From Prosthecobacter gellanilyticus (GTDB lineage Bacteria > Verrucomicrobiota > Verrucomicrobiia > Verrucomicrobiales > Verrucomicrobiaceae): 64,000 nucleotides of DNA. The notes beneath the pieces were generated by a model. That model ran no database searches, was not told where the DNA came from, and was given only the letters and a program-made list of their open reading frames with translations. Shown piece by piece: positions 1 through 64,000 of this stretch (its first letter is position 1; each line of letters begins with the position of its first letter). The position numbers and the translations under genes were made by a program. The stretch covers positions 124,001 through 188,000 of the forward strand of contig NZ_BKAG01000009.1 of the NCBI RefSeq assembly GCF_007992435.1, written 5' to 3'.

Positions 1-463
1 TCACGGCAAAGAGAACCGCCCAGGTCAGGAAGTGAAAGTCGCCCGCATCACCGCCTTCGTGGTCGGTGCGGTCAGCATCAGCATTGCGATCTACCTCGGG
101 CCTAGCGTGAATGCGGCGTTCCTTGTTGGACTCGCCTTTGCCGTGGCGGCGAGCGCGAACCTGCCGGTCATCGTGCTGAGCGTGTTCTGGAAGCGCTTCA
201 ACACTACCGGTGCTACTGCCGGTCTCAGCGTGGGCTTGGCCTCGGCGATCATTCTGATTCTGCTGAGCAAGAATGGTCCGGCTTTCCTGGGACATCCGTT
301 CCCGCTGGAGAATCCTGGCATCGTCAGTATCCCGCTGGGCTTCCTGGCCGCCTACCTCGGCACCATCCTGACCAAGCGTGATCCTGAGGCTGAGGCGAAG
401 TTCGCCGAGCTGACCGTGCGTGCGCATACGGGGCTTGGGGCGGAGAAGGCTGTGGCGCATTGA
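1..463 (+). CDS. actP: Cation/acetate symporter ActP, C-terminal part (5' end outside window)
   Basis: This is the last 153 residues of a sodium:solute symporter (SSS family). The open frame runs from position 2 without a start, so the gene begins upstream of the window. The visible part holds about three membrane segments, including one reading GLAFAVAASANLPVIVLSVF. It ends with a soluble tail (RAHTGLGAEKAVAH) that matches the end of ActP acetate permeases as I remember it (RSQTGFGVEQGRAH in Escherichia coli). In that family the protein imports acetate and other short monocarboxylates with a cation across the inner membrane. The GTG at position 32 is only an internal valine. The usual partner gene for a DUF485 protein would lie upstream and cannot be seen. 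Another SSS subfamily is possible, but the tail favours ActP. Confidence 0.85.
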   Translation, partial: HGKENRPGQEVKVARITAFVVGAVSISIAIYLGPSVNAAFLVGLAFAVAASANLPVIVLSVFWKRFNTTGATAGLSVGLASAIILILLSKNGPAFLGHPFPLENPGIVSIPLGFLAAYLGTILTKRDPEAEAKFAELTVRAHTGLGAEKAVAH

Positions 464-485
464 TCCTGGTTAGTCAGCAGTTTTT

Positions 486-563
486 AACCGCTAATAGGAC
501 GCTAATTAAACGCTAATGGGATCCTTTCATTATTAGCGTTCTGTTAGCGTCTGATTAGCGGTT
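486..563. repeat. Inverted pair of 11-bp-period repeat modules (family A)
   Basis: Two arms, 486-521 and 529-563, each hold three copies of an 11-bp unit of the form RACGCTRATNG in opposite orientation, separated by 7 bp. Together they form a long imperfect palindrome just after actP. A third copy of the same 36-bp module occurs at 51743-51778. The palindrome could fold in RNA and end actP transcription, but no T-tract of the intrinsic-terminator kind follows it. Confidence 0.8.
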
Positions 564-580
564 CTAAATTCTGGTTCCCC

Positions 581-889
581 ATGAGTGACATCAAGTTCTC
601 CGATCCAGAACTGCAGCGACGATATGAGCGGACTGTTTCGACGCTGTCCATTTTGATGGGGTTGCCGGAAGAACTCTGGCCAGTGTTTGCGTTGATGGAT
701 GCATATGACCTTTTCAAACATCTTGAAGGAGAGGACTCGGACAAGGTGCGGGATATCATTCAAAAACTAACCTCTCCTGAACTGCGTCCTGCGTTAAGAT
801 TGTGGTATCAAGATCCGATGGAGACGATGAATGCATCTGCTGCTGAGTTTCGACAGAGGTTGAGCGGGCTTGTAGGCGAGACTCTATAA
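581..889 (+). CDS. Small hypothetical protein (102 aa)
   Basis: The frame opens with ATG right after the inverted repeat and encodes an acidic, apparently all-helical, soluble protein. There is no signal peptide, membrane segment or cysteine motif, and I do not recognise a family. It is followed after 13 bp by a DUF2750 gene on the same strand, so the two may be co-transcribed. Codon use is less G+C-biased than in the larger genes nearby, which fits an orphan or recently acquired gene. It is supported mainly by the clean start, the spacing and the lack of a better frame. Confidence 0.6.
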   Translation: MSDIKFSDPELQRRYERTVSTLSILMGLPEELWPVFALMDAYDLFKHLEGEDSDKVRDIIQKLTSPELRPALRLWYQDPMETMNASAAEFRQRLSGLVGETL

Positions 890-902
890 CCAACTTGATT
901 CA

Positions 903-1283
903 ATGAACCCCAAGCAAATTGAAGCGGTGCTGAAGCTGTCGGGGCATGATCGCTATCGTCATTTTCTGAAGGTGGTGGCGGACAAGGAGAGTGCTTGGGG
1001 GCTTTATGAAGATGGATGGGCGTTGGCAGCGGATGATGATGGCAATCCAGTTTTTCCACTGTGGCCTGCGAAGGAGTATGCCGCTCTGTGTGCAGTGGGT
1101 GAGTGGGCTGGGTATGAGCCGAGCGACATCGATGTCGATGAGCTGCTGGAGGAACTTCTCCCGAGCTTGATGGAGCGGGGAACAAGGATTGGCATTTTTC
1201 CAAGTCCTTCTGAGAAAGGTGTGTCTCCTGAACTTGATCGTTTCGAGCAGGAGTTGAGAGATGAGCTGTCTCAGTATGAGTAG
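903..1283 (+). CDS. DUF2750 domain-containing protein (126 aa)
   Basis: This small cytoplasmic protein matches the DUF2750 pattern from memory. It has an N-terminal helix ending in RYRHFLKVVADKE, then WGLYEDGWALAADDDGNPVF, PLWPAKEYAALCA, an acidic stretch with GYEPSDIDVDELLEELLP, and a final GIFPSPSEKG strand. Function is unknown. Members of the family are usually single-domain orphan proteins of about this length. The start is the first ATG, 13 bp after the preceding stop. The end overlaps the longest possible frame of the next gene, but that gene more likely starts at 1318. Confidence 0.8.
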   Translation: MNPKQIEAVLKLSGHDRYRHFLKVVADKESAWGLYEDGWALAADDDGNPVFPLWPAKEYAALCAVGEWAGYEPSDIDVDELLEELLPSLMERGTRIGIFPSPSEKGVSPELDRFEQELRDELSQYE

Positions 1284-1317
1284 GCAGCCTCACGCCGGAT
1301 TACGTATTTCAACACCC

Positions 1318-1782
1318 ATGAAAATCCTTCCCCAAATCACCAAGCCTTGTCAGCAGAACTGGGATGCTATGACAGGAGATGAGAAGAAGAGATTTTGCAG
1401 CCATTGCCAGCTGCATGTGCACAATCTCTCGGCCATGACGCCGGATGAGCAATTGGCGGTTTTCTCCCATCGCGATGAGAAGAGCTGCATCACGTACTTG
1501 GAGAAGGGGAACGAGATGCGTGTGTGCACGAACACCTGGGTGGCGGTGCACAGATTGTTCAGGCCGTTTCGGCGTGTGGCCTTTTCGTTGTCAGCTATCG
1601 TCGCGGCCTTGTTGGCAAGTTGCAGTTCTCCTTCCTCGAAGAATCTTCCGCCACCCACACCGCCGTCGCCGCCGACTTCCGAGGTCTCCGCTCCCGCGAA
1701 ACTGGGGGGCAAGCAGATCATGGGTGGAATCTGCTTTGAGCCCCCTCTCTGGCGGAGGGTTTTGTTTTTCTGGGAGCGCTGA
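1318..1782 (+). CDS. Cys-motif N-terminal domain protein with one membrane segment (154 aa)
   Basis: The N-terminus carries the pattern C11-x3-W15-x2-M18, then RFCSHC (C27, C30) and a helix ending in NLSAMTPDEQ. I recall the same arrangement from the N-terminus of envelope proteins in Bacteroidota and Planctomycetota, where it probably binds a metal. A hydrophobic segment follows at about residues 84-100, ending in LLASCSS, and then a Pro-rich tail. A longer frame from 1261 would overlap the preceding gene, but ATG 1318 sits directly before the conserved motif and is preferred. The C-terminal 20 residues look atypical, so a late frameshift is possible. Function unknown. Confidence 0.65.
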   Translation: MKILPQITKPCQQNWDAMTGDEKKRFCSHCQLHVHNLSAMTPDEQLAVFSHRDEKSCITYLEKGNEMRVCTNTWVAVHRLFRPFRRVAFSLSAIVAALLASCSSPSSKNLPPPTPPSPPTSEVSAPAKLGGKQIMGGICFEPPLWRRVLFFWER

Positions 1783-1810
1783 GGCATCGGACTTAGATCA
1801 AAAGTGGCGC

Positions 1811-2215
1811 ATGAGGTTCCTGCATCCCATCTTCCTGCCATTGACGATTTGGATGTGGTTGGGCGTCATTTTGGATGGTTGTCTCAACTGGTCTGCCCCA
1901 ACTTCGGGAACGGGGCCATCCAATTCAAACATGATGTATATGGGTGCCGTGTTCATGGCTCCTCTGGCGGCTCTCCTGTTTCAGCTTCTCCTGGGATTTC
2001 TGAGCCAGTGGCTGCTGCGGAAGTCTAAGAGCCGCCCCGCCCATCTAGGGCTTGGGCTTTGCCTGGGAGTGATCGTGACGACGTTGGTTGTGCGAGCACT
2101 TCATATCCCTCATGCGGACTCTTCGGGCATGAATCTCTGGGCCATCGTGGCTGCGATCTTTGTGCCTCCGATCGTTCTGGGCCATGCGTGGTCGTATAGA
2201 CTGAAGACAAGATAA
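1811..2215 (+). CDS. Small multi-pass membrane protein (134 aa)
   Basis: Starting at ATG 1811, the protein has about four hydrophobic segments: near residues 5-25 (FLPLTIWMWLGVILDG), 45-67 (VFMAPLAALLFQLLLGFLSQ), 77-95 (LGLGLCLGVIVTTLVVRAL) and 107-125 (LWAIVAAIFVPPIVLGHAW). Short basic loops lie between them. No family is recognised. The open frame extends upstream to 1445 through the previous gene, but that part is out-of-frame shadow. It lies 28 bp after the preceding gene on the same strand and converges with the minus-strand operon to its right. Confidence 0.65.
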   Translation: MRFLHPIFLPLTIWMWLGVILDGCLNWSAPTSGTGPSNSNMMYMGAVFMAPLAALLFQLLLGFLSQWLLRKSKSRPAHLGLGLCLGVIVTTLVVRALHIPHADSSGMNLWAIVAAIFVPPIVLGHAWSYRLKTR

Positions 2216-2276
2216 CACAGTTCGCGAATTGGAGCCTTGAGACGGCTTTTATCTGAGTGCCGCAAAATGTGCGCTC

Positions 2277-3362
2277 TCACTTGATCCGGTTGAGAAAGTC
2301 ACCCACGAGACCGCTCTTCTTGGGAGCCGAAGGTTTGGTGGAGGATCCTGACGACTTCGACCTGGATGACGATGATGATTTGGTGGTGGTGGAGCGGCTC
2401 GCTGTCTGAGAGGAGGATGCTCCTCCACCAGCCAGTTGGGAGAGCGGTTTGTACACGGACTCGAGCTTCTCTGGCGAGATTTTGGCGACTCGCCCGGCCT
2501 CAGTTCCCACCTCTTTGGCGAGCTCGAGCGCTTTGGTGTACTTCTTGCATTGGAACCAGTATCCCACAGCGCCAAAGCCGTTTTGAGTCTGGGTTTTGTC
2601 GGCACGCCATTCTGCCTCGCAGAGTTTGGCGGCTTCTTCCACCTTGCCTGCCGAGGCCATCTGCACGGCCTCGGGGTTCAAGCGCAGGCCAGATTCGACG
2701 AGGGTGACCTCGCTGACCAGCGCAGCCAGTTTCTCCTTCACGGCGTCGGGGGCGCTTTGAGCAGCTGCTTCGATCTCCGCCAGCGCCTCGGGGAAGAAAC
2801 CCTGTTTCAGGTGCGCTGCGGACATAAGCGCCAGAGCTTCCCATCCCTCGCGATACAACAAGCACGCCTGGGTGCTGAGATCCAAGGCCACACCGGCTTC
2901 ACCCTTTTCAAGGGAGCGTTTGCCCTGGCTGATCAGGTCATGATATTCCAGCAGGACGGGGCCCGTGATGGCCTGGCGCGGTGATGCCTCAGCCAGCTGT
3001 TGTTTGAGCTGTTCAAACTTGGGTTCCTGGGCGAGCTCCGGTTGCAGGGCGAGGTAATCCGTCAGCCAGATGTGGGCCTGCCTGGCATCACCGAGCGAGA
3101 TGCAAAATTGGTACAGCCATTGGCAGAGGCGGGCATTCTCAGGTTCCTTTTCCAGAAGGGTGATCATGTCCTCATAGAAACGTTTCGGGCTCTCGTGGAC
3201 CTGATATTGTTCCAAAGCTTGTTCGGCGGAGATCGGTGTCTCCCTGGCTGATGATGGCGATGCCTGCTCCTGAGCGGTTGCTGGCTGCTGGCCTGCGAGG
3301 TCCGCGGCCAGCCAGGCCATGATCAGGTATGGGATGAAAAGAATCTGGCAGAGCCGGCGCAT
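2277..3362 (-). CDS. Secreted TPR-like protein with Ser/Lys-rich tail (361 aa)
   Basis: The N-terminus has a signal peptide (MRRLCQILFIPYLIMAWLAA). The mature part, about residues 40-300, is helical with repeated A/L/G/Y/P spacings typical of tetratricopeptide repeats. A low-complexity Ser/Thr/Lys segment follows (about 310-345) and then a short conserved-looking end, GLVGDFLNRIK. It is the last gene of a minus-strand operon: the preceding gene ends 6 bp upstream. The partners are a coiled-coil exported protein and a lipoprotein, so an envelope complex with TPR-mediated assembly is a reasonable inference. The exact function is unknown. Confidence 0.75.
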   Translation of the reverse strand: MRRLCQILFIPYLIMAWLAADLAGQQPATAQEQASPSSARETPISAEQALEQYQVHESPKRFYEDMITLLEKEPENARLCQWLYQFCISLGDARQAHIWLTDYLALQPELAQEPKFEQLKQQLAEASPRQAITGPVLLEYHDLISQGKRSLEKGEAGVALDLSTQACLLYREGWEALALMSAAHLKQGFFPEALAEIEAAAQSAPDAVKEKLAALVSEVTLVESGLRLNPEAVQMASAGKVEEAAKLCEAEWRADKTQTQNGFGAVGYWFQCKKYTKALELAKEVGTEAGRVAKISPEKLESVYKPLSQLAGGGASSSQTASRSTTTKSSSSSRSKSSGSSTKPSAPKKSGLVGDFLNRIK

Positions 3363-3368
3363 TTGGGA

Positions 3369-5654
3369 TCAGGGGTCGGAGACGGAAACTCCCATGTCTT
3401 TCATGGCATTCAAACATTGCATTTCCTCAGTCTGAAGAGTGGCGAGCTCGCGCATCTTTTCAGTGAGCCTCAGCTCCCAGGTCATTCTAAGCCTGCTGTT
3501 GCCGAGAACGAGCAGACGCCGATTCGTCAGCTCGATTTCCTGCTCGACCATGGAGACCTTGTAGCGCACCTGGGTCAGCACGCGGCTGCAGCGTGAACGT
3601 TCCTGATCCATGCCTGCAAGCGCCAGATGCTGGCCAGCCAGCCTGACCTCGGCCCGTCTGGCCTTCCCATACGCTTCCAGTTTCACGCGCTGATCAGTGG
3701 TGCTCTTTAGGGATTTCTGCAGCTCGGTGCGGCGGCTCCTGGTCACTCCAGGCTCTTCCAGCGCGGCTTTCAGGGATTCCTCTTCCTTGATGAGGTTCGT
3801 GATCTGTCCCTGTGTCTCGCGGTATTGATGGATCACTTGAACGGCCTGCTGGGTGGAGACGGTGCCCTTCGAAGTCGGCTGGCTGGCGCCGGGCTGGGGT
3901 GATGCATGATCGTTGAACTCCTCATACACATCTTGGTAGACGTGATAGTTCGTGGTGCTGTAGCCGCCCGTGGTACTGCTGGCGGCAGCAGGGGGGGCGG
4001 TGCCTGACCGTGAGGGGCCGCTCCGGTAAGGGATCATGGCCTGGGTGCTGGCTGGTGGTTGCGTGGTAGCGGCCGTATCAGGGACAGGATCCACCTGCGG
4101 GCGATAGGGGATGAAGGTGCCGCCGCCTGATTGCCTCATGCTGCCTCCGGAAGGACTGTAGGAAGATGACAGTGATGATGGGGCCCTGCTGGATCCCTGA
4201 CTGCCCATTTCATCCATGAACTTGTTCATGGGCTTGGCCACCATTTCATCAAACCCGCGAGTCAGTCCGTTGGCAGCACGCTCCACGCCGCCTTTAAAGT
4301 TTCCGGCACGCGCATCGAGAATGCCTGAGATATACTCCGAGGTCATCTTCGCCTCAGGCGCGTATTTCCAGGTGAGGTCATCATACCACTGCGTGGCCTT
4401 CTCGATCACCTGGGATTTGATCTCACCCTTGATGGCTTCCTTGCTGTATTCGTAAAGCTCCTTGCCCGACTTGATTCCCGCCCACTCTGTCAGCGTCTCG
4501 GCCGTTTTCTCCAGGCGCTGGCTGAGTGACTTGCCATCGGCGAAGAAGTTGCCGTCAAAGTTCCGCAGCTCGTCCATCAACGACGTCTCACTCAAGGGGT
4601 TGATGACATCCATGACCTTGCCGCCGATGTTTTTGAGGGATTCGGACATGGACAGCGTGCTGTCTCCCTGGACCAGCCCCAGGATGGGCAGCGCATCAGT
4701 GATCTTGTCGACTGCGTACTCCTTGATCTCGCTGTAGTTGTCCCGGACGAGCGTCGAGAGCGAGTTGTAGCTGTCGGCAAAAACATTGCTCACCTTGGCG
4801 ATGAAGCTTTCATCATCAGCTTTCTGCTGGGCCTGGGCGATCTTGCCGGAGCCTGGGGAACTGCTGGCTTTGCTCTGGGCATCGACTCTCGCCCAACCCT
4901 TCAAAATATCATTGTCGAGCTGCCGGCTCTGATCCGAGAGGCGCTGCCGCTCATTGTTGTAGTAATCACGGATCTCGGCGATCTGCTGACGTGCGCGGGC
5001 GGCGCCTTCCTGCACCTTCTGCATCACATCATCGAGCGTGGATCTGAGTGCCTCCTGATCACGCTGCATTTGCTCCTGGCGTTGCTCGGCCTGCTCACGC
5101 ATGGCTTCCTGCCGGTCCTTGAAGTCCTGCTGCCGCCTGTCGTTCTCAGCCTTCAATTTGTCCCGGTTGGCCTGCTGCTGGCGCTGCCAGTTTTCGAATT
5201 CACGCTTCTGCTCGTCATACACCGCCTGCCTCGCCTCCTGCTCCAGACTGGCGAGTTCACGGTCAATCTCGGCAAGCTCTCGTTCGAGCCGCTTGGTGAT
5301 TTCCCGTATTTCTTCCTCGGACATGGGGATGGCATGCCCCTTCACGTCTTTCAGATGTTTGCCAAACGGCTGTCCACCTTTCTCGATTTCAGATTTTGAC
5401 CGGCGGCATTCACTGCAATAAAGCCCGGCGCGTAGCTCCACGACCTTGATCTTATGCTCCTCGATCAGCCGCTGCTTTTTGGAGCGGAGGTTATAGGCCC
5501 GCTTCTGGATGGCCTGAACCTGGGAGTAGTCCGCTTTTGCCTCCCCCGAGACGCCGATCGTCAGCACGAGCGTCAGAGGCGCTGTGCTGACAAGAAGCAG
5601 GCCGGCTGCCGCAGTGGCAGCCGGTTTCATCAGGCGGTTCCAAAACTGGCGCAT
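3369..5654 (-). CDS. Large exported coiled-coil protein (761 aa)
   Basis: An N-terminal hydrophobic segment at about 15-35 (AAGLLLVSTAPLTLVLTIGV) acts as a signal peptide or anchor. Residues 45-270 are dominated by charged Q/E/R/K heptad-like sequence that should form long coiled coils. A CSEC pair lies near residue 80. The middle (about 290-480) is mixed helix. A Ser/Pro/Thr/Gly-rich linker spans about 480-610, and a second coiled-coil region (about 630-750) ends the protein. I recognise no family. The gene sits 6 bp downstream of a lipoprotein gene and 6 bp upstream of a TPR gene, so the three are very likely one operon with a shared envelope role. Confidence 0.75.
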   Translation of the reverse strand: MRQFWNRLMKPAATAAAGLLLVSTAPLTLVLTIGVSGEAKADYSQVQAIQKRAYNLRSKKQRLIEEHKIKVVELRAGLYCSECRRSKSEIEKGGQPFGKHLKDVKGHAIPMSEEEIREITKRLERELAEIDRELASLEQEARQAVYDEQKREFENWQRQQQANRDKLKAENDRRQQDFKDRQEAMREQAEQRQEQMQRDQEALRSTLDDVMQKVQEGAARARQQIAEIRDYYNNERQRLSDQSRQLDNDILKGWARVDAQSKASSSPGSGKIAQAQQKADDESFIAKVSNVFADSYNSLSTLVRDNYSEIKEYAVDKITDALPILGLVQGDSTLSMSESLKNIGGKVMDVINPLSETSLMDELRNFDGNFFADGKSLSQRLEKTAETLTEWAGIKSGKELYEYSKEAIKGEIKSQVIEKATQWYDDLTWKYAPEAKMTSEYISGILDARAGNFKGGVERAANGLTRGFDEMVAKPMNKFMDEMGSQGSSRAPSSLSSSYSPSGGSMRQSGGGTFIPYRPQVDPVPDTAATTQPPASTQAMIPYRSGPSRSGTAPPAAASSTTGGYSTTNYHVYQDVYEEFNDHASPQPGASQPTSKGTVSTQQAVQVIHQYRETQGQITNLIKEEESLKAALEEPGVTRSRRTELQKSLKSTTDQRVKLEAYGKARRAEVRLAGQHLALAGMDQERSRCSRVLTQVRYKVSMVEQEIELTNRRLLVLGNSRLRMTWELRLTEKMRELATLQTEEMQCLNAMKDMGVSVSDP

Positions 5655-5660
5655 TGGAGG

Positions 5661-6926
5661 TTAAAGAGATGCCGTCACACGAGGCGCTGGCGTGCGCACC
5701 CGGGAGGGCGCGGTTGGTGCGGGGATGGGTGTCGGGACGGGAGTCGTTTCGGGGCTTGCTGCGGGAGCGTTTGCAGGGCTGGTGGAGGCAGGGGCTGAAC
5801 CCGGAGGCGTGGAGGCAGGTGCTGTGACGGGAGTTGTCTGCTCACGCAGTTTTTCGGCCACAATTTGATGCAGCGCGCTCAGCTGGGTCTCGGGAGATCC
5901 TTCGAGCTTGTAGGTGCGGTCATAGAGGGCCACGGAGATGGGCAGGCCGGCAACCAGGCTGCTGTCGAGACGAAGCTGGCTGAGCGTCTGCTTGATCTCC
6001 TGAACCTTCGTGGCGGCGACTTCGGAGTTTTGCATGAACTGCATGGAGGCACCCATCATCTGGGTGCTGCTCTGCATGAGCGAGGTATTGCCGTACTGCG
6101 TGGCCATGCCTGCGCCGTAGCCTGCTGCAAAAGCAGAGGCTGCTCCCATGAGAATGTTCACTGTCTGCTGGGTCTGGGCACGCTGCTTCTCCTCGATGAG
6201 AGGGGTCGACTCGCGCTGCCAGGCCAGATACTTCGCATCCACCTCAGGGATCACGGCCTTGGTCAGGAGATTGTCCGTGTAGGCGGCGAGGACCTTCTCC
6301 CGTTCCACGGCCACGCCCTCCTGAGCGAGGCGGGCCTTGTCATCGGTGACGAGAAGCTGGGTCTCATTACCAATGAAGCCTTTCACGCGCCTAACAATGA
6401 ATTCGCCGGGCTTTTGCTTGGTGTGGACCACTGAACTGGCAATCTGGCCCCAGAGAGCCGAGGAGGGGTCTCCATTGTCGGCAAACTCCGAGGAGCTTGC
6501 CGTCACCACAAAAGGCTTCGTGGAGCGGAAGGCGCGACTGCCGTCCGAACGCAGCACGGTGAAGGAGACACTCGTGGTCTTGCCGTCCGACTTCACGATG
6601 CGGGGCTGCACCACAAGATCGGCCGCAGGGGTGGTCACCGGGGAAAAATAGGCCCCGGCCACACCCGGAGTCACGCGAAGCTGCCGAACCAGGCGGCTCG
6701 CGAGGTAGAGGCGCTCAAAGCCGCGCATGCCCTGCTCATCCTCAGGAAGAGACGCCAGGTCGGCCGTCTCAAAGGGCAGGACCACGATGGTCGGCGCCTC
6801 AGTGACCGGAGAGGTCACGCCGAGCTGGACTGGGTCTTTCTTACCGCCAACGCCGGAGGAGCAGGCGGCGAGCAGGAGCGCGGACAGGGCAGTCACGCTG
6901 TAACGAAGCATCTTCATGGACATCAT
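5661..6926 (-). CDS. Lipoprotein with Pro-rich C-terminus, first gene of envelope operon (421 aa)
   Basis: Starting at 6926, the protein has a lipoprotein signal with lipobox LLAAC followed by SSGVGG. The body begins with a strand reading TIVVLPFETADLAS, an organisation seen in outer-membrane assembly or penicillin-binding-protein-activator lipoproteins such as LpoB or CsgG relatives. I cannot assign it to one of these. A Gly/Ala/Met-rich segment lies near 280-330. The last 60 residues are a Pro/Ala/Thr-rich repeat tail, possibly periplasmic and peptidoglycan-spanning. A longer frame from 6989 has no support, and a third in-frame ATG at 6917 is an alternative start. It heads a three-gene minus-strand operon with 6-bp gaps. 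Confidence 0.7.
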   Translation of the reverse strand: MMSMKMLRYSVTALSALLLAACSSGVGGKKDPVQLGVTSPVTEAPTIVVLPFETADLASLPEDEQGMRGFERLYLASRLVRQLRVTPGVAGAYFSPVTTPAADLVVQPRIVKSDGKTTSVSFTVLRSDGSRAFRSTKPFVVTASSSEFADNGDPSSALWGQIASSVVHTKQKPGEFIVRRVKGFIGNETQLLVTDDKARLAQEGVAVEREKVLAAYTDNLLTKAVIPEVDAKYLAWQRESTPLIEEKQRAQTQQTVNILMGAASAFAAGYGAGMATQYGNTSLMQSSTQMMGASMQFMQNSEVAATKVQEIKQTLSQLRLDSSLVAGLPISVALYDRTYKLEGSPETQLSALHQIVAEKLREQTTPVTAPASTPPGSAPASTSPANAPAASPETTPVPTPIPAPTAPSRVRTPAPRVTASL

Positions 6927-6969
6927 CGGGAGTATGAGTTGATGGTTATACTTGCCTAACAGGACCTGT

Positions 6970-6999
6970 GTTTTAGTGCGGCAGCACAAAAATGGTCAA
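6970..6999 (-). promoter_or_regulatory. Possible sigma-70 promoter for the three-gene envelope operon
   Basis: On the minus strand TTGACC (6994-6999) and TAAAAC (6970-6975) are separated by 18 bp, about 45 bp upstream of the lipoprotein start. The match is reasonable but unsupported by any second line of evidence. Confidence 0.3.
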
Positions 7000-7019
7000 G
7001 GCTGTATAACAGAATGAAG

Positions 7020-7045
7020 AACAAAAAAATTTGATTTTTTTTGTT
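7020..7045. terminator. A/T-only hairpin downstream of folC
   Basis: The sequence is AACAAAAAAAT, a 3-bp loop, then ATTTTTTTTGTT, so either strand can form an A/T stem with a U-rich 3' arm. It lies in the 226-bp gap between folC and the lipoprotein gene. A G+C hairpin, GCGTGC-AGTG-GCACGC, lies at 7108-7123. Either may end folC transcription, but neither is a textbook terminator. Confidence 0.3.
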
Positions 7046-7152
7046 GGTCAGATGTCCAGATTCCCCCTTGATCCAGGCCACCTTTCGCCCGCGGCAGGTT
7101 TTCTTTAGCGTGCAGTGGCACGCCTCCTTTTTGGGAGCCCTGGAGGGATTAT

Positions 7153-8367
7153 CTACTGCAAACTGGACTGGAATGCCTTCGCCTCGCCTTCGAGCAATGC
7201 CAGAGCCTCTCCCACCAGATACAGCGAGCCGCAGATGAGGCGGCGGTGTCTGGCGCGGGGTTTCAGGGCTGCTGCCAGGTTCTCGTGGAGGGTCACGGGC
7301 ACTTTGGGGGCATCAAAGTGCGTGAGGTATTGGCGGAGCTGCTCGGGCGTGCTCGCACGGGGGGACTGGAAGGCGGTGAAGTTCCAGGAGGCGGCGATGG
7401 GGCTGAGGGCTTCCATGACGCCGGGGGTGTCTTTGTCCTTGGCAGAAGCAAAAATGATCTCGGCCTTCTCGCGCTCGAACTGCTGCTCCCAGGTGCCGGC
7501 GAGGACCATGGCGGCTTCGACGTTGTGCGCGCCATCGAGGATGACTTCGCCATCGCAGAGGCTTTGGAAACGGCCGGGCCAGCGGACATCCAGCAAGGCT
7601 TGCTCGAGGATGACGGAGGGAAGGCGGATGCCAGCCTCGCGGACGGCTTCGAGGGCAATGGAGGCGTTCCAGGCTTGATGCGGGCCGGCGAGGCCGAGCT
7701 TGGATTCGGTCAGAGGTGCATCGACGAGGAGGAGCGGACTCTTTTGAGCCTTGGCGGTCCTTTCGATGACAGCGAGCGCAGCGGGGTCCTGCATGCCGGT
7801 GACGACGGGGACGCCGGGCTTGATGATGCCTGCCTTCTCAGAAGCGATTTTGGTTAGGCTATCCCCCAGCTGTTCCATGTGGTCATAACCGATGCGGGTG
7901 ATGACGCTGACCTCGGGCGTGATCGCGTTCGTGGCATCGAGACGGCCACCGAGACCGGTTTCCAGGATGATCCACTCATGACCACGCTGCCGGAACCAGT
8001 CGAGAGCGAGAGCGAAGGCAATCTCAAAGAAGGTGGGATGAGTTTCCCAGTTCGCGACGAGCTCGCGGATCTTCTTCAGGCCGGACTCGATCTCGTCATT
8101 GGTGATCTCGCGCTCGGCATCGCGGATGCGCTCGTTGAAGCGGATGAGATGCGGGGAGGTGAAGATGCCTGCATTGATGCCCGCAGCCTGCATCATGGCG
8201 TGCATGAAGGCGCAGGTGCTGCCCTTGCCGTTCGTGCCGGCGACGTGGATGAACTTCATGCCTGCTCCGGGCAGTTCGAGCGCTGCGAGCAGCTTGTGCA
8301 CGTTCTCCAGGCCGAGCTTGATGCCGAAGAGCTGGGTGGAGTAGAGCCAGGTGAGTTCAGGAGACAT
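7153..8367 (-). CDS. folC: Bifunctional folylpolyglutamate/dihydrofolate synthase FolC (404 aa)
   Basis: This Mur-ligase-family enzyme adds glutamate to dihydropteroate and to reduced folates in the cytoplasm, using ATP. The start is followed by the family opening FGIKLGLENVHKLLAALELP. The ATP-binding loop is at 44-51 (GTNGKGST), then TSPHLIRFNERIR, a FolC signature. Residues ETGLGGRLDATNAI follow, with the metal/ATP-site Asp, and VILDGAHN begins the C-terminal domain. Length is normal for the family. It lies upstream of no obvious partner: purA is on the same strand 130 bp away, across a repeat. Assignment is firm. Confidence 0.95.
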   Translation of the reverse strand: MSPELTWLYSTQLFGIKLGLENVHKLLAALELPGAGMKFIHVAGTNGKGSTCAFMHAMMQAAGINAGIFTSPHLIRFNERIRDAEREITNDEIESGLKKIRELVANWETHPTFFEIAFALALDWFRQRGHEWIILETGLGGRLDATNAITPEVSVITRIGYDHMEQLGDSLTKIASEKAGIIKPGVPVVTGMQDPAALAVIERTAKAQKSPLLLVDAPLTESKLGLAGPHQAWNASIALEAVREAGIRLPSVILEQALLDVRWPGRFQSLCDGEVILDGAHNVEAAMVLAGTWEQQFEREKAEIIFASAKDKDTPGVMEALSPIAASWNFTAFQSPRASTPEQLRQYLTHFDAPKVPVTLHENLAAALKPRARHRRLICGSLYLVGEALALLEGEAKAFQSSLQ

Positions 8368-8374
8368 GAATGGA

Positions 8375-8481
8375 AATGACGAATGACGAAAACTGAATGA
8401 CGAAGGAAGGCCGAACTATAAATGACGAATGACGAACTCCAAGACCTGGCTGGCAGGCCTCAAGGTTCGTCATTCGTCATT
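8375..8481. repeat. AATGACG heptamer repeats with a perfect 17-bp inverted repeat
   Basis: AATGACGAATGACGAA occurs at 8375-8390 and 8421-8436. The copy at 8421-8437 is perfectly inverted at 8465-8481, with a 27-bp loop. The unit is a 7-bp direct repeat. The block fills the folC-purA gap, downstream of purA and upstream of folC on the minus strand. It could form a hairpin in the purA message, but there is no T-tract. Confidence 0.85.
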
Positions 8482-8497
8482 CGAGCTTCGTGATTCT

Positions 8498-9769
8498 TTA
8501 GGCGACGAGGGTCTGCTCGCGGGCAGGTCCGATGCCGAGGAGGCTGATCTTGGCGCCGGTGAGTTCTTCCACGCGCTTCAGGTAGGCCTTGGCCAGCGGA
8601 GGCAGGTCGGCGAAGTTCTTGGTGTTGCTGAGGTCGACCTTCCAGCCCTGGTGGGTTTCATAGATCGGCTCGCAAGCTTCGATGTCCTCCACCGTGCTCG
8701 GCGGATACTTGATCGTTTCACCACGCAGTTTGTAAGCGGTGCAGATCTGCACTTCATCGAGGCCGTCGAGACCGTCGAGGTTGGTGATGGCGAGCTCGTC
8801 GGCACCATTGACCATGACGGCGTAGCGCAGGAGCACGGCATCCAGCCAGCCGCAGCGGCGGGCACGGCCGGTGGTGGCGCCGAACTCACGACCCATGTTG
8901 TGGAGCATGTCGCCGATGTCATCGTTCTCGGTGACAAACGGACCGCTGCCGACACGGGTGGTGTAGGCTTTGCAGACGGCCACCACTTTGTCGATCATGC
9001 GCGGAGGCACGCCGGAACCGGTGCAGGCACCGCCGGAGGTGGTGTTGGAGCTGGTGACGAAAGGATAAGTGCCGTGGTCAATGTCGAGGTAAGTGCCCTG
9101 GGCGCCTTCAAAGAGGAGGCTCTTGCCGGCCTGGATGGCTTCGTGGCAGACGACGGTGGTGTTGGTGATGTGCGGAGCCAGATCCTTGGCAGCGGCGAGG
9201 ATCTTCTCGATGGTCTCCTCGACCGGCACGGCTTCGATGCCGGAGGCAACGATGAACTCATTGTTCACTGCGATACGCTCACGAAGAGCCTCGGCGAGTT
9301 TCTCAGGCTGGGTGAGCAGGATGGCACGGAGGCCGTTGCGCTCCACCTTGTCCGCGTAAGCCGGGCCGATGCCGCGACCGGTGGTGCCGATGGCGTTCTT
9401 GCCGCGACGGGCCTCACGGGCGCGGTCGAGAGCCTTGTGGTAAGGCATGACGAGATGGCAGGTCTCGCTGATGCGCAGGTTCTGCGCGGTGATCTTCACA
9501 CCCTGGCCGCGGAGCTTGGCCATCTCCTCAAGGAGACCGATGGGGTCGAGCACGACGCCGTTGCCGATGACACAGAGCTTCTCTTCCCAAAGGATGCCGC
9601 TGGGGATGAGATGCAGGATGTACTTCTGGCCGTTGTTGATGACGGTGTGGCCGGCGTTGCTGCCGCCTGCTGCACGCACGACGACATCTGTTTTTTCAGT
9701 GAGGAAATCGACGATCTTGCCTTTTCCTTCATCGCCCCACTGGGCGCCGACAACAATGGTATTGGACAT
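8498..9769 (-). CDS. purA: Adenylosuccinate synthetase PurA (423 aa)
   Basis: The enzyme joins IMP and aspartate using GTP to make adenylosuccinate, the first committed step of AMP synthesis. The N-terminal phosphate loop WGDEGKGKIVD (about 11-21) contains the catalytic Asp13. Further signatures are GSNAGHTV with the catalytic His41, GTTGRGIGPAY, FEGAQGTYLDIDHGTYPFVT and TRVGSGPFVTE. Length is typical. It is encoded alone on the minus strand between two repeat or terminator regions, so it is probably a single-gene unit. Confidence 0.97.
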   Translation of the reverse strand: MSNTIVVGAQWGDEGKGKIVDFLTEKTDVVVRAAGGSNAGHTVINNGQKYILHLIPSGILWEEKLCVIGNGVVLDPIGLLEEMAKLRGQGVKITAQNLRISETCHLVMPYHKALDRAREARRGKNAIGTTGRGIGPAYADKVERNGLRAILLTQPEKLAEALRERIAVNNEFIVASGIEAVPVEETIEKILAAAKDLAPHITNTTVVCHEAIQAGKSLLFEGAQGTYLDIDHGTYPFVTSSNTTSGGACTGSGVPPRMIDKVVAVCKAYTTRVGSGPFVTENDDIGDMLHNMGREFGATTGRARRCGWLDAVLLRYAVMVNGADELAITNLDGLDGLDEVQICTAYKLRGETIKYPPSTVEDIEACEPIYETHQGWKVDLSNTKNFADLPPLAKAYLKRVEELTGAKISLLGIGPAREQTLVA

Positions 9770-9814
9770 TTCTGGAGAGTGCGCGGCTCACTGCCGCTGG
9801 TTGAGTTGGGGGGA

Positions 9815-9849
9815 GAAAAAAACGCTGCCGGCCACTTGGCCGACAGCGT
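9815..9849 (-). terminator. Intrinsic terminator of the FHA gene
   Basis: On the minus strand a 12-bp G+C-rich stem with one mismatch (9838-9849 pairing with 9822-9833, 4-nt loop) is followed by seven T residues (9815-9821). It lies 26 bp downstream of the FHA-domain gene and just upstream of purA. Confidence 0.8.
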
Positions 9850-9874
9850 AAAACCGGGCCTCTAAGTTACCGCA

Positions 9875-10372
9875 TCAGGCGGAGAGGTTCTGGAAAGTGA
9901 AGACTGCGTAACCGACAGCTCCGAGCGCCAGCAGGCCGACGGCATAGAGCGGGCCGTAGCCGCTGCTTTTGGGCTTGGCCTTGGGGCCGAAACCGCTGCG
10001 GCGGCCTTTGTCGATGGCCGTGGCGCTGTAGCCGCCACGAGTCACGGTCTGAGCAGGGGCAGCGTAGGACGGAGCTTCCTCCGCATAGTCGCCGTAGAAG
10101 GTGACTTCCACGTGGCCGATGTTGAAGGTGCCGCCGTTCGCCATTTCCAGGCTTTCGACACGCTGGCCGCTGACGGAGGTGCCGTTGGTGGAACCGAGAT
10201 CGGTGAAGACCCAGTTGTTACCGTCGAAGATAAATTCGCCATGATTGCTGGAGACCGAGTCGTGAGCGATTTGGATGGAGTTGTCCTCAGCGCGTCCGAG
10301 CGAAAGACGCTCAGAGGTGAGTTCGACTTCGCCAGACTGGCCTTCAGGGGTCGTGAATTGGATTTTTGCCAT
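9875..10372 (-). CDS. FHA-domain protein with C-terminal membrane anchor (165 aa)
   Basis: Residues 1-90 form a forkhead-associated domain, a phosphothreonine-peptide binding fold. The conserved elements are present: LSLGR (Gly26, Arg27), a Ser41/Ser42-x-His44 loop, and LGSTNGT (60-65). After a basic linker (about 120-140) a hydrophobic segment (YAVGLLALGAVGYAVF) anchors the protein with almost nothing beyond it. The start at 10372 is chosen because the first strand of the domain (AKIQFTTPEG) follows at once; the frame extends 13 codons further upstream without support. It probably recruits a phosphorylated partner to the membrane. No kinase gene is seen nearby. Confidence 0.85.
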   Translation of the reverse strand: MAKIQFTTPEGQSGEVELTSERLSLGRAEDNSIQIAHDSVSSNHGEFIFDGNNWVFTDLGSTNGTSVSGQRVESLEMANGGTFNIGHVEVTFYGDYAEEAPSYAAPAQTVTRGGYSATAIDKGRRSGFGPKAKPKSSGYGPLYAVGLLALGAVGYAVFTFQNLSA

Positions 10373-10562
10373 AGCGTTTCGGGATTTAGCAGGCTGTGGG
10401 GGCGGTGGCAAGATGGAATCTCAGCCGGGGGAGGCGCATTTCCGGGAAGCGGCTTGCTGACGCTTTCGTCACCTGGCTTGAAGCAAATTTGATAGGTGTT
10501 TCTCCGAGGTCTGGCCGCTTTGATCTTGCGCCTTTCCCAAGGTTTCGTTTCCATGGGGGTGC

Positions 10563-13500
10563 ATGCTTTGGCGCTGTTTTTCCTCACTTTCCCTCGGGTT
10601 GCTGGTTTTCTCTGCTTCTGGGCTGGCCCAGGAGGCTTCCCCCAAGGGGGGAATGGAGGGCAAGGGGCTCTCCTCGGTTTCCCTGACCTTGTCCAGAAAG
10701 CCACCTGCGGATTATGAGAAACGTCTCAAGCCGCTGCTGACGCCTCTGAAGGAGGTCCTGGCACGGCGTGGTGATTTCGATTCGCAGGGCAAGGACGGCG
10801 TCATCCTGCTGGATGAAACTCTGATGTACACGGATGCCTCGGGGCGACGTGTCTGGGCCCACCATATGATTGAGGAGGCTGTGAACGAGTCAGGAGCCGA
10901 GACCCTGGCGGAGGACACGCATGATTTCCGCACGGATGACCAGAAACTGCATCTGGTGCTGGCACGTTCCATCCTCAAGGATGGCAAGGAGGTGCCGGTG
11001 GACGACCGGGGTGTGATCATGGAGTCCGCGCAGAACGACTCTGGCGCCAGTGTGTACGGGGACCGCGGCCAGATGCGGCTCATCTTCTCCGCCATGAAGC
11101 CTGGCATCGTGCGGGAGGTGATCACCTGCTATGAGGAGACGCAGGTGCGCATTGACGGGCATTTCACAGCGCAGGAATACATGTCAGCCTACTGGCCGGT
11201 GCGGCAGTCCCGGTTTGTGCTGCTCATGCCGGACTCCGTGGTGAGCCGGGTGAAGGAGACGCGGCTTGGCACGGGATATCCCGAGGCCGTGAAATCCACG
11301 CAGCCAGACGGCACTCACCTTTGGAAGTATGAGAAGGAGCGCATCATGCCTGACTATGCGGAGGGCGGACGTCCGCCGATGGACCAGATGGGCCCGGTGC
11401 TGTTTCTCAGCACGCTGGCGGACTGGGAGACCTTTGGCGAGTGGTACCGGAAGCTGCTGAAAGAGCGGTCTGAAGTGCCCCAGCCGCTGCTGGATCTGGC
11501 GCGTGAGTGGACGAAGGATGCGAAGACCGATCAGGAGAAGGTGCAGGCCATCGTGACCCATGTGGCGCGTGATGTGCGCTACACGGGGCTGGAGTTTGGG
11601 CTTGGCGCCCTGCAGCCCAGGTCTCCAGAGCAGGTGTGGAAGACGGCCTATGGCGACTGCAAGGACAAGTCCAACCTCTCTGCTCTACTGCTGCGGTCTG
11701 TGGGTGTGGAGGCGAGTCTGGCCCTGATTCAAACGGATCACCTGGGCCGCATCGAGCGGCGCAGTCCTGACACACGGCATTTCAATCATGCCATCCTGGC
11801 GGTGAAATCGGCGAATGGCTGGCAGTTCACGGATCCGACCATCCGCTATGTCACGCCGGGCATGCTGGCACCTTCGAGCTGTGATCGTGATGTGCTGCTG
11901 ATGAAGCCGGACGGCATCGAGTGGACACGCACGCCCGTGTCTCCTGGGGGCGAGGTGCACTACCGGCTGGATGCGGACTTTGAGGTGGACGGTTCCATCG
12001 AGGGCTGGCTGGAACTGCGGAACAGCGGGTACTATCTGGCTTCTGAGCGCAGCTATTATGAAAGCATGGGGCAGGATGAGCTGAAGCGTGATGTGCAGAG
12101 CAGCCTCAACTCTCTGCTGCCTGGTGCGCGCTTGATCGATGTGGAGAAAGGCAAGCTGGAGGGCGATGTGGCCTGGCGTGTCTTTTTCACCCTGACGACG
12201 CAGGTCAGCGGGAACGACGAGCGTCTGCCGATCACCTTTCCAGCTGGTGGAGCTGTCATGCTGAGGATGGGTGATGATGAGAAGCGGCAGACCACAAGGT
12301 TTCTCTGGCCGGTCGACTGGCGTGTCAGCGGCAGCATCCGACTGCCGGAGGGCTGGGTGGCGGCGGATGTGCCCGCCTCTTTTGATTTCAGCACGGAAGC
12401 TTATGAGGTGTCTGCCCGCTGGGAGATGAAGGACGGTGCCTGCCTGCCGCATTTTGAGGCGAAGGTGATCCGGAATTCCATGTCGGCGACGGAGCATGGC
12501 ACGGCCTGGCGTGGCACGAAGACGCTCATGGGCTGGTTGCAGAAGCCGCTCTGGCTGAAGCGTGGTGAAGGCGCCGCCAGCCCTGCACCTGCCGAGCCTG
12601 CGCTCACCCTGGGCAAGTTCCCGCTCATGCCCACCGGCGAGGGGCAGCTGGCCTTTGTGGAGGAGAAGTTTCCAAGCCAGGGCAACCGCGACATGCGCCG
12701 CATGGCCCTGCGGAAGGTGCTGGAGCATTTCGCGGATGATCCGCTGACGGTCTTCATGGCGAAGGTGCGGCTGGCACTGGCGGACTGGAGCGATGACAAG
12801 GATGCCGAGGCGGAAAAGGCCCTGCGTGAGACTAACCAAAAGCCTCACAGCAAGGTGGATGAGGAGACCGCCGCGTGGGGCCGCTACATGCAGGGGCTGG
12901 TGCTGGCGGACATGGAGAAGCCCAAGGAAGCCGCGGCGATCTTTGAGGCATTGACCCAGAAGGCGAGTCTTTCGGAATACCGCCGCGCGTGGGCCTTCCT
13001 GCAGCTCTCCTATGTGTATGAGAAGGAGAAGGATTTCGCCCGTGCGCTGACGGAGGCCCGCAAGGGGATGGCGCTGAATCATGAGGAAGTGGCGGAGGGG
13101 CTGATCGCCCAGATCACCTTCCTTTTGATCGAGCTGAAGCAGGAGAAGGAGCTTGAGACCGAACTTAAAAAGCTGGCAGATGCGCAGGCTGACAAGGCCA
13201 CGCCCTTGCTTGTGCATTTGGCAAAGCTCGCGGATGCCTGGGCCAAGAATGACAAGCCACAGCATGCGCAAGGCACGCTGAAAGCTCTCGAAGCGCTGAA
13301 CTTCAAGTCCGCAGACGCCGACTATCAGAAGTTCATGGACAGCGCGCGTGGGGCGTTGGCGGGGCAGGAAGTCTCTGGTGAGCTGCAGAAGGAGCTAAAG
13401 GCTTATTTGAGGCTGAGCCCGACAGCGCTGCAGCCGCCCACGGCGGGCTGGCCGGAGAATCGGGAGGCCTGTGCCGCCGCCTTCAAGGCCGCGGACGAAA

Positions 13501-16500
13501 GCAGCAATTCAGATGCGGGGCACCGGCTGGCCCTGCGTCTGCTCACGGAGTATCCACCTGATGCGGACTTTCCCCGCGTGCTCTGGCGCGCCGCCTCGCA
13601 TCTGGAGCACTATGAGCGCGGTCCGGAAGCGAAGACCGCCTCAACGCTGCTGCGGCTGCTCATCAAGCTCGGCAAGAAGCTGCCTGAGACGGAGGATCAT
13701 CATTGGGAAATACGCTTTCTCGAAGGAACCGTGTTTGAGTATCGCGGCCAGGACTGGCGCGGAGCGGCGGAACACTTTGCCGCCATGGATGCTGATGCGG
13801 GACTGCCCGACGGCTTCCGCTCCACCATCATCATCCGCGCCGCGAGCAACTATGAAAAGCTGAAGGAGTGGAAGAAGGCGCTGGAGATGCTGGCCCGCCT
13901 GGAACGCTGGAAGACCTATGCCAGCGCCGGAGACGGCCTTGCCCGTGCGGCACATCTGCATCTGGAGATGGGAGAGCCGCAAAAAGCGCTGCGTCTGCTG
14001 CGTGTGGTGGAGACAAGCCGTGAGTTTCATCTCAAGAACACGACGATGGAGGAAGTGCTGACCCAGTTGTTAGACCTGGCCAAGGATGAGAAGCACGCCC
14101 TTGCCATATGGCAGGCGAAACCCGCCTGGTGGCCGGCCTGGCAGGACCTGGCGAAACAGCTCGGTGTCATGGAGACTGAGGTGGAGCCGATGGTCACGGA
14201 TCCTGGAACCCTGGGAACGGAACTGAGCGAGGCCATGGAAGCGAAGGACGGTGTGCGCTGCGGCCAGATCATGCAGCGCCTAGCGCATCAGGCGCGCTGG
14301 GTGCCAGGAAACACGGTGTCTGTTTCGTGGCTGAGTTTGTACCGCATCGCCCAGGTGCGGCCGAATCTGCGGACGGAATGCCGGAAGTTCATCCTGACCA
14401 TCCTGCGAGATGCACCGGTGATGCTGGACAACGACAAGCGCTCACGCTTCATGTACCTGGCCATGTGCGGCATCGACTCCAACCTGAAAACGCAGGCGCT
14501 GGTGGACGTGCATGACTACTTCAAGGCCTATCCAAAAGATGTACATGTGATCAGCTTCGTCATGGCGCGTCTGTGGGCGCTCATCGCCATGGAGAAGGAA
14601 GCGGAGCGCCCTGCCGCCGAGGCCAGCCTGCGGGAGCACCTGGCATCTCCTGAACTGCGGGATGACCGGATGGCGAGCGTGAAAGCCATGGTGGACCTGC
14701 TGCGCGTGCAGAAGCGCACGGCGGACCTCAAGTCACTCCTGACGGCGGAATTGAAGAGCCCGGTCTTCAGCGTGGATGAAAGCGCGCTGGCGGAATTGAA
14801 GGGCATGCTCAGGGGAGCGGGCGAGACGGAGGCTCTCGGCAGCACTCTCCAAAACTGGATCACCAAGCATGCGCCGCCATGGTGGGCGTATGCGGGACCG
14901 AAGACGCTGGCGGATGCCGGATTGAAGGCAGATGAAGAAGACATCTCCAGCGCGGTGGAGAACCTGCCGTTCCAGGAGCAGGCGAAGGTCTACATCCTGG
15001 CGGCAGCGGAGCGTCAGGGCTCGATCGATCTGCGCCTTGAATGGTGGCGGCAGGGATTGATCCGTTACCTGAAGGCGCAGCAATGGAGCCGCGCAGCCTA
15101 TGAGGCGTGCATCTTCTCCATCCTGGATGATCCGGAGGCTCCCGTCTCATTGAAAGACTCCACGCTGCGCATGGCGGTGCTCTTTGCCACGGAGGTGGGG
15201 ACGGCGGAAGACTACCCAACTTTGCGGAAGCGCATGGCTGACAAGGACTGGCTGGATGACACCCGGGCCTACATGCTCTGCCTGGACCGTGTGCATGCCA
15301 CGGACCTTGGCTCGAACACCTCCATCGCCGAATCTTTGCTGGCACAGGTGAAGGACAACAACGCCATGGTGCTGGTGGAGCTGTTTGCCACCACGCTGGT
15401 GGATCGCGCGCTGGCGAAGGGCAAGGTCGATCGTGCGGAAGCTGTGACGGTGGCCCTCACGCAACTGCGCAACAGCGAAGGAATCCCGACGAAAGAGCTG
15501 CAGAGCCTGCGCCTCACGCTGATGAAAAGCATCAGCGAGGTGAGGCGCTCCATGGCGATGCATGAGGCGCTGGAGAAAGTGCTGGTGGAACATGATGCTG
15601 CTGTGCCGAAGGTGAAAGTCCCGGATGTGCTCGGTGCTGTGAATCCGTCCAACGTGGGCTCGGCTGCCTACATGGCCTGGATGCGCGAGGCGGTGCGTAA
15701 GGGTGAATATGACCGCGGAGGGCTGCACGTCTGGAACCTCCTCGGACAGGCTTGTGCGGAAGTGGATACCAATGGCATGAGGCCGCTGCGGCTGGCCCTG
15801 GCCAAGGCTGTGTTTGGCGCAGCTGCGGCTGATGATGTGGAGGATGAAACCCGCCGCTTGGCCGCCAATCTCATTCTGTCTGCCATCGACTTTGATAATG
15901 CGGAGGAGCGTGAGTTTGCGCTGTCCCTGGTGAAGCCGTGGCGTGATCCGAAACTGCCCGAGACCTATGCCGAGATCCGTTCTGAGGAGGCACAGTGGGC
16001 CTTGCGCACCGGTGGAGACTTTGATTTCAAGGCCATTCAGGAGCAGCTCAAGGATGCGGGCATGAGCAGCTTCCTGCAAAGTCTGGCGCTCTCACGCGCG
16101 ATGAGCCGTGGTGATGTGCCAAGCATCAAGCGTGCGCTGGATGAGATGGGGGCTGATGCGCTGCTGGAGCATGAGGAACTGCCGATCATCATCCCGGCGC
16201 TGAAGAAAGCCGGGCGCAAAGATGAGCTGACGCTGGCGCTGGAGGAGGCCCCGGCTGCGATGAAGGAAGCCATCCTGGACAGCTGGGGCGGCAATGATGT
16301 CTATGCTGTGCGCCGTGCCGTGACCCTGGCGGAGCTGCTCGGAAAGCCTGATGCCTTGCCGAAAGAATGGGTCGCTTTCTGTGAGAAGGCTTATCCAGAG
16401 CGGCAGGATCAACTGACGCTGGCCATCTTCATCGCGCGCATGAACAAGGACTGGGAAGGGATGCTCAAAGCGGCGACGGAGGTCATGGAAAAGTATCCGA

Positions 16501-16670
16501 CCTTTTACGCCCACTCCTGGTTCAAGGCCAAGGCTCTGGTGGAACTGAAGCGGACCGAGGAGGCCAAGGAACCGCTGCGTGTTTATGTGAAGTACTGCCA
16601 CGATGAGGCAGAACATCACGTAGCCGAGGAACTGCTGAAGAAGCTCGAGTCTGGTGCGACGCCGCAGTGA
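10563..16670 (+). CDS. Giant exported DUF3857/transglutaminase-like/TPR protein (2,035 aa)
   Basis: A signal peptide (MLWRCFSSLSLGLLVFSASG) opens the protein. Residues about 60-260 match DUF3857, which normally precedes a transglutaminase-like domain. The papain-like core at about 310-430 has all three catalytic residues in place: Cys366 in YGDCKDKS, His409 in FNHAILAV and Asp424 in TDPT. A second beta-rich part runs to about 660. The remaining 1,350 residues are helical repeats of TPR type. Most relatives with the DUF3857-transglutaminase pair are 600-1,300 residues, so the repeat region is unusually long. It is transcribed alone, ending at a bidirectional terminator. A periplasmic or surface role is likely; the substrate is unknown. 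Confidence 0.85.
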   Translation: MLWRCFSSLSLGLLVFSASGLAQEASPKGGMEGKGLSSVSLTLSRKPPADYEKRLKPLLTPLKEVLARRGDFDSQGKDGVILLDETLMYTDASGRRVWAHHMIEEAVNESGAETLAEDTHDFRTDDQKLHLVLARSILKDGKEVPVDDRGVIMESAQNDSGASVYGDRGQMRLIFSAMKPGIVREVITCYEETQVRIDGHFTAQEYMSAYWPVRQSRFVLLMPDSVVSRVKETRLGTGYPEAVKSTQPDGTHLWKYEKERIMPDYAEGGRPPMDQMGPVLFLSTLADWETFGEWYRKLLKERSEVPQPLLDLAREWTKDAKTDQEKVQAIVTHVARDVRYTGLEFGLGALQPRSPEQVWKTAYGDCKDKSNLSALLLRSVGVEASLALIQTDHLGRIERRSPDTRHFNHAILAVKSANGWQFTDPTIRYVTPGMLAPSSCDRDVLLMKPDGIEWTRTPVSPGGEVHYRLDADFEVDGSIEGWLELRNSGYYLASERSYYESMGQDELKRDVQSSLNSLLPGARLIDVEKGKLEGDVAWRVFFTLTTQVSGNDERLPITFPAGGAVMLRMGDDEKRQTTRFLWPVDWRVSGSIRLPEGWVAADVPASFDFSTEAYEVSARWEMKDGACLPHFEAKVIRNSMSATEHGTAWRGTKTLMGWLQKPLWLKRGEGAASPAPAEPALTLGKFPLMPTGEGQLAFVEEKFPSQGNRDMRRMALRKVLEHFADDPLTVFMAKVRLALADWSDDKDAEAEKALRETNQKPHSKVDEETAAWGRYMQGLVLADMEKPKEAAAIFEALTQKASLSEYRRAWAFLQLSYVYEKEKDFARALTEARKGMALNHEEVAEGLIAQITFLLIELKQEKELETELKKLADAQADKATPLLVHLAKLADAWAKNDKPQHAQGTLKALEALNFKSADADYQKFMDSARGALAGQEVSGELQKELKAYLRLSPTALQPPTAGWPENREACAAAFKAADESSNSDAGHRLALRLLTEYPPDADFPRVLWRAASHLEHYERGPEAKTASTLLRLLIKLGKKLPETEDHHWEIRFLEGTVFEYRGQDWRGAAEHFAAMDADAGLPDGFRSTIIIRAASNYEKLKEWKKALEMLARLERWKTYASAGDGLARAAHLHLEMGEPQKALRLLRVVETSREFHLKNTTMEEVLTQLLDLAKDEKHALAIWQAKPAWWPAWQDLAKQLGVMETEVEPMVTDPGTLGTELSEAMEAKDGVRCGQIMQRLAHQARWVPGNTVSVSWLSLYRIAQVRPNLRTECRKFILTILRDAPVMLDNDKRSRFMYLAMCGIDSNLKTQALVDVHDYFKAYPKDVHVISFVMARLWALIAMEKEAERPAAEASLREHLASPELRDDRMASVKAMVDLLRVQKRTADLKSLLTAELKSPVFSVDESALAELKGMLRGAGETEALGSTLQNWITKHAPPWWAYAGPKTLADAGLKADEEDISSAVENLPFQEQAKVYILAAAERQGSIDLRLEWWRQGLIRYLKAQQWSRAAYEACIFSILDDPEAPVSLKDSTLRMAVLFATEVGTAEDYPTLRKRMADKDWLDDTRAYMLCLDRVHATDLGSNTSIAESLLAQVKDNNAMVLVELFATTLVDRALAKGKVDRAEAVTVALTQLRNSEGIPTKELQSLRLTLMKSISEVRRSMAMHEALEKVLVEHDAAVPKVKVPDVLGAVNPSNVGSAAYMAWMREAVRKGEYDRGGLHVWNLLGQACAEVDTNGMRPLRLALAKAVFGAAAADDVEDETRRLAANLILSAIDFDNAEEREFALSLVKPWRDPKLPETYAEIRSEEAQWALRTGGDFDFKAIQEQLKDAGMSSFLQSLALSRAMSRGDVPSIKRALDEMGADALLEHEELPIIIPALKKAGRKDELTLALEEAPAAMKEAILDSWGGNDVYAVRRAVTLAELLGKPDALPKEWVAFCEKAYPERQDQLTLAIFIARMNKDWEGMLKAATEVMEKYPTFYAHSWFKAKALVELKRTEEAKEPLRVYVKYCHDEAEHHVAEELLKKLESGATPQ

Positions 16671-16738
16671 ACGGAGTCAGAGTTTGGCAGGAAGATTGAG
16701 GGTAAAGCACCGCACGCAACCTTCATCCATCCACGAAA

Positions 16739-16769
16739 AAGCCCCGGATACTCACGGCATCCGGGGCTT
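16739..16769. terminator. Bidirectional intrinsic terminator
   Basis: A perfect 11-bp stem (AAGCCCCGGAT / ATCCGGGGCTT, loop 9 nt) lies between two convergent genes. A run of A precedes it, giving a T-tract on the minus strand. The plus-strand T-tract is weak. Confidence 0.75.
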
Positions 16770-16808
16770 CATCAACAACGACCTTCAACAGGCCTAACTA
16801 AAAAGAGA

Positions 16809-17978
16809 TTACATCGTGGCGTGGATGCGGGCCAGGGCCATGAGCATGTAGGTGGTGGCGAGAGTGGAGTCACTCTCCATCCAGCGGCCTTCGGCGTTGG
16901 TCCAGGAGCCGTCGCCAGTCTGCAGGCTGAGAAGCTTGCCGGCGAGGTCGGCGCGCCAGTCGATGACCTTGCCATCCTTGGTCTTGAGGAAGTCGGTGCC
17001 GGCGATGCTCAGGGCCTTGGCCATGGTGTGGTAATAGTAGTACAGGCCTTTGGCGCCCATGCCGGGGTTTTCATTGAGGCTGTAGTTTTCGTTGAGCCAC
17101 TGAAGCACGGCTTTCACGTTGGCGTCATCCTTGCCGAGACCGGCGTAGATGAAGCTGAGGAGACCGGCGTAGCTGATGCTGCCGTAGCTGCGCAGGGCCA
17201 CTTTGCCGTCCGGACCTTTGGCTTCCTCGCCACGGGTTTCACCGGGGCTGTAGATGAAACCACCCTTGTCTTTTGCATCTGTGCTGACCCAGGCGGCTTT
17301 GTTGCTCTCTGGCAGGTTCTGGCAGTTCTTCACGAACTGGATGGCGGCGGAGTAGTTGAGCTGTGGCTCGTCCTTGGCGGCATCACCTTTGTCAGCCAGC
17401 AGTGCCTGCGCGTAGTACAGGGCCTCAAGGGCGAAATGGGTGTTGGAAAGGTCAGCGTGAGCCGGATTGTTAGGCTTTGGAGTGCCGTAGCCGATGCCGC
17501 CATCGTTCGGGTTGTCGAGCTTGCCCTTTTCATCATGGTCGTTCTGCTGGCCGATGATGAAACGGCGCGCGGCGATGAGGATGGGCTCGCGCTCCTTGCT
17601 GGGGGCGAGCATGAGGGCGGTGAGGGCCAGGGAGGTGTTGTAGTTCGCGCGGGCCTTCACGTAGATGCCACCATCAGGCTGCACGTTTTTCAGGATGAAG
17701 GCGATGCCCTTTTCCACTTCAGCGGGGATGGGATCGGTGGGCTTGCGCTCGGGAGCCAGCAGGATGCTGGTGATGGCGAGAGCGGTGAAGGCGACGGGCT
17801 CGGCATCTCCCCACTGGCCGGTTTCGGCGTTCTGCTTCGACTTGAGAAAGGCGAGGCCGCGGTCATAACCGAGGCGGATTTCCTGCTTCAAGGACTCCTG
17901 GCGCGCAGGCTGGGTGGCAGCCTGGGAGAAGACGATCTGGGGCACTGCGAGAAGCAGCGCGAGGGCGGTGGTTTTCAT
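16809..17978 (-). CDS. Exported prenyltransferase/squalene-oxidase-repeat protein (389 aa)
   Basis: A signal peptide (MKTTALALLLAVPQIVFSQA) is followed by repeats typical of the alpha/alpha-toroid fold shared by terpene cyclases and protein prenyltransferases. Examples are GLAFLKSKQNAETGQWGDAE, GIAFILKNVQPDGGIYVKA and KLLSLQTGDGSWTNAEGRWM. The catalytic DxDD motif of squalene-hopene cyclase is not seen, and the protein is much shorter than a cyclase and is exported. It is therefore probably a binding or structural toroid rather than an enzyme. A YdjY gene lies upstream on the same strand, separated by a pair of repeat modules. The two could share a transcript. Confidence 0.85.
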   Translation of the reverse strand: MKTTALALLLAVPQIVFSQAATQPARQESLKQEIRLGYDRGLAFLKSKQNAETGQWGDAEPVAFTALAITSILLAPERKPTDPIPAEVEKGIAFILKNVQPDGGIYVKARANYNTSLALTALMLAPSKEREPILIAARRFIIGQQNDHDEKGKLDNPNDGGIGYGTPKPNNPAHADLSNTHFALEALYYAQALLADKGDAAKDEPQLNYSAAIQFVKNCQNLPESNKAAWVSTDAKDKGGFIYSPGETRGEEAKGPDGKVALRSYGSISYAGLLSFIYAGLGKDDANVKAVLQWLNENYSLNENPGMGAKGLYYYYHTMAKALSIAGTDFLKTKDGKVIDWRADLAGKLLSLQTGDGSWTNAEGRWMESDSTLATTYMLMALARIHATM

Positions 17979-17987
17979 GGGAAGAAA

Positions 17988-18030
17988 GTTGACGGTGGTT
18001 TACGGTTGTTGACGATTGTTTACAGTGGTT
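17988..18030 (-). repeat. 43-bp module of 10-bp-period repeats (family B, copy 1)
   Basis: Read on the minus strand, this is four tandem 10-bp units of the form AACNAYYGYM plus a final AAC. It sits 9 bp upstream of the prenyltransferase-like gene and is inverted relative to the module at 18079-18121. Confidence 0.8.
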
Positions 18031-18078
18031 GGCGGGGAAAAGATGAAGGTCGGAAGGAATGGAATCGGAGGCTTGGGA

Positions 18079-18121
18079 AACAATCGTCAACCACCGTCAA
18101 CAACAGTAAACTATCGTAAAC
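18079..18121 (+). repeat. 43-bp module of 10-bp-period repeats (family B, copy 2)
   Basis: Four 10-bp units (AACAATCGTC, AACCACCGTC, AACAACAGTA, AACTATCGTA) are followed by AAC. The module ends 3 bp from the end of the YdjY gene. Together with copy 1 it forms a long imperfect palindrome with a 48-bp centre. Confidence 0.8.
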
Positions 18122-18124
18122 GGC

Positions 18125-18922
18125 TTATGTGGCTGGTGAGATGACGACGGTCACAGGGGTGCCTTCGTCGGGGATGTTGTCGGGGAGGGCAATCCAGAGC
18201 TCGTCGCGGTGGTTGCCTTTGGCGCCGGAGTTGAGGATGGCACCGCGGTCGAGCCAGACGGCGACAATGCTGCCTTCGTGCTGGGCGATGAAACCGCGCT
18301 CATCGATGTAGGAGCCGTTGAAGATCCAGGTATCGAGATCGGGCGGCGACTTCCGGGTGTCAATGTTCTGCACCATGGCGTTCAGCGGCTCCTTCTTGAT
18401 CTCCTCACCGACTTTCCATTCGACGCTGATCTTCACCAGGTTGCCGCCCTTGTCCTTTGGAGGCTCTTCCTTCCAAACGGTGGGGCGCTCGTCCTGCGGC
18501 ACATGTTTGAGCAGGCCTTCTGTGGCGGCCTGGTAGTTTGCGAGCAGCAACGCGACCTGGATGGAAGTGGGCTGCACCGTGGTGGTGAGGACGGTCTCGT
18601 GGGTCTTGCCCGTGTCCGTCGTGAGCATGTACTCGATCGGGGCCTTTTTCAGGCAGACCTGGGCAGGGAAGCGCACCTCGCGGGTGGAGGCATTGATGCG
18701 GATGCCATCAAGATCATATTCGGTGGCGGAGATCTTCTTCAGCCGTTGCTGGGCTTCAGCGAGCTGTTTGGCGCCATCGACCGCAGGTGTGGCGGATGAG
18801 GATGGAGCTGGAGCGGGAGCCGCAGGCGCAGCCGGCTGCTGGGCGTGAGCGCTCAGCAGTCCAAGGGCGGTGATGGCAGTCAGCAAACGCAAGGGCAGGG
18901 GAGAACGTGGATGAGAGTTCAT
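18125..18922 (-). CDS. Exported YdjY-domain protein (265 aa)
   Basis: A signal peptide (about residues 1-28, ending near SAHA) is followed by a Pro/Ala-rich linker. A YdjY-type domain comes next: a strand with the hydrophobic-D-x4-R-E-V-R-F-P pattern (INASTREVRFPAQVCLKK), then IEYMLTTDTGKTHETVLTTT. In that family these residues form a conserved beta-rich core of unknown function, often in periplasmic redox or iron-sulfur contexts. The C-terminal part contains WIFNGSYIDERGF and is also typical. It lies upstream of the toroid protein gene on the same strand. Secretion and family are well supported; the role is unknown. Confidence 0.8.
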   Translation of the reverse strand: MNSHPRSPLPLRLLTAITALGLLSAHAQQPAAPAAPAPAPSSSATPAVDGAKQLAEAQQRLKKISATEYDLDGIRINASTREVRFPAQVCLKKAPIEYMLTTDTGKTHETVLTTTVQPTSIQVALLLANYQAATEGLLKHVPQDERPTVWKEEPPKDKGGNLVKISVEWKVGEEIKKEPLNAMVQNIDTRKSPPDLDTWIFNGSYIDERGFIAQHEGSIVAVWLDRGAILNSGAKGNHRDELWIALPDNIPDEGTPVTVVISPAT

Positions 18923-18962
18923 GCACGAAACTCATTCCAGGATTTCCCCACTGCAATGACGA

Positions 18963-19015
18963 CTTGAGCAAGTTTTGACCTGCTCAAGCTGCCTGAATGA
19001 GCATTAAATGCTCAT
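18963..19015. other. Two hairpins at the end of the YugP-type peptidase gene
   Basis: CTTGAGCA (18963-18970) pairs with TGCTCAAG (18981-18988). ATGAGCAT-TAA-ATGCTCAT (18997-19015) is a perfect palindrome overlapping the stop codon. These may end or stabilise the peptidase transcript; there is no strong T-tract. Confidence 0.4.
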
Positions 19016-19692
19016 CGTTCATCATCACTACGGCCCATGATCAGGGGCAGCAGGTAGTAAAGAAGGTTCGCGAGGGCGCTGAGGAAGGCTGCGACGTAGG
19101 TGAGAGCTGCGGCATCCAGCACCTTGCTCATGGCGCTGAACTCGGCGCCCTGGGTGACGGCACCGGTGCTGGCGAGGATCTTCTTGGCGCGGGCGGTGGC
19201 ATCAAACTCCACGGGCAGAGTGACCAGCTGGAAGAGGGTGATGATGCCGAAAGCGACCACCAGGATGGGCAGGAAGATCTTCGGTGCGAACATGGCGGCA
19301 AGGCCGAAGATGCCGATGATGTAACCGGCAGCCGTGGTGATGCCCACGGCGGCCATGCGCCACTGGAGGGGAGCATAGGCTTTGGCGTGCTGGATGGCGT
19401 GACCGCACTCATGAGCGGAGATGCCGAGGGCGGCGACGGACTGGCCATAGTAGTTCTCCTCGGACAGTACCAGACGTCGGTTGCTGGGGTCATAATGGTC
19501 AATCAAGTGCCCTGGCGCGGCCTGGATGGACACGTCACGGATGTCGTTCAGATCCAGGATGCGCTGGGCGATCTCCGCGCCGGTGTAACCGGAGCTGGCG
19601 CGGACCTGGGAGTAACGTTTGTAATTGGAGCTGACCTTCCATTGGGCGTAGAAGGCGAGGAGCATGGCGGCAATGATGAACAGGAATGTCAT
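19012..19692 (-). CDS. YugP-type zinc metallopeptidase (226 aa)
   Basis: This integral membrane protein matches the Zn_peptidase_2 (YugP) family. An N-terminal membrane helix comes first, then SGYTGAEIAQRILDLN, and the segment LIDHYDPSNRRLVLSEENYY that precedes the active site. The zinc motif HECGH is at 94-98 with the catalytic Glu95. Further helices follow at about 112-150, and the LPVEFDATARAKKIL segment, which holds the expected downstream Glu ligand, comes before a final membrane region. Length is normal. The substrates of this family are not known to me. It is divergent from the next gene and probably transcribed alone. Confidence 0.92.
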   Translation of the reverse strand: MTFLFIIAAMLLAFYAQWKVSSNYKRYSQVRASSGYTGAEIAQRILDLNDIRDVSIQAAPGHLIDHYDPSNRRLVLSEENYYGQSVAALGISAHECGHAIQHAKAYAPLQWRMAAVGITTAAGYIIGIFGLAAMFAPKIFLPILVVAFGIITLFQLVTLPVEFDATARAKKILASTGAVTQGAEFSAMSKVLDAAALTYVAAFLSALANLLYYLLPLIMGRSDDER

Positions 19693-19851
19693 GGAATCGG
19701 GGGGGATTATATAAGGTTCTACGAGGGAAAAGAGAAAGCGGAGTCAGGAGGAATGTTGAGTGGAAAATGGGGGTGAAATTCGAATCGTGGCGGTCGGCGC
19801 GACCCGGGAATGCATTGCTGCCGTCTGGTGAGAGAGCTACATGGACGGCTT

Positions 19852-21156
19852 ATGGACTCGCCCCCAGCTTCCACACCTCCGCCGCTGTTCTCCCAACCGC
19901 CTCCGCTTCCCCAAGCGCCGAAGCAAGGCCTGTCTGGAGGCGCCATCGCGGCCATTGTCGGGGTGACAATCCTTGCCGCGCTGGCGGTTCCGACCTTCAA
20001 CAAGATCCAGGAACAGGCTGAGAAACTGAGGGCGGAAACTCGTGTGAAGGAACTCATGGTGCCCTTAACTGAAGCGGAGAAAGTGCAGGCCGAGGCCTTT
20101 GTGAAAGAGTTGATCCAGGCGGTGGAGAAGAGCGACAATGCAAAGATCCATGCCAGCATGGATTATGATTTCCTTGCTGAGGAGATCTTCCATGGTTTCA
20201 GGGACTTCACCCAGGCAAAGAAGGGTTTCATGGATTCGGCGACCAACAATGAGGGGGGGATTTTCCGGGAGGTGGTGGGGCAATCTGGACGCATCGTGCG
20301 CCACTGGAAGCGAGGCGGCATCCCGACGATCACGCTGCGCTTCCTGCCGGACGATGGCGGAGCCTCCTATTTCGACATCCTGCTGATCCGGCAGAAGGCG
20401 GGAGGCTTCAAAGTCGGCGACTTTTACAGCTACCTTTTCGGCGTGCAGTTCAGCAAGCAACTCCGGCAGACGATGGCCTTCATCACTCGAGCGGATGCGG
20501 GTGTGCTGGAGCAGATCATGGGACGGGTGGCGAGAAAGAATGACATGGATGCCTTGGCAGAGATTGCCCAGGCGAGCCGCGAGGGTCGTTTTCAAGACCT
20601 GATCACCCTTTTTCACAAGCTCTCTCCCGAGATGAAAAACCAGTCCACGATCTTTCTTCAGTATGTGACGGCACTCCAGCGGCTGGGGGAAGTGGGGGAG
20701 GCAGAATATGTGGCGGCGCTGGAAAAGGCACGAGGGATCCTAGGCGAGGAGGTCACCATCGACCTGCTCTTGATGGACCGCCATTTGTTGAAGGAGGACT
20801 ACACGGCCGCACGGAAGGCGGTGGAGGCCTCTCTCAAGACCATCGGGGACGATTCCTACCTTCTTCATCTGCAGGGCTTGATGTGTGTGCGAACGAACGA
20901 CCTGCCAACCGCCAGGGACGCGCTCAAACGTGCCGAAAGCCTCGAGCCGGACCTGTTTGATCTGGTGGATCTGAAGATGCAGATCCGTGCGGCGGAAAAA
21001 GATTACGCGGGTGTGATTGAGGCCATCCATGCTTTCAAGGCCTTTACAGGGGCCACGATCACGCCTGACAGGCTGACGGAATCGGTGTATGATGACTTCA
21101 AGAAGTCACCCGAGTTTACCTCATGGAGCACGACTGTGAAGAAAGCCGCTCCATGA
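19852..21156 (+). CDS. Pro-rich single-pass membrane protein with TPR-like region (434 aa)
   Basis: From ATG 19852 the protein begins with a short Pro/Ser segment (PPASTPPPLFSQPPPLPQAP) and one membrane helix (GGAIAAIVGVTILAALAVPTF). This layout resembles a type IV pilin-like or DUF-type leader anchored in the inner membrane. Residues 60-220 are an unrecognised mixed domain. Residues 240-430 show TPR-like helical pairs (for example DSYLLHLQGLMCVRTNDLPT followed by ARDALKRAE). The frame extends 14 codons upstream without support. It is divergent from the YugP gene, and a radical SAM gene follows 54 bp later. Function unknown. Confidence 0.7.
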   Translation: MDSPPASTPPPLFSQPPPLPQAPKQGLSGGAIAAIVGVTILAALAVPTFNKIQEQAEKLRAETRVKELMVPLTEAEKVQAEAFVKELIQAVEKSDNAKIHASMDYDFLAEEIFHGFRDFTQAKKGFMDSATNNEGGIFREVVGQSGRIVRHWKRGGIPTITLRFLPDDGGASYFDILLIRQKAGGFKVGDFYSYLFGVQFSKQLRQTMAFITRADAGVLEQIMGRVARKNDMDALAEIAQASREGRFQDLITLFHKLSPEMKNQSTIFLQYVTALQRLGEVGEAEYVAALEKARGILGEEVTIDLLLMDRHLLKEDYTAARKAVEASLKTIGDDSYLLHLQGLMCVRTNDLPTARDALKRAESLEPDLFDLVDLKMQIRAAEKDYAGVIEAIHAFKAFTGATITPDRLTESVYDDFKKSPEFTSWSTTVKKAAP

Positions 21157-21210
21157 CCGTTCTCTTCTCCTTGGTGCCGTTTTGCCTCGTATTCTGAATT
21201 TCCCCCGTTG

Positions 21211-22437
21211 ATGATCTTTTCCCTCACATCACGCATCCTGCGCACCGTTGATCCTGTCTGCCTGGCCAAGGTTGGCTGGAACTTTGGCTTTAAAGGTGCC
21301 CGCTCGGTGATGCTCTTCAAGCAGCGGATGGAGAAGGGGGAGTTCTTCCCGCCCTTCCTCTACATCTCCATCCTGAACTCCTGCAACCTGCGCTGCCAGG
21401 GCTGCTGGGTGGATGTGGACAAGCCGCGAGAGGCCATCAACCTCGATGAGCTGAACAAGATCGTGAATGATGCGAAGAAGCATGGAAACTCCTTCTTTGG
21501 CCTGCTGGGCGGGGAGCCCTTCATGCATCCGGAGCTGCTGGACCTGCTGGCGATGCATCCGGACTGCTACTTTCAGATCTTCACGAACGGCCAGCTCATC
21601 ACGGAGAAGGTGGCCACCGCGCTGCGCAAGCTGGGGAATGCCACGCCGCTGGTCAGCGTGGAAGGGAACAGCACGGTGAGTGATGAGCGTCGCGGCAAAA
21701 AAGATGTGCTGAACCGCACGCTGCGCGGCCTGCAGAACTGCCTGGATGCCAAGCTGCTGACCGGTGTGGCCACGAGCCTGTGCCAAACGAACATCAATGA
21801 TCTGCTCACCCGTGAATGGCTGCAGAAGCTGATCGACATGGGTGTGCACTACACCTGGTATCATACCTACCGGCCCGTGGGGCCGAAGATCAATGAGCAG
21901 CTCGCCCTGACGCCGGACCAGATCACGCAGACGCGGCGCTTTGTCACCGACATGCGCGCGGAGATGCCGATCGCCATTGTGGATGCCTACTATGATCACA
22001 ATGGCAAGGCGCTGTGTCCCATGGCCACGGGGATCAGCCATCACATCGGGCCTACCGGGGGGCTGGAGCCGTGCCCGATCATCCAGTTTGCCACGGAGAA
22101 TGTGCGCACGGACCGGGATCTTTTTGATGTCTTCACCCAGTCCGCCTTTTTAAAGGACTTCCGCGAGACGGCGGCGCAGCACACGCGAGGGTGCGTGGTG
22201 CTGGAGCGCCCGGATCTTGTGAAGGCCCTGGCCATCAAGCACTCCGCCAAGGACACGACGATCCGCCAGACGGCCATGGCCGAGATCGAGTCCATGAAAT
22301 CCCGCACCAGTCAATGGCGGGAAGAAGAGGAAATTCCCGAGAAGCATTGGATGTATAAAGTCGCCAAACGCTTCTTTTACCATGATTTTGGGGTGTACCG
22401 GAAATTGGACCCGTCCGCATATAGTCCCAAAGTGTAA
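21211..22437 (+). CDS. Radical SAM/SPASM-type protein (408 aa)
   Basis: The CxxxCxxC motif binding the SAM-cleaving [4Fe-4S] cluster is C58-NLR-C62-QG-C65, preceded by FLYISILNS. The typical GGEP motif follows (FGLLGGEPFMHPELLDLL), and later LVSVEGNST. The C-terminal part contains CPMATGISHHIGPTGGLEPC and a further Cys (RGCVV), suggesting an auxiliary cluster as in SPASM proteins. The substrate cannot be deduced. It is not the sulfatase-maturing type, whose motif normally ends in YCF/YCY. The start is ATG 21211, with a TTG one codon upstream. It begins a plus-strand series, and a promoter-like element separates it from the next gene. Confidence 0.85.
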   Translation: MIFSLTSRILRTVDPVCLAKVGWNFGFKGARSVMLFKQRMEKGEFFPPFLYISILNSCNLRCQGCWVDVDKPREAINLDELNKIVNDAKKHGNSFFGLLGGEPFMHPELLDLLAMHPDCYFQIFTNGQLITEKVATALRKLGNATPLVSVEGNSTVSDERRGKKDVLNRTLRGLQNCLDAKLLTGVATSLCQTNINDLLTREWLQKLIDMGVHYTWYHTYRPVGPKINEQLALTPDQITQTRRFVTDMRAEMPIAIVDAYYDHNGKALCPMATGISHHIGPTGGLEPCPIIQFATENVRTDRDLFDVFTQSAFLKDFRETAAQHTRGCVVLERPDLVKALAIKHSAKDTTIRQTAMAEIESMKSRTSQWREEEEIPEKHWMYKVAKRFFYHDFGVYRKLDPSAYSPKV

Positions 22438-22470
22438 TAGAAAATGTCACGGTCTGTATGAAATTCACAC

Positions 22471-22500
22471 TTGCCGAAAGCGGTTTAAACTCCTTAAATT
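22471..22500 (+). promoter_or_regulatory. Possible sigma-70 promoter
   Basis: TTGCCG and TAAATT are separated by 18 bp and lie 23 bp upstream of the small exported-protein gene, in an A+T-richer gap. This is a plausible but unproven promoter. Confidence 0.35.
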
Positions 22501-22523
22501 AGCGTCACCTGCCTCAATCCCTC

Positions 22524-22958
22524 ATGAAACACATCCTCTCCCTCATTGCTCTCACCGTGGTCACGAGCAGCTTCGCCGCTCCGATGAACTCCAACATCGC
22601 TTATGTGCCGCTTCCTTCCCCGGACGCGACCCCATACTGCGGTCAACGCCCTAGCAAAAGCATCTTCGGTGGTTACACCTCCATCAATCGCAGCATCAAC
22701 CGCGGCGAGACCTCCGTCACCCGTGACCGCATCGTCTATTATGAAGATGCCACCCTCGAGAAGTTCGGTGACCAGTACTACTGGGCGATCACTGTGACCC
22801 TGGCTGACGGCTTCACCGGCCCGAACACCTATGCTGGCAAGCCCGGCTCCAATGCAGTGCACATCTCCAAGGCCCGCGCCCTGGTGCAGCACGGCAATGT
22901 GATCCATTGGCTCTACCAGCCAACGCATCCTGAGCGCTCCCACATCCCAGTGCGCTAA
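22524..22958 (+). CDS. Small exported protein (144 aa)
   Basis: The signal peptide MKHILSLIALTVVTSSFA is followed by APMNSNIAYVPLPSP. The mature part is about 126 residues, rich in aromatic and polar residues, with one cysteine (PYCGQRP). It ends with HPERSHIPVR. I do not recognise a family. Codon use is strongly biased to optimal G+C-ending codons (AAC, ATC, CTC), which suggests high expression. It has a candidate promoter upstream and a strong terminator downstream, so it is probably its own transcription unit and an abundant secreted or periplasmic protein. Confidence 0.75.
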   Translation: MKHILSLIALTVVTSSFAAPMNSNIAYVPLPSPDATPYCGQRPSKSIFGGYTSINRSINRGETSVTRDRIVYYEDATLEKFGDQYYWAITVTLADGFTGPNTYAGKPGSNAVHISKARALVQHGNVIHWLYQPTHPERSHIPVR

Positions 22959-22988
22959 TAGCATCTGACTAAGGATTCTTATTTTCCG

Positions 22989-23026
22989 CGAGGCGGGCCG
23001 TTCTGGCCCGCCTCGCTTGTTTTTTG
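22989..23026 (+). terminator. Strong intrinsic terminator
   Basis: A perfect 11-bp stem (CGAGGCGGGCC / GGCCCGCCTCG, 5-nt loop) ends at 23015. It is followed by CTTGTTTTTTG. It lies 31 bp after the small exported-protein gene. Confidence 0.9.
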
Positions 23027-23100
23027 TTTTATCCCGGAAGGGGCATGCCCGCGCTTGCAGATGCGCTGGGTGGCTCCATTTTCCATCCTCAACCCCCAAC

Positions 23101-23454
23101 ATGCCAGAATCCCCATCCACCCTCCTTTACTGCCGCTGTGCGTATGCGCAGGTCGTGCCCAGTGGAGTGAAGAACGAGGTGCTGCAGCGCCTCTGTGATT
23201 CCGGAGCCAGCTTTGAGAGTGTGTCTGACCTCTGTGAGATGGCTGCGCACCGTGATCCGCGTCTGACGGCGCTGGCCTCCTGTGGCAAGCTGCGCATCGC
23301 CGCCTGCTATCCGCGTGCGGTGAAGGGGCTCTTCCAGCAGGCAGGGGCACCGCTTCCTGAAGACACGGAGGTACTGAACATGCGCACGCAAACGGCGGTG
23401 GAGATCACCGAGGCGCTTCTCTCCTCCGATTCTGCAACGGCCCTGACGGCTTAA
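23101..23454 (+). CDS. Small cysteine-rich protein resembling the HdrA N-terminus (117 aa)
   Basis: The protein opens with LLYCRCAYAQVVP, then DLCEMAAHRDPRL and LRIAACYPRAVKGLF. By eye this order resembles the N-terminal part of heterodisulfide reductase subunit A, with its CRCG, LC and VVVAACSPR elements, but the flavin domain is absent. That reading is inference. The start is ATG 23101; the frame extends 28 codons upstream through the terminator region without support. It is followed 13 bp later by an 8-Cys ferredoxin gene, so the two probably act together in electron transfer. No catalytic partner is seen. Confidence 0.7.
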   Translation: MPESPSTLLYCRCAYAQVVPSGVKNEVLQRLCDSGASFESVSDLCEMAAHRDPRLTALASCGKLRIAACYPRAVKGLFQQAGAPLPEDTEVLNMRTQTAVEITEALLSSDSATALTA

Positions 23455-23467
23455 ACGTTTTCCATTC

Positions 23468-24322
23468 ATGATCACCCACACTCATCGTCCGCTCCGGGTT
23501 GTCCTTTATGAAGGGCAGGGGGCCATCGCTCTGCCGGCGGAAGCCCGCACGAAGGTGATGATGGCGCTTTTGGACAAGGGCTATGCTGTCACCCGTGCAA
23601 GCAATGGGGGCACGCCGGCCATGCCGCATGATGACCGCAGCCTGCTCGTGCTCGGCCTGTTCCCTGACCAGACCGCTCCGCAGATCGAGGACGCCACCGG
23701 CCAGGTGAAGATCGAGACGCGTGACATCAGCGGGCTGGATGTGGAAGGCATCCTGGCGCTGGTGGAAAAGAACCGCGGCACCACGACGATGAACGAGCCG
23801 GGCAAATGGAAGCCCTGGTTCCCGGTGATCGACTACACCCGCTGCACGAACTGCATGCAGTGCCTGAGCTTCTGCCTCTTTGATGTCTATGGCGTGAGCT
23901 CGGACAACAAGATCCAGGTGCAGAATAACGACAATTGCAAAACGAACTGCCCTGCCTGCTCCCGTGTCTGTCCGGAAGTGGCGATCATGTTCCCCAAGTA
24001 TCAGCAGGGGCCCATCAATGGTGACGAGGTCAATGCGACTGAGGCCGGACGTGAAAAGATCAAGGTGGACATTTCCTCCCTGCTCGGTGGCGACATCTAC
24101 TCCGCTCTAAAGGATCGCAGTGCTGCTGCGAAGTCCCGCTTCAGCAAGGAACGCAGTCCGGACAAGGCACTGGATGAGCGTAAAAAGTGCCTCACCAAGC
24201 TTGTGGGTGACGGCTTCATTCCCGCAGATGTGCTGGCCAGTCTGCCCAGCCCCGATGAAATCCTCCGCAAGGCCGCGCAGGCGAAAGCCAGAGCCGAGGC
24301 AGCCCTCGCCGCGCAAGGATGA
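23468..24322 (+). CDS. Ferredoxin-type 2[4Fe-4S] protein with N-terminal extension (284 aa)
   Basis: Residues 1-110 form an unrecognised alpha/beta domain (VVLYEGQGAIALPAEAR). The iron-sulfur part has C126-x2-C129-x2-C132-x3-C136 and C157-x3-C161-x2-C164-x3-C168, which is enough for two [4Fe-4S] clusters. The second set departs from the classic spacing. A basic, helical C-terminal tail of 100 residues follows and may bind a partner. It is cytoplasmic, with no signal peptide. The gene lies 13 bp after the small Cys protein and overlaps the NlpC/P60 gene by 4 bp, so expression is coupled. It is probably an electron carrier of an unknown redox unit. Confidence 0.85.
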   Translation: MITHTHRPLRVVLYEGQGAIALPAEARTKVMMALLDKGYAVTRASNGGTPAMPHDDRSLLVLGLFPDQTAPQIEDATGQVKIETRDISGLDVEGILALVEKNRGTTTMNEPGKWKPWFPVIDYTRCTNCMQCLSFCLFDVYGVSSDNKIQVQNNDNCKTNCPACSRVCPEVAIMFPKYQQGPINGDEVNATEAGREKIKVDISSLLGGDIYSALKDRSAAAKSRFSKERSPDKALDERKKCLTKLVGDGFIPADVLASLPSPDEILRKAAQAKARAEAALAAQG

Positions 24323-25011
24323 ACCGGCGGCGTGTTCTCTCTGCGATGCTTTTGGTTGCCGGGTCCAGTGCGGCCCAGGCGCGTCAGGCTGCCGTCAGCA
24401 CCATGTCCGAGACGGATCTGGTGGACTTCGAGCGCCAGCCCGAGGGTGTGAAGCGGCTCATCCGAGATGCGCTCGCCCTGACACGACGGAAGCTGACCTA
24501 TATCTTTGGCTCATCCAATCCGGCGCGCGGTGGCATGGACTGCTCCGGGACGATCTATTATTTGTTAGGTCAAGGAGGTGTGAGATTTAACGAGCTGCCC
24601 CGCCAGTCGGATGAGATGTGTGCGTGGGTGCAGGCAAAGTCGCGTTTTTACCGCACGCGTACCGCCACCTCGCTGAGTCATCCCGAGTTCGCGAATCTTC
24701 AGCCGGGAGATCTTGTCTTCTGGTCCGGCACCTACAGCGCGGGACGCCGCGTCCTGCCGGTGACGCATGTCATGATTTACCTGGGCCGAAGCCGCAGCAC
24801 CGGCAAGCCGGTGGTCTTCGGTGCGAGTGATGGCCGCCGCTATGAAGGCCAGAAGCGCACGGGGGTCAGTCTGTTTGATTTTGTGATGCCGAAGCCGGGT
24901 GCCAAGGCTGCAATCTATGGCTATGGGCGCATTCCGGGATTGGTGGCCGCGTCTTCGAGGCCTTCGTCGAGTCGTGGAGGATTCTTCAACCGGTTGTTTG
25001 GCGGAGGGTGA
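24319..25011 (+). CDS. NlpC/P60-family cysteine peptidase (230 aa)
   Basis: A signal peptide (about 1-21) leads into a C40-family domain, which usually cleaves peptide cross-bridges or stems in peptidoglycan. The catalytic Cys75 lies in GGMDCSGTIYYLLG and the His150 in VTHVMIYLGR. LQPGDLVFW between them is typical. A third polar residue is probably in the VVFGASDGRR strand. A Ser/Gly/Phe-rich tail closes the protein. It overlaps the ferredoxin gene by ATGA, an odd pairing since one product is cytoplasmic and the other exported. Family is secure. Confidence 0.9.
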   Translation: MNRRRVLSAMLLVAGSSAAQARQAAVSTMSETDLVDFERQPEGVKRLIRDALALTRRKLTYIFGSSNPARGGMDCSGTIYYLLGQGGVRFNELPRQSDEMCAWVQAKSRFYRTRTATSLSHPEFANLQPGDLVFWSGTYSAGRRVLPVTHVMIYLGRSRSTGKPVVFGASDGRRYEGQKRTGVSLFDFVMPKPGAKAAIYGYGRIPGLVAASSRPSSSRGGFFNRLFGGG

Positions 25012-25068
25012 GTAAGTCGCGACTCCTACGCTTGACGTGATGACGATTGAATCGCTCAATCACACTCC

Positions 25069-25905
25069 ATGCCCACCCACACCACCCGCTTCGCTCCCAG
25101 CCCCACGGGGTGGCTGCATCTGGGGCATGCGTATGCGGCGCTGTTTGCGGCTGACAGGGCAGGGGATGGACGGTTTCTGGTGCGCCTCGAGGATATTGAT
25201 GCCACACGTGCGCGGCCTGAGTATGAGGCGGGCATCTTTGAGGATCTTTCTTGGTTAGGCCTGAAGTGGGAGCAGCCGGTGATCCGGCAGTCGGAGCATG
25301 TGGCGGTGTATCGCGCGGGTTTGGAAAAGCTGCGAGCCCTGGGGCTGCTCTATCCCTGCTTCTGCACACGCAAGGAGATCCAGCATGAGATCGCGCAGGC
25401 GGGGAATGCGCCGCATGGTCCCGATGGTCCGCTGTACCCCGGCACCTGTCGCGGCAAAAGTGCGGCTGAGGGAGAGGAGCGCATCGCCAGTGGTGAGGCT
25501 TATGCCCTGCGCCTGGATGTGGTCAAGGCCATGGCTCTGGCGGGCAAGGAGCTGTCATGGATTGATCGTGCTCATGGCGCCTTCACGGCGACTCCGGCCA
25601 TTTTTGGTGATGTGGTGCTGGCCCGTAAAGACACGCCGGCGAGTTATCATCTGGCGGTCGTGCTCGATGATGCAAGGCAGGGAGTGACGCGGGTTACTCG
25701 CGGCGAGGATTTGCTTCCTGCCACGCATCTGCATCGCTTGTTGATTGATTTGTTAGGTCTTCCTGTGCCTGAGTGGGAGCATCATCGGCTGATTTTGGAT
25801 GATCAGGGACGACGACTCGCGAAGAGGGATGATGCGAGGTCGCTGCGTACCCTGCGAGAGCAGGGGTGGACGGCGGAGATGGTGAGGAAGGAGCTTGGGA
25901 TTTGA
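25069..25905 (+). CDS. gluQ: Glutamyl-Q tRNA(Asp) synthetase GluQ (278 aa)
   Basis: This is a truncated glutamyl-tRNA synthetase paralogue that charges glutamate onto the queuosine base at the wobble position of tRNA(Asp). The class I signature is intact: RFAPSPTGWLHLGHA with HLGH at 17-20. The zinc site Cys97-x-Cys99...Tyr123-x3-Cys127 (YPCFCTRKE, YPGTCRGK) is a GluQ hallmark. The second ATP motif appears as RRLAKRDDARSLR. The anticodon-binding half is absent, as expected, and the length is normal. The organism therefore presumably makes queuosine-modified tRNA. It sits 57 bp after the NlpC/P60 gene. Confidence 0.95.
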   Translation: MPTHTTRFAPSPTGWLHLGHAYAALFAADRAGDGRFLVRLEDIDATRARPEYEAGIFEDLSWLGLKWEQPVIRQSEHVAVYRAGLEKLRALGLLYPCFCTRKEIQHEIAQAGNAPHGPDGPLYPGTCRGKSAAEGEERIASGEAYALRLDVVKAMALAGKELSWIDRAHGAFTATPAIFGDVVLARKDTPASYHLAVVLDDARQGVTRVTRGEDLLPATHLHRLLIDLLGLPVPEWEHHRLILDDQGRRLAKRDDARSLRTLREQGWTAEMVRKELGI

Positions 25906-25971
25906 TGCGGAAGCTGTGCCTTCGAAAGGATGTTCTGGCCACGATCCGCTTTGGCTTTACTCTGGGTGGGC

Positions 25972-26436
25972 ATGCCGAAGCCAACGATTCGACTTTATGA
26001 CACGGTAGGAACTGGCCTGATCATCGGCTGGAAGAGTGGTGTCATTATTTCAAATCAGACGGGAGGATTCTCCTGCCTGCAGCCTGAGATGGAGGGGATC
26101 TATGTTCCTTTGCGGAATGACTATCGGATCGAGGGTCTCGTCTTCGAGTCACCCGAGATTGAGCTGAGCGCCTATTTCCGTGGACCGAAGCATCGCGGAT
26201 CTGGTGCCGTCTCAGGCCTGGACGTCATAGATGCTGATTTCATTGATGGAGTGCTTCAGCGAGCGAATCTAAGCCGTGCCGTCATGGTGGATCGAGGTCG
26301 GCTTCGAGACTCCAATGAGGCTTGGGTTCATGTGACTCTGATTCAAGACGAGTGGAATGATCCAAGCTTGGGAGTGTTCGCGGGTTTTGGCCCCTATCCA
26401 CGGCCTGCGATTTTGACTTGGTCCAACAGTGACTGA
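25972..26436 (+). CDS. Small hypothetical protein, DUF6210-like (154 aa)
   Basis: Starting at ATG 25972, the protein reads PTIRLYDTVGTGLIIGWKSG, then IISNQTGGFSCLQPEMEGIY and VPLRNDYRIEGL. This layout reminds me of DUF6210, an orphan family found singly in many bacteria, but I cannot confirm it. No signal peptide or membrane segment is present. G+C content is visibly lower than in gluQ just upstream, and the two genes that follow on the other strand are also orphans, so this may be a patch of acquired genes. The frame is open 14 codons further upstream. Confidence 0.6.
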   Translation: MPKPTIRLYDTVGTGLIIGWKSGVIISNQTGGFSCLQPEMEGIYVPLRNDYRIEGLVFESPEIELSAYFRGPKHRGSGAVSGLDVIDADFIDGVLQRANLSRAVMVDRGRLRDSNEAWVHVTLIQDEWNDPSLGVFAGFGPYPRPAILTWSNSD

Positions 26437-26466
26437 AATCACGACGAGTCGGCTTCTGGCGCGCTT

Positions 26467-27006
26467 TCAGACGCCGCGGTTTGTGCTGCATAGAGTTGAC
26501 CGACGTGACTCCAGTCGATGACGGGTGACTGGCAAGCTCCAGGCAAAAATGCATAAGGAAATGAGCCAGACTGAATGGAGAGCGAGCATGTTCCAGGCAT
26601 ACATTCCGTCTGCACCGAGCGAGTCCCAGAATCCAAGGACGACATGGTCATGTGAGCGAGTAGAAATGTAGACGAACGCGATCGCGATGCATGTGCATGC
26701 GGGCACCCCGGCTAAGAGCAAGATCCGAGGCAGGGGCAGCCTCGGGGCTGGAGGGCGGGGATGCATGGCCGAAGACACAACTGCCAGAAGGAGGAAGTAG
26801 AGCCCGGCAGCGAATGGCGGGATGGCGTATGTTTCATCGACGTAGACCATGGAGTCTGCCATCTCCGCGAGACGAAGAAACCCGACCGTGCACAATCCAA
26901 ATCCGATCATCAATGCCAGCGCCACGGACACGAATGGATACCTCTGCTTCGGCGATGACTGTGGCTGCTCACTCTGTTCTAAGTCTGGCGGTTGGATCGC
27001 GCTCAT
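26467..27006 (-). CDS. Four-helix membrane protein (179 aa)
   Basis: From ATG 27006 a polar N-terminus of about 25 residues is followed by four hydrophobic segments: FVSVALALMIGFGLCTVGFL, FAAGLYFLLLAVVSSAM, ILLLAGVPACTCIAIAFVYI and MLALHSVWLISLCIFAW. The frame runs 81 codons further upstream, but that part lacks any protein-like pattern. No family is recognised. It is a plausible gene because the hydrophobic pattern is regular. It lies in a short block of orphan genes with lower G+C and converges with the DUF6210-like gene. Confidence 0.55.
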   Translation of the reverse strand: MSAIQPPDLEQSEQPQSSPKQRYPFVSVALALMIGFGLCTVGFLRLAEMADSMVYVDETYAIPPFAAGLYFLLLAVVSSAMHPRPPAPRLPLPRILLLAGVPACTCIAIAFVYISTRSHDHVVLGFWDSLGADGMYAWNMLALHSVWLISLCIFAWSLPVTRHRLESRRSTLCSTNRGV

Positions 27007-27136
27007 GGGGTGAGTGGGACAGGCAATGTTGAGCGCCGTTGAATCTACGCAGTGTCGGTTTCGTCCAGCCCGTTCGAGGAAACAAAGGTGTGCCCCCACG
27101 ATATGCTCATCGAGATCAGCACTCATGGAGCCATGG

Positions 27137-27574
27137 CTACATTGGGGTCTTCTCCAAATCCTTGAAGTAGGTGGAGAAGATGTCGCAAGCATAACTATAA
27201 GTTGCCCATCTCTCGTCGTCCTCGGTCTTGTAGCTGAGGCCGAAACCATTATCGAGCACCTGGTCGAATGAAGATTCGCCTGCGTAGGCCTCCAGAAAAT
27301 AGATCAGCTTTTTGATGCGTTGTGCCCCCGTGTTCCGATACCGGTCGGTATTGTGGATGACCGCCACGACCTTTCCCTCTTTGGCTGTGACGTGGAGGAG
27401 GTAGTCGGGCAGCTCGAGTCTGTAGTCAGTGCTGTCCATCCATTCACTCGGCGAATCGCTGGGCGATAGCTCTGGAAGCCGGTTTTGCAGGGATGCAAAG
27501 TCTTCGCCCAGAGGCGCCTCGATCATCTTGGGCTTGCGAAGTAAAGCGAGTCTGAGCCGGAAGAACAGTGACAT
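27137..27574 (-). CDS. Hypothetical protein (145 aa)
   Basis: The frame starts at ATG 27574 and encodes a soluble protein with a basic N-terminus (MSLFFRLRLALLRKPKM). A mixed alpha/beta body follows, including YLLHVTAKEGKVVAVIHNTD and AQRIKKLIYFLEAYAGE. No motif or family is recognised. Base composition resembles the two orphan genes to its left. It lies 84 bp downstream of the acyltransferase gene on the same strand and could be a trailing member of that unit. Confidence 0.55.
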   Translation of the reverse strand: MSLFFRLRLALLRKPKMIEAPLGEDFASLQNRLPELSPSDSPSEWMDSTDYRLELPDYLLHVTAKEGKVVAVIHNTDRYRNTGAQRIKKLIYFLEAYAGESSFDQVLDNGFGLSYKTEDDERWATYSYACDIFSTYFKDLEKTPM

Positions 27575-27658
27575 GAGGTGCCGGGTCTTTCTGAATCCAC
27601 ACTATGTGAGCGCGATCTACCCGGTGGAGTCAATAGCATTGAAGGCGATCTGCGATTG

Positions 27659-28618
27659 CTACTTTCCTTCCCCTTCCACCAGCTTCCTGAAAGGCTCGTA
27701 GCGGTTCGCATAGTCGGGATACGCGGGATCGCGTTCGGTGCCGGGGAGGTAGCGCCAGTGCTTGTACATCCAGAGCCAGCCTTCGGGGTAGGCGCGGATG
27801 GCTTTTTCAAAGTGATCCCACACGCGCTGGGTGAGGGCTTGAGTATCGTCATCGGGCTGGGGGCGGATGGCCTCGAAAATCTGCACCTGGTAGGTGCCAT
27901 CGCTTGCGGGCTGGCAGACGCCGGTGATGATGGAAAGGCCGAGGCGCCTCGCGAGCTCCACATGCAGCGTGGGCACACAGGTCTTCATGCCAAAGCATTC
28001 GATGACGGTGGCGGCTCTGCCGGGTTTGATGTTGAGGTCGGTGAGCAGGCCGGCGTGGCCCTGGCGCTTCAGCGCCTTCATGAGCTTCAGCATGGCGCTC
28101 TCCTGTGAGATGACGGTGTGGCCGCTGTGCTCGCGCAGGCGCTTGAAGATAAGGGTGAGTTCCGGATTTTTAAAATCCTGCGCCACCACGGTGAAGGGCA
28201 CTTTGCGAAATCCCCAGATGAGGCTGACGAACTCGAAGTTTCCGAAGTGCGGCGTGACCCAGACGGCGCCGGTTTCGCGCGCCTTCGTCTCGGCTTCGGG
28301 ATCATCCATGCGGATGCTGACATGCTTCTGCCAGTTTTCCTGGGTCAGGGCCTGGGCCCAGAAGAGATCGAGGAAGGTGCGGGCGAAGTTTTGATAGGAG
28401 CCGATCGTGATGCGGCGGACGTCAGCATGACTCAAGGTGCCGCGAAAGGCGGCGCGGAGGTTTTGCCGCGCGGTGCGGCGGCCGCGGGAGTCCGCCAGAT
28501 AGGCGATCCGGCCCACGCCACGGGCCAAGGCCATGATGAACCAGCGCGGCAGGCGCGGCAGCAGCCAGGCGGCGAATGCCACCAGGGCGGTTTCAAAGAA
28601 ATATCGGAGCTTCTTCAC
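27659..28618 (-). CDS. LpxL/HtrB-family lipid A-type acyltransferase (about 319 aa)
   Basis: The family transfers a secondary acyl chain to lipid A or similar glycolipids at the inner membrane. An N-terminal hydrophobic helix (YFFETALVAFAAWLLPRLP) is followed by the catalytic motif TPHFGNFEFVSLIWG, with His and Glu in H-x4-E form. TVVAQDFKNPELTLIFKRLR and LLTDLNIKPGRAATVIECFG follow, matching the substrate-binding and VDQ-type region of HtrB. AYPEGWLWMYKHWRYLP is a family end signature. I chose GTG 28618 because an ATG at 28705 would overlap the divergent peptidase gene. Its presence implies an outer membrane with lipid A-like lipid. Confidence 0.85.
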   Translation of the reverse strand: MKKLRYFFETALVAFAAWLLPRLPRWFIMALARGVGRIAYLADSRGRRTARQNLRAAFRGTLSHADVRRITIGSYQNFARTFLDLFWAQALTQENWQKHVSIRMDDPEAETKARETGAVWVTPHFGNFEFVSLIWGFRKVPFTVVAQDFKNPELTLIFKRLREHSGHTVISQESAMLKLMKALKRQGHAGLLTDLNIKPGRAATVIECFGMKTCVPTLHVELARRLGLSIITGVCQPASDGTYQVQIFEAIRPQPDDDTQALTQRVWDHFEKAIRAYPEGWLWMYKHWRYLPGTERDPAYPDYANRYEPFRKLVEGEGK

Positions 28619-28661
28619 CTTGGCAGTTGGACGAATGGAAAAAGGCGTTACAGGTGCAGGT

Positions 28662-29663
28662 ATGGCAGTGCCCAACCTCACATCCATTCTCAAGAGAATT
28701 CTCAAAGCGCCTACCGCTCCTTTTCATGAATATCATGTCCGGGCGGAGATCGAGGCACTGCTGAAAGACTGCCCCAATGTGAAGCTGAAGCGCGACAAGT
28801 TCGGCAACTTGATGGCGACCTACAAGAGCGGCAAGAGCAAGAGCAGCCCGACCTGGGTGCTGGGCGCGCACATGGATCACCCGGCCTTTGTGAAGAAGCC
28901 GAACAGCAAGAAGAGCGAGTGGGATTTCCTGGGCGGTGTGCCGCAGGATCTGGTGGATGCCGGTGTGAAGCGCGGCCTGCGCAGCAAGCCCACGGGAGCT
29001 ATCGCTACATGGAATTTCCCCACGCAGATCAGTTTTGAAAAGATCGAGGCGACCGCCTGTGACGACCTCATCGGTTGCGCGGTGATCGTGGCCACTTTCT
29101 GGGAGCTGGCCTCCCTGAACCTGAGCACCACCTGTCATGCGGTCTTCACGCGTGCGGAGGAGGTGGGCTTCCTCGGAGCCTGGCATCTGGCGCAGAAGTG
29201 GCCTTTCGGGAAGAATGACGTTTTCCTTTCCATCGAGACGAGCCGTCCGGTGAATGGCGCGGTGATGGGCAGCGGCCCGGTGGTGCGCGTGGGAGATCGC
29301 ATGTCGGTCTTTGATAGTGAAGGCGTGGCGGTGCTGATGACGACTGCGAAGGAGCAGGGCATCCGCGTGCAGCGTTGTCTGCTGGATGCCGGTGCTTGTG
29401 AAGCCACGGCGGTGCAGGCTGCTGGCTATCGCGCTGTCGGTGTCTCGGTGCCTTTGGGCAACTACCACAATCTGGACGCGAACAAGGAGATCGCTCCTGA
29501 GTACGTGATGATGAATGACGTGCGTTCCTTGATCGATCTGCTGAAGGCTCTCGTAGCCACGAAGCATGATGGCATCGGCGAGCGGACCATCCGCGAGCGT
29601 GTGGAAGTGCGCATGGAAGAATACGGTCCGCATCTCAAGGCAGCAGCAAAGCTGTTCAAGTGA
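28662..29663 (+). CDS. M42/M20-type zinc aminopeptidase-like protein (333 aa)
   Basis: The co-catalytic zinc site can be read off: AHMDHPAF (His70, Asp72), ACDDLIGCA (bridging Asp near 134-135), TRAEEVGFLGA (catalytic Glu166 and ligand Glu167), SIETSRPV, and GNYHN with the last His. This order fits M42 glutamyl/cellulase-type aminopeptidases or close M28/M20 relatives, which are cytoplasmic peptidases cutting short peptides. Start 28662 is chosen by the sequence MAVPNLTSILKRIL; an in-frame ATG at 28635 is possible. It is divergent from the acyltransferase gene with only about 40 bp between starts, so promoters must overlap. Confidence 0.85.
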   Translation: MAVPNLTSILKRILKAPTAPFHEYHVRAEIEALLKDCPNVKLKRDKFGNLMATYKSGKSKSSPTWVLGAHMDHPAFVKKPNSKKSEWDFLGGVPQDLVDAGVKRGLRSKPTGAIATWNFPTQISFEKIEATACDDLIGCAVIVATFWELASLNLSTTCHAVFTRAEEVGFLGAWHLAQKWPFGKNDVFLSIETSRPVNGAVMGSGPVVRVGDRMSVFDSEGVAVLMTTAKEQGIRVQRCLLDAGACEATAVQAAGYRAVGVSVPLGNYHNLDANKEIAPEYVMMNDVRSLIDLLKALVATKHDGIGERTIRERVEVRMEEYGPHLKAAAKLFK

Positions 29664-29708
29664 GCTGACGCCTTCGTGCAGAGCCAAGCAGACGCTGCTT
29701 GGCTTGGC

Positions 29709-30476
29709 TCAGGTACCGGCGGTCGTGGCGCTTTTCCGGCATTCGCTTGGCGACATGCCGGTGACGGCGCGGAAGGCACGGGTAAATGCGCTGTGATCTG
29801 AGAACCCGCACTCCAGCGCGATCTCGGCGATGGAAGCATCTGTTTCCCGTAATAGACGCGAGCCTGCGGTGATGCGGGTTTTGGTGATCAACTGCATGGG
29901 GCTGATGCCGTGGATGCGCTTGATCACGCGGGCAAAGCGCGCGGAGCTCATGCCGGATTTTTTGGCGAGTGACGAAGGACTCAGGGGCTGGTCAAACGAG
30001 CTTTCGAGATGGCGCAGGGCCACGGCGATCGCGGGTGGCACGTCGTCGCGGCTTACCAGCGCGGTGAGATCTTTGGAGATGCCGATGAGTCCGGTGACGC
30101 GGCCGTGCTCGTCGCGGATGGGGATCTTGCTGGTGAGACCCCACACAGGCTTGTGAGGCTTCCGCCAGAACATCTCCAGGCGCTCGATGATGGGCCGCCC
30201 GGTGCGCAGGACCTGCGCGTCTTGCTCGGTGGGGATGCGGCCGAAGTCGCCTGGGCAGACATCACAGGGACGTCTACCGATCATCTGGGCTTTTTCGCTG
30301 AGTCCGTGCCGCTCGACGAGGGAGTGGTTGACGACGACGTAGCGCCCTGCGGCATCCTTGATGAAAAACGCCGTGTCGTGCATGAGATCGGCGATCTGCT
30401 CGATGTGAGTCGTGTCGATGAGCAAGGCTCCCTTGTCAGAGAACAGTCCTGGGAGACCCGTGTTCGGTTTTTTCAT
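29709..30476 (-). CDS. AraC-family regulator with N-terminal PAS-like domain (255 aa)
   Basis: Residues 20-135 form a PAS-type sensor (DTAFFIKDAAGRYVVVNHS ... VTGLIGISKDLT). It contains an unusual CDVCPGDF segment whose two cysteines could bind metal or sense redox state. Residues 155-250 are a double helix-turn-helix AraC domain with the usual second half (IAEIALECGFSDHSAFTRAF and VTGMSP). Start 30476 is chosen as the first ATG before the PAS; a longer frame to 30548 has no support. It is divergent from the C39-like/sulfatase operon, 119 bp away, and is the natural candidate to regulate it. Confidence 0.85.
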   Translation of the reverse strand: MKKPNTGLPGLFSDKGALLIDTTHIEQIADLMHDTAFFIKDAAGRYVVVNHSLVERHGLSEKAQMIGRRPCDVCPGDFGRIPTEQDAQVLRTGRPIIERLEMFWRKPHKPVWGLTSKIPIRDEHGRVTGLIGISKDLTALVSRDDVPPAIAVALRHLESSFDQPLSPSSLAKKSGMSSARFARVIKRIHGISPMQLITKTRITAGSRLLRETDASIAEIALECGFSDHSAFTRAFRAVTGMSPSECRKSATTAGT

Positions 30477-30595
30477 GCGATGCGAGGTTGAGCAACGGCC
30501 CTGGGGTGAACGCCTTTGCATCCACACACGCATTTGTGCGGCTTTCACTGCCTGTGGCGGCCATTCGAGTCAAGACGCTGGCGGCAAACTCAGTC

Positions 30596-31897
30596 ATGGT
30601 CGGCGTTGCTGTGAGAACTTTTCCGCCATCACTCATCCTGACCGTTGCTGCCATGCTGATGCACTCTTCTGCTTCCCTGGCGGCTGCCGCTGAACTCAAT
30701 GCACCTTCATCTCTGCGGGCCAAGGCGGCGAGTGGAGACGCCGCCGCGCAGCTCTCGCTCGCCATGGCGCTGCGTGATGGCAAAGGCGCCGAGAAAAACG
30801 ATGCCGAGGCCATGCAGTGGGCTCACAAGGCGGCGGATCAGGGACATGCGGGCGCGATGGATTTCATCGGCTTCGCCTATCTGCGCGGTGCGGTGGTGAA
30901 ACGGAATCCCGAGGTCGCGTTTGGCTACTTCAAAGCAGCGGCGGATGAATCCTCGCAGGCCGCCTTCAACCTCGGTCAGTGCTATTTCGGCGCGCAAGGC
31001 ACGGCCCAGGATTGCACGAGGGCGCTGGAATGGTGGGTGAAGGCCGCGGATCAAGGTCACGGCCGCGCGGCCGCCACGGCAGCGATGGCTTACCATGCGG
31101 GCGAAGGCATCCCACGCGATGCGGTGAAGGCCCGCCGCCTGGCTGAACGTGCCGCAGAGCTGAACAATCCGGCCGGCCTCGTTTTTCTGGGGGAGCTGCA
31201 ATTCCAGGCGGGTGAATTCGAGGCCGCGAAGGCGAGCTGGATTCGGGCTTCCAAACTCCTTCCCACGCAAGCGACCGGTCATCCTTCGCAGCCTTCTGAC
31301 AATGCTTCCGCGCAGCAGGCCGCGGACCTTTTGAGGATCATGAACTACCGCCAGCGCAAGGGCGAGCCGGGCAAGTTCGCCCATGTGCCGATGCCACACA
31401 TCCTTCAGGGCTATAACAACTGCGGCTCCACCGCGTGCGCGACGTTTGCGCGCTTCCAAGGCAGCGAGATCTGCGGCTGGGATTTTAAGAAACTCTGCCC
31501 CTCACCTCTCGGCACCGGCACGGACTGGGGACATCTGCTGGATGCCTCGGCGAAGATCGGCCAGAAGTGGAAGCTCACGACCTTCACGCCTGATGAGGAA
31601 GGTTTCGAAAAGGCCACCGCCATGCTGCGAAGCGAGCTGGATGATGGCCGCCCGGTCGTGGTCGATTTCAAATACATCGGCCCGCAATACCCGAACGGCA
31701 GTGCGGGGCACACGCTGAGTGTTTGCGGCTACATCGCGGAGGAGGACCTCTACATCCTCTGCAATCCCGCCGTGGCCACACCTGGGCTGCAGCTCATCAC
31801 CGCCGCGGATTTGAAGGATTTCTGGCGCTCCGACCACTATGGCGCGCTGTCCAAAGGCGTGCTCTCCCGTCCCGCGTTTGTCATTGATCGCTCATGA
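30596..31897 (+). CDS. Exported Sel1-repeat protein with C39-like peptidase domain (433 aa)
   Basis: A signal peptide (about 1-33) is followed by Sel1-type helical repeats at about 40-225 (for example DAEAMQWAHKAADQGHAGAM and TRALEWWVKAADQGHGRAAA). The C-terminal domain is papain-like of C39 type: Gln271 and Cys276 in QGYNNCGSTACATFARF, His372 in SAGHTLSVCGY, and CNP (Asn390) where C39 enzymes have Asp-Pro. The Asn may reduce activity or substitute functionally. ATG 30596 is preferred over the TTG at 30488. It leads the sulfatase operon, overlapping the next gene by ATGA, and may process a peptide in the same exported system. Confidence 0.8.
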   Translation: MVGVAVRTFPPSLILTVAAMLMHSSASLAAAAELNAPSSLRAKAASGDAAAQLSLAMALRDGKGAEKNDAEAMQWAHKAADQGHAGAMDFIGFAYLRGAVVKRNPEVAFGYFKAAADESSQAAFNLGQCYFGAQGTAQDCTRALEWWVKAADQGHGRAAATAAMAYHAGEGIPRDAVKARRLAERAAELNNPAGLVFLGELQFQAGEFEAAKASWIRASKLLPTQATGHPSQPSDNASAQQAADLLRIMNYRQRKGEPGKFAHVPMPHILQGYNNCGSTACATFARFQGSEICGWDFKKLCPSPLGTGTDWGHLLDASAKIGQKWKLTTFTPDEEGFEKATAMLRSELDDGRPVVVDFKYIGPQYPNGSAGHTLSVCGYIAEEDLYILCNPAVATPGLQLITAADLKDFWRSDHYGALSKGVLSRPAFVIDRS

Positions 31898-33360
31898 AAC
31901 CGATCGCCTCCACCTTCCTTGCGCTCCTTGCGTTCTTTGGCGGGCAAGCCGACGCCGCTGACAGCGCGAAGCCTAACATACTTTTGATCTTCGCTGATGA
32001 TGTGGGCTGGGGGGATGCTGGGTGCTACGGGGCCACTCTGGTGAAGACGCCTAACATCGACCGCCTCGCCCGTGAGGGGCAGCGCTTTGTCAATGGTCAT
32101 GCCTCGGCGGCTGTCTGCACGCCCACGCGCTACTCGCTAATCACCGGGCAGTATTCGTGGCGGCATCAGGCGGAGGGATTGAACAAAGGGGTGGCCAAAG
32201 GGGATGCGCCGCTTCTCATCCCAACCACGATGACGACCGCGCCTGGACTGCTGAAGCAGGCGGGCTACCGCACAGCGCTCATTGGCAAATGGCATCTCGG
32301 GTTTGGTCTGACGAAGCCGGATTTCAATCAAGAGCTGCGTCCCGGGCCGCTCGAGACTGGCTTTGATGAATACTTCGGCCTGCCCGCGACGAACGACCGC
32401 ATCCCCGTCGTGTTTGTGCGAGATCATCGTGTGGTGGGGCTCGATCCCGCTGATCCCATCCGCTACAGCTACGATGCTGCCGAGGCCAAGGCTCAGGGCA
32501 TGAGTCCCTGGGCCGCCGGGCGCAACCGCATCGGGTGGGGCACGGGCGGGAAGGCCGCGTGGTGGAAGGACACCGAGATTGCCGAGACGCTCGTCCGCGA
32601 GAGTGTGCAGTTCATCGAGCGCAGCAAGGAGAAGCCGTTTTTCCTGCTCTACGCCCCGCACAATGTGCACGCGCCCGCCATTCCCGGCCCCCGATTTGCC
32701 GGAAGCAGCGGCCTCACTCCGCGTGCTGACATGCTGCAGGAACTGGATGCATGCATCGGCGAGCTGCTCCAGACACTCGACCGTCTCGGCCTAACGAAAA
32801 ATACGCTCATACTTTACAGCAGTGATAATGGTGCCTACGTGATCGACGAAAAAGGCCACAAGCCCGGCGGTCCTTTTCGCGGCAAAAAATCCCAGCTCTG
32901 GGAGGGCGGGCACCGCGTGCCTTTCGTCGTCCGCTGGCCCGCGCGCATCCAGCCTGGTGTGTCTGCGGACCTCGTCTCCACGCTCGACATGCCTGCGACC
33001 ATCTGCGCTGCCGCCGGGATCACGCTGCCGAAAGGCTCACTGCCCGACAGCTACAATCTGCTGCCCGCGATGCTTGGCGAAAAAGACGCGCCCAAACGCG
33101 ATCACCTCATCCTCATGAGCGGCAACGGCGACCTTGCCATCCGGAGTGGCCATTTGAAATATGTCCCCGACCTCTCCCTTGCTGATGGCTGGTATGCGAA
33201 CAAAAAGAAAAGCGCCACAGCCCGCAATCTCCCCGGCCTCTACGACCTCGCCAAAGACTCCGGCGAAACCCAGAACTTGCTACCCGGACGATCCGCCGAA
33301 GGCCAACACCTCGCCGATCTGCTGGCAAGGGACCAGGCCAGCATGGTGACCCGCCCCTGA
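31894..33360 (+). CDS. Sulfatase 1, Cys-type arylsulfatase family (488 aa)
   Basis: An exported sulfatase (signal peptide 1-22). Metal-site Asp35-Asp36 lie in IFADDVGWGD, and the formylglycine signature is C75-T-P-T-R79 in CTPTRYSLITG. The downstream segment GKWHLGFG is the usual second signature. Cys must be converted to formylglycine; no maturase gene is in the window. DNGAYV and GGHRVPFVVRWPARI complete the family pattern. It overlaps the C39-like gene by 4 bp and is followed by another sulfatase after 40 bp. It probably removes sulfate esters from a polysaccharide in the periplasm. Confidence 0.93.
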   Translation: MKPIASTFLALLAFFGGQADAADSAKPNILLIFADDVGWGDAGCYGATLVKTPNIDRLAREGQRFVNGHASAAVCTPTRYSLITGQYSWRHQAEGLNKGVAKGDAPLLIPTTMTTAPGLLKQAGYRTALIGKWHLGFGLTKPDFNQELRPGPLETGFDEYFGLPATNDRIPVVFVRDHRVVGLDPADPIRYSYDAAEAKAQGMSPWAAGRNRIGWGTGGKAAWWKDTEIAETLVRESVQFIERSKEKPFFLLYAPHNVHAPAIPGPRFAGSSGLTPRADMLQELDACIGELLQTLDRLGLTKNTLILYSSDNGAYVIDEKGHKPGGPFRGKKSQLWEGGHRVPFVVRWPARIQPGVSADLVSTLDMPATICAAAGITLPKGSLPDSYNLLPAMLGEKDAPKRDHLILMSGNGDLAIRSGHLKYVPDLSLADGWYANKKKSATARNLPGLYDLAKDSGETQNLLPGRSAEGQHLADLLARDQASMVTRP

Positions 33361-33400
33361 CATCTGTGAGGGCTCAAGCGATCAAGGAAATGACGACTGC

Positions 33401-34921
33401 ATGAACTGCCTGCTCACCTTCATCATCTCGCTGGCTTTGCTCTGCGGCACCTTGGCGGCGGACAAGCCAAACATCGTCATCATCCTTGCCGATGATCTAG
33501 GTTATGGCGATGTGCGTTGCTACAATACCGACTCGAAGGTGTCGACGCCGAACATCGACAAGCTTGCGAGCGAGGGCATGCGTTTCACGGATGCACACAG
33601 TCCGGCCACCGTCTGTACGCCGTCACGTTACAGTCTGATGACAGGGCAGATGGCTTTCCGTGTGCCACGAGGTGGAACGGTCTTCACGGGAGCGGGCGGG
33701 CCGTCATTGATCTCTCCGGGGAGGCTGACGCTGCCGGCGATGCTGAAGCAGCAGGGCTACGCGACTGCCGCGATCGGCAAATGGCATATCGGCCTAACGT
33801 TTCGTGATTCCGAAGGCAAACCCATCCACAAGGACGGCATCGAAGCCGTCCGCCGCACCGACTTTTCACGTCGAATCGAAGGCGGGCCGCTTGATCATGG
33901 TTTTGATCACTTCTTTGGCACTGCGTGCTGTCCCACCACCGACTGGCTCTATGCATTTATCGACGGTGATCGTATTCCCGCGCCGCCAATGGGACCGATC
34001 GATCGCTCCACGCTGCCGAAGCATCCGTATGCGAATGACTGCCGCGGAGGTCTGATCGCGCCGGATTACCCGATGGAAGAGGTGGACATGCTGTTTCTGC
34101 AAAAGAGCCGTGAGTTCATCACGCAGCACGCGAGCAAGTCACCGAAGCAGCCTTTCTTTCTCTACCACGCCACGCAGGCCGTGCATCTGCCGTCCTTCCC
34201 TGGAAAGGACTTCCGTGGAAAAACGCAGGCCGGGCCGCATGGTGACTTCATCGCCGAGTTCGATCACGTCGTTGGCGAGTTGATGCGCGAGCTTGAGAAA
34301 AGCGGCCTCGCCGACAACACGCTGGTCATCCTGAGTAGTGACAACGGCCCTGAAACCACGGCCGTCGTCCACATGCGCGCCGATCACGCCCATGACGGTG
34401 CCAAACCCTGGCGCGGGGTGAAGCGCGACTCCTGGGAGGGCGGGCACCGCGTGCCGTTCATCGTGCGCTGGCCTGCCCGCGTCAAAGGGGGCACGACGAG
34501 TGATCAACTGACGTGCCTCACTGACATCATGGCCACCGTCGCCGCCATCACTGGCTGCGAGTTGCCGCGCGATGCTGCGGAGGACAGTTTCAATCTCCTT
34601 GCCGCCCTCGAAGGCAAAGCCACTGCTCCTATCCGCCCCTATTTGATCACTCAAGCCTTCAGCGGCTCTCGCACGCTTTCCATTCGTCGCGGTCAGTGGA
34701 AATACATCCACCACCGCGGATCCGGCGGAAACAACTACGAGAGAGGCGAGATGGCCTCCTATGCCCTGGCTGAAGCCACGCCGGAAGTCCCCGCCCAACT
34801 TTACGACCTCGCCACTGACCCCGGCGAGACGACCAATCTTTACTCAAGGAAGCCTGAGATCGTGAGGGAACTCAAAGCCCTGCTGGACCTTTCCAAAACT
34901 GCGGGCCGCAGCCGTCCATGA
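33401..34921 (+). CDS. Sulfatase 2, Cys-type arylsulfatase family (506 aa)
   Basis: A signal peptide (about 1-20) precedes a typical sulfatase: Asp31-Asp32 in ILADDLGYGD, C72-T-P-S-R76 in CTPSRYSLMTG, GKWHIGLTF, HATQAVHLPS and SSDNGPET. The C-terminal subdomain carries GGHRVPFIVRWPARVKGG. It differs from sulfatase 1 in the insert after GKWHIG (PIHKDGIEAVRR), so the two probably have different substrates rather than being recent duplicates. It follows sulfatase 1 by 40 bp and overlaps sulfatase 3 by ATGA. Confidence 0.93.
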   Translation: MNCLLTFIISLALLCGTLAADKPNIVIILADDLGYGDVRCYNTDSKVSTPNIDKLASEGMRFTDAHSPATVCTPSRYSLMTGQMAFRVPRGGTVFTGAGGPSLISPGRLTLPAMLKQQGYATAAIGKWHIGLTFRDSEGKPIHKDGIEAVRRTDFSRRIEGGPLDHGFDHFFGTACCPTTDWLYAFIDGDRIPAPPMGPIDRSTLPKHPYANDCRGGLIAPDYPMEEVDMLFLQKSREFITQHASKSPKQPFFLYHATQAVHLPSFPGKDFRGKTQAGPHGDFIAEFDHVVGELMRELEKSGLADNTLVILSSDNGPETTAVVHMRADHAHDGAKPWRGVKRDSWEGGHRVPFIVRWPARVKGGTTSDQLTCLTDIMATVAAITGCELPRDAAEDSFNLLAALEGKATAPIRPYLITQAFSGSRTLSIRRGQWKYIHHRGSGGNNYERGEMASYALAEATPEVPAQLYDLATDPGETTNLYSRKPEIVRELKALLDLSKTAGRSRP

Positions 34922-36342
34922 GAACTCTGCTCACCATTCTTTGTGTTCTCAGTGTCCTCGGCAGTGTGCCGCTGTCTGGCGCAGAGCCAAGGCCTAACGT
35001 CCTCTTCATCGCGTTGGATGATCTCAATGATTGGATCGGCTGCCTCGGTGGACATCCGCAGGCGAAGACGCCAAATCTTGATCGTCTGGCGGCGAGCGGG
35101 ATGCTGTTTCGCAATGCCTACACGGCAGCGGCATCGTGCAACCCCTCGCGCAGTGCGATCTTCAGCGGCCTGCCGCCGCATCGCTCAGGGCTATACAACA
35201 ACGTGCAAAAGATGCGTGAGGTGCTGCCGGAGGCGGAACTCCTGCCGCGCTATTTCTCACGCCACGGCTACTGGTCCGCAGGTTCCGGGAAGATGCTCCA
35301 CTACATCATTGATCCGCAGAGTTGGGATGACTACTTCCCGGACAAAGCGAAGGATGATCCCTTCCCGCGCACGTTTTATCCCAAGGAGCGCCCGGTGAGT
35401 CTGCCAAGGGTTGGTGACTGGCAATACATTGAGACCGACTGGGCCGAGCTGGACGTGACCGATGAGCAGTTTGGCGGTGATTGGACCGTGACGAAGTGGA
35501 TTGGCGAGCAACTTCAGCGCGAGCACAAGAACCCATTCTTTCTCGCCTGCGGCATCTACCGGCCGCACGAGCCGTGGTTTGTGCCGAAGAAGTATTTCGA
35601 ACCATTCCCGCTCGAAAGCATCCAGCTGCCGCCTGGATATAAAGAGGGAGATCTCGTGGATGTGCCGCCCGCAGGGCAGCGCCTGGCGCGGAATCGCTAC
35701 TTTGAACACATTCAGAAGAACGAGCAGTGGAAGAATGCCATCCAGGCTTACCTTGCGTCCATTCATTTCGCGGATGCGATGCTCGGCCGTGTGCTCGATG
35801 CGCTGGAAAGCAGCCCGGGGCGCGACAACACCATCGTGGTACTCTGGAGCGATCACGGCTGGCATCTTGGCGAAAAGGAGCACTGGCAAAAATTCACTGG
35901 CTGGCGTGTGTGCGCCCGCGTTCCGCTCATGATCCGGGTGCCCAAAGGCGCACCCGGTTTGCCCGAAGGCACTGCGCCAGGCGGCATCTGTGATCGCCCG
36001 GTGAGCCTTGTCGATTTGTTCAGCACTCTCACCGAGCTTTGCGGCCTTCCAGCGAAGCCGGGCATCGCCAGTCGCAGCCTCGCGCCGCTTTTGCGCAACC
36101 CCAGAATCGAATGGCCTCACGCAGCCATCACCCATCTCGACAAGCCGGAGAACTACGCGCTCAGCACGCAGCGCTGGCGCTACATTCACTATGCCGGCAG
36201 CGAGGAAGAGCTCTACGACATCGAGACTGATCCGCACGAATGGAACAACCTCGCCACCAAGCCCGATCACACTGCCAGGCTCGCTGAAATGCGTTTGCTC
36301 GCGCCCAAACATATCGCGCCCACCTACCCATCGAAACCATGA
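34918..36342 (+). CDS. Sulfatase 3, iduronate-2-sulfatase-like (474 aa)
   Basis: The signal peptide runs to about residue 22. Asp34-Asp35 lie in IALDDLNDWIGCLGGHP, a form typical of iduronate-2-sulfatase-like enzymes. The Cys signature is C74-N-P-S-R78 in CNPSRSAIFSGLPPHRSG. GKMLHY and WSDHGWHLGEKEHWQKFTGW are further marks of that subgroup. Iduronate or related 2-O-sulfated uronic acid is a family-based guess only. It overlaps both neighbours by 4 bp, so it is translationally coupled within the operon. Confidence 0.92.
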   Translation: MRTLLTILCVLSVLGSVPLSGAEPRPNVLFIALDDLNDWIGCLGGHPQAKTPNLDRLAASGMLFRNAYTAAASCNPSRSAIFSGLPPHRSGLYNNVQKMREVLPEAELLPRYFSRHGYWSAGSGKMLHYIIDPQSWDDYFPDKAKDDPFPRTFYPKERPVSLPRVGDWQYIETDWAELDVTDEQFGGDWTVTKWIGEQLQREHKNPFFLACGIYRPHEPWFVPKKYFEPFPLESIQLPPGYKEGDLVDVPPAGQRLARNRYFEHIQKNEQWKNAIQAYLASIHFADAMLGRVLDALESSPGRDNTIVVLWSDHGWHLGEKEHWQKFTGWRVCARVPLMIRVPKGAPGLPEGTAPGGICDRPVSLVDLFSTLTELCGLPAKPGIASRSLAPLLRNPRIEWPHAAITHLDKPENYALSTQRWRYIHYAGSEEELYDIETDPHEWNNLATKPDHTARLAEMRLLAPKHIAPTYPSKP

Positions 36343-39128
36343 AGCTCATTCTCACCCTCGCTGCGTTCGCGGCATTCCTTGGCGGCCATTCGCATGCTAA
36401 ACCGCTGAAGGTCTTCATCCTCGCCGGACAGTCGAACATGGAAGGCCATGCGAAGATCGAGACGTTTGACTACATCGGCGATGACCCGGCCACAGCTCCG
36501 CTGCTGCAGCAGATGCGGGGTGCGGATGGTAAACCCAAGGTGTGCGACCACACATGGATTTCCTATTTGACCGGCAAGTTCGATGGCAGCGCGAATGGTG
36601 AGGGCACCGGGAAGCTTACGGCGGGTTTCGGTGCTCGCGGAGGTGATCCCACGAAGGATGGCGGCAAGATCGGTCCGGAGTTTACCTTCGGCCTAACAAT
36701 GGATGCAGCGCTGAAGGAGCCGGTGCTCATCATCAAGACAGCGTGGGGTGGAAGGAGTCTTCACACCGACTTCCGCCCGCCGAGCGCCGGGCCCTACGAG
36801 ATGAGTGAGTGGCAAAAGGAGAACTACCCTAAACAGGAGGGCCATGGCATCCCGAAGAACTTGGAGAAGTGGAAGGCCGACAAGGTGAAGGAGACGGGTG
36901 TCTTTTACCGGTTCATGGTGGACCATGTGAAAAGGGTGCTGGCTGATCCCAAGCGCGTGTGTCCTGCCTATGATGCTGCGCAGGGCTATGAGATTGCTGG
37001 ATTCGTGTGGCTGCAAGGCTGGAATGACATGGTGGACGGCCACACCTATCCCGATCGCGGCAAGCCGAACCGTTTCGCGGCTTACAGTGATGCGCTTGCC
37101 CACTTCATCCGTGATGTGCGCAAGGATTTCGGAGCGCCGAAGATGCCTTTCGTCATCGGTGTCATGGGAGTCGGTGGCTTGAATGCCAATCCAGAAACGC
37201 TGGTCTTCCGTGAGGCGATGACGGCTCCCTCGCAGATGCCTGAGTTCAACGGAAATGTCTTCGCGGTGCCCACCGCGCCGTTTTGGTCCGAGGAACTCGG
37301 CGTGATCGATGACAAGCGCGCCCAGGTCCGCCAGATGGGCTCTTACCTGAACAACAAGCACAAGGATCATGCGAACGCGGACGGTCACATGAGCGAGGAG
37401 CAGAAGCGCGAATATCTCCAAGACTATGAAGCCAAGCTGATCTCGCCCGCTGAAGAGGCTCTGTGGAAGCGCGGGGCCTCGAATGCAGGCTATCATTATC
37501 TCGGCTGCGCGAAGACCTTCGCGCTCATGGGCAAGGCGTTTGCGGAGACTCTGCTGCGCCAACCCACTGCTGCGGTGAACGCACCAAAAGAGGGTGAGAT
37601 GGCGGGCTATCTTTTTGGTCCGGCAGAAAAGGTGCCGGAGGAGTTCAATGGCGGCTTTTCCCTGTATGCTGCGGCATGGCCGCTGGTCGGCACTTATCCT
37701 GGACACAAGTTTCAAACCGGACTCTGCGGCACATGGATGCATCCGCAGTGGACGGAGGCGCAGAAGCCGAAGGAAAAATGCTACACCGACATCGAGGGCG
37801 GACTCGGCTGGTGGAGGGACACACACTTCCCGACGATCACGCCGAAGTTCATCATGGGTGGTGTGGGGCCGAACTTCTCCGTGATCGCGAATGGTCCGGG
37901 TTATGGCGCAGGCACGTGGGAAAAGCCGCGTGGGCAATATGGCGTGGCACAGCTCAGTCCGTGGGTGCTGTTTCCGCTCGATGGTCTGAACCTGAAGCAA
38001 GGGACGTGCGGCGAGCTCTTCGGCTATGGCTACCTGCCGCTGCCGCTGACGAATCCGAAAAGGACCACCGCAGGCAAGGATGTGCCCACGGGCAACCATT
38101 GCTGGACGTTGTTTCTGAGCACCGGAAACTTCAAAGGCCCGGTGGCTTTCTTCACGCCGTTCTTCTGGTCGCAGGCAACGGTGGAGCATCCTGAGTGGGC
38201 TGGATTGATGCTCGACTCATGCCCAGCCGGGCCTAACAAGGCGATCCAGATGGAGACCCAGCATGTGCCCGCCATGCTGGCGACCGACAACGATGGCACT
38301 CAGTATGCACGTGTGGCCCCGACCTCGTTTCCCCGGGGGGCGGATGGACATTCGAGGGTGCTGCACCGCATCACCGCGTATCAAAAAGCGGCGCTGTGGG
38401 ATGATGTGCAGCGCTGGTTTGAGGGTGGTGCCGCGTCTGAGGGGCGCATCCAATCAGAGGCTGCCGCCGTGCACAAGTTTCGTCAGGGCGGTGGCTCGAA
38501 CTGGAGCATCTATCCGCCGGGCACGAAGCGCGAAGACAAGATCTCGCTAGCGTGGAATTCCTTTGCCACGTCCTTTTCTCCAGACGCAATCACGTTTGGC
38601 TACCAATGGAATGAGCAGACGACATCTGCCCACGGTCCGCTCGTCACGCTGCCGGAATATTTTCGTCTGGATTCGAATGGCAAAAAGCCGCAGTGGCAGG
38701 TGATCTCGTCCAAGGATGTGCCTGCCCATCTAGGCCTCACCCAGCACCGCTTTGAAACGCCGAAGGAGAAGCCGCAGGAGCCACGCACGACACCGGATGA
38801 TGCCGCGAGCTGCTGGAAGAAACCCGGGCCTGCGGCTGGTCCATTCAAGGCGCGCCTGGGTGATGGCAGTGTGGTGACGTATTATTGGTATCGCTTCGCC
38901 GACCAGCCGGCGATGCTGAATGCTGACCTCACCGACGAAGAGCGCGAACAGGTGCAGAAACGTGCCGAGAAACTGCATCGTGCCTGGACGAAGGACCGTG
39001 ACTATCTGCCACCGCCTGATTTTGGGAAGCTCGCCGAGATCGACCCAGCTCTTATCCTCACGCCGCCGAAGGGTTTAGAAATCGGCTACGTGCCCATCGC
39101 AACCCAACAGGAACTGGAAACGCCATGA
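36339..39128 (+). CDS. Exported SASA-type carbohydrate esterase with large C-terminal region (929 aa)
   Basis: After a signal peptide (1-20), residues 22-420 form a sialate-O-acetylesterase-like SGNH hydrolase. The nucleophile Ser32 lies in ILAGQSNMEGH, WGGRSL forms the next block, LQGWNDM follows, and a His lies in HANADGHMS. Such enzymes remove acetyl groups from sugars. The remaining 500 residues are a separate Trp/Gly-rich region that I do not recognise; it may be a beta-rich second catalytic or binding domain. The double length is unusual. It overlaps sulfatase 3 and sdaA by 4 bp each, consistent with joint action on a sulfated, acetylated polymer. Confidence 0.85.
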   Translation: MKLILTLAAFAAFLGGHSHAKPLKVFILAGQSNMEGHAKIETFDYIGDDPATAPLLQQMRGADGKPKVCDHTWISYLTGKFDGSANGEGTGKLTAGFGARGGDPTKDGGKIGPEFTFGLTMDAALKEPVLIIKTAWGGRSLHTDFRPPSAGPYEMSEWQKENYPKQEGHGIPKNLEKWKADKVKETGVFYRFMVDHVKRVLADPKRVCPAYDAAQGYEIAGFVWLQGWNDMVDGHTYPDRGKPNRFAAYSDALAHFIRDVRKDFGAPKMPFVIGVMGVGGLNANPETLVFREAMTAPSQMPEFNGNVFAVPTAPFWSEELGVIDDKRAQVRQMGSYLNNKHKDHANADGHMSEEQKREYLQDYEAKLISPAEEALWKRGASNAGYHYLGCAKTFALMGKAFAETLLRQPTAAVNAPKEGEMAGYLFGPAEKVPEEFNGGFSLYAAAWPLVGTYPGHKFQTGLCGTWMHPQWTEAQKPKEKCYTDIEGGLGWWRDTHFPTITPKFIMGGVGPNFSVIANGPGYGAGTWEKPRGQYGVAQLSPWVLFPLDGLNLKQGTCGELFGYGYLPLPLTNPKRTTAGKDVPTGNHCWTLFLSTGNFKGPVAFFTPFFWSQATVEHPEWAGLMLDSCPAGPNKAIQMETQHVPAMLATDNDGTQYARVAPTSFPRGADGHSRVLHRITAYQKAALWDDVQRWFEGGAASEGRIQSEAAAVHKFRQGGGSNWSIYPPGTKREDKISLAWNSFATSFSPDAITFGYQWNEQTTSAHGPLVTLPEYFRLDSNGKKPQWQVISSKDVPAHLGLTQHRFETPKEKPQEPRTTPDDAASCWKKPGPAAGPFKARLGDGSVVTYYWYRFADQPAMLNADLTDEEREQVQKRAEKLHRAWTKDRDYLPPPDFGKLAEIDPALILTPPKGLEIGYVPIATQQELETP

Positions 39129-40669
39129 CACCTGTCTCCATTTTCAACGACGTGATCGGTCCTGTGATGAGAGGGCCATCAAGCTCTCACTGCGCGGCGG
39201 CGCTGCGCATCGGACGACTGGCGAGGGATCTGATGGACGGTGAGATCACGGAGGTGCTCGTGGAGTTTGACGTCTCAGGCTCGCTGCCAACGACGCATGA
39301 GAGCCAGGGGAGTGACATGGGGCTCTTTGGTGGCTTGCTTGGCTGGGAGGCTGATGATGAACGCCTGCCGGACTCTGCGCAAGCACTGGCCGATGCGGGG
39401 ATCAAGATGCGCATCGAAACGATCGATGTCGGTGACGCGCACCCGAACACGTATCGGCTCACGCTCAAGAACAGGCGGGAGCAGCACTCGCTCATCGCTG
39501 TCTCCACCGGTGGTGGCATGATGGAGGTGCTCAGCATTGATGGTGTGCCGATGCACATGGACGGCGGCTATCATGAGACACTGATCTGGCTGCCCAATGG
39601 AATCTCAGGACGCTTTGAAACTGATGAGATCATCATCCACCCGGTAGAAAAGGGGGTGATCGTGCAGATCGAGGCGGCTGGCTTTGTTTCCACGGAGGGA
39701 TTGAAGCCGGCCTCAGTCAAGAGGCTCGCGCCGGTGCTGCCTGTGCCGTCACGCAAGGATGTGCGCGTGCCGTTTGCGAGTTGTGCGGAGATGCTAGCGC
39801 ATGATGCCGCGAAGCACACGCCGCTGTGGCAGCTCGCGGTGGAGTATGAATGCGCGCGAGGCAGTTTTACTGAGAAGGAAGTGATCGCCAAGATGGTCGA
39901 GATTGTGCGCATTTTGCGAAAGTCGATCACGCAAGGGATTGCGGGGACGAGTTATGAGGATCGTGTTCTGGGGCATCAAAGCGGGCGCTTTCAGGACATG
40001 CTGAATGCGGGCCTGTTGCTCGATGGTGGTGCGCTGAACCGCATGGTGCTCTACGTCACGGCTCTGATGGAGGTGAAGAGCAGCATGGGCGTGATCGTGG
40101 CCGCGCCCACGGCGGGTGCATGTGCCGCGCTTCCCGGGGCGGTGATCGGCATGGCAGAATCCATGAATCGCGGAGAGGATGAGATGGCGAAGGCGATGCT
40201 CGCCGCTGGCTTGATCGGCGTCTTCATTGCCACGCGCTGGACTTTTGCGGCGGAGGTGGGCGGCTGTCAGGCCGAGGGCGGGGCGGCATCATCCATGGCA
40301 GCGGCGGCTCTCGTGACGCTGGCAGGTGGCACGCGTGATCAGGCCATTGCCGCGGCTTCGATGGCGTTTCAATCCATGCTGGGCTTGATCTGTGATCCCA
40401 TCGCGAACCGTGTCGAAGCTCCTTGCTTGGGCAAGAACGTCATGGCTGCCAGCAATGCCCTTTCTTGCGCGAACATGGCGCTCGCGGGTTTTGACCCTCT
40501 CATCCCGCTGGATGAAGTCATCGATGCCGCGAAAGCGGTGGCCGAGCGGATGCCGCGTGAGCATCGCTGCACCTCACTGGGCGGTCTGGCGGTGACGCCG
40601 ACCTCGTTGGCGATCGAGAAGCGGCTCGCAGGCCTCAAGAAGGGCTGCGGCAGCTGCTCCTGTCATTGA
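39125..40669 (+). CDS. sdaA: L-serine ammonia-lyase, iron-sulfur type (514 aa)
   Basis: This cytoplasmic enzyme deaminates L-serine to pyruvate using a [4Fe-4S] cluster. The beta-domain starts with FNDVIGPVMRGPSSSH, the usual serine-site motif, and contains GSLPTTHESQGSD. The alpha domain has SSMGVIVAAPTAGACAALPG. Candidate cluster cysteines occur in GGCQAEGG, LICDP and EAPCLGKN. Alpha and beta parts are fused in one chain, as in the single-chain bacterial type. It overlaps the esterase gene by 4 bp, an unexpected partner for sulfatases. One inference is catabolism of serine released from a sulfated glycoprotein; another is chance operon membership. Confidence 0.93.
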   Translation: MTPVSIFNDVIGPVMRGPSSSHCAAALRIGRLARDLMDGEITEVLVEFDVSGSLPTTHESQGSDMGLFGGLLGWEADDERLPDSAQALADAGIKMRIETIDVGDAHPNTYRLTLKNRREQHSLIAVSTGGGMMEVLSIDGVPMHMDGGYHETLIWLPNGISGRFETDEIIIHPVEKGVIVQIEAAGFVSTEGLKPASVKRLAPVLPVPSRKDVRVPFASCAEMLAHDAAKHTPLWQLAVEYECARGSFTEKEVIAKMVEIVRILRKSITQGIAGTSYEDRVLGHQSGRFQDMLNAGLLLDGGALNRMVLYVTALMEVKSSMGVIVAAPTAGACAALPGAVIGMAESMNRGEDEMAKAMLAAGLIGVFIATRWTFAAEVGGCQAEGGAASSMAAAALVTLAGGTRDQAIAAASMAFQSMLGLICDPIANRVEAPCLGKNVMAASNALSCANMALAGFDPLIPLDEVIDAAKAVAERMPREHRCTSLGGLAVTPTSLAIEKRLAGLKKGCGSCSCH

Positions 40670-40688
40670 GCGATGATTTAGCCCTTGC

Positions 40689-41402
40689 CTACTCCATCGG
40701 ATCTTCGCCGAGGTAACTGACGAGGTGTTTGCGCAGCTCGGTGCGGGCGCGGAAGAGGAGGCTTTTCACGGCGGGGAGTGACATCTTCAGGATCTCGCAG
40801 ATCTGCTCATAGGGCATCTCTTCGTGACGACGCAGGACCACGGCGAGACGCTGTTTTTCAGGAAGAGCGGCGATGGCTTTATCGAGAGCTTTTTCGAGCT
40901 CGTCCTGCTGGGTGATGTGGTCGGGGGCAGGGGAGGTGTGATCGGCAAACTGGCGCTGGAGGCCATCATCCTGCTCGCTGTCACCTTCGAGGGAGGTTTC
41001 TTTCCGGCGGCTGCGGCGGCGGGTCTCGTTGAAGACGAGGTTCCGCATGATGGTGAAGAGCCAGGTCGTGAACTTGGCCGTCGGCTCATAGCGCGGGGCG
41101 CTCTTCCACACGCGCAGAAACACCTGCTGGGCGATGTCATGCGCGTCATCAATGTTCCCGAGCATGCGCGCGGCTGTGCCGATCATGACACCCTGATGAA
41201 GCTCCACGAGCATCTCAAAGGCCTTCACATCGCCCTCTTTGACTCGCAGCATGAGGCGGACGCTCTCCAGATCGCATGACGAATCCTCCGTGTCAGCGGA
41301 CACGGAGGGTGTGACGGAGGAGGGCCATTCCGGTTCCGGCATGACGGGTGTGGTGGGCAGGAGACCGGCGACGCTAGCGGCAATCATGCAGGCCTTCAAC
41401 AT
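40689..41402 (-). CDS. ECF-type RNA polymerase sigma factor (about 237 aa)
   Basis: Region 2 reads AFEMLVELHQGVMIGTAARM, then DDAHDIAQQVFLRVWKSAPR and FTTWLFTIMRNLVFNETRRR, the typical sigma-70 region 2 with its -10 recognition helix. An acidic linker follows. Region 4 is EKALDKAIAALPEKQRLAVV, then EEMPYEQICEILKMSLPAVK and a final basic helix. The extended open frame to 42248 is not coding. Start 41402 is uncertain because ATG 41342 is an alternative; the extra 20 residues are hydrophobic and unusual. No anti-sigma gene is adjacent. It ends 19 bp from the convergent sdaA gene. Confidence 0.85.
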   Translation of the reverse strand: MLKACMIAASVAGLLPTTPVMPEPEWPSSVTPSVSADTEDSSCDLESVRLMLRVKEGDVKAFEMLVELHQGVMIGTAARMLGNIDDAHDIAQQVFLRVWKSAPRYEPTAKFTTWLFTIMRNLVFNETRRRSRRKETSLEGDSEQDDGLQRQFADHTSPAPDHITQQDELEKALDKAIAALPEKQRLAVVLRRHEEMPYEQICEILKMSLPAVKSLLFRARTELRKHLVSYLGEDPME

Positions 41403-41657
41403 CGGTCGTAGAAGACGGTTGCGGGGAAAGTTTGAATTGGAGGGATGAGGGATGGCCGGTCGTGAAATGGGGAGCGCGTTTGCCGGGGGAAGGGTGGGGT
41501 GGTGGTCATTAGGCGGAGAACAATGAGCAAGGGAAGCGGGGCGAGGGTGAGGCGGGGCTTCCCTCGGGAGGAGGGTAACAGAAGGGCCGAGAGGCGGTCC
41601 AAATGCACCGGGATCGCATCTTGCACCGGGGGGACCGCTGCGCTTATTGGGGGTCCA

Positions 41658-42506
41658 GTGACTTTTCGACACCCCAAAAACGACGTCTTCATCCCTGATA
41701 ACACCGACCCCTGGACTGCGCTGCATCGCGTGACGCACCTGGGCATCGTTTCTCACCAGGATGACCTGGAGATCGCGGCCTACCACGGCATCACGGAGTG
41801 CTTTCACACGGCGGACAAATGGTTCGGTGGTGTGGTGGTGACGGACGGCGCTGGCAGCCCGCGCAAGGGGCCGTATGAAAACTACACGGACGAGGAGATG
41901 CAGAAGGTGCGTCTCACGGAGCAGCGCAAGGCGGCCTATGTGGGTGAGTACAGCGTCATGATCCAGCTTGGCTATCCGAGTGATGAGGTGAAGCGCGAGA
42001 ACCGCCCGGGTGTCGTCGCGGACCTGAAGTTCATTTTGGAGCATGCGCAGCCGCAGATCCTGTATGTGCACAATCCCTGCGACCGTCATGACACGCATGT
42101 GGCGACCTTTCTGCGCTGTATCGAGGCCATCCGCGAGCTGCCGCCGGAGATGCGCCCGAAGAAGGTCTATGGCTGCGAGGTCTGGCGCAAGCTGGACTGG
42201 ATGCTGACGGATGACAAGGTGATGCTCTGGGTGGACAAGTATCCGCATTTGTTGCGTCCTTTGTTAGGCGTGTTTGACAGCCAGATCAGCGGTGGCAAGC
42301 GCTATGACCTCGCTGAAGAAGGTCTGCGTCATGCGAACGCGACGTATTTTGACTCCCACACGACGGACAAGACCAGCCTGCTGACGTATGCGATGGATCT
42401 GACGCCGCTGGCCGAGGATGACAAGATCGACGTGGAAGAGTACACGCTGAACTATGTGCGCCGTCTGGAAAAGGATGTGGCGGATCGTATGAAGCGCTTC
42501 TTGTGA
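41658..42506 (+). CDS. PIG-L family deacetylase (282 aa)
   Basis: The family removes N-acetyl groups from amino sugars or similar substrates in a zinc-dependent reaction. The motif HxDD, with Gln in place of the common Pro, is at 33-36 in LGIVSHQDDLEIA. The second metal and active-site segment is LYVHNPCDRHDTHVATF. I chose the GTG at 41658 because a GGGGG stretch precedes it and the protein then begins close to the first strand. The open frame extends to 41499 but that part is not protein-like. It is divergent from the sigma factor gene and transcribed alone. The substrate is unknown. Confidence 0.85.
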   Translation: MTFRHPKNDVFIPDNTDPWTALHRVTHLGIVSHQDDLEIAAYHGITECFHTADKWFGGVVVTDGAGSPRKGPYENYTDEEMQKVRLTEQRKAAYVGEYSVMIQLGYPSDEVKRENRPGVVADLKFILEHAQPQILYVHNPCDRHDTHVATFLRCIEAIRELPPEMRPKKVYGCEVWRKLDWMLTDDKVMLWVDKYPHLLRPLLGVFDSQISGGKRYDLAEEGLRHANATYFDSHTTDKTSLLTYAMDLTPLAEDDKIDVEEYTLNYVRRLEKDVADRMKRFL

Positions 42507-42631
42507 TGCGGCTTGATGAGCGCCGGGCATCCGCGAGATGCCCGCGTGCGTTGAAGTCTTGTCGGCGGGGAAGTCTTCGCTAGATTGCGGTCGCGGTTTT
42601 GCTCTCGCTCTGTCTTTGTTTCTATCTCTCT

Positions 42632-43636
42632 ATGCTTCGCTGTCTTGTTCCTCTCAGTGTCGCGCTTCTGGCGCTGTTGGGCACGGGGTGTGTGAATTCC
42701 GGACATGGTCCGGTGAGCGCGGGGACGATGCGGAAGCTGCAGGCGGGGACGATTTCGAAGGCGGAGTTTCAGAGCCGTCTGACGGGGCTGGACAAGGCCA
42801 TCCGCGCTGACTTGCCGTCGCATCCTGTGACGGTGCCGTTTGTGCTGCGCTCGGGCACGCCGGTGATCCAGGCGACGGGACCGAAGGATGAGCCGATGGA
42901 GATGCTGCTGGACAGCGGCGCGGCGCGTCTGGTGATGGGCGCGCAGGATGCGGTGAAGGCCGGTGTGGCGACGATCGACTCACGGCAGGTGCAGGCGACG
43001 ATGCTGGGTGTGGTGGGGAAGGAGCAGGGGCTGGTGGGGCTGCTTTCGCCGCTGCAGATCGGGGCGTGGAGCTTGCCGGCGTATCCGTGTTTTGTGCGGA
43101 CGTTTGAGAATTTTGGCCAGGGTGTGCATTACCCGGCGAACATTCTGGGCTTTGATCTGCCGACGCGGTACTGCTCGTATCTGACGATCGATTACCGGAC
43201 GAAGAAGGCGACGTTTGGGTTTCGTGAGGCGTTCCGGCCGAATTCGATGCTGAGGCGTTCGACGGCGCCGTTTCGCGTTCAGCAAGGCGTGGCGTTTATC
43301 AATCTGGAGTCGAAGGGGGTGAAGTGGTCGTGCCTCTTGGATACGGGTTCTTTTAATGGCATCGAGATCGATGAGACGATCGCGACGAAGCTGGGGGTGC
43401 AGGATCAGGGGAAGATTGTGGAGGGGCTGGTGCTGGTGGCGGTGGGTGGCACGGTGACGTCTGACAAGGCGCGGCTGCGCACGGTGACTCTGCCGGAGAT
43501 CTCGCTGCTCGGCGGGAAGTACAAGCAGGCGGAGATTGATATCTCGCCGGGGCTGCCGCGGGTGGGGTCGTTCTTTCTGAAGGATTACCGCGTGACGTTT
43601 GATTTCAGGCAGAGACGGTTGTGGTTGGAGTGGTGA
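42632..43636 (+). CDS. Retropepsin-like aspartic protease lipoprotein (334 aa)
   Basis: A lipoprotein signal ends in LLALLGTGC (Cys20), so the protein is membrane-anchored on the outside. The mature part has two aspartic-protease half-sites: D94-S-G in MLLDSGAARLVMG and D237-T-G in CLLDTGSFNGIEID. Each is followed by the expected hydrophobic strand. This suggests a fused double retropepsin or pepsin-like fold of the clan AA type known in bacteria. ATG 42632 was chosen since the frame upstream to 42599 adds only non-signal sequence. The physiological substrate is unknown. Confidence 0.8.
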   Translation: MLRCLVPLSVALLALLGTGCVNSGHGPVSAGTMRKLQAGTISKAEFQSRLTGLDKAIRADLPSHPVTVPFVLRSGTPVIQATGPKDEPMEMLLDSGAARLVMGAQDAVKAGVATIDSRQVQATMLGVVGKEQGLVGLLSPLQIGAWSLPAYPCFVRTFENFGQGVHYPANILGFDLPTRYCSYLTIDYRTKKATFGFREAFRPNSMLRRSTAPFRVQQGVAFINLESKGVKWSCLLDTGSFNGIEIDETIATKLGVQDQGKIVEGLVLVAVGGTVTSDKARLRTVTLPEISLLGGKYKQAEIDISPGLPRVGSFFLKDYRVTFDFRQRRLWLEW

Positions 43637-43676
43637 GAAGGCAGGGCTTGGCTCGTGAATGTAACGGGGCTTTTTT

Positions 43677-43921
43677 TGACAGGATTTACAGGATTCAGGA
43701 TTAACAGGATTCCGGAAGGTCTTTTGGTTAGGTTTTGGGCTTTTGGGGGATCGGAGACGGAATTTGTGAGCGGTGTCTAGCGGACGCTCGTTCGGTCACC
43801 ATCCAAGCCGTGGACAAGAGTGTCCACGCTCCTGTCCAAGGCCGTGACCATCACGGGAACCCAAACAAGAAAGGGGTTCGAATCTTGTTCATCTTATCAT
43901 CCTGTTAATCCTGTCAAAATC
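43677..43921. repeat. 245-bp intergenic element bounded by inverted ACAGGATT repeats
   Basis: The left arm (43677-43711) is built from near-9-bp units of ACAGGATTN. The right arm (43880-43921) carries the same units in opposite orientation, so the segment has MITE-like ends. I see no target-site duplication. Inside, GTGGACA-AGAG-TGTCCAC (43810-43827) forms a hairpin followed by GCTCC. I recall ACAGGATT-type tandem repeats from other bacterial genomes, without a known function. It fills most of the 350-bp gap; nothing else is seen there. Confidence 0.8.
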
Positions 43922-43986
43922 ACCCGCGAATAACCCCGGAGCTGGAGTGCACGCAAGACACCGAATTGAGGAACCGTTTGGTCTGC

Positions 43987-45402
43987 ATGCCCAGCCAGAC
44001 TTCTTCCCGTCGTTGTTTTCTTGCTCAGAGTTCATTGGCCGCTGCTGCCGGGACGCTGGGGTTTCCGGCGATCACTCGTGCGCGGTCGCCGAACTCGAAG
44101 TTGAACTTGGTGTTCATCGGGGTGGGGGGACGGGGGGCTTCGAATGTGCAGAGTTTGGTGGGGGTGCCGCTTTTGAGGGGGAAGGGTGCGAATGAGAAGA
44201 CGAGCAGCGCGCCGATTCCGGAGCCGAGCGAGAATGTGGTGGCGATCTGTGATGTGAACGGGGAGAACCTGGACCGGGCGGCGGCGGCTTTCAAAGGGGC
44301 GAGGGCGTTCCGGGATTTCCGCAAGCTGTATGAGACGATCAAGGAGAGCGAGATAGACGGGGTGGTGGTGAGCACGACGGAGCACACGCATGCGTATGCC
44401 ACCATGCCGGCGCTGAAGATGAAGAAGCCGGTGTATTGCGAGAAGCCGCTGACGCGGGATGTGGCGGAGGCGCGGCTGATCACGAAGGCGGCGGCGGACG
44501 CGGGTGTGGTGACGCAGATGGGCACGCAGATCCATGGCATGCCGAACTATCGCCGGGTGGTGGAGCTGATCCAGAGCGGGGCCATCGGCAAGGTCAGGGA
44601 GGCGCATGTGTGTGTGTCGCGCTCCTGGGGTTTGCAGAGCCAGGAGGAGGCGGAGAAGAACAAGGACATTGTCTTTGTGACGGAACGGCCGAAGGAGGAG
44701 CAGACTCCGCCGCCGTATCTGGATTGGGATCTTTGGTTAGGCCCGGCGCCGTATCGCCCGTACAACGAGGTTTATTTCCCGGGGCCGAAATGGTATCGCT
44801 GGTGGGATTTCGGCAATGGCACGATGTCTGATCTGGGCAGCCACTGGAACGACCTGCCGTTCTGGGCGCTGAAGCTGGACGCGCCGCTGAGCATCGAGGC
44901 CTTTGGGCCCGAGCCGCACCCGGAGATCGCCCCGGCGAACATGCATGCGGTGTATGAATACGGTCCGCGCGGGGAGATGCCCGCCTGCACGCTGCACTGG
45001 CACCAGGGCAGCAGCAAACCGGACGTGTGGAAGAACGATCCCCTCATCAGCCAGTGGGGCAGCGGTGTGCTCTTCATCGGTGACCAAGGCATGCTGCTCT
45101 CCGACTACAGCAAGCACGTCCTGCTGCCCGAAGCCCAGTTCAAGGATTTCCAACCGCCCAAGCCCTTCATCGCCGACAGCCCCGGCCAGCACGCCGAGTG
45201 GATCAACGCGATCAAGAATGGCACGCCGACGGCGAGCCCGTTCAGTTATGCCGGGCCGCTCAGTGAGGCGAACCATTTGGGGAATGTCGCGTTCCGTGCC
45301 GGTGGCAAGATCCTGTGGGATGCGAAGGCGATGAAGATCACGAACAATGAGGCTGCGAACCGGTTCTTGTCACGGGAGCCGAGGAAGGGGTGGAGTTTGT
45401 AA
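43987..45402 (+). CDS. Tat-exported Gfo/Idh/MocA-family oxidoreductase (471 aa)
   Basis: A twin-arginine signal ([17 protein letters not shown], Arg8-Arg9) exports this NAD(P)-dependent sugar oxidoreductase or glycosidase-like protein folded. The Rossmann motif is [16 protein letters not shown], and [13 protein letters not shown] is the family signature with the catalytic Lys. [20 protein letters not shown] is typical of the C-terminal sheet. Similar exported members in Verrucomicrobiota and Planctomycetota act on sugars; the substrate is not known here. The upstream frame starts at a TTG at 43966 but ATG 43987 fits the signal better. It converges with the STAND gene after 21 bp. Confidence 0.92.
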
Positions 45403-45423
45403 ACCTATTCTCCAGTTACTCGA

Positions 45424-48400
45424 CTATGTTGTTAGGGCTGCCTCGAGGAGTGCAAACTTGACAGGTCTCACCTCATTGGTTGCGGTATCCCGAGCGAGTT
45501 GACAAAGTGGTCCGGCATCCTCACGGAGGTATAAGAGTTGATTAGAAATCCATTCGCGAAATACGTGATCAGTCTGTACTGCTGGCGCTATCAATCCCGC
45601 TAGTGTGATCTGAGTGTCGAGATCGGCAACAACTTGCAACTTACCCAGAGTCAAATCTCTGCAGTCTCGATCTGTCTGTAGTCTTGAATTTATAGCCTGG
45701 AGGCCATCCCTAGCCTCGCCGAAATATGATTTTTTTAGTTTGGCCGGATAACGTTCGATATAGTCTGCCATCAGGGATGCGTTTGCCTTTAAAGCAAATA
45801 ACCATGCGGTTACTGGTTCGGGCCCATCAATATAACGAGGCAAATTTTCGATTGCGTCAGCAATTCGATTTGAGTCAGGCCAACCCCTGCACAATGCCAC
45901 CAAACCAACTTCTTGTATAAGTCCATCCTCTGCCACCAATGCTAACACTTGGCCTGCTGTCGCATCTCCAGGGAAATGATCGACCAAATAGGAAGCCATT
46001 GCATTATATGCACGAGTTTCCAACATCATCATCGATTGCCCCCTTCCTGACTGAAAGTGCTGGAGTCTAGTTAGGAACAGATCTCGGAGATTTGTGCTAC
46101 GTCCATGCAGAATGATCAGAGCTTGCACATCTTCAAGGTCCAGATGGGTGGTATTCCTAACGGTTTCCTCAAGGGCGCTTGTTTGCTCAATGGCATGCTT
46201 TCCTTTTCCAGCTTTGGCCAACTCGCTGACAAGAACTGCTACATGACGAAATTTGGCCCAGATGTCAGGTATGTTTGTAACCAAAGAGTCCCAATGCTCT
46301 ACAAGTGATGATACGAACTCCCAATTGTTCTGAGAGTTGGCAAAGGTGCTCAGTTCGAGCGGGCGTCCATTTTTTGGCTCTTTTGCTATCACATCAACAC
46401 GTCCGAGTTCCAGTAAGGCGGCTATGGCCGCTTGTTGCCGTGCTTCTTCCAGTCCAAAACATTTAAGGTCTGACTCAAGCTCTGCTATAAAGTCGTGTGT
46501 AGGATATCCTGTGCGGATACATGAGCGGGCATAGGCGCGAGCTGCCACGGTTCTTGTTTCTCCCCTCGGCTCATGTCGATATTCACTTAGAATCGTGATG
46601 GCGCTTGCTATACCCCTTCGAGCCAAGGGATCAATAGCACGCACTAGCTCCAGCCTGAGATCCTCATGAACGGCTTGCATAGTCTTATCCAACATGGGAC
46701 GTATCTCGGCATCGGTCGCATATACTTCATAGAGCGACGACAACATTATGTCGCTCGAATACATGTTGGATTTTGCCAATTGGCGAATCAAAGGTTTTTC
46801 GGGCCAAATTCCCAAAAGGGTTTTATGCCCGAGGCGCCAGTAATGACCCTCACTGTCATTTATAAGCCTAGTTTCAGCTATTAGCCAGATATCCGGTGTG
46901 TCGCGCCCCTCTGTCTCTACTAGAGCCTCCAAAGCCCGACAAGACTCGGAAGTATGTGATTGCCGGGCAATTTGTCGCAGCGCGTCGCTCAGATTGCTCT
47001 TTTCTTGAATGATAGTGGGAAGCCACTTTGCAGCTTCTGCGCGTCTCTTTTCATCGCGTATGTATTCGGCCAAGACGGCATGTATTTCCACGTCTTCCGA
47101 CCCATACATATCGAATAGGGTAGAGATAATCCATGCGGGCATAGAGTGACCTTGACGTAGCCAGTCGAGCAAGGCTTGACGACACTTTAGCGTGCCTCCA
47201 AGTTTTGCAATTATAGCAGTCTCCATTGGGTTATGGCCCGTGCGATTCCTCTCGAGCCATTCCTCTGCGGGAGAAATTAGCAATCTGTGTCGGGTGAAGC
47301 CCGCGAGTAACGATTCATGTATATCGCTGAGAACAAGATCGAGGTCGTTTCTGCGATGCATCGACATCTGGGTTGCTAGCATCTGGGCTACCTCGTCATC
47401 GCCTGGACATCCGCTAACAAGATATTGTATTGCCAGCCGAGAAGGAATCGAGTCCGGGAACCCAACACGTCCAACCTGTCCTAATGCTTCACGTTTTAGT
47501 TCGAGATCGTGTGGCCACCCTGCCGACAGCGCACTTACTATATCCCTGCCCCAAGGCCAAAGCATGCTTTCTTGGCGACAGAAACCTATCAACGCCGAAC
47601 GCACTTCCGAAGAACGTTCGCCACGGTGAAACTGAGCTAGCACTGCGACGTATCGGATTTCTAGTGCTTTAGCTTTACTTGCTGATTCCAAAACCGAGGG
47701 GAGTGCTGGATGTTCGGGCCACCCTCTAGCAAAGGCGTGCAAGGCGGATGCAAGCAAAGTTGCCTCGGCTCCTTCTTTGAGGATTGTGAGCAATTCGTCG
47801 GCTAATTGTGGCGCATTTGAAGCGCAACAAGCCAGAGCTTCGGCAATCCTACGATACTCATACCTACTGGTGCAGTTGTGCAATGCGATGCGCAAATTTG
47901 AAACCGTGTCAGGCATGGGATTCTCTGCGGCACTTGCCGGGGCCTCATTCATCCACTCGACACGGCCAGGAAACCACCTGCTCATCCGTGCCGCGACAAG
48001 ATCACTTACATGCTCCGAAAGCAGGCCTCTTGCCATCTCCCTTATCAGTACAAGACGCAAAGGCATCCAACGGCCACATTCAATCCATGAGAACGCTTGG
48101 TTGACGAGCTCGCGCGCTTTTCTGCGGGAACAATTAATTTCTGCTACGGCAAGGCGCGTTAGTAAAATTTGTTGAGTAGGTTCGTCGATTTGATCTAACG
48201 GTGGTTTTAGAATCTCTTCAATTAGCCCGTCGACGTCATCCGGACGGTCTAACAACTGCATGAGAGATAGCGTCACTTCATGCCATGGTGTCCTCCTACC
48301 TGATTCTGCGCAGTATTCTCTTACTCGATCAAGAGGCAATCTAGACAGATACTTGGCAGCTAAGTACTCTTGAAAGATCCGGTGAACCAGCCCAACATGT

Positions 48401-50271
48401 TGTTCTTGCGGCGCTACCAATATCCCGAACTCATGTTGGCCTAATTCGAGAACACGATTCGACCATTCTTCTGCTTCGCCCGTAGGTAAATCGATTTCAG
48501 AGTGGAAATAGGCGCGAAGGAGTTCAATTGCCCGTTCATTCGACACGACCAGTGAGTTAGGCTCGTGATGAATGCGATATGCCAGATACTCGATCCCACG
48601 TCGAACTCGATTGGAGCGCAAAATGGACAGATCGGCTCGTTGCATTGCTGCTCTTGCTCGGCGATGCGGCTGATCATCCAACAGTGCTTTTACAAGTTCC
48701 TCGATAGCAGCCAGCCTGCTATTAGGAAGCACCCGTCCCATAAGGCGCAAATAGATCATTGCTGAGAGCAGTAACGGAACGCCTCCTAACTCGGATAAAG
48801 CAGGATCAGTGTATAAGTCGTCCGTAAACTCTGACGCGTCACGCGTTACTGCCGACTCCAATGCCACCATGGCAAGAGATCCTTCAGCTTGATGAAAATG
48901 CCTGAACCAGTAGGTGGCAAATTCTCGTTGCTGTGGGACCGTGAGGGGGAGAAGGCTCGCTCTCTTCCAATCAGGACCAAAATCACTGATGCGCTCAAAT
49001 CCAAGCGGGCGACTCGTTGCGATAATTGGAAGGTGTCTAGTTTGAACATAGGCAGTCAAAGCAGTAAATGCCGACGCTGCTGCTTCTTGATTCTGCCACT
49101 CGTCGAGACCATCAACTAGAAGAATAAGGCGTTCGTCTGCTAACATTTCTTCAAGGAGCGATAGCACTTCACTCTTCGCTCCAAGAACACTTAGCCATGA
49201 ATGGAGTGCGCCCTCAATGGAAGGGGCTGCGTTCTCGGCGAAATGATGAGTTAAGTATGCGAAAGGAAGTAACAGCGGTAGCCGATGCGCCCAAGATTTC
49301 GCAAGTGTGGGGAAACGAGTGCTGTCGCTCAGTAGTGCGTAGATCACGACCCGTAAAGCAGCGCTTTTCCCGAAGCCTGCACCACCAATTAATAGAAATC
49401 GATCACTCGCAGCTAAGCCTACGGATAATGAGACTGTGGTTCTTATTTCTCTTCTTTGGAATCGCGTGTGTATAGATGATCGAGCGCTTTCTTCAGTGCT
49501 GTCTTGTGATCGAGGTCTGCGGTCTTGTTCAACCACAGATTCAACAAGCTCGATAGATGGCTCAACATAGCGATCAAAGACTGCCACTGGCCTTACCGCC
49601 CCGCCGAAATGAGGATACGCCGCAGGAATACCACCATCAACGCTTTGAAAAAGAGTAGCATATAAAGTTAAAATGAAACGACGTGCGCTGATCCGATTTT
49701 CCCGATTGAGCTTACGCCCTGACAAGTTGTTTGCCGCTTGTGGCCCATTAAATGCATGAACCCAAGGTCGGTCGAAGAAATCGTCAACCAGATCAGGATG
49801 GTCTTTCAACATCAATGAAAGACGGTCCCTGTCTAAAGGCTCAAAAACGATGCCTCTATCTTTGCATCGTTTGTGCTGTCTTTCTATCTCCTCGGCTAGC
49901 TCCGTTGCGTTTAAGCTTGGAGCTACCGCAAGCCGGAAGCTCTTGCTCCTGCTTGCCCAATCTCCATCTAAAAACTTTGTGACGGCATCCTTGATGTTAG
50001 TTGCTGTAATTTCCCTGTATCGTTTGCATTGCCAAGTGCCATACCCGCCAGCCGAATCACGAACATATAGATCAATTCCTTCCTGTGCTTGGCCAGGCTC
50101 CCCATAGACTCTCGCGGCTTCTACATCGCCATCCCGATGTGCGAGTCGAAAGCAAAGACGCTCGAAGTTTTCCCAAGAAAGACTTCCAAAGGGAAGTGTT
50201 TGCTCCCGGGTTATGGTTGGTGGGGGAACCGGAGGGGATTCGACGTCGAACCATAGCTGAGCAGTGTCCAT
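45424..50271 (-). CDS. Avs-like STAND/NACHT NTPase with N-terminal PD-(D/E)XK nuclease (1,615 aa)
   Basis: This is the only gene of the 45.4-50.3 kb island. Counting from the TTG at 50280, the N-terminus holds a restriction-type nuclease: Glu40 (NFERLCFRLA), Asp70 (QEGIDLYV) and Q84-C-K86 (TWQCKRYRE). A NACHT/STAND NTPase follows: Walker A at 299-306 (GGAGFGKS), Walker B at 386-394 (ILLVDGLDE) and TSR at 422-424. Residues from about 600 to the end are a long helical-repeat region, as in sensor domains. ATG 50271 is chosen over the TTG three codons upstream. Known Avs proteins bind phage proteins through the repeats and activate the nuclease; that function is an inference here. Base composition is markedly less G+C-rich than neighbours, suggesting transfer. 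Confidence 0.85.
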   Translation of the reverse strand: MDTAQLWFDVESPPVPPPTITREQTLPFGSLSWENFERLCFRLAHRDGDVEAARVYGEPGQAQEGIDLYVRDSAGGYGTWQCKRYREITATNIKDAVTKFLDGDWASRSKSFRLAVAPSLNATELAEEIERQHKRCKDRGIVFEPLDRDRLSLMLKDHPDLVDDFFDRPWVHAFNGPQAANNLSGRKLNRENRISARRFILTLYATLFQSVDGGIPAAYPHFGGAVRPVAVFDRYVEPSIELVESVVEQDRRPRSQDSTEESARSSIHTRFQRREIRTTVSLSVGLAASDRFLLIGGAGFGKSAALRVVIYALLSDSTRFPTLAKSWAHRLPLLLPFAYLTHHFAENAAPSIEGALHSWLSVLGAKSEVLSLLEEMLADERLILLVDGLDEWQNQEAAASAFTALTAYVQTRHLPIIATSRPLGFERISDFGPDWKRASLLPLTVPQQREFATYWFRHFHQAEGSLAMVALESAVTRDASEFTDDLYTDPALSELGGVPLLLSAMIYLRLMGRVLPNSRLAAIEELVKALLDDQPHRRARAAMQRADLSILRSNRVRRGIEYLAYRIHHEPNSLVVSNERAIELLRAYFHSEIDLPTGEAEEWSNRVLELGQHEFGILVAPQEQHVGLVHRIFQEYLAAKYLSRLPLDRVREYCAESGRRTPWHEVTLSLMQLLDRPDDVDGLIEEILKPPLDQIDEPTQQILLTRLAVAEINCSRRKARELVNQAFSWIECGRWMPLRLVLIREMARGLLSEHVSDLVAARMSRWFPGRVEWMNEAPASAAENPMPDTVSNLRIALHNCTSRYEYRRIAEALACCASNAPQLADELLTILKEGAEATLLASALHAFARGWPEHPALPSVLESASKAKALEIRYVAVLAQFHRGERSSEVRSALIGFCRQESMLWPWGRDIVSALSAGWPHDLELKREALGQVGRVGFPDSIPSRLAIQYLVSGCPGDDEVAQMLATQMSMHRRNDLDLVLSDIHESLLAGFTRHRLLISPAEEWLERNRTGHNPMETAIIAKLGGTLKCRQALLDWLRQGHSMPAWIISTLFDMYGSEDVEIHAVLAEYIRDEKRRAEAAKWLPTIIQEKSNLSDALRQIARQSHTSESCRALEALVETEGRDTPDIWLIAETRLINDSEGHYWRLGHKTLLGIWPEKPLIRQLAKSNMYSSDIMLSSLYEVYATDAEIRPMLDKTMQAVHEDLRLELVRAIDPLARRGIASAITILSEYRHEPRGETRTVAARAYARSCIRTGYPTHDFIAELESDLKCFGLEEARQQAAIAALLELGRVDVIAKEPKNGRPLELSTFANSQNNWEFVSSLVEHWDSLVTNIPDIWAKFRHVAVLVSELAKAGKGKHAIEQTSALEETVRNTTHLDLEDVQALIILHGRSTNLRDLFLTRLQHFQSGRGQSMMMLETRAYNAMASYLVDHFPGDATAGQVLALVAEDGLIQEVGLVALCRGWPDSNRIADAIENLPRYIDGPEPVTAWLFALKANASLMADYIERYPAKLKKSYFGEARDGLQAINSRLQTDRDCRDLTLGKLQVVADLDTQITLAGLIAPAVQTDHVFREWISNQLLYLREDAGPLCQLARDTATNEVRPVKFALLEAALTT

Positions 50272-50348
50272 TCCAATCAACTAAGCGAAAATTCTGTTGG
50301 GGATCAAAGAAAGAATCGTATTCGCAGTCTCTTTGAGAAGATTCATCC

Positions 50349-51623
50349 ATGCCCACCTCAGTCTTTTTCGCCGCCCTCTCATTGTCAGTCTTATCCCTCA
50401 CCCACGCCGCTGACTGGCCGGAGTTTCGGGGGGCGGATGGGCAGGGGCATGCGACTGATGCGGCGGGTTTGCCGGTGGAGTGGAATCCGAATGTGAATCG
50501 GAACATTCTCTGGAAGGCGGCGTTGCCGGGGGTGGGGTGGTCGTCGCCGGTGGTGGTGGGTGACAAGATCTACCTGACCAGTGCGGTGCCGGTGGGGGGG
50601 CAGGAGCAGGCGGTGGTGGACCGGAGTTTGCGGGCGATGTGCGTGAGCGCGACGGACGGGAAGGTGATCTGGGACAAGGAGGTGTTTCCACAGTCGGCCG
50701 CGAAGGCGCCGAACATCCACCGGAAGAACAGTCATGCGAGCCCGACGCCGATCTTTGAAGATGGGAAGCTCTACGTTCACTTTGGCCACCAGGGGACGGC
50801 TTGCCTGAAGGCGGAGGATGGGAGCCAGGTGTGGACGAATCGCGAGCTGAGCTATGCGCCGGTGCATGGGGCTGGCGGAAGTCCGGTGCTGGTGGGTGAC
50901 CTCTTGATCTATAGCTCTGACGGGCAGGCGGATCCGGTGGTGATCGCGCTGGAGAAGGCGACGGGGAAGGTGCGGTGGAAGTTTGACCGGGTGAGCGAGG
51001 CGAAGAAGAAGTTTTCGTTTTGCACGCCGCTGGTGATCGAGGTGGGCGGGAAGAAGCAGGTGATCACGCCGGGGAGCGGGGTGGTGAATGCGCTGGACCC
51101 GGTGACGGGCCAGGAGGTGTGGAAGGTGCGCTATGGCGAGGGCTACTCAGTGGTGCCGCGGCCGGTGTTTGCGCACGGGATGGTGTTCATCGCGACGGGG
51201 TATGACAAGCCGACGGTGCTGGGCATCAAGGTGGATGAGAAGAGCGCCGGCGATGTGACGGACACGCACGTGGTGTGGACGCTGGACAAGTTCGCCCCGC
51301 ATAACCCGAGCATGGTGGTGGCGGGCGATGACTTGTTTATGGTGGCGGACAACGGGGTGCTTTCCTGTGTGGATGCGAAGAGCGGGACGGTGCACTACCA
51401 GGAGCGGTGCACGGGGCCGATCAGTGCGTCGATCCTGTCTGCGGACGGGAAGCTGTATCTGCAGGATGAGAAGGGCGTGGGGGTGGTGGTGAAGGCGGGG
51501 AAGACCTTTGAGGTGCTGGCGAAGAATGATCTGGCGGAGAAGAGCCTGGCGTCCTATGCGGTGGTGGGGAAGGATCTGCTTATTCGGACGGAGGGGCATC
51601 TTTGGAGGGTTGGTTCGCGGTAG
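50349..51623 (+). CDS. Exported PQQ-like beta-propeller protein (424 aa)
   Basis: The signal peptide is MPTSVFFAALSLSVLSLTHA. Mature sequence begins with WPEFRGADGQGHA, the usual start of these exported propellers. Repeated blades carry the pattern hydrophobic-x-A/C-L/V-D/K-x2-T/S-G-K/Q-x-V/I-W, for example MCVSATDGKVIWDKE, IALEKATGKVRWKF and VNALDPVTGQEVWKV. Quinone-binding residues are not evident, so it is probably a binding or structural propeller. Its coding sequence runs directly into a tandem GCGGTNG repeat in which the TAG stop sits. The STAND gene lies divergently just upstream. Confidence 0.9.
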   Translation: MPTSVFFAALSLSVLSLTHAADWPEFRGADGQGHATDAAGLPVEWNPNVNRNILWKAALPGVGWSSPVVVGDKIYLTSAVPVGGQEQAVVDRSLRAMCVSATDGKVIWDKEVFPQSAAKAPNIHRKNSHASPTPIFEDGKLYVHFGHQGTACLKAEDGSQVWTNRELSYAPVHGAGGSPVLVGDLLIYSSDGQADPVVIALEKATGKVRWKFDRVSEAKKKFSFCTPLVIEVGGKKQVITPGSGVVNALDPVTGQEVWKVRYGEGYSVVPRPVFAHGMVFIATGYDKPTVLGIKVDEKSAGDVTDTHVVWTLDKFAPHNPSMVVAGDDLFMVADNGVLSCVDAKSGTVHYQERCTGPISASILSADGKLYLQDEKGVGVVVKAGKTFEVLAKNDLAEKSLASYAVVGKDLLIRTEGHLWRVGSR

Positions 51624-51672
51624 GCGGTGGGCGGTGAGCGGTTGGCGGTTGGCGGTTGGCGGTTGGCGGTTC
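51617..51672. repeat. Eight tandem 7-bp units (GCGGTNG) spanning a stop codon
   Basis: The units run without interruption for 56 bp. The first is GCGGTAG and contains the stop codon of the PQQ-propeller gene (51621-51623). The rest is non-coding. Confidence 0.9.
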
Positions 51673-51742
51673 TCTGTTCTCGGTTTCCTGTTCTCCTGAG
51701 GTTTTTTCACAGGAGGTTGGGAGGTTGGAGCGGGGATTTTTT

Positions 51743-51778
51743 AACCGCTGATGGGACGCTGATGGGACGCTAATGGGA
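51743..51778 (+). repeat. 36-bp module of 11-bp-period repeats (family A, copy 3)
   Basis: Three 11-bp units (AACCGCTGATG, GGACGCTGATG, GGACGCTAATG) are followed by GGA. This is the same module as the arms at 486-521 and 529-563, here unpaired. Confidence 0.85.
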
Positions 51779-51790
51779 GCAATGAGTTTG

Positions 51791-51820
51791 ACCACAGAGG
51801 ACACGGAGGAGCACAGAGGG
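51791..51820 (+). repeat. CACAGAGG-type short-period repeat (family D)
   Basis: Units CACAGAGGA, CACGGAGGAG and CACAGAGGGG follow each other with a period of about 10 bp. I recall ACCACAGAGGACACAGAGG-like sequences as dispersed repeats in several unrelated bacterial genomes; function not established. Confidence 0.7.
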
Positions 51821-52244
51821 GGAACTGAGGAGGTTTTTGGCGGTGTCCAAAGGGGCCGCTTGGGTCCGTTGATTTGGGGGATGGGGTGGTGGAGATTGAG
51901 GGGATTATGAAGATGATTTTTTTACAGGAGAATTGGAGGTTTTGAGTGCTGGGGACTGGGGAGGGATGGCCGACGGAGACGGGAACCCGGGAGCCGTTTG
52001 CGGTTCCTCCTTCGCGGAACGCTTCGGAGGACAGGTGTTTACGGTGGTTTGAGAGGGAGGCTGAGCCGGGGGCGATCGGAGTGGATCCGACCTGATCGGG
52101 GTGGTGGAGACGAAAGGAACGGGGGGCGCATGGGACGCGCTTTCAGCGCTTGGCGCTGGGTGGGGGCCGGGAATCTAGGGCTTGACGCCCTAGGCTGGTA
52201 TGGGGCGCGCCTTTGGCGCTGGGGAGGTCGATGGAGAGGGGCTA

Positions 52245-52365
52245 GATCCAGGTGGATCAAGGCGGATCGTGGTGGATTTGTGGAGGCGGGGCTTGGACTC
52301 AACTTTCGGAGAAAGTTGGCCACGCTGGCCGATCCAGGCTGATCAAGGTGGATCGCGTTGGATTT
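52245..52365. repeat. Two 35-bp GATC repeat modules with 10-bp period (family E)
   Basis: Copies at 52245-52279 and 52331-52365 are alignable over 35 bp with five differences. Each has GATC at 10-bp intervals followed by NNGGYG, ending in GATTT. Confidence 0.75.
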
Positions 52366-52382
52366 TAGTCTTGAGGGGCGCT

Positions 52383-52911
52383 GCGAGTGGGGACACTCGC
52401 GCTCCACGGGGAGATCCGGGTGGATCTGCCGAGGCTCGGTGGGCCAGAACGGGCTAAAGCCCGTGCTCCGAAGCTATCCGAGTGGATCCGACCTGCTCGG
52501 GGTTGGGGGGATGGCCGGGGGAGTTTGCGGAGGGGCTCCGCGCCGCCTTCGCCCGCAGACAAGTGGGGCCCGACGCATTCGTCCTTCGCAGTCTTGCTAC
52601 GGAGAGCGGAGCAGGCCCCTACCGGGGGGCGATGGGGATGGCGGGCTTACGCCAGCCGTTACCAGAACGGGCTAAAGCCCGTGCTCCGAACCTATCCGAG
52701 TGGATCCGACCTGATCCGACTAGGACGGAGGGGAGGTGAGGGGGCTGGATCGAGGGTGAGGGATGTGGTTGGGGGCGGTGTCGCCTTTGCCGAGGCTCGG
52801 CAGGGCAGAACGGGCTAAAGCCCGTGCTCCGAAGCTATCCGAATGGATCCGACCTGATCGGGGTTGGGTTTTCATTCTGGGGAGGGCTGCGAGTGGGGAC
52901 ACTCGCGCTCC
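52383..52911. repeat. Two copies of a GCGAGTG-GGGA-CACTCGC hairpin followed by GCTCC
   Basis: Copies at 52383-52405 and 52889-52911 are identical over 23 bp: a 7-bp stem, 4-nt loop and GCTCC tail. A similar hairpin with the same tail is inside the element at 43677-43921. Confidence 0.8.
52445..52860 (+). repeat. Three direct copies of a ~50-bp element with GGGCTAAAGCCC core
   Basis: Copies at 52445-52500, 52663-52712 and 52806-52860 share CAGAACGGGCTAAAGCCCG, then TGCTCCGAA, a CTATCCGA segment and TGGATCCGACCTG. GGGCTAAAGCCC is a hairpin. A related core (CGGCTAAAGCC...CTCC) forms the arms of the 62938-63008 repeat. Confidence 0.85.
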
Positions 52912-53008
52912 GCGGGGTGGGCATTCTGGTGAATGCGCCTAGCGAGAGCTTGCACTTCGGGGTTTTCCCCCGATGATCCGCGCCCCTTTTAGCACTTTTG
53001 TTTTTGCC

Positions 53009-54877
53009 ATGATTCCTAACGATTATCGCTCCCTGCACTGCAACGCCATCCGCGCCGAACACATCGGCCAGAACGTCACGCTGAGTGGCTGGGTGAATTC
53101 GGCCCGTGACCACGGGGGGGTGATCTTTGTGGACCTGCGCGACCGCGAGGGCCTGACGCAGGTGGTTTTCCGCCCGGAAGAGAATGCGGATGTGGCGACG
53201 GCGAGTCATGAGCTGCGTGATGAGGATGTGATCCAGGTCACGGGCCGCGTGGAGAAGCGCCTGACGGGTACGGAAAACACCAAGCTCGGCACGGGCGAGG
53301 TGGAGGTGGTGTGCACGGTGCTGAAGGTGCTGAACAAGTCTGACGTGCTGCCTTTCCACCTGGACCGCGAGCTTTCCAACGAGGACATGCGGATGAAGTA
53401 TCGCTACCTTGATCTGCGCCGCGAGCGCATGAACAAGAACATCCGCCAGCGTCACAAAATCACGACGGCGGCGCGCAACTATCTGGATGGAGAGGGCTTC
53501 ATCGAGGTGGAGACGCCGATCCTCTCGAACCCGACGCCGGAAGGGGCGCGTGACTTCCTGGTGCCGGCGCGTCTGAGCCCGAGCAAGTTCTTTGCGCTGC
53601 CGCAGGCGCCGCAGCAGTACAAGCAGCTGCTGATGGTGGCGGGTCTGGAGCGCTACTTCCAGATCGCCCGCTGCTTCCGTGACGAGGACCTGCGCGCGGA
53701 CCGCCAGCCGGAGTTCACGCAGATCGACATCGAGGCGAGCTTCATCCAGCAGAATGACATCATCAACCTGGTGGAAGGCCTACTCAAAAGCATGTTCAAG
53801 GCCGGACAGGGCGTGGACATTCCGCTGCCTTTCCAGCGCATGACCTATCAGGAGGCGATGGACCGCTATGGTGTGGACAAGCCTGACACGCGCTATGGCA
53901 ACGAGATCGTGGACATGGCGGATGTGTTTGCTGCCAGCGGCTTCAAGATTTTCCGCACGACGCTGGAGAACGGCGGTGTGGTGCGCGCGATCAATGCGAA
54001 GGGTTTTGCCGGCATTACGACGGGTCAGATGATCCGCCTGAATGAGCTGGCGATCCAAGCTGGCATGAAGGTGAAGCAGCTGGCTTTCATCAAGGTGGAG
54101 CGCAACGCGGAAGGTGTGCTGGAGTACAAGAGCCCGCTGTGGAAGTTCTTTGGCGAAGAGGAGCAGAAGGCGCTGATCGCGAAGCTGGGTGTGGAGGAGA
54201 ACGACATTGTCTTCTTCTATGCAGGCTCGTGGGATGATGCGTGCAACATCCTGGGCAAGGTGCGCACGGAGATCGCCACGATGATGGATCTGACGAAGGA
54301 CAGCACGGCGCTGAACTTCCTGTGGGTGGTGGATTTCCCGCTGCTGGCGTATAGCCCTGAAGACCAGAGCTGGGTGGCGGTGCATCATCCGTTCACGCGT
54401 CCGAAAGCGGAAGACGTGCCGCTGCTGGATGCCGGTGAGTACGGCAAGGTGCGCGCTGAGGCGTATGACGTGGTGCTGAACGGCTATGAGCTGGGTGGTG
54501 GATCCATCCGAATCCATGAGAGCGACCTGCAGGCGAAGATGTTTGGCGTGCTGGGCGTGTCTCCTGAAGAGCAGCAGATCAAGTTCCGCCACATCCTGGA
54601 AGCCTTCAAGTTTGGCGCGCCTCCGCACGGTGGTCTGGCGCTGGGCCTGGACCGCATCGCGATGCTGGTGGCTGGTGAGAACAGCATCCGCGAGGTCATC
54701 GCCTTCCCGAAGAATAACAAAGCCTGTGACCTGATGACGGACTCGCCGACGAACGTGGAGTTCAAGCAGCTCCGCGAGCTGTATGTGCAGAGCACGTGGA
54801 AGGAAAAGAAGAAGGAGGACGCGGCTCCGGCGGCGGCTTCTGCTGCTTCGGTGGATCCAATTCCGACGGGGCCTTGA
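53009..54877 (+). CDS. aspS: Aspartyl-tRNA synthetase AspS (622 aa)
   Basis: A class IIb synthetase that charges aspartate onto tRNA(Asp). The N-terminal OB-fold anticodon domain contains GWVNSARDHGGVIFVDLRDR. Motif 2 is ARCFRDEDLRADRQPEFTQI, and the bacterial insertion domain lies at about 290-430. Motif 3 is GGLALGLDRIAML. Length agrees with the bacterial type. ATG 53009 is preferred to the one 12 codons upstream. Whether it also makes Asp-tRNA(Asn) cannot be decided. A short Ala/Lys/Glu-rich tail ends in the first unit of a tandem heptamer repeat. It shares the tRNA(Asp) target with GluQ at 25 kb. Confidence 0.97.
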   Translation: MIPNDYRSLHCNAIRAEHIGQNVTLSGWVNSARDHGGVIFVDLRDREGLTQVVFRPEENADVATASHELRDEDVIQVTGRVEKRLTGTENTKLGTGEVEVVCTVLKVLNKSDVLPFHLDRELSNEDMRMKYRYLDLRRERMNKNIRQRHKITTAARNYLDGEGFIEVETPILSNPTPEGARDFLVPARLSPSKFFALPQAPQQYKQLLMVAGLERYFQIARCFRDEDLRADRQPEFTQIDIEASFIQQNDIINLVEGLLKSMFKAGQGVDIPLPFQRMTYQEAMDRYGVDKPDTRYGNEIVDMADVFAASGFKIFRTTLENGGVVRAINAKGFAGITTGQMIRLNELAIQAGMKVKQLAFIKVERNAEGVLEYKSPLWKFFGEEEQKALIAKLGVEENDIVFFYAGSWDDACNILGKVRTEIATMMDLTKDSTALNFLWVVDFPLLAYSPEDQSWVAVHHPFTRPKAEDVPLLDAGEYGKVRAEAYDVVLNGYELGGGSIRIHESDLQAKMFGVLGVSPEEQQIKFRHILEAFKFGAPPHGGLALGLDRIAMLVAGENSIREVIAFPKNNKACDLMTDSPTNVEFKQLRELYVQSTWKEKKKEDAAPAAASAASVDPIPTGP

Positions 54878-54944
54878 TCGGTGATCGGTGATCGGTGATC
54901 GGTGATCGGTGATCGGTGATCGGTGATCGGTGATCGGTGATCGG
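54875..54944. repeat. Ten perfect tandem copies of TGATCGG starting at the aspS stop codon
   Basis: The first unit supplies the TGA stop of aspS (54875-54877). The ten units are identical and run for 70 bp. Confidence 0.95.
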
Positions 54945-54972
54945 TGGGCCTAACGAAATGTTTTTAATGGAG

Positions 54973-55008
54973 GCGGCGCGTGATGGATGTCATGCGCCGC
55001 TTTTTTTT
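54973..55008 (+). terminator. Intrinsic terminator of aspS
   Basis: An 11-bp stem (GCGGCGCGTGA / TCATGCGCCGC, one wobble pair, 6-nt loop) is followed by eight T residues (55001-55008). Confidence 0.92.
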
Positions 55009-55097
55009 GTGGGGTTCTTTAACCACGAAGCGGTACAAAGGGTTCCAAGGCATGAGGCGCGTGGTTGAATGAGATGATGTGGCTGGCTTGAGATACG

Positions 55098-55205
55098 GGA
55101 CCCCGTTGGGGTCCGGACAAATGGGTATCGTGGACCGGTGGTCCCAGGGTAGGTTCGCTAAAGCTCACCAACCCTGGGCTATATTCCGGAAGCCCTTTGG
55201 GCTTC
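55098..55205. repeat. Structured intergenic element with three hairpins
   Basis: The hairpins are GGACCCC-GTT-GGGGTCC (55098-55114), CCCAGGGT...ACCCTGGG (55143-55178) and GAAGCCC-TTT-GGGCTTC (55189-55205). The layout resembles dispersed structured repeats I recall from Planctomycetota and Verrucomicrobiota. It could be a non-coding RNA or a mobile palindromic element. The rest of the 55009-55342 gap shows nothing recognisable. Confidence 0.6.
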
Positions 55206-55342
55206 AAGACAGGAGGGACCGAGGCTATCAAACAACCTCAGGGAGATGAGTGTACCACATGCTTTGATAAGCCGTTAGCGGGGCATGGACATCAGTGACT
55301 ATCAGTGGTTAGCCGATCTGGTTGCTTGGCATGGTTTGGCCA

Positions 55343-55385
55343 AACAACCGCCAACCATCGTCAACTACTGCCAACAACCGCAAAC
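55343..55385 (+). repeat. 43-bp module of 10-bp-period repeats (family B, copy 3)
   Basis: Units AACAACCGCC, AACCATCGTC, AACTACTGCC and AACAACCGCA are followed by AAC. It matches copies 1 and 2 near 18 kb in unit number and length. It ends 5 bp from the stop of the MFS gene. Confidence 0.85.
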
Positions 55386-55390
55386 GGATT

Positions 55391-56686
55391 TCACTCCGCA
55401 GGCTGGTCGACTTTGCCGGGCTCGTCTTTTTCGAGGGGGAGCAACATGGACACTAGGGCGGCGGGGATGAAGAGGAAGCCGGCGTAGAGGAGGGCGGTGC
55501 GGAAGTCGCCGACTTCCTTGTCGACCTTCACGTAGATGCCGAAGTAGACGGTGCCGGCGGCGGCGACGATGCGGCCGATATTATAGCAGAAGCCGGAGCC
55601 GGTGGTGCGCAGGAGCACGGGGAAGAGGGGCGGCAGGCACATGGTGAAGAGGCCAAACACGCCCTGGCAGGCGCCGATGACGGCGAATTGAAGCTTGGTG
55701 GTCTCCCAATCCCAAGGGCGTGAGAAGGAGATGTACATGATGCCGAAGTAGGCGAGCATCATGAGCACGATGGCTTTGCGATAGCCCATGAGCTTCGCGA
55801 GGGCGCCGGCGATGTAGTTGCCGATGAGGCTGCCGAGCATGATCCACAAGAGGGCGGTGACGATGGCGCTGTCTTTGCCCTCTTTGGAGAGCGAGGAGAT
55901 CTCGGGCAGGCTGAGGACGTGCTTTTGCTGCCAGAAGAGGAAGGTCCAGTGGGCGGTGAGGGAGACGGCGCAGATGATGAGCACTCGCCACGTGGTGCTG
56001 CGGACTTCGGGGCCGAAGAGATCACTGATGCGGGGCACGGGCTGGCCTTCGCGGGCTTTTTCCCACTCATCGGTTTCAGGGACGGCCTTGCGGATCCAGA
56101 GGGTGATGAAGGCTGGCAGCACGCCGATGAGGAAGATGTAGCGCGGCTCGCGGCCGGCGAGCATGAAGCCCGCGAAGCAGGCGAGCAGCACGCCGCAGTT
56201 CACGGCGGACTGGAGGGTGGCGGCGATCCATGGGCGCCACTTTTTAGGCCAGGTTTCTGAGAGCAGGGAAGCGCCGACGGCCCACTCGCCACCGATGCCG
56301 AGGGCGGCGAGGAAGCGGAAGATCATGAGGTGCCACCAGGTCTGCGCAAAGAAAGAGAGGCCGGTGAAGCAGGCGTAGGTGAGGATGGTGAGGGTGAGCG
56401 TGCGGCTGCGGCCCAGGAGATCTCCCACACGGCCGAAGAAGGCGCCGCCGAGTGCCCAGCCGACGAGGAAGGCGGCCTGGATGATGGAGCCGTGCTGGCC
56501 GACGGCGGGATCGCTCTCCGGCAGGGCCATGAGCTGGGCCACGAAGGCGGTGGCCACCAGGGTGTAGAGATGCATGTCCAGGCCATCAAACAGCCAGCCG
56601 AGCCAGGCGGCGATGCCGGAGCGGACTTGGTGGGGCGAGAGATCGCGCAGGCGTGTGATGTCTGGGGTCGGGGCAGGGCTGCTCAT
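55391..56686 (-). CDS. Major facilitator superfamily transporter (431 aa)
   Basis: Twelve hydrophobic segments are visible. The N-terminal half begins with AAWLGWLFDGLDMHLYTLVA, an Asp-containing first helix typical of the AAHS/sialate-type MFS group. GRVGDLLGRSRTLTLTILTY is the loop 2-3 signature, and RFLAALGIGGEWAVGASLLS is the fifth-helix motif. These suggest proton symport of an organic acid or sugar acid; the substrate is not known. The frame runs on to 56779 but ATG 56686 suits the family start. It is transcribed alone, with a family B repeat at its end. Confidence 0.9.
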   Translation of the reverse strand: MSSPAPTPDITRLRDLSPHQVRSGIAAWLGWLFDGLDMHLYTLVATAFVAQLMALPESDPAVGQHGSIIQAAFLVGWALGGAFFGRVGDLLGRSRTLTLTILTYACFTGLSFFAQTWWHLMIFRFLAALGIGGEWAVGASLLSETWPKKWRPWIAATLQSAVNCGVLLACFAGFMLAGREPRYIFLIGVLPAFITLWIRKAVPETDEWEKAREGQPVPRISDLFGPEVRSTTWRVLIICAVSLTAHWTFLFWQQKHVLSLPEISSLSKEGKDSAIVTALLWIMLGSLIGNYIAGALAKLMGYRKAIVLMMLAYFGIMYISFSRPWDWETTKLQFAVIGACQGVFGLFTMCLPPLFPVLLRTTGSGFCYNIGRIVAAAGTVYFGIYVKVDKEVGDFRTALLYAGFLFIPAALVSMLLPLEKDEPGKVDQPAE

Positions 56687-56864
56687 GGGAGGGCGCGAGA
56701 TTGGGACAAGCTGGGGTGGTTTGGCAAGTGCTGAGAATACATCTGAGAAAGGGGCTGCTTTCTCAATCCGGCGAGACATTAGGGCAGGCTTTCAAGGAAT
56801 GTGTCAGCCTCATTCAACGCTCCTATAGACAACGGGGTCTGTGTCGGCTACAAACCGCGCCTTC

Positions 56865-57584
56865 ATGGTTCTGAATTCACGCTTTCATCCCCTTTTCCTT
56901 GCTGCCGCGCTCTGGCTGACTGCCATGGTGGGGGCACAGGCGCAGTGGCTGATTTATGAGCTGACCTTCACGCCGGAGAAGGATTCGGTGAACTTCAGCA
57001 GTTATAAGAGCGCCTACCTTGTGGCTCCGGCCAATGGTGGTGCGGCGACGATGGTGCTGACCACGGATGATGGCGGTCGCTATTTCGCCGTGGCGGACAG
57101 TGGTGCGAAGTTTTTCCTGGCGGCGAATGCCACGCAGAGGAAGGCAGCTTTCTCCGCGCTGGCGATTTCTGGCAATGCGCAGGCTCTTTACACAGCCTCT
57201 GGAAATCTGAACCGCTCGCTGCTGCTGGATGTGGCAGAGACCGGTGGGCAAAAGGTGCTGCGTGTGGCCGAGACGCTGCATGGTCGCCTGATGGCCGCAG
57301 ATGATGAATCTGACAAAGGACCTGCCAGTGATGGATCGATCGGCATGATCGGCAGCGCGGTGATCAAAGGCACGCTGCGTGAGGATCTGACAAGCATCGC
57401 GACGCGGCATTTTACCTCGCAGACTCTGGCTGTGTCCTATGTGGTGGAGCTTCTGGAAAAGTATGGTTATGCGCCGGATGAAGGTTCCGCGCCCATGAAG
57501 CTCGAGGTCGAGACCATCCAGGAAGATGGGTCGATCATCGACGCCAGTCTTTTCCCGCCTGAGGCACTGCCGAAGGCTCCGTGA
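56865..57584 (+). CDS. Exported hypothetical protein upstream of a GspE-type ATPase (239 aa)
   Basis: A signal peptide follows ATG 56865 (MVLNSRFHPLFLAAALWLTA). The mature part is mostly beta-strand with Gly/Ala/Thr-rich turns, for example YVVELLEKYGYAPDEG near the end. No family is recognised. A GTG at 56841 could add eight residues. It ends 7 bp before the GspE/PilB gene, so the two are very likely co-transcribed. That suggests a role in the same secretion or pilus system, though this rests on position only. Confidence 0.65.
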   Translation: MVLNSRFHPLFLAAALWLTAMVGAQAQWLIYELTFTPEKDSVNFSSYKSAYLVAPANGGAATMVLTTDDGGRYFAVADSGAKFFLAANATQRKAAFSALAISGNAQALYTASGNLNRSLLLDVAETGGQKVLRVAETLHGRLMAADDESDKGPASDGSIGMIGSAVIKGTLREDLTSIATRHFTSQTLAVSYVVELLEKYGYAPDEGSAPMKLEVETIQEDGSIIDASLFPPEALPKAP

Positions 57585-57591
57585 ACCCGCG

Positions 57592-59304
57592 ATGAAAAAC
57601 ATCCGCCAAGCTATTGTCCAGTGTCTGGAATCCTCCGGCGGCGCAGGTATTCCGCTGCCCTCAGCCACGCCGAGCTCATCCGTGGTGAGCCAGTTGCTGG
57701 ACCTGGGCAGCATTGATGAGGAGAGCTTTCTTTCGCAGCTCGCCGTGCGCATGGGCATGGGCTTTGTGTCCAATCCGATCCCGGATTCCGCTGATGCCCC
57801 GGAGATGAAGCGCCTGCTGCCACCGCGAGTGGCTTTGCGGCATCGTTTGTTGCCGCTCAAGATCCTTCAAGAAGAGGGCTCAGAGACGAAGAAGCTGCTG
57901 GTGGCCGGGTATGATCCTTTTGATCTCATCGCCCATCAGGCGATCGCCCGCGAGGTGGATGCGCCCGTGCGCATGGAGATCGCTCCGCGCAAGCGTCTGC
58001 TGAATGCCATGCGTGACTTTTATGGTGTTGGCGCGGACACCTTTGAAGAGCTGTTAAAAGGTCGTGATGTCGATGGTGCCGACCTGGAGCAGCGAGATGA
58101 GGCGAACATCATCGATGCCGATGACGAAGAAGCCTCCGTGGTGAAGTTTGTGAACACGGTGATTCGTGAGGCGCTGGAACAGCACGCGACGGATATTCAC
58201 GTGGAGCCGATGGAGGACAAACTGCGCATGCGCTACCGCATCGACGGTCGTCTGCGTGAGGTGCCTGTGCCGGAGAACATCAAGCAGCTCCAGCAGTCCG
58301 TGATCGCTCGTCTGAAGGTGATGGCGAAGCTCGACATCGCCGAGCGCCGGCTTCCTCAAGATGGTCGTATCAACCTGCAGATCGCGGGGCAGTTCATCGA
58401 CGTCCGTGTCGCGACGATCCCGAGTGTGGAAGGTGAGAGCGTGAGCCTTCGTTTGCTCGGCCAGGAGAAGTTCAATCTCGACAAGCTCCGCATTGAGCCA
58501 GATCTGCGCAGCGAGGTGGAGGCCCTGCTGAAGAAGCCGAACGGCATCATCCTCGTCACCGGTCCCACGGGTTCCGGTAAATCGACGACGCTTTATACTT
58601 TCCTCAGCCAGCTGAATACCGAGCACCGGCGCATTGTGACCATCGAGGATCCGGTGGAAAACAAGCTGCCGGGCGTGGTTCAAATCGCAGTTAGGCCGGA
58701 GATCAATCTGAGTTTCGCCACGGGTTTGCGCTCCATTCTCCGTGGTGACCCGAACGTCGTGATGATCGGGGAAATGCGAGATCTGGAGACGGCGGAAATC
58801 GCCATTCGAGCCGCGCTGACCGGTCACTTGGTGTTCAGCACGCTGCACACGAATGATGCGCTCGGCGGCATTATGCGTCTGATCGACATGGGCGTGGAGC
58901 CTTTCCTGGTTTCCAGCTCCGTGCGTGCCTTCATCGCCCAGCGCCTCGTGCGTGTGCTTTGCAATGAATGCCGTGAGCGTGATACCGATGCTGAAACACG
59001 TCTGCGCGAGCTGCAATACACCCAGCCGCTGGGGCTGCACATCGTCTACCGTGCCAAGGAAGGCGGCTGCGAAGCCTGCCGTCACACAGGTTATCGCGGA
59101 CGTATGTCCATCTATGAATTGGTGCGCCTCACTCCGCCGATGGGCGAGCTCATCACGCATAAAGCCAGCAGCGCGCAGCTTTATCAGCAAGCGTATAAAG
59201 ATGGCTACCGCCCCATGCGAGAATATGGGGTGCGCAAGATCCTGGCGGGCCTCACCTCCATTGATGAAGTCATCAGCGTGACGGTGGCGGAGTCAGAGCA
59301 GTGA
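57592..59304 (+). CDS. GspE/PilB-type secretion or type IV pilus assembly ATPase (570 aa)
   Basis: A hexameric cytoplasmic ATPase that powers type II secretion or pilus extension. The N-terminal domain (about 1-140) is MshE/GspE-N-like. The Walker A motif is at about 324-332 (GPTGSGKST). Before it lies TDIHVEPMEDKLRMRYRIDG, and after it the Asp box (TIEDPVE) and Walker B (VVMIGEMRDLETA). The zinc site is C457-x2-C460...C493-x2-C496. GspE and PilB cannot be told apart with certainty from sequence alone. No other gsp or pil genes are nearby, so the remaining machinery is elsewhere. Confidence 0.93.
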   Translation: MKNIRQAIVQCLESSGGAGIPLPSATPSSSVVSQLLDLGSIDEESFLSQLAVRMGMGFVSNPIPDSADAPEMKRLLPPRVALRHRLLPLKILQEEGSETKKLLVAGYDPFDLIAHQAIAREVDAPVRMEIAPRKRLLNAMRDFYGVGADTFEELLKGRDVDGADLEQRDEANIIDADDEEASVVKFVNTVIREALEQHATDIHVEPMEDKLRMRYRIDGRLREVPVPENIKQLQQSVIARLKVMAKLDIAERRLPQDGRINLQIAGQFIDVRVATIPSVEGESVSLRLLGQEKFNLDKLRIEPDLRSEVEALLKKPNGIILVTGPTGSGKSTTLYTFLSQLNTEHRRIVTIEDPVENKLPGVVQIAVRPEINLSFATGLRSILRGDPNVVMIGEMRDLETAEIAIRAALTGHLVFSTLHTNDALGGIMRLIDMGVEPFLVSSSVRAFIAQRLVRVLCNECRERDTDAETRLRELQYTQPLGLHIVYRAKEGGCEACRHTGYRGRMSIYELVRLTPPMGELITHKASSAQLYQQAYKDGYRPMREYGVRKILAGLTSIDEVISVTVAESEQ

Positions 59305-59353
59305 TTTGATGAAGGTTTCCCGCTCGCGGGACGAGAAGGAGAAGAATTGGAAT

Positions 59354-59420
59354 GTTTGCTTGGTGTGTGTGCTGCCAAGCGCAAACATCCCCGCGCACCA
59401 TTGAAGGCACTGCGGGGATG
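59354..59420 (+). terminator. Two hairpins after the GspE/PilB gene
   Basis: GTTTGCTTGG (59354-59363) pairs with CCAAGCGCAAAC (59374-59385, one bulge), and CATCCCCGC (59386-59394) with GCGGGGATG (59412-59420). A weak T-rich stretch follows. They lie between convergent genes. Confidence 0.45.
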
Positions 59421-59498
59421 TGACTGTCTTTAACCACACAACTCGACTGAAGGAACCATCAGCCCGAGAAATTGTTTGCTTGTTTGTATTGCCGTTGG

Positions 59499-60248
59499 TT
59501 AGGCCGCGCGGGCTTTGCCACGAGTCTTTTTGGCGACTTCCAGCGGCTTCGGCTGCAGGGTTGGGCGGAAGGCTTCGCCAAAGAGATACTGGCGGGCGCT
59601 TTCCACCTGGCCGAGCACGCGGGCGTGCCACTTGGTGAAGTCTTTGCCGAGAGATTCCTGGAGTTCGGCATCCAGGAGGACATCGGAGAGCTCGAGATGG
59701 CGGGCGTGCAGTTCGTGCTCGACCTGGAACCCCACTTCGGGAATGTGGAGCTCCACGGCTTCGAACATGTCCATGACACGCGCGGCGTAGCTGCTGTCCC
59801 AGACCTTGTCGTCGTCCTCATAGCTGCTCGTGATGAGGTGGGCGATGAGGTACTCGGCGTGGTCGGAGTAGATTTCGGCGGACTCGATCACGGAGTCAAA
59901 GCTCTCGCTTTCACTCGTGACGGGCAGCACGACGGAGAGGCTCACGCCTGCTTCCTCGAGCACCACGTCGAGGCCGTGGTTGGAGTAAAATTTGCCGAAG
60001 AAGTCCCCCTGGCCAGTAGTTACCTCGAGGACAGTGATCGGACTCTCATCCAGCATTTCCAAGAAGGAGCGCGGGGTAAGACGGCTGGCATCGAGGAGGG
60101 TCTCGACGTCTTCGCAGTCGGTTTCCTCCACCAGGGTCTTGAGCTGGTGGTGGACGCCAAAGCGATTGAGGTAATGGCTGAAGCAGCGGGCAAGAGTGCT
60201 CTTGCCCGTTGAAGGGTAGTCATTCAGGAGGAGGATGAGCTTCTTCAT
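59499..60248 (-). CDS. P-loop NTPase resembling StbB/ParA-like nucleotide-binding proteins (249 aa)
   Basis: The N-terminus KKLILLLNDYPSTGKSTLAR has a Walker A loop (GKST, 15-18) preceded by a beta strand. Strands at about 70-77 (SPITVLEVTTG) and 101-112 (VSLSVVLPVTSES) fit a ParA/MinD-type or StbB-like fold. The deviant Lys of ParA proteins is not evident. An acidic helical region and a basic C-terminus (VAKKTRGKARAA) follow. The basic tail may bind DNA or a membrane. No plasmid-stability partner is near. It is divergent from the ABC permease gene across an A+T-rich gap. Confidence 0.75.
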   Translation of the reverse strand: MKKLILLLNDYPSTGKSTLARCFSHYLNRFGVHHQLKTLVEETDCEDVETLLDASRLTPRSFLEMLDESPITVLEVTTGQGDFFGKFYSNHGLDVVLEEAGVSLSVVLPVTSESESFDSVIESAEIYSDHAEYLIAHLITSSYEDDDKVWDSSYAARVMDMFEAVELHIPEVGFQVEHELHARHLELSDVLLDAELQESLGKDFTKWHARVLGQVESARQYLFGEAFRPTLQPKPLEVAKKTRGKARAA

Positions 60249-60350
60249 AATCGTGGTTCGAATTTATTTCGAATTTCACGAATATTTTATAAATTATAGT
60301 TAATATAGCAAGAATAAATTTCACAAACCTGAAATTTTTAGAATATTTGA
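60249..60350. promoter_or_regulatory. A+T-rich divergent promoter region
   Basis: About 100 bp of strongly A+T-rich DNA separates the P-loop gene from the permease gene. It includes the close repeat TCGAATTT-AT-TTCGAATTT. Its composition contrasts sharply with the surroundings and suits divergent promoters. No single promoter can be fixed. The further DNA to 60530 shows nothing recognisable. Confidence 0.5.
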
Positions 60351-60530
60351 ATGTTTGGGCTTGGCCCGGACGCTCTCCCCAGGGCCTCCAAGAGTGGAAC
60401 GGACGGAAGTGAGCGGATGCTCGTCCCGGGCTGCGTGTGGGAAAGAGCCGCCATCGCGCGCCTCATCACCCGAACGTGGAAAAACCAGCCTCTTGAGCGC
60501 CTGCCAATGCTCGCCAGCGTATGCCACTCG

Positions 60531-62900
60531 ATGCTCACCCCCCTTGATCTCAAATTGCTGCGTGATCTCGGGCGTATGAAGGGGCAGGTGGTGGCTGTGT
60601 CATTGGTCATGGCCTGCGGTCTGGCGATGATGATCATGACCCGCAGCCTGATCCTGACGCTCGAGGGCACGCGGGATGCCTACTACCAGACCTACCGCAT
60701 GGCGGACGTGTTTGGGATGATGAAGCGCGCGCCACTTTCTCTAAAGCCTCGCCTGGCAGCTATCCCAGGGGTGGCGGAGCTGGAAACCCGAGTGGTTCGT
60801 GATGCCGTGCTGGATCTGCCGGGAGTGCTGGAGCCCTGCACCGGGCATCTCGTTTCCTTGCCGGAAGACGGAGGCACGCCGCTGCTGAACCAGATTTACC
60901 TTCGGCGCGGTCGCATGCCTCAGGTGGACTCCAGACGTGAGGCTGTTGTCAGCGAAGCCTTTGCGGAAGCCAACAAACTGCAGCTCGGCGACTCCGTGAC
61001 CGCCATCATCAATGGCCGTCGGGACCAGCTGCTCATCTGCGGCATCGGCCTCTCTCCCGAATTCGTTTTTGAAGCCCGACCAGGGGAGACCCTGCCTGAC
61101 AACAAACGCTTCGGCGTCTTCTGGATGAACTACCGCGCCCTTGCCGTGGCCTATAACATGGATGGTGCGTTCAACGACTTTGCCGTCGATCTCTCTCCCG
61201 GGGCCGAGCCAGGCCCGGTGCTGGAGGAAATGGACCGCCTGCTGGCCGTCTACGGTGCGACCGGGGCCTACACACGCTCTGACCATGCCAGCGCCCAGCG
61301 TCTGGATGATGAACTGGAAGTACTGAATGCGCTCTCCGTGGCCTATCCCGTGGTGTTTCTGAGTGTCGCCGCCTTCATGGTAAATGCTGTGCTCGCTCGT
61401 CTCGTGCGTTTGCAGCGGGAGCAGATCGCCCAGCTCAAGGCGCTGGGGTATTCATCGTGGCAGGTGGGGCGTCATTATCTAGGCTTCGCTTTCGTGATTG
61501 TGGTGATCGGATCCATTCTGGGCGGCTTGGCGGGCCGCTTTATGGGCGGGGGATTGCTGGCGATGTATCGGCTGTTCTTCCGCTTCCCCCGGCTGGAGTT
61601 CACCCTGGACTACTCCGCTGTCGGACTGGCGCTTTTGGTCAGCACCGTAGCCTCCATGATCGGTGTGCTCAGCGTGGTTTGGATGGCGGTGAACCTGCCG
61701 CCAGCCGAGGCCATGCGCCCGGAACCTCCGGCCAGCTTCAAGCCCAGTCTGCTGGAGCGCGCAGGCCTCACCAACTGGATGTCACCCTCCATGCGCATGG
61801 CATTGCGCAATATCGAGCGCCGTCCCTGGCAGTCCGCCTTCACCGTGCTCGGCTTGGCGCTGGCCACCGGCCTCATGGTGCTGCCGGGGAGCATGGCGGA
61901 CAGTATTGACTACCTTCTCACCTACCAGTGGAATGACTCGCAGCGGCAGGATGTCGTCGCCATCCTCATCGAACCTGGTTCGGGCGAGGCCTTGCATGAT
62001 CTCGAGCACCTCCCCGGCGTGATCTATGCCGAGCCCATCCGCTCTGTGCAGGTGCGCCTGCGTCATGCGCAGCGTGAGAAGAAGCTCGCCATCACAGGTC
62101 TGCCGAAGGGCAGTGATCTCTTCCGTCTCCTGGATGCGCAGCAGCGCAGTGTGTCGCTTCCTGAGGAGGGCATCGTCATGTCCCAGGCCTTGGCGGAAAA
62201 GCTCGGCCTGCGTGTGGGGGAGAGTGTCCAGGTGGCCGTGCTGGAAGGTCAGCGGCCCACGTTGCACATCCCTCTGCGCGGCGTGATCGAGGACTTCTCC
62301 GGCGTGTCCGCCTTCATGGACATCGACGCACTCCGTCGTGTGATGAAGGAAGGCGCTTCCGTGAGCGGCGCCTACCTAACTATTGATGAAACACGCTGGG
62401 AAGACTTCATGAAGAAGGTGAAGGACACGCCTCGTCTGGCCGCCACCTTGGTGAAAAAGGACCAGCTTCGCGCCTTCCGCACCACCACGGGCGAGAGCAT
62501 CGGCATCCTGCGCAAGCTCTACCTCACGCTCGCCGTCATCGTCGCCTTCGGCGTCGTGTACAACAGCGCGCGCATTGCCCTGAGCGAACGTAGCCGCGAC
62601 CTCGCCACCCTTCGTGTCGTGGGTTTCACCCAGCGCGAGGTCGCCGGCGTGCTGCTGGGAGAACTAACCTTGCTTCTCGTCACAGCACTGCCCTTGGGCT
62701 TGGTCTTTGGCAAAGGTCTCGTCACCTGGATCATCACCAAAGTCCGCACCGAAACCGTGCGCCTCCCGCTGATCATCAGTGACCAGACCTATGCCATCGC
62801 TGTGATCGTCGTCAGCGGCGCCGCCGTCGCCTGCTTCCTGCTCGTTGGCCGCATGCTCCGGAAGCTCGACATGGTCGGTGTGCTGAAAGCGAGAGATTGA
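60531..62900 (+). CDS. FtsX-type ABC transporter permease, two-domain form (789 aa)
   Basis: The protein has an N-terminal membrane helix, a periplasmic MacB-like core domain, three helices with an FtsX signature (VLARLVRLQREQIAQLKALG), then a second set after residue 420. LKALGYSSWQVGRHYLG and LRVVGFTQREVAGVLLGE are the coupling-helix segments of the two FtsX domains. Such proteins act in lipoprotein transport, peptide export or cell division, driven by a separate ATPase. No ABC ATPase or HlyD-like gene is adjacent, so it is an orphan here. Start 60531 is chosen from MLTPLDLKLLRDLGRMKGQV; the frame is open to 60351. Confidence 0.88.
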   Translation: MLTPLDLKLLRDLGRMKGQVVAVSLVMACGLAMMIMTRSLILTLEGTRDAYYQTYRMADVFGMMKRAPLSLKPRLAAIPGVAELETRVVRDAVLDLPGVLEPCTGHLVSLPEDGGTPLLNQIYLRRGRMPQVDSRREAVVSEAFAEANKLQLGDSVTAIINGRRDQLLICGIGLSPEFVFEARPGETLPDNKRFGVFWMNYRALAVAYNMDGAFNDFAVDLSPGAEPGPVLEEMDRLLAVYGATGAYTRSDHASAQRLDDELEVLNALSVAYPVVFLSVAAFMVNAVLARLVRLQREQIAQLKALGYSSWQVGRHYLGFAFVIVVIGSILGGLAGRFMGGGLLAMYRLFFRFPRLEFTLDYSAVGLALLVSTVASMIGVLSVVWMAVNLPPAEAMRPEPPASFKPSLLERAGLTNWMSPSMRMALRNIERRPWQSAFTVLGLALATGLMVLPGSMADSIDYLLTYQWNDSQRQDVVAILIEPGSGEALHDLEHLPGVIYAEPIRSVQVRLRHAQREKKLAITGLPKGSDLFRLLDAQQRSVSLPEEGIVMSQALAEKLGLRVGESVQVAVLEGQRPTLHIPLRGVIEDFSGVSAFMDIDALRRVMKEGASVSGAYLTIDETRWEDFMKKVKDTPRLAATLVKKDQLRAFRTTTGESIGILRKLYLTLAVIVAFGVVYNSARIALSERSRDLATLRVVGFTQREVAGVLLGELTLLLVTALPLGLVFGKGLVTWIITKVRTETVRLPLIISDQTYAIAVIVVSGAAVACFLLVGRMLRKLDMVGVLKARD

Positions 62901-62937
62901 AGAGGTGTCGGACGCTCTCGGTGGTGCGAAACCTCAC

Positions 62938-63008
62938 GTTGGAGTGCAGGCTTTAGCCGCATCTGGGAGACGTGGAGTCCAAGCATCGGCTAAAGCCTGC
63001 ACTCCAAC
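62938..63008. repeat. Perfect 22-bp inverted repeat with CGGCTAAAGCC core
   Basis: Arms 62938-62959 and 62987-63008 are exact reverse complements around a 27-bp loop. The core is related to the repeated element at 52445-52860. It lies between the convergent permease and PhoD-like genes and could act as a two-way terminator. Confidence 0.9.
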
Positions 63009-63031
63009 GCCTGCAAATGAGCGGCTTGCTG

Positions 63032-64000
63032 TTACCGGGGCTTCAACTCACTCAACTTCACCACCTTCTCGATCTGCGTCTTCCCGTCCACATCCAGGAT
63101 GCGCAGAGCCAGCGCCGGATCCGCCTGCTGCCAGTCGATGTGCAGCGTGCCCACATTCGGCAGATGGTAGGTCTGCGGTAGACTACGGTTTTGGTTAGGT
63201 GTGGGCGTGCCGCGCTCATGCTTCTGCGTCAGGGAGCTGGCGGTGATGTCATGCAGCGGATACGGCGCTCCTTCAGTCAGCGTGGAGAACTCACACCAAT
63301 GCCGGTCACCGCTGAGCACCACGACTCCATTCGCCTTCGTGCTGCGGATCAGGTCCACCAGACGCTTCTGCTCATGCGGGAAGTTTGCCCAGCTTTCACC
63401 GCCATGAGCCTGCGCGGCAAACTGAATGCTGGAAACCAGCAGCCGGACCTCCGCAGGCTGCTTCAGCACGCCCTCCAGCCATTCCCACTGCGCTGGGCCC
63501 AGGATGGTAGTACTAGTATCGGTGTGCGGAACTGCACTGCCGCCAGGTGTCGCCTGCTCCTTCGGCACACGCTTCAGCGGGCTGCGAAAGTAGCGCGCGT
63601 CCATCATGATCACCTGCACCCGCTTGCCTTCCGGGCCAAAGACACGGGCCTGATATACACCCTCCTGCTTGCGCTTCGGCGATGTCGCGGGCTCGCCGAG
63701 CCAGTTCCAGAACTCCGTCTGCGACTCACGCTTCATCTTATAGTCCGCGCCGCCATCATTCTGACCCAGATCATGATCATCCCAAGTCGCCAGGATGGGG
63801 GCCTGGGATTTCACTGCCTGGAAAAAGCTGCTCGCGGCCAGCGCCTGATACTTCTCCCGCATCACCAGCATGTCCGTGGTGTCCGCGTAGATATTGTCTC
63901 CCATCAAAAGAAAGAGATCCATCGGCAGGGAAGCCGCACGATCCAGCATCGGGTGCTCCACCGCGTTGATGCAGGAGCCGAAAACGACGTCCTCCAGAGG
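63032..64000 (-). CDS. PhoD-like (alkaline phosphatase D family) phosphoesterase, partial
   Basis: The open frame continues through the right edge of the window, so the true start is outside; a GTG near 63961 is internal. Beyond it the frame reads EDVVFGSCINAV, matching the FGSC opening of PhoD-family domains. LLMGDNIYAD, ATWDDHDLGQNDGG and LSGDRHWCEFS are the metal-binding segments of the calcineurin-like fold. Members are usually exported by the Tat route; the signal would be in the missing part. It converges with the permease gene. Confidence 0.9.
   Translation of the reverse strand, partial: PLEDVVFGSCINAVEHPMLDRAASLPMDLFLLMGDNIYADTTDMLVMREKYQALAASSFFQAVKSQAPILATWDDHDLGQNDGGADYKMKRESQTEFWNWLGEPATSPKRKQEGVYQARVFGPEGKRVQVIMMDARYFRSPLKRVPKEQATPGGSAVPHTDTSTTILGPAQWEWLEGVLKQPAEVRLLVSSIQFAAQAHGGESWANFPHEQKRLVDLIRSTKANGVVVLSGDRHWCEFSTLTEGAPYPLHDITASSLTQKHERGTPTPNQNRSLPQTYHLPNVGTLHIDWQQADPALALRILDVDGKTQIEKVVKLSELKPR

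Follow-up and report, generated by a model that had tools for sequence, protein, structure and literature searches.

The locus under study lies in a 64,000-nucleotide stretch of a Prosthecobacter gellanilyticus contig (the window; all positions are given within it) and consists of one large gene between two genes of metabolic type (Table 1). The sequence-only reading, made from the letters and their open reading frames, had already placed this ORF at 45424-50271; the frame is real and runs on the minus strand, which that reading did not state. An alternative TTG start at 50280, 9 bases upstream of the ATG, would give an ORF of 45424-50280 and 1,618 aa. Residues are numbered here from the ATG, so that the nuclease residues earlier given as Glu40, Asp70 and Gln84-Lys86, which fit the TTG start, are confirmed as E37, D67 and Q81-K83. 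The two NTPase motifs reported at the same time, GGAGFGKS and VDGLDE, are both found in the protein. A frame or assembly artefact is ruled out, because a Lysobacteraceae homologue of 60% identity is collinear with the protein across about 1,610 residues. The scan for promoters and terminators returned fewer sites than the shuffle mean.

Table 1. Genes at the locus and predicted parts of the STAND protein.
Feature	Residues	Position	Strand	Basis or remark
GFO/IDH/MocA oxidoreductase gene (left flank)		43966..45402	+	one side of the empty site; outside the system
Nuclease-NACHT-solenoid STAND gene	1,615 aa from ATG	45424..50271	-	ORF and relatives
HEAT-like alpha-solenoid, presumed sensor, with small C-terminal beta hairpin	681-1615	45427..48231	-	AlphaFold2, Foldseek, divergence
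Helical region following NACHT	459-680	48232..48897	-	structure model and VIA comparison
NACHT NTPase	292-458	48898..49398	-	Walker A GGAGFGKS, Walker B VDGLDE; Pfam, alignment, folds
Mrr-like PD-(D/E)XK nuclease domain	20-185	49717..50214	-	E37, D67, Q81-x-K83; Mrr_cat, alignment, predicted structure
PQQ beta-propeller protein gene (right flank)		50349..51623	+	other side of the empty site; outside the system

The N-terminal domain matches the Pfam model Mrr_cat at 17.2 bits, under the cut-off of 21. In an alignment of 11 rows, D67, Q81 and K83 are kept in all ten rows that carry the nuclease domain and E37 in nine of them; the Deinococcus row (L014), in which the nuclease is a separate annotated CDS, was excluded from these counts. 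Loss of the nuclease residues in homologues, against which the sequence-only reading had asked to be checked, is therefore not what the family displays. The core of PD-(D/E)XK nucleases has the order alpha-beta-beta-beta-alpha-beta. AlphaFold2, run on five-row alignments for residues 1-720 and for residues 681-1615, predicts for the first of these (mean pLDDT 67.4) a helix at 33-46, strands at 49-56, 65-71 and 77-83, a helix at 90-102 and a strand at 109-116. The predicted domain thus has both the catalytic D and Q-x-K and the core order of a PD-(D/E)XK/Mrr_cat nuclease. The listed structure-search matches of the 1-720 model all concern the NACHT part, in the region from about residue 186 onwards.

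On the Deinococcus aetherius plasmid pDAETH-3 (L014, 11923-16790), nuclease and NACHT are annotated as two genes, which may mean that the system is split or that the frame is broken; the separate nuclease scores 20.9 bits with Mrr_cat against the cut-off of 21. A similar N-terminal Mrr-type nuclease is encoded on Deinococcus gobiensis plasmid P3 (L051, 9729-13826), where the gene lies between a type I restriction system and Tn7-like transposition genes. This protein was not counted in the family, since Pfam gives it a weak Mrr_cat match (19.0 bits, cut-off 21) together with TPR, and PIN-TPR-GreABC below its cut-off, with NACHT absent. Since a similar nuclease head occurs in a protein that has no NACHT match, the Mrr-type nuclease may be an exchangeable effector cartridge.

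The central NTPase matches Pfam NACHT at 31.9 bits, over the cut-off of 26.7, and the model is matched in all seven aligned family members; the Walker A and B residues tested are kept in 11 of 11 aligned rows. With the 1-720 model as query, the first ten Foldseek rows (E 7e-9 to 1e-6) comprise NLRC4, NLRP3 and NOD2, with Avs4 seventh. In the VIA comparison the best 12 rows have Z of 17.1-20.9 over 270-304 aligned residues, at rmsd 3.3-5.0 and 13-17% identity, and the maximum Z of 20.9 spans 304 residues at rmsd 4.2. The nearest solved folds of the modelled NTPase are thus those of the animal NLRs NLRC4, NLRP3 and NOD2, and residues 459-680 would occupy the position of the NLR winged-helix and helical domains. 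Animal NLRs carry CARD or PYD effector domains and LRRs. The likeness accordingly covers NACHT and the helical domains that follow it, whereas the P. gellanilyticus protein has a nuclease in place of CARD or PYD and a HEAT-like solenoid in place of the LRRs. A PDB sequence search with the protein found no solved-structure match, a profile search against solved structures gave weak matches only, mostly to P-loop and repeat proteins, and NCBIfam returned one irrelevant match far under its cut-off. The genome of P. gellanilyticus has two further NACHT genes; one of them (L074, G000:C22:62000-79000, 7393-11160) encodes a 1,255 aa protein at G+C 0.49, with a phage integrase gene (13270-14370) some 2 kb away.

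The C-terminal part (residues 681-1615) is modelled with a mean pLDDT of 82.0 as an almost all-helical solenoid that ends in a small hairpin. The helical repeats proposed for it from the sequence are therefore present in the model, over a predicted solenoid of ~900 residues. Foldseek gave 32 solved chains at E <=0.001, mostly of HEAT type (RanBP5, CAND1, SF3B, importins), and no viral structure at the same threshold. Because the TM values of these matches are only 0.13-0.25 and the rmsd is above 30, which is poor across the whole length, the likeness of the predicted solenoid is to the HEAT repeat type and not to a particular protein. Pfam HEAT_2 is matched in three of the seven family members, and not in the P. 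gellanilyticus protein. Identity to the distant relatives is 35-48% in the nuclease (8 rows), 29-34% in NACHT, 21-34% in the region after NACHT and 13-23% in the solenoid halves (9 rows for each of the last three). In these comparisons the solenoid is the fastest-diverging part of the protein. Such divergence is what a shared effector combined with a changing sensor would give, although it is not proof of a sensor; a sensing role of the C-terminus is presumed.

The gene differs in composition from the DNA on both its sides, as the sequence-only reading had noticed. Its G+C is 0.498, whereas the flanking 10-kb stretches have 0.603 and 0.605, and 100 other overlapping segments of the same size have a mean of 0.601 (sd 0.011, minimum 0.566). 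GC3 is 0.447, compared with 0.82 in the GFO/IDH gene, 0.83 in the PQQ gene and 0.80 in the aspartyl-tRNA synthetase (AspRS) gene. The STAND gene is evidently foreign in origin. That it stands alone between two metabolic genes, with neither integrase nor partner, also holds: the flanking genes are 4.95 kb apart, the STAND gene takes up 4.85 kb of this distance and is the only gene of the insert, and none of the eight neighbouring ORFs scanned matches an integrase. A two-gene system was rejected, as the insert contains no partner gene. The only PADLOC result among the same eight ORFs is one weak match (PDC-M08B, E 2e-4), to an aspartyl-protease protein; they gave no other sign of a defence neighbour. 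Terminal repeats were looked for at the edges of the insert without success, and the 64-kb window contains no tRNA.

The corresponding empty site was sought with the two flanking proteins as queries in the 48 genomes of the genus. In 9 of the 47 other genomes the orthologues of the flanks are immediate neighbours, with order and orientation conserved and 53-193 bases between their aligned ends. In eight of these the best flank matches are adjacent; for the ninth, G046, adjacency depends on a second match of partial length, as its best GFO/IDH match is a fragment located on a different contig. Three of the nine (G021, G044 and G046) have a GFO/IDH gene truncated by the contig end. In four further genomes (G006, G028, G040, G042) the two best matches lie far apart on one contig, and in the other 33 their contigs differ or only one of the two orthologues was detected; inspection within this group covered G024, where both orthologues are inside contigs, and the PQQ side of G037 and G039. 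These data thus do not establish the junction throughout the genus, 37 of the 47 genomes having neither adjacent flanks nor another insert. In a sister genome, a different insert of 5.6 kb occupies the same GFO/IDH-PQQ junction (L039, G017:C23:18500-31000, 3731-9066). By eye it carries flippase-like, SGNH-like and carbamoyltransferase-like genes and no NACHT genes, and the STAND protein has no match in that genome. Given this second insert, the site may accept insertions repeatedly.

None of the other 47 genus genomes, which include incomplete drafts, matches the STAND protein at E <=0.001. Among 142 genomes of relatives, six had any match and two, P. gellanilyticus itself and G048 of its taxonomic family, a full or nearly full-length one; in a sample of 387 genomes of the phylum any match was found in five, and one covering most of the length in the same two. 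The patchy distribution that had been predicted is thus observed (1 of 48 genus genomes, 2 of 142, 2 of 387). Scanning the contigs of 84,980 species for six short peptide patterns, a method that detects close relatives only, yielded one homologue, L007 of Lysobacteraceae bacterium 2PB, which is 60% identical over residues 7-1617 and is the closest relative found. It differs by about 110 extra N-terminal residues (encoded at 162-490 of L007) that have no Pfam match; by eye these are possibly a winged helix. Within the family of this homologue (297 genomes) two genomes match, namely its source and one that matches at residues 17-170 only.

The relationships of the STAND protein run opposite to those of AspRS, whose gene lies 2.7 kb further right. 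Identity of AspRS is 89% to G005 of the genus, 73% to G048 of the family, 67% to G074 of the same order and 45% to the Lysobacteraceae genome G142, whereas the STAND protein is 60% identical to its counterpart in G142 and 29% identical, over residues 17-1344, to that in G048. These opposite identities clearly point to horizontal transfer of the gene between distant bacteria, and the strict vertical inheritance that the sequence-only reading had set against itself is not seen. The Lysobacteraceae copy, at G+C 0.537, also departs from the other 3.4 kb (0.642) of its 8.7 kb contig, on which the one other ORF scanned is a CorA transporter.

Plasmid relatives that match over most of the length occur in Pantoea, Enterobacter, Streptomyces and Deinococcus. 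In total 28 plasmid records match; at least 80% of the query is covered in one place in one of the 28, and among the 20 matches listed 12 rest on the nuclease or NACHT part alone. Alignment to viral contigs gave six loci: L052, L053 and L054, which are distinct, one of the same size as L054, and two weak ones. Phage records gave no match, nor did a single-protein scan of viral contigs, and E. coli genomes, queried with about 4 kb of DNA from each of two relatives, gave none.

A phage integrase gene in divergent orientation lies 0.2 kb from the start of the relative in G048, and another is 0.1 kb from L052; the viral contig of L053 carries a terminase, and that of L054 a Clp-type protease together with a capsid match that falls short of its cut-off. 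On the Enterobacter plasmid, a CBASS phospholipase (about 8 kb away) and four TIR-domain genes lie within about 11 kb, and on the Deinococcus aetherius plasmid one TIR gene is found about 11 kb from the relative. In the stretches shown of the Pantoea and two Streptomyces plasmids, where many products are hypothetical, none of the genes is named as a defence gene. Mobile surroundings therefore appear to be common in the family, defence neighbours accompany some members, and several seem to stand alone like the P. gellanilyticus gene; the mobile or defence surroundings expected earlier are found in some of the relatives. In the G048 locus (L049, 8106-13018) the C-terminal part is in another frame and E37 is replaced by Q; genes for a phage integrase, DUF3987 and RhuM lie nearby, and the frame change may be decay or an assembly error. 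The Lysinibacillus plasmid match falls under several small ORFs. From these two cases it appears that decay also happens in the family.

Among better known systems, the closest kind appears to be the bNACHT or bacterial NLR-related proteins, rather than Avs. The predicted NTPase corresponds to the central NACHT module of bNACHT proteins, with a Pfam score above cut-off, a match in seven of seven members and NLR folds, and the order of effector, NACHT and presumed C-terminal sensor is that of the bNACHT architecture; the earlier proposal that nuclease, NACHT and a helical presumed sensor share a single polypeptide is supported accordingly. The proteins bNACHT25 and bNACHT32 (clade 6) are described as single proteins with an N-terminal PD-(D/E)XK DNase, a central NACHT and a C-terminal sensor; D48A abolishes both defence and DNA degradation, and bNACHT25 requires host DnaJ (PMC12169576). 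Compared by that description, they differ in having an NCH1 C-terminal domain in place of the ~900-residue HEAT-like solenoid (PMC12169576). No NCH-type Pfam model matched the STAND protein at E <=1, if NCH1 is in that Pfam copy. Likewise, Mrr_cat-STAND-repeat proteins are reported from P4 satellite hotspots; an Mrr-type nuclease, a STAND NTPase and C-terminal repeats are shared, and, the comparison again being by description, the repeats and the NTPase clade may differ (PMC9122126).

It is very probable, from sequence, models and analogy, that the gene encodes a self-contained, horizontally moving suicide DNase of bNACHT type (bacterial NLR-related) that senses phage. At rest the NACHT module would hold ADP and keep the nuclease domains apart. 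Contact of the HEAT-like solenoid with a product of the phage, or with a host protein that infection has altered, would lead to nucleotide exchange at NACHT and to oligomerisation of the protein. The clustered N-terminal Mrr-type PD-(D/E)XK domains would then cut DNA, of the phage or of the host, and the spread of the phage would be stopped, probably at the cost of the cell.

The sequence-only reading had regarded the protein as an Avs-like sensor and possibly a new Avs subtype, which is not supported by NACHT as identified by Pfam, by the animal NLRs as nearest solved folds, or by the weak comparison with Avs2. Avs2 proteins combine an N-terminal Mrr-like nuclease, a STAND NTPase and a large C-terminal part in a single gene, and this three-part plan is common to both. 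PADLOC gave only Avs2 for the STAND protein, a weak match within the nuclease part (E 0.009, 11.7 bits, residues 37-101 of the TTG form), and the model is matched by three of seven family members (best 2e-5); Avs4 (8dgf), seventh in the Foldseek search with the 1-720 model, has E 5e-7. However, all six rows above Avs4 are NLRC4, and the Avs2 model reaches 704 bits with an Avs2 from the same order (L061 of G074) as against 11.7. Compared with L061 by BLASTP, the STAND protein falls short of significance (E 0.53), and when the two are compared as profiles the probability is 25% (E 8e-4) across 54 columns of the NTPase; L061 also has no Pfam NACHT match. Membership in Avs2 was rejected on these scores. 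The STAND protein may work like an Avs, but by these comparisons it is not an Avs2, and an Avs protein in the strict sense, of a new subtype sensing terminase or portal, is very unlikely. Avs1, Avs3, Avs4 and Avs5 had no match at E <=1 in PADLOC or NCBIfam, whichever Avs models those libraries contain. Other PADLOC families matched weakly across the family: mad8 in five of seven members (best 1e-4), and PtuA, GajA and others in fewer. The P. gellanilyticus genome itself has no Avs2 match at E <=0.001; a weaker match to the Avs2 model (184 bits) occurs in another genome of the genus (L063, G007).

A defence gene aimed mainly at plasmids or rival mobile elements, whose nuclease destroys the DNA of an incoming or resident element, would agree with the occurrence of relatives on plasmids, on viral contigs and beside an integrase, places where weapons against rival elements are common. 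This is unlikely, though, in view of the tested NACHT-nuclease protein bNACHT25, which is reported to respond to phage MS2 proteins (PMC12169576). Least credible, indeed extremely improbable, is a regulatory or housekeeping STAND protein with no role in conflict: the lone position, metabolic neighbours and intact reading frame would suit it, but the lack of a match in the 47 other genus genomes, the foreign composition, the apparent transfer between distant bacteria and the conserved nuclease residues all speak against such a role.

Beyond the bNACHT-type reading, a more far-reaching proposal is rather doubtful and is put forward tentatively: the family may form a separate, undescribed nuclease-NACHT clade in which a karyopherin-like HEAT solenoid reads a molecule of the phage, or one of the host changed by infection, unlike the known triggers of Avs1-5 and bNACHT25, and the gene may be a one-gene receptor passing between the P. 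gellanilyticus lineage, Gammaproteobacteria, Deinococcus and Streptomyces. If the protein works in the manner proposed, it would be another one-gene NLR-like immune receptor, in which a conserved nuclease is joined to a fast-changing solenoid. The occupied and empty sites at the same junction within one genus provide a clean natural comparison, and recognition by the solenoid is a direct, testable question.
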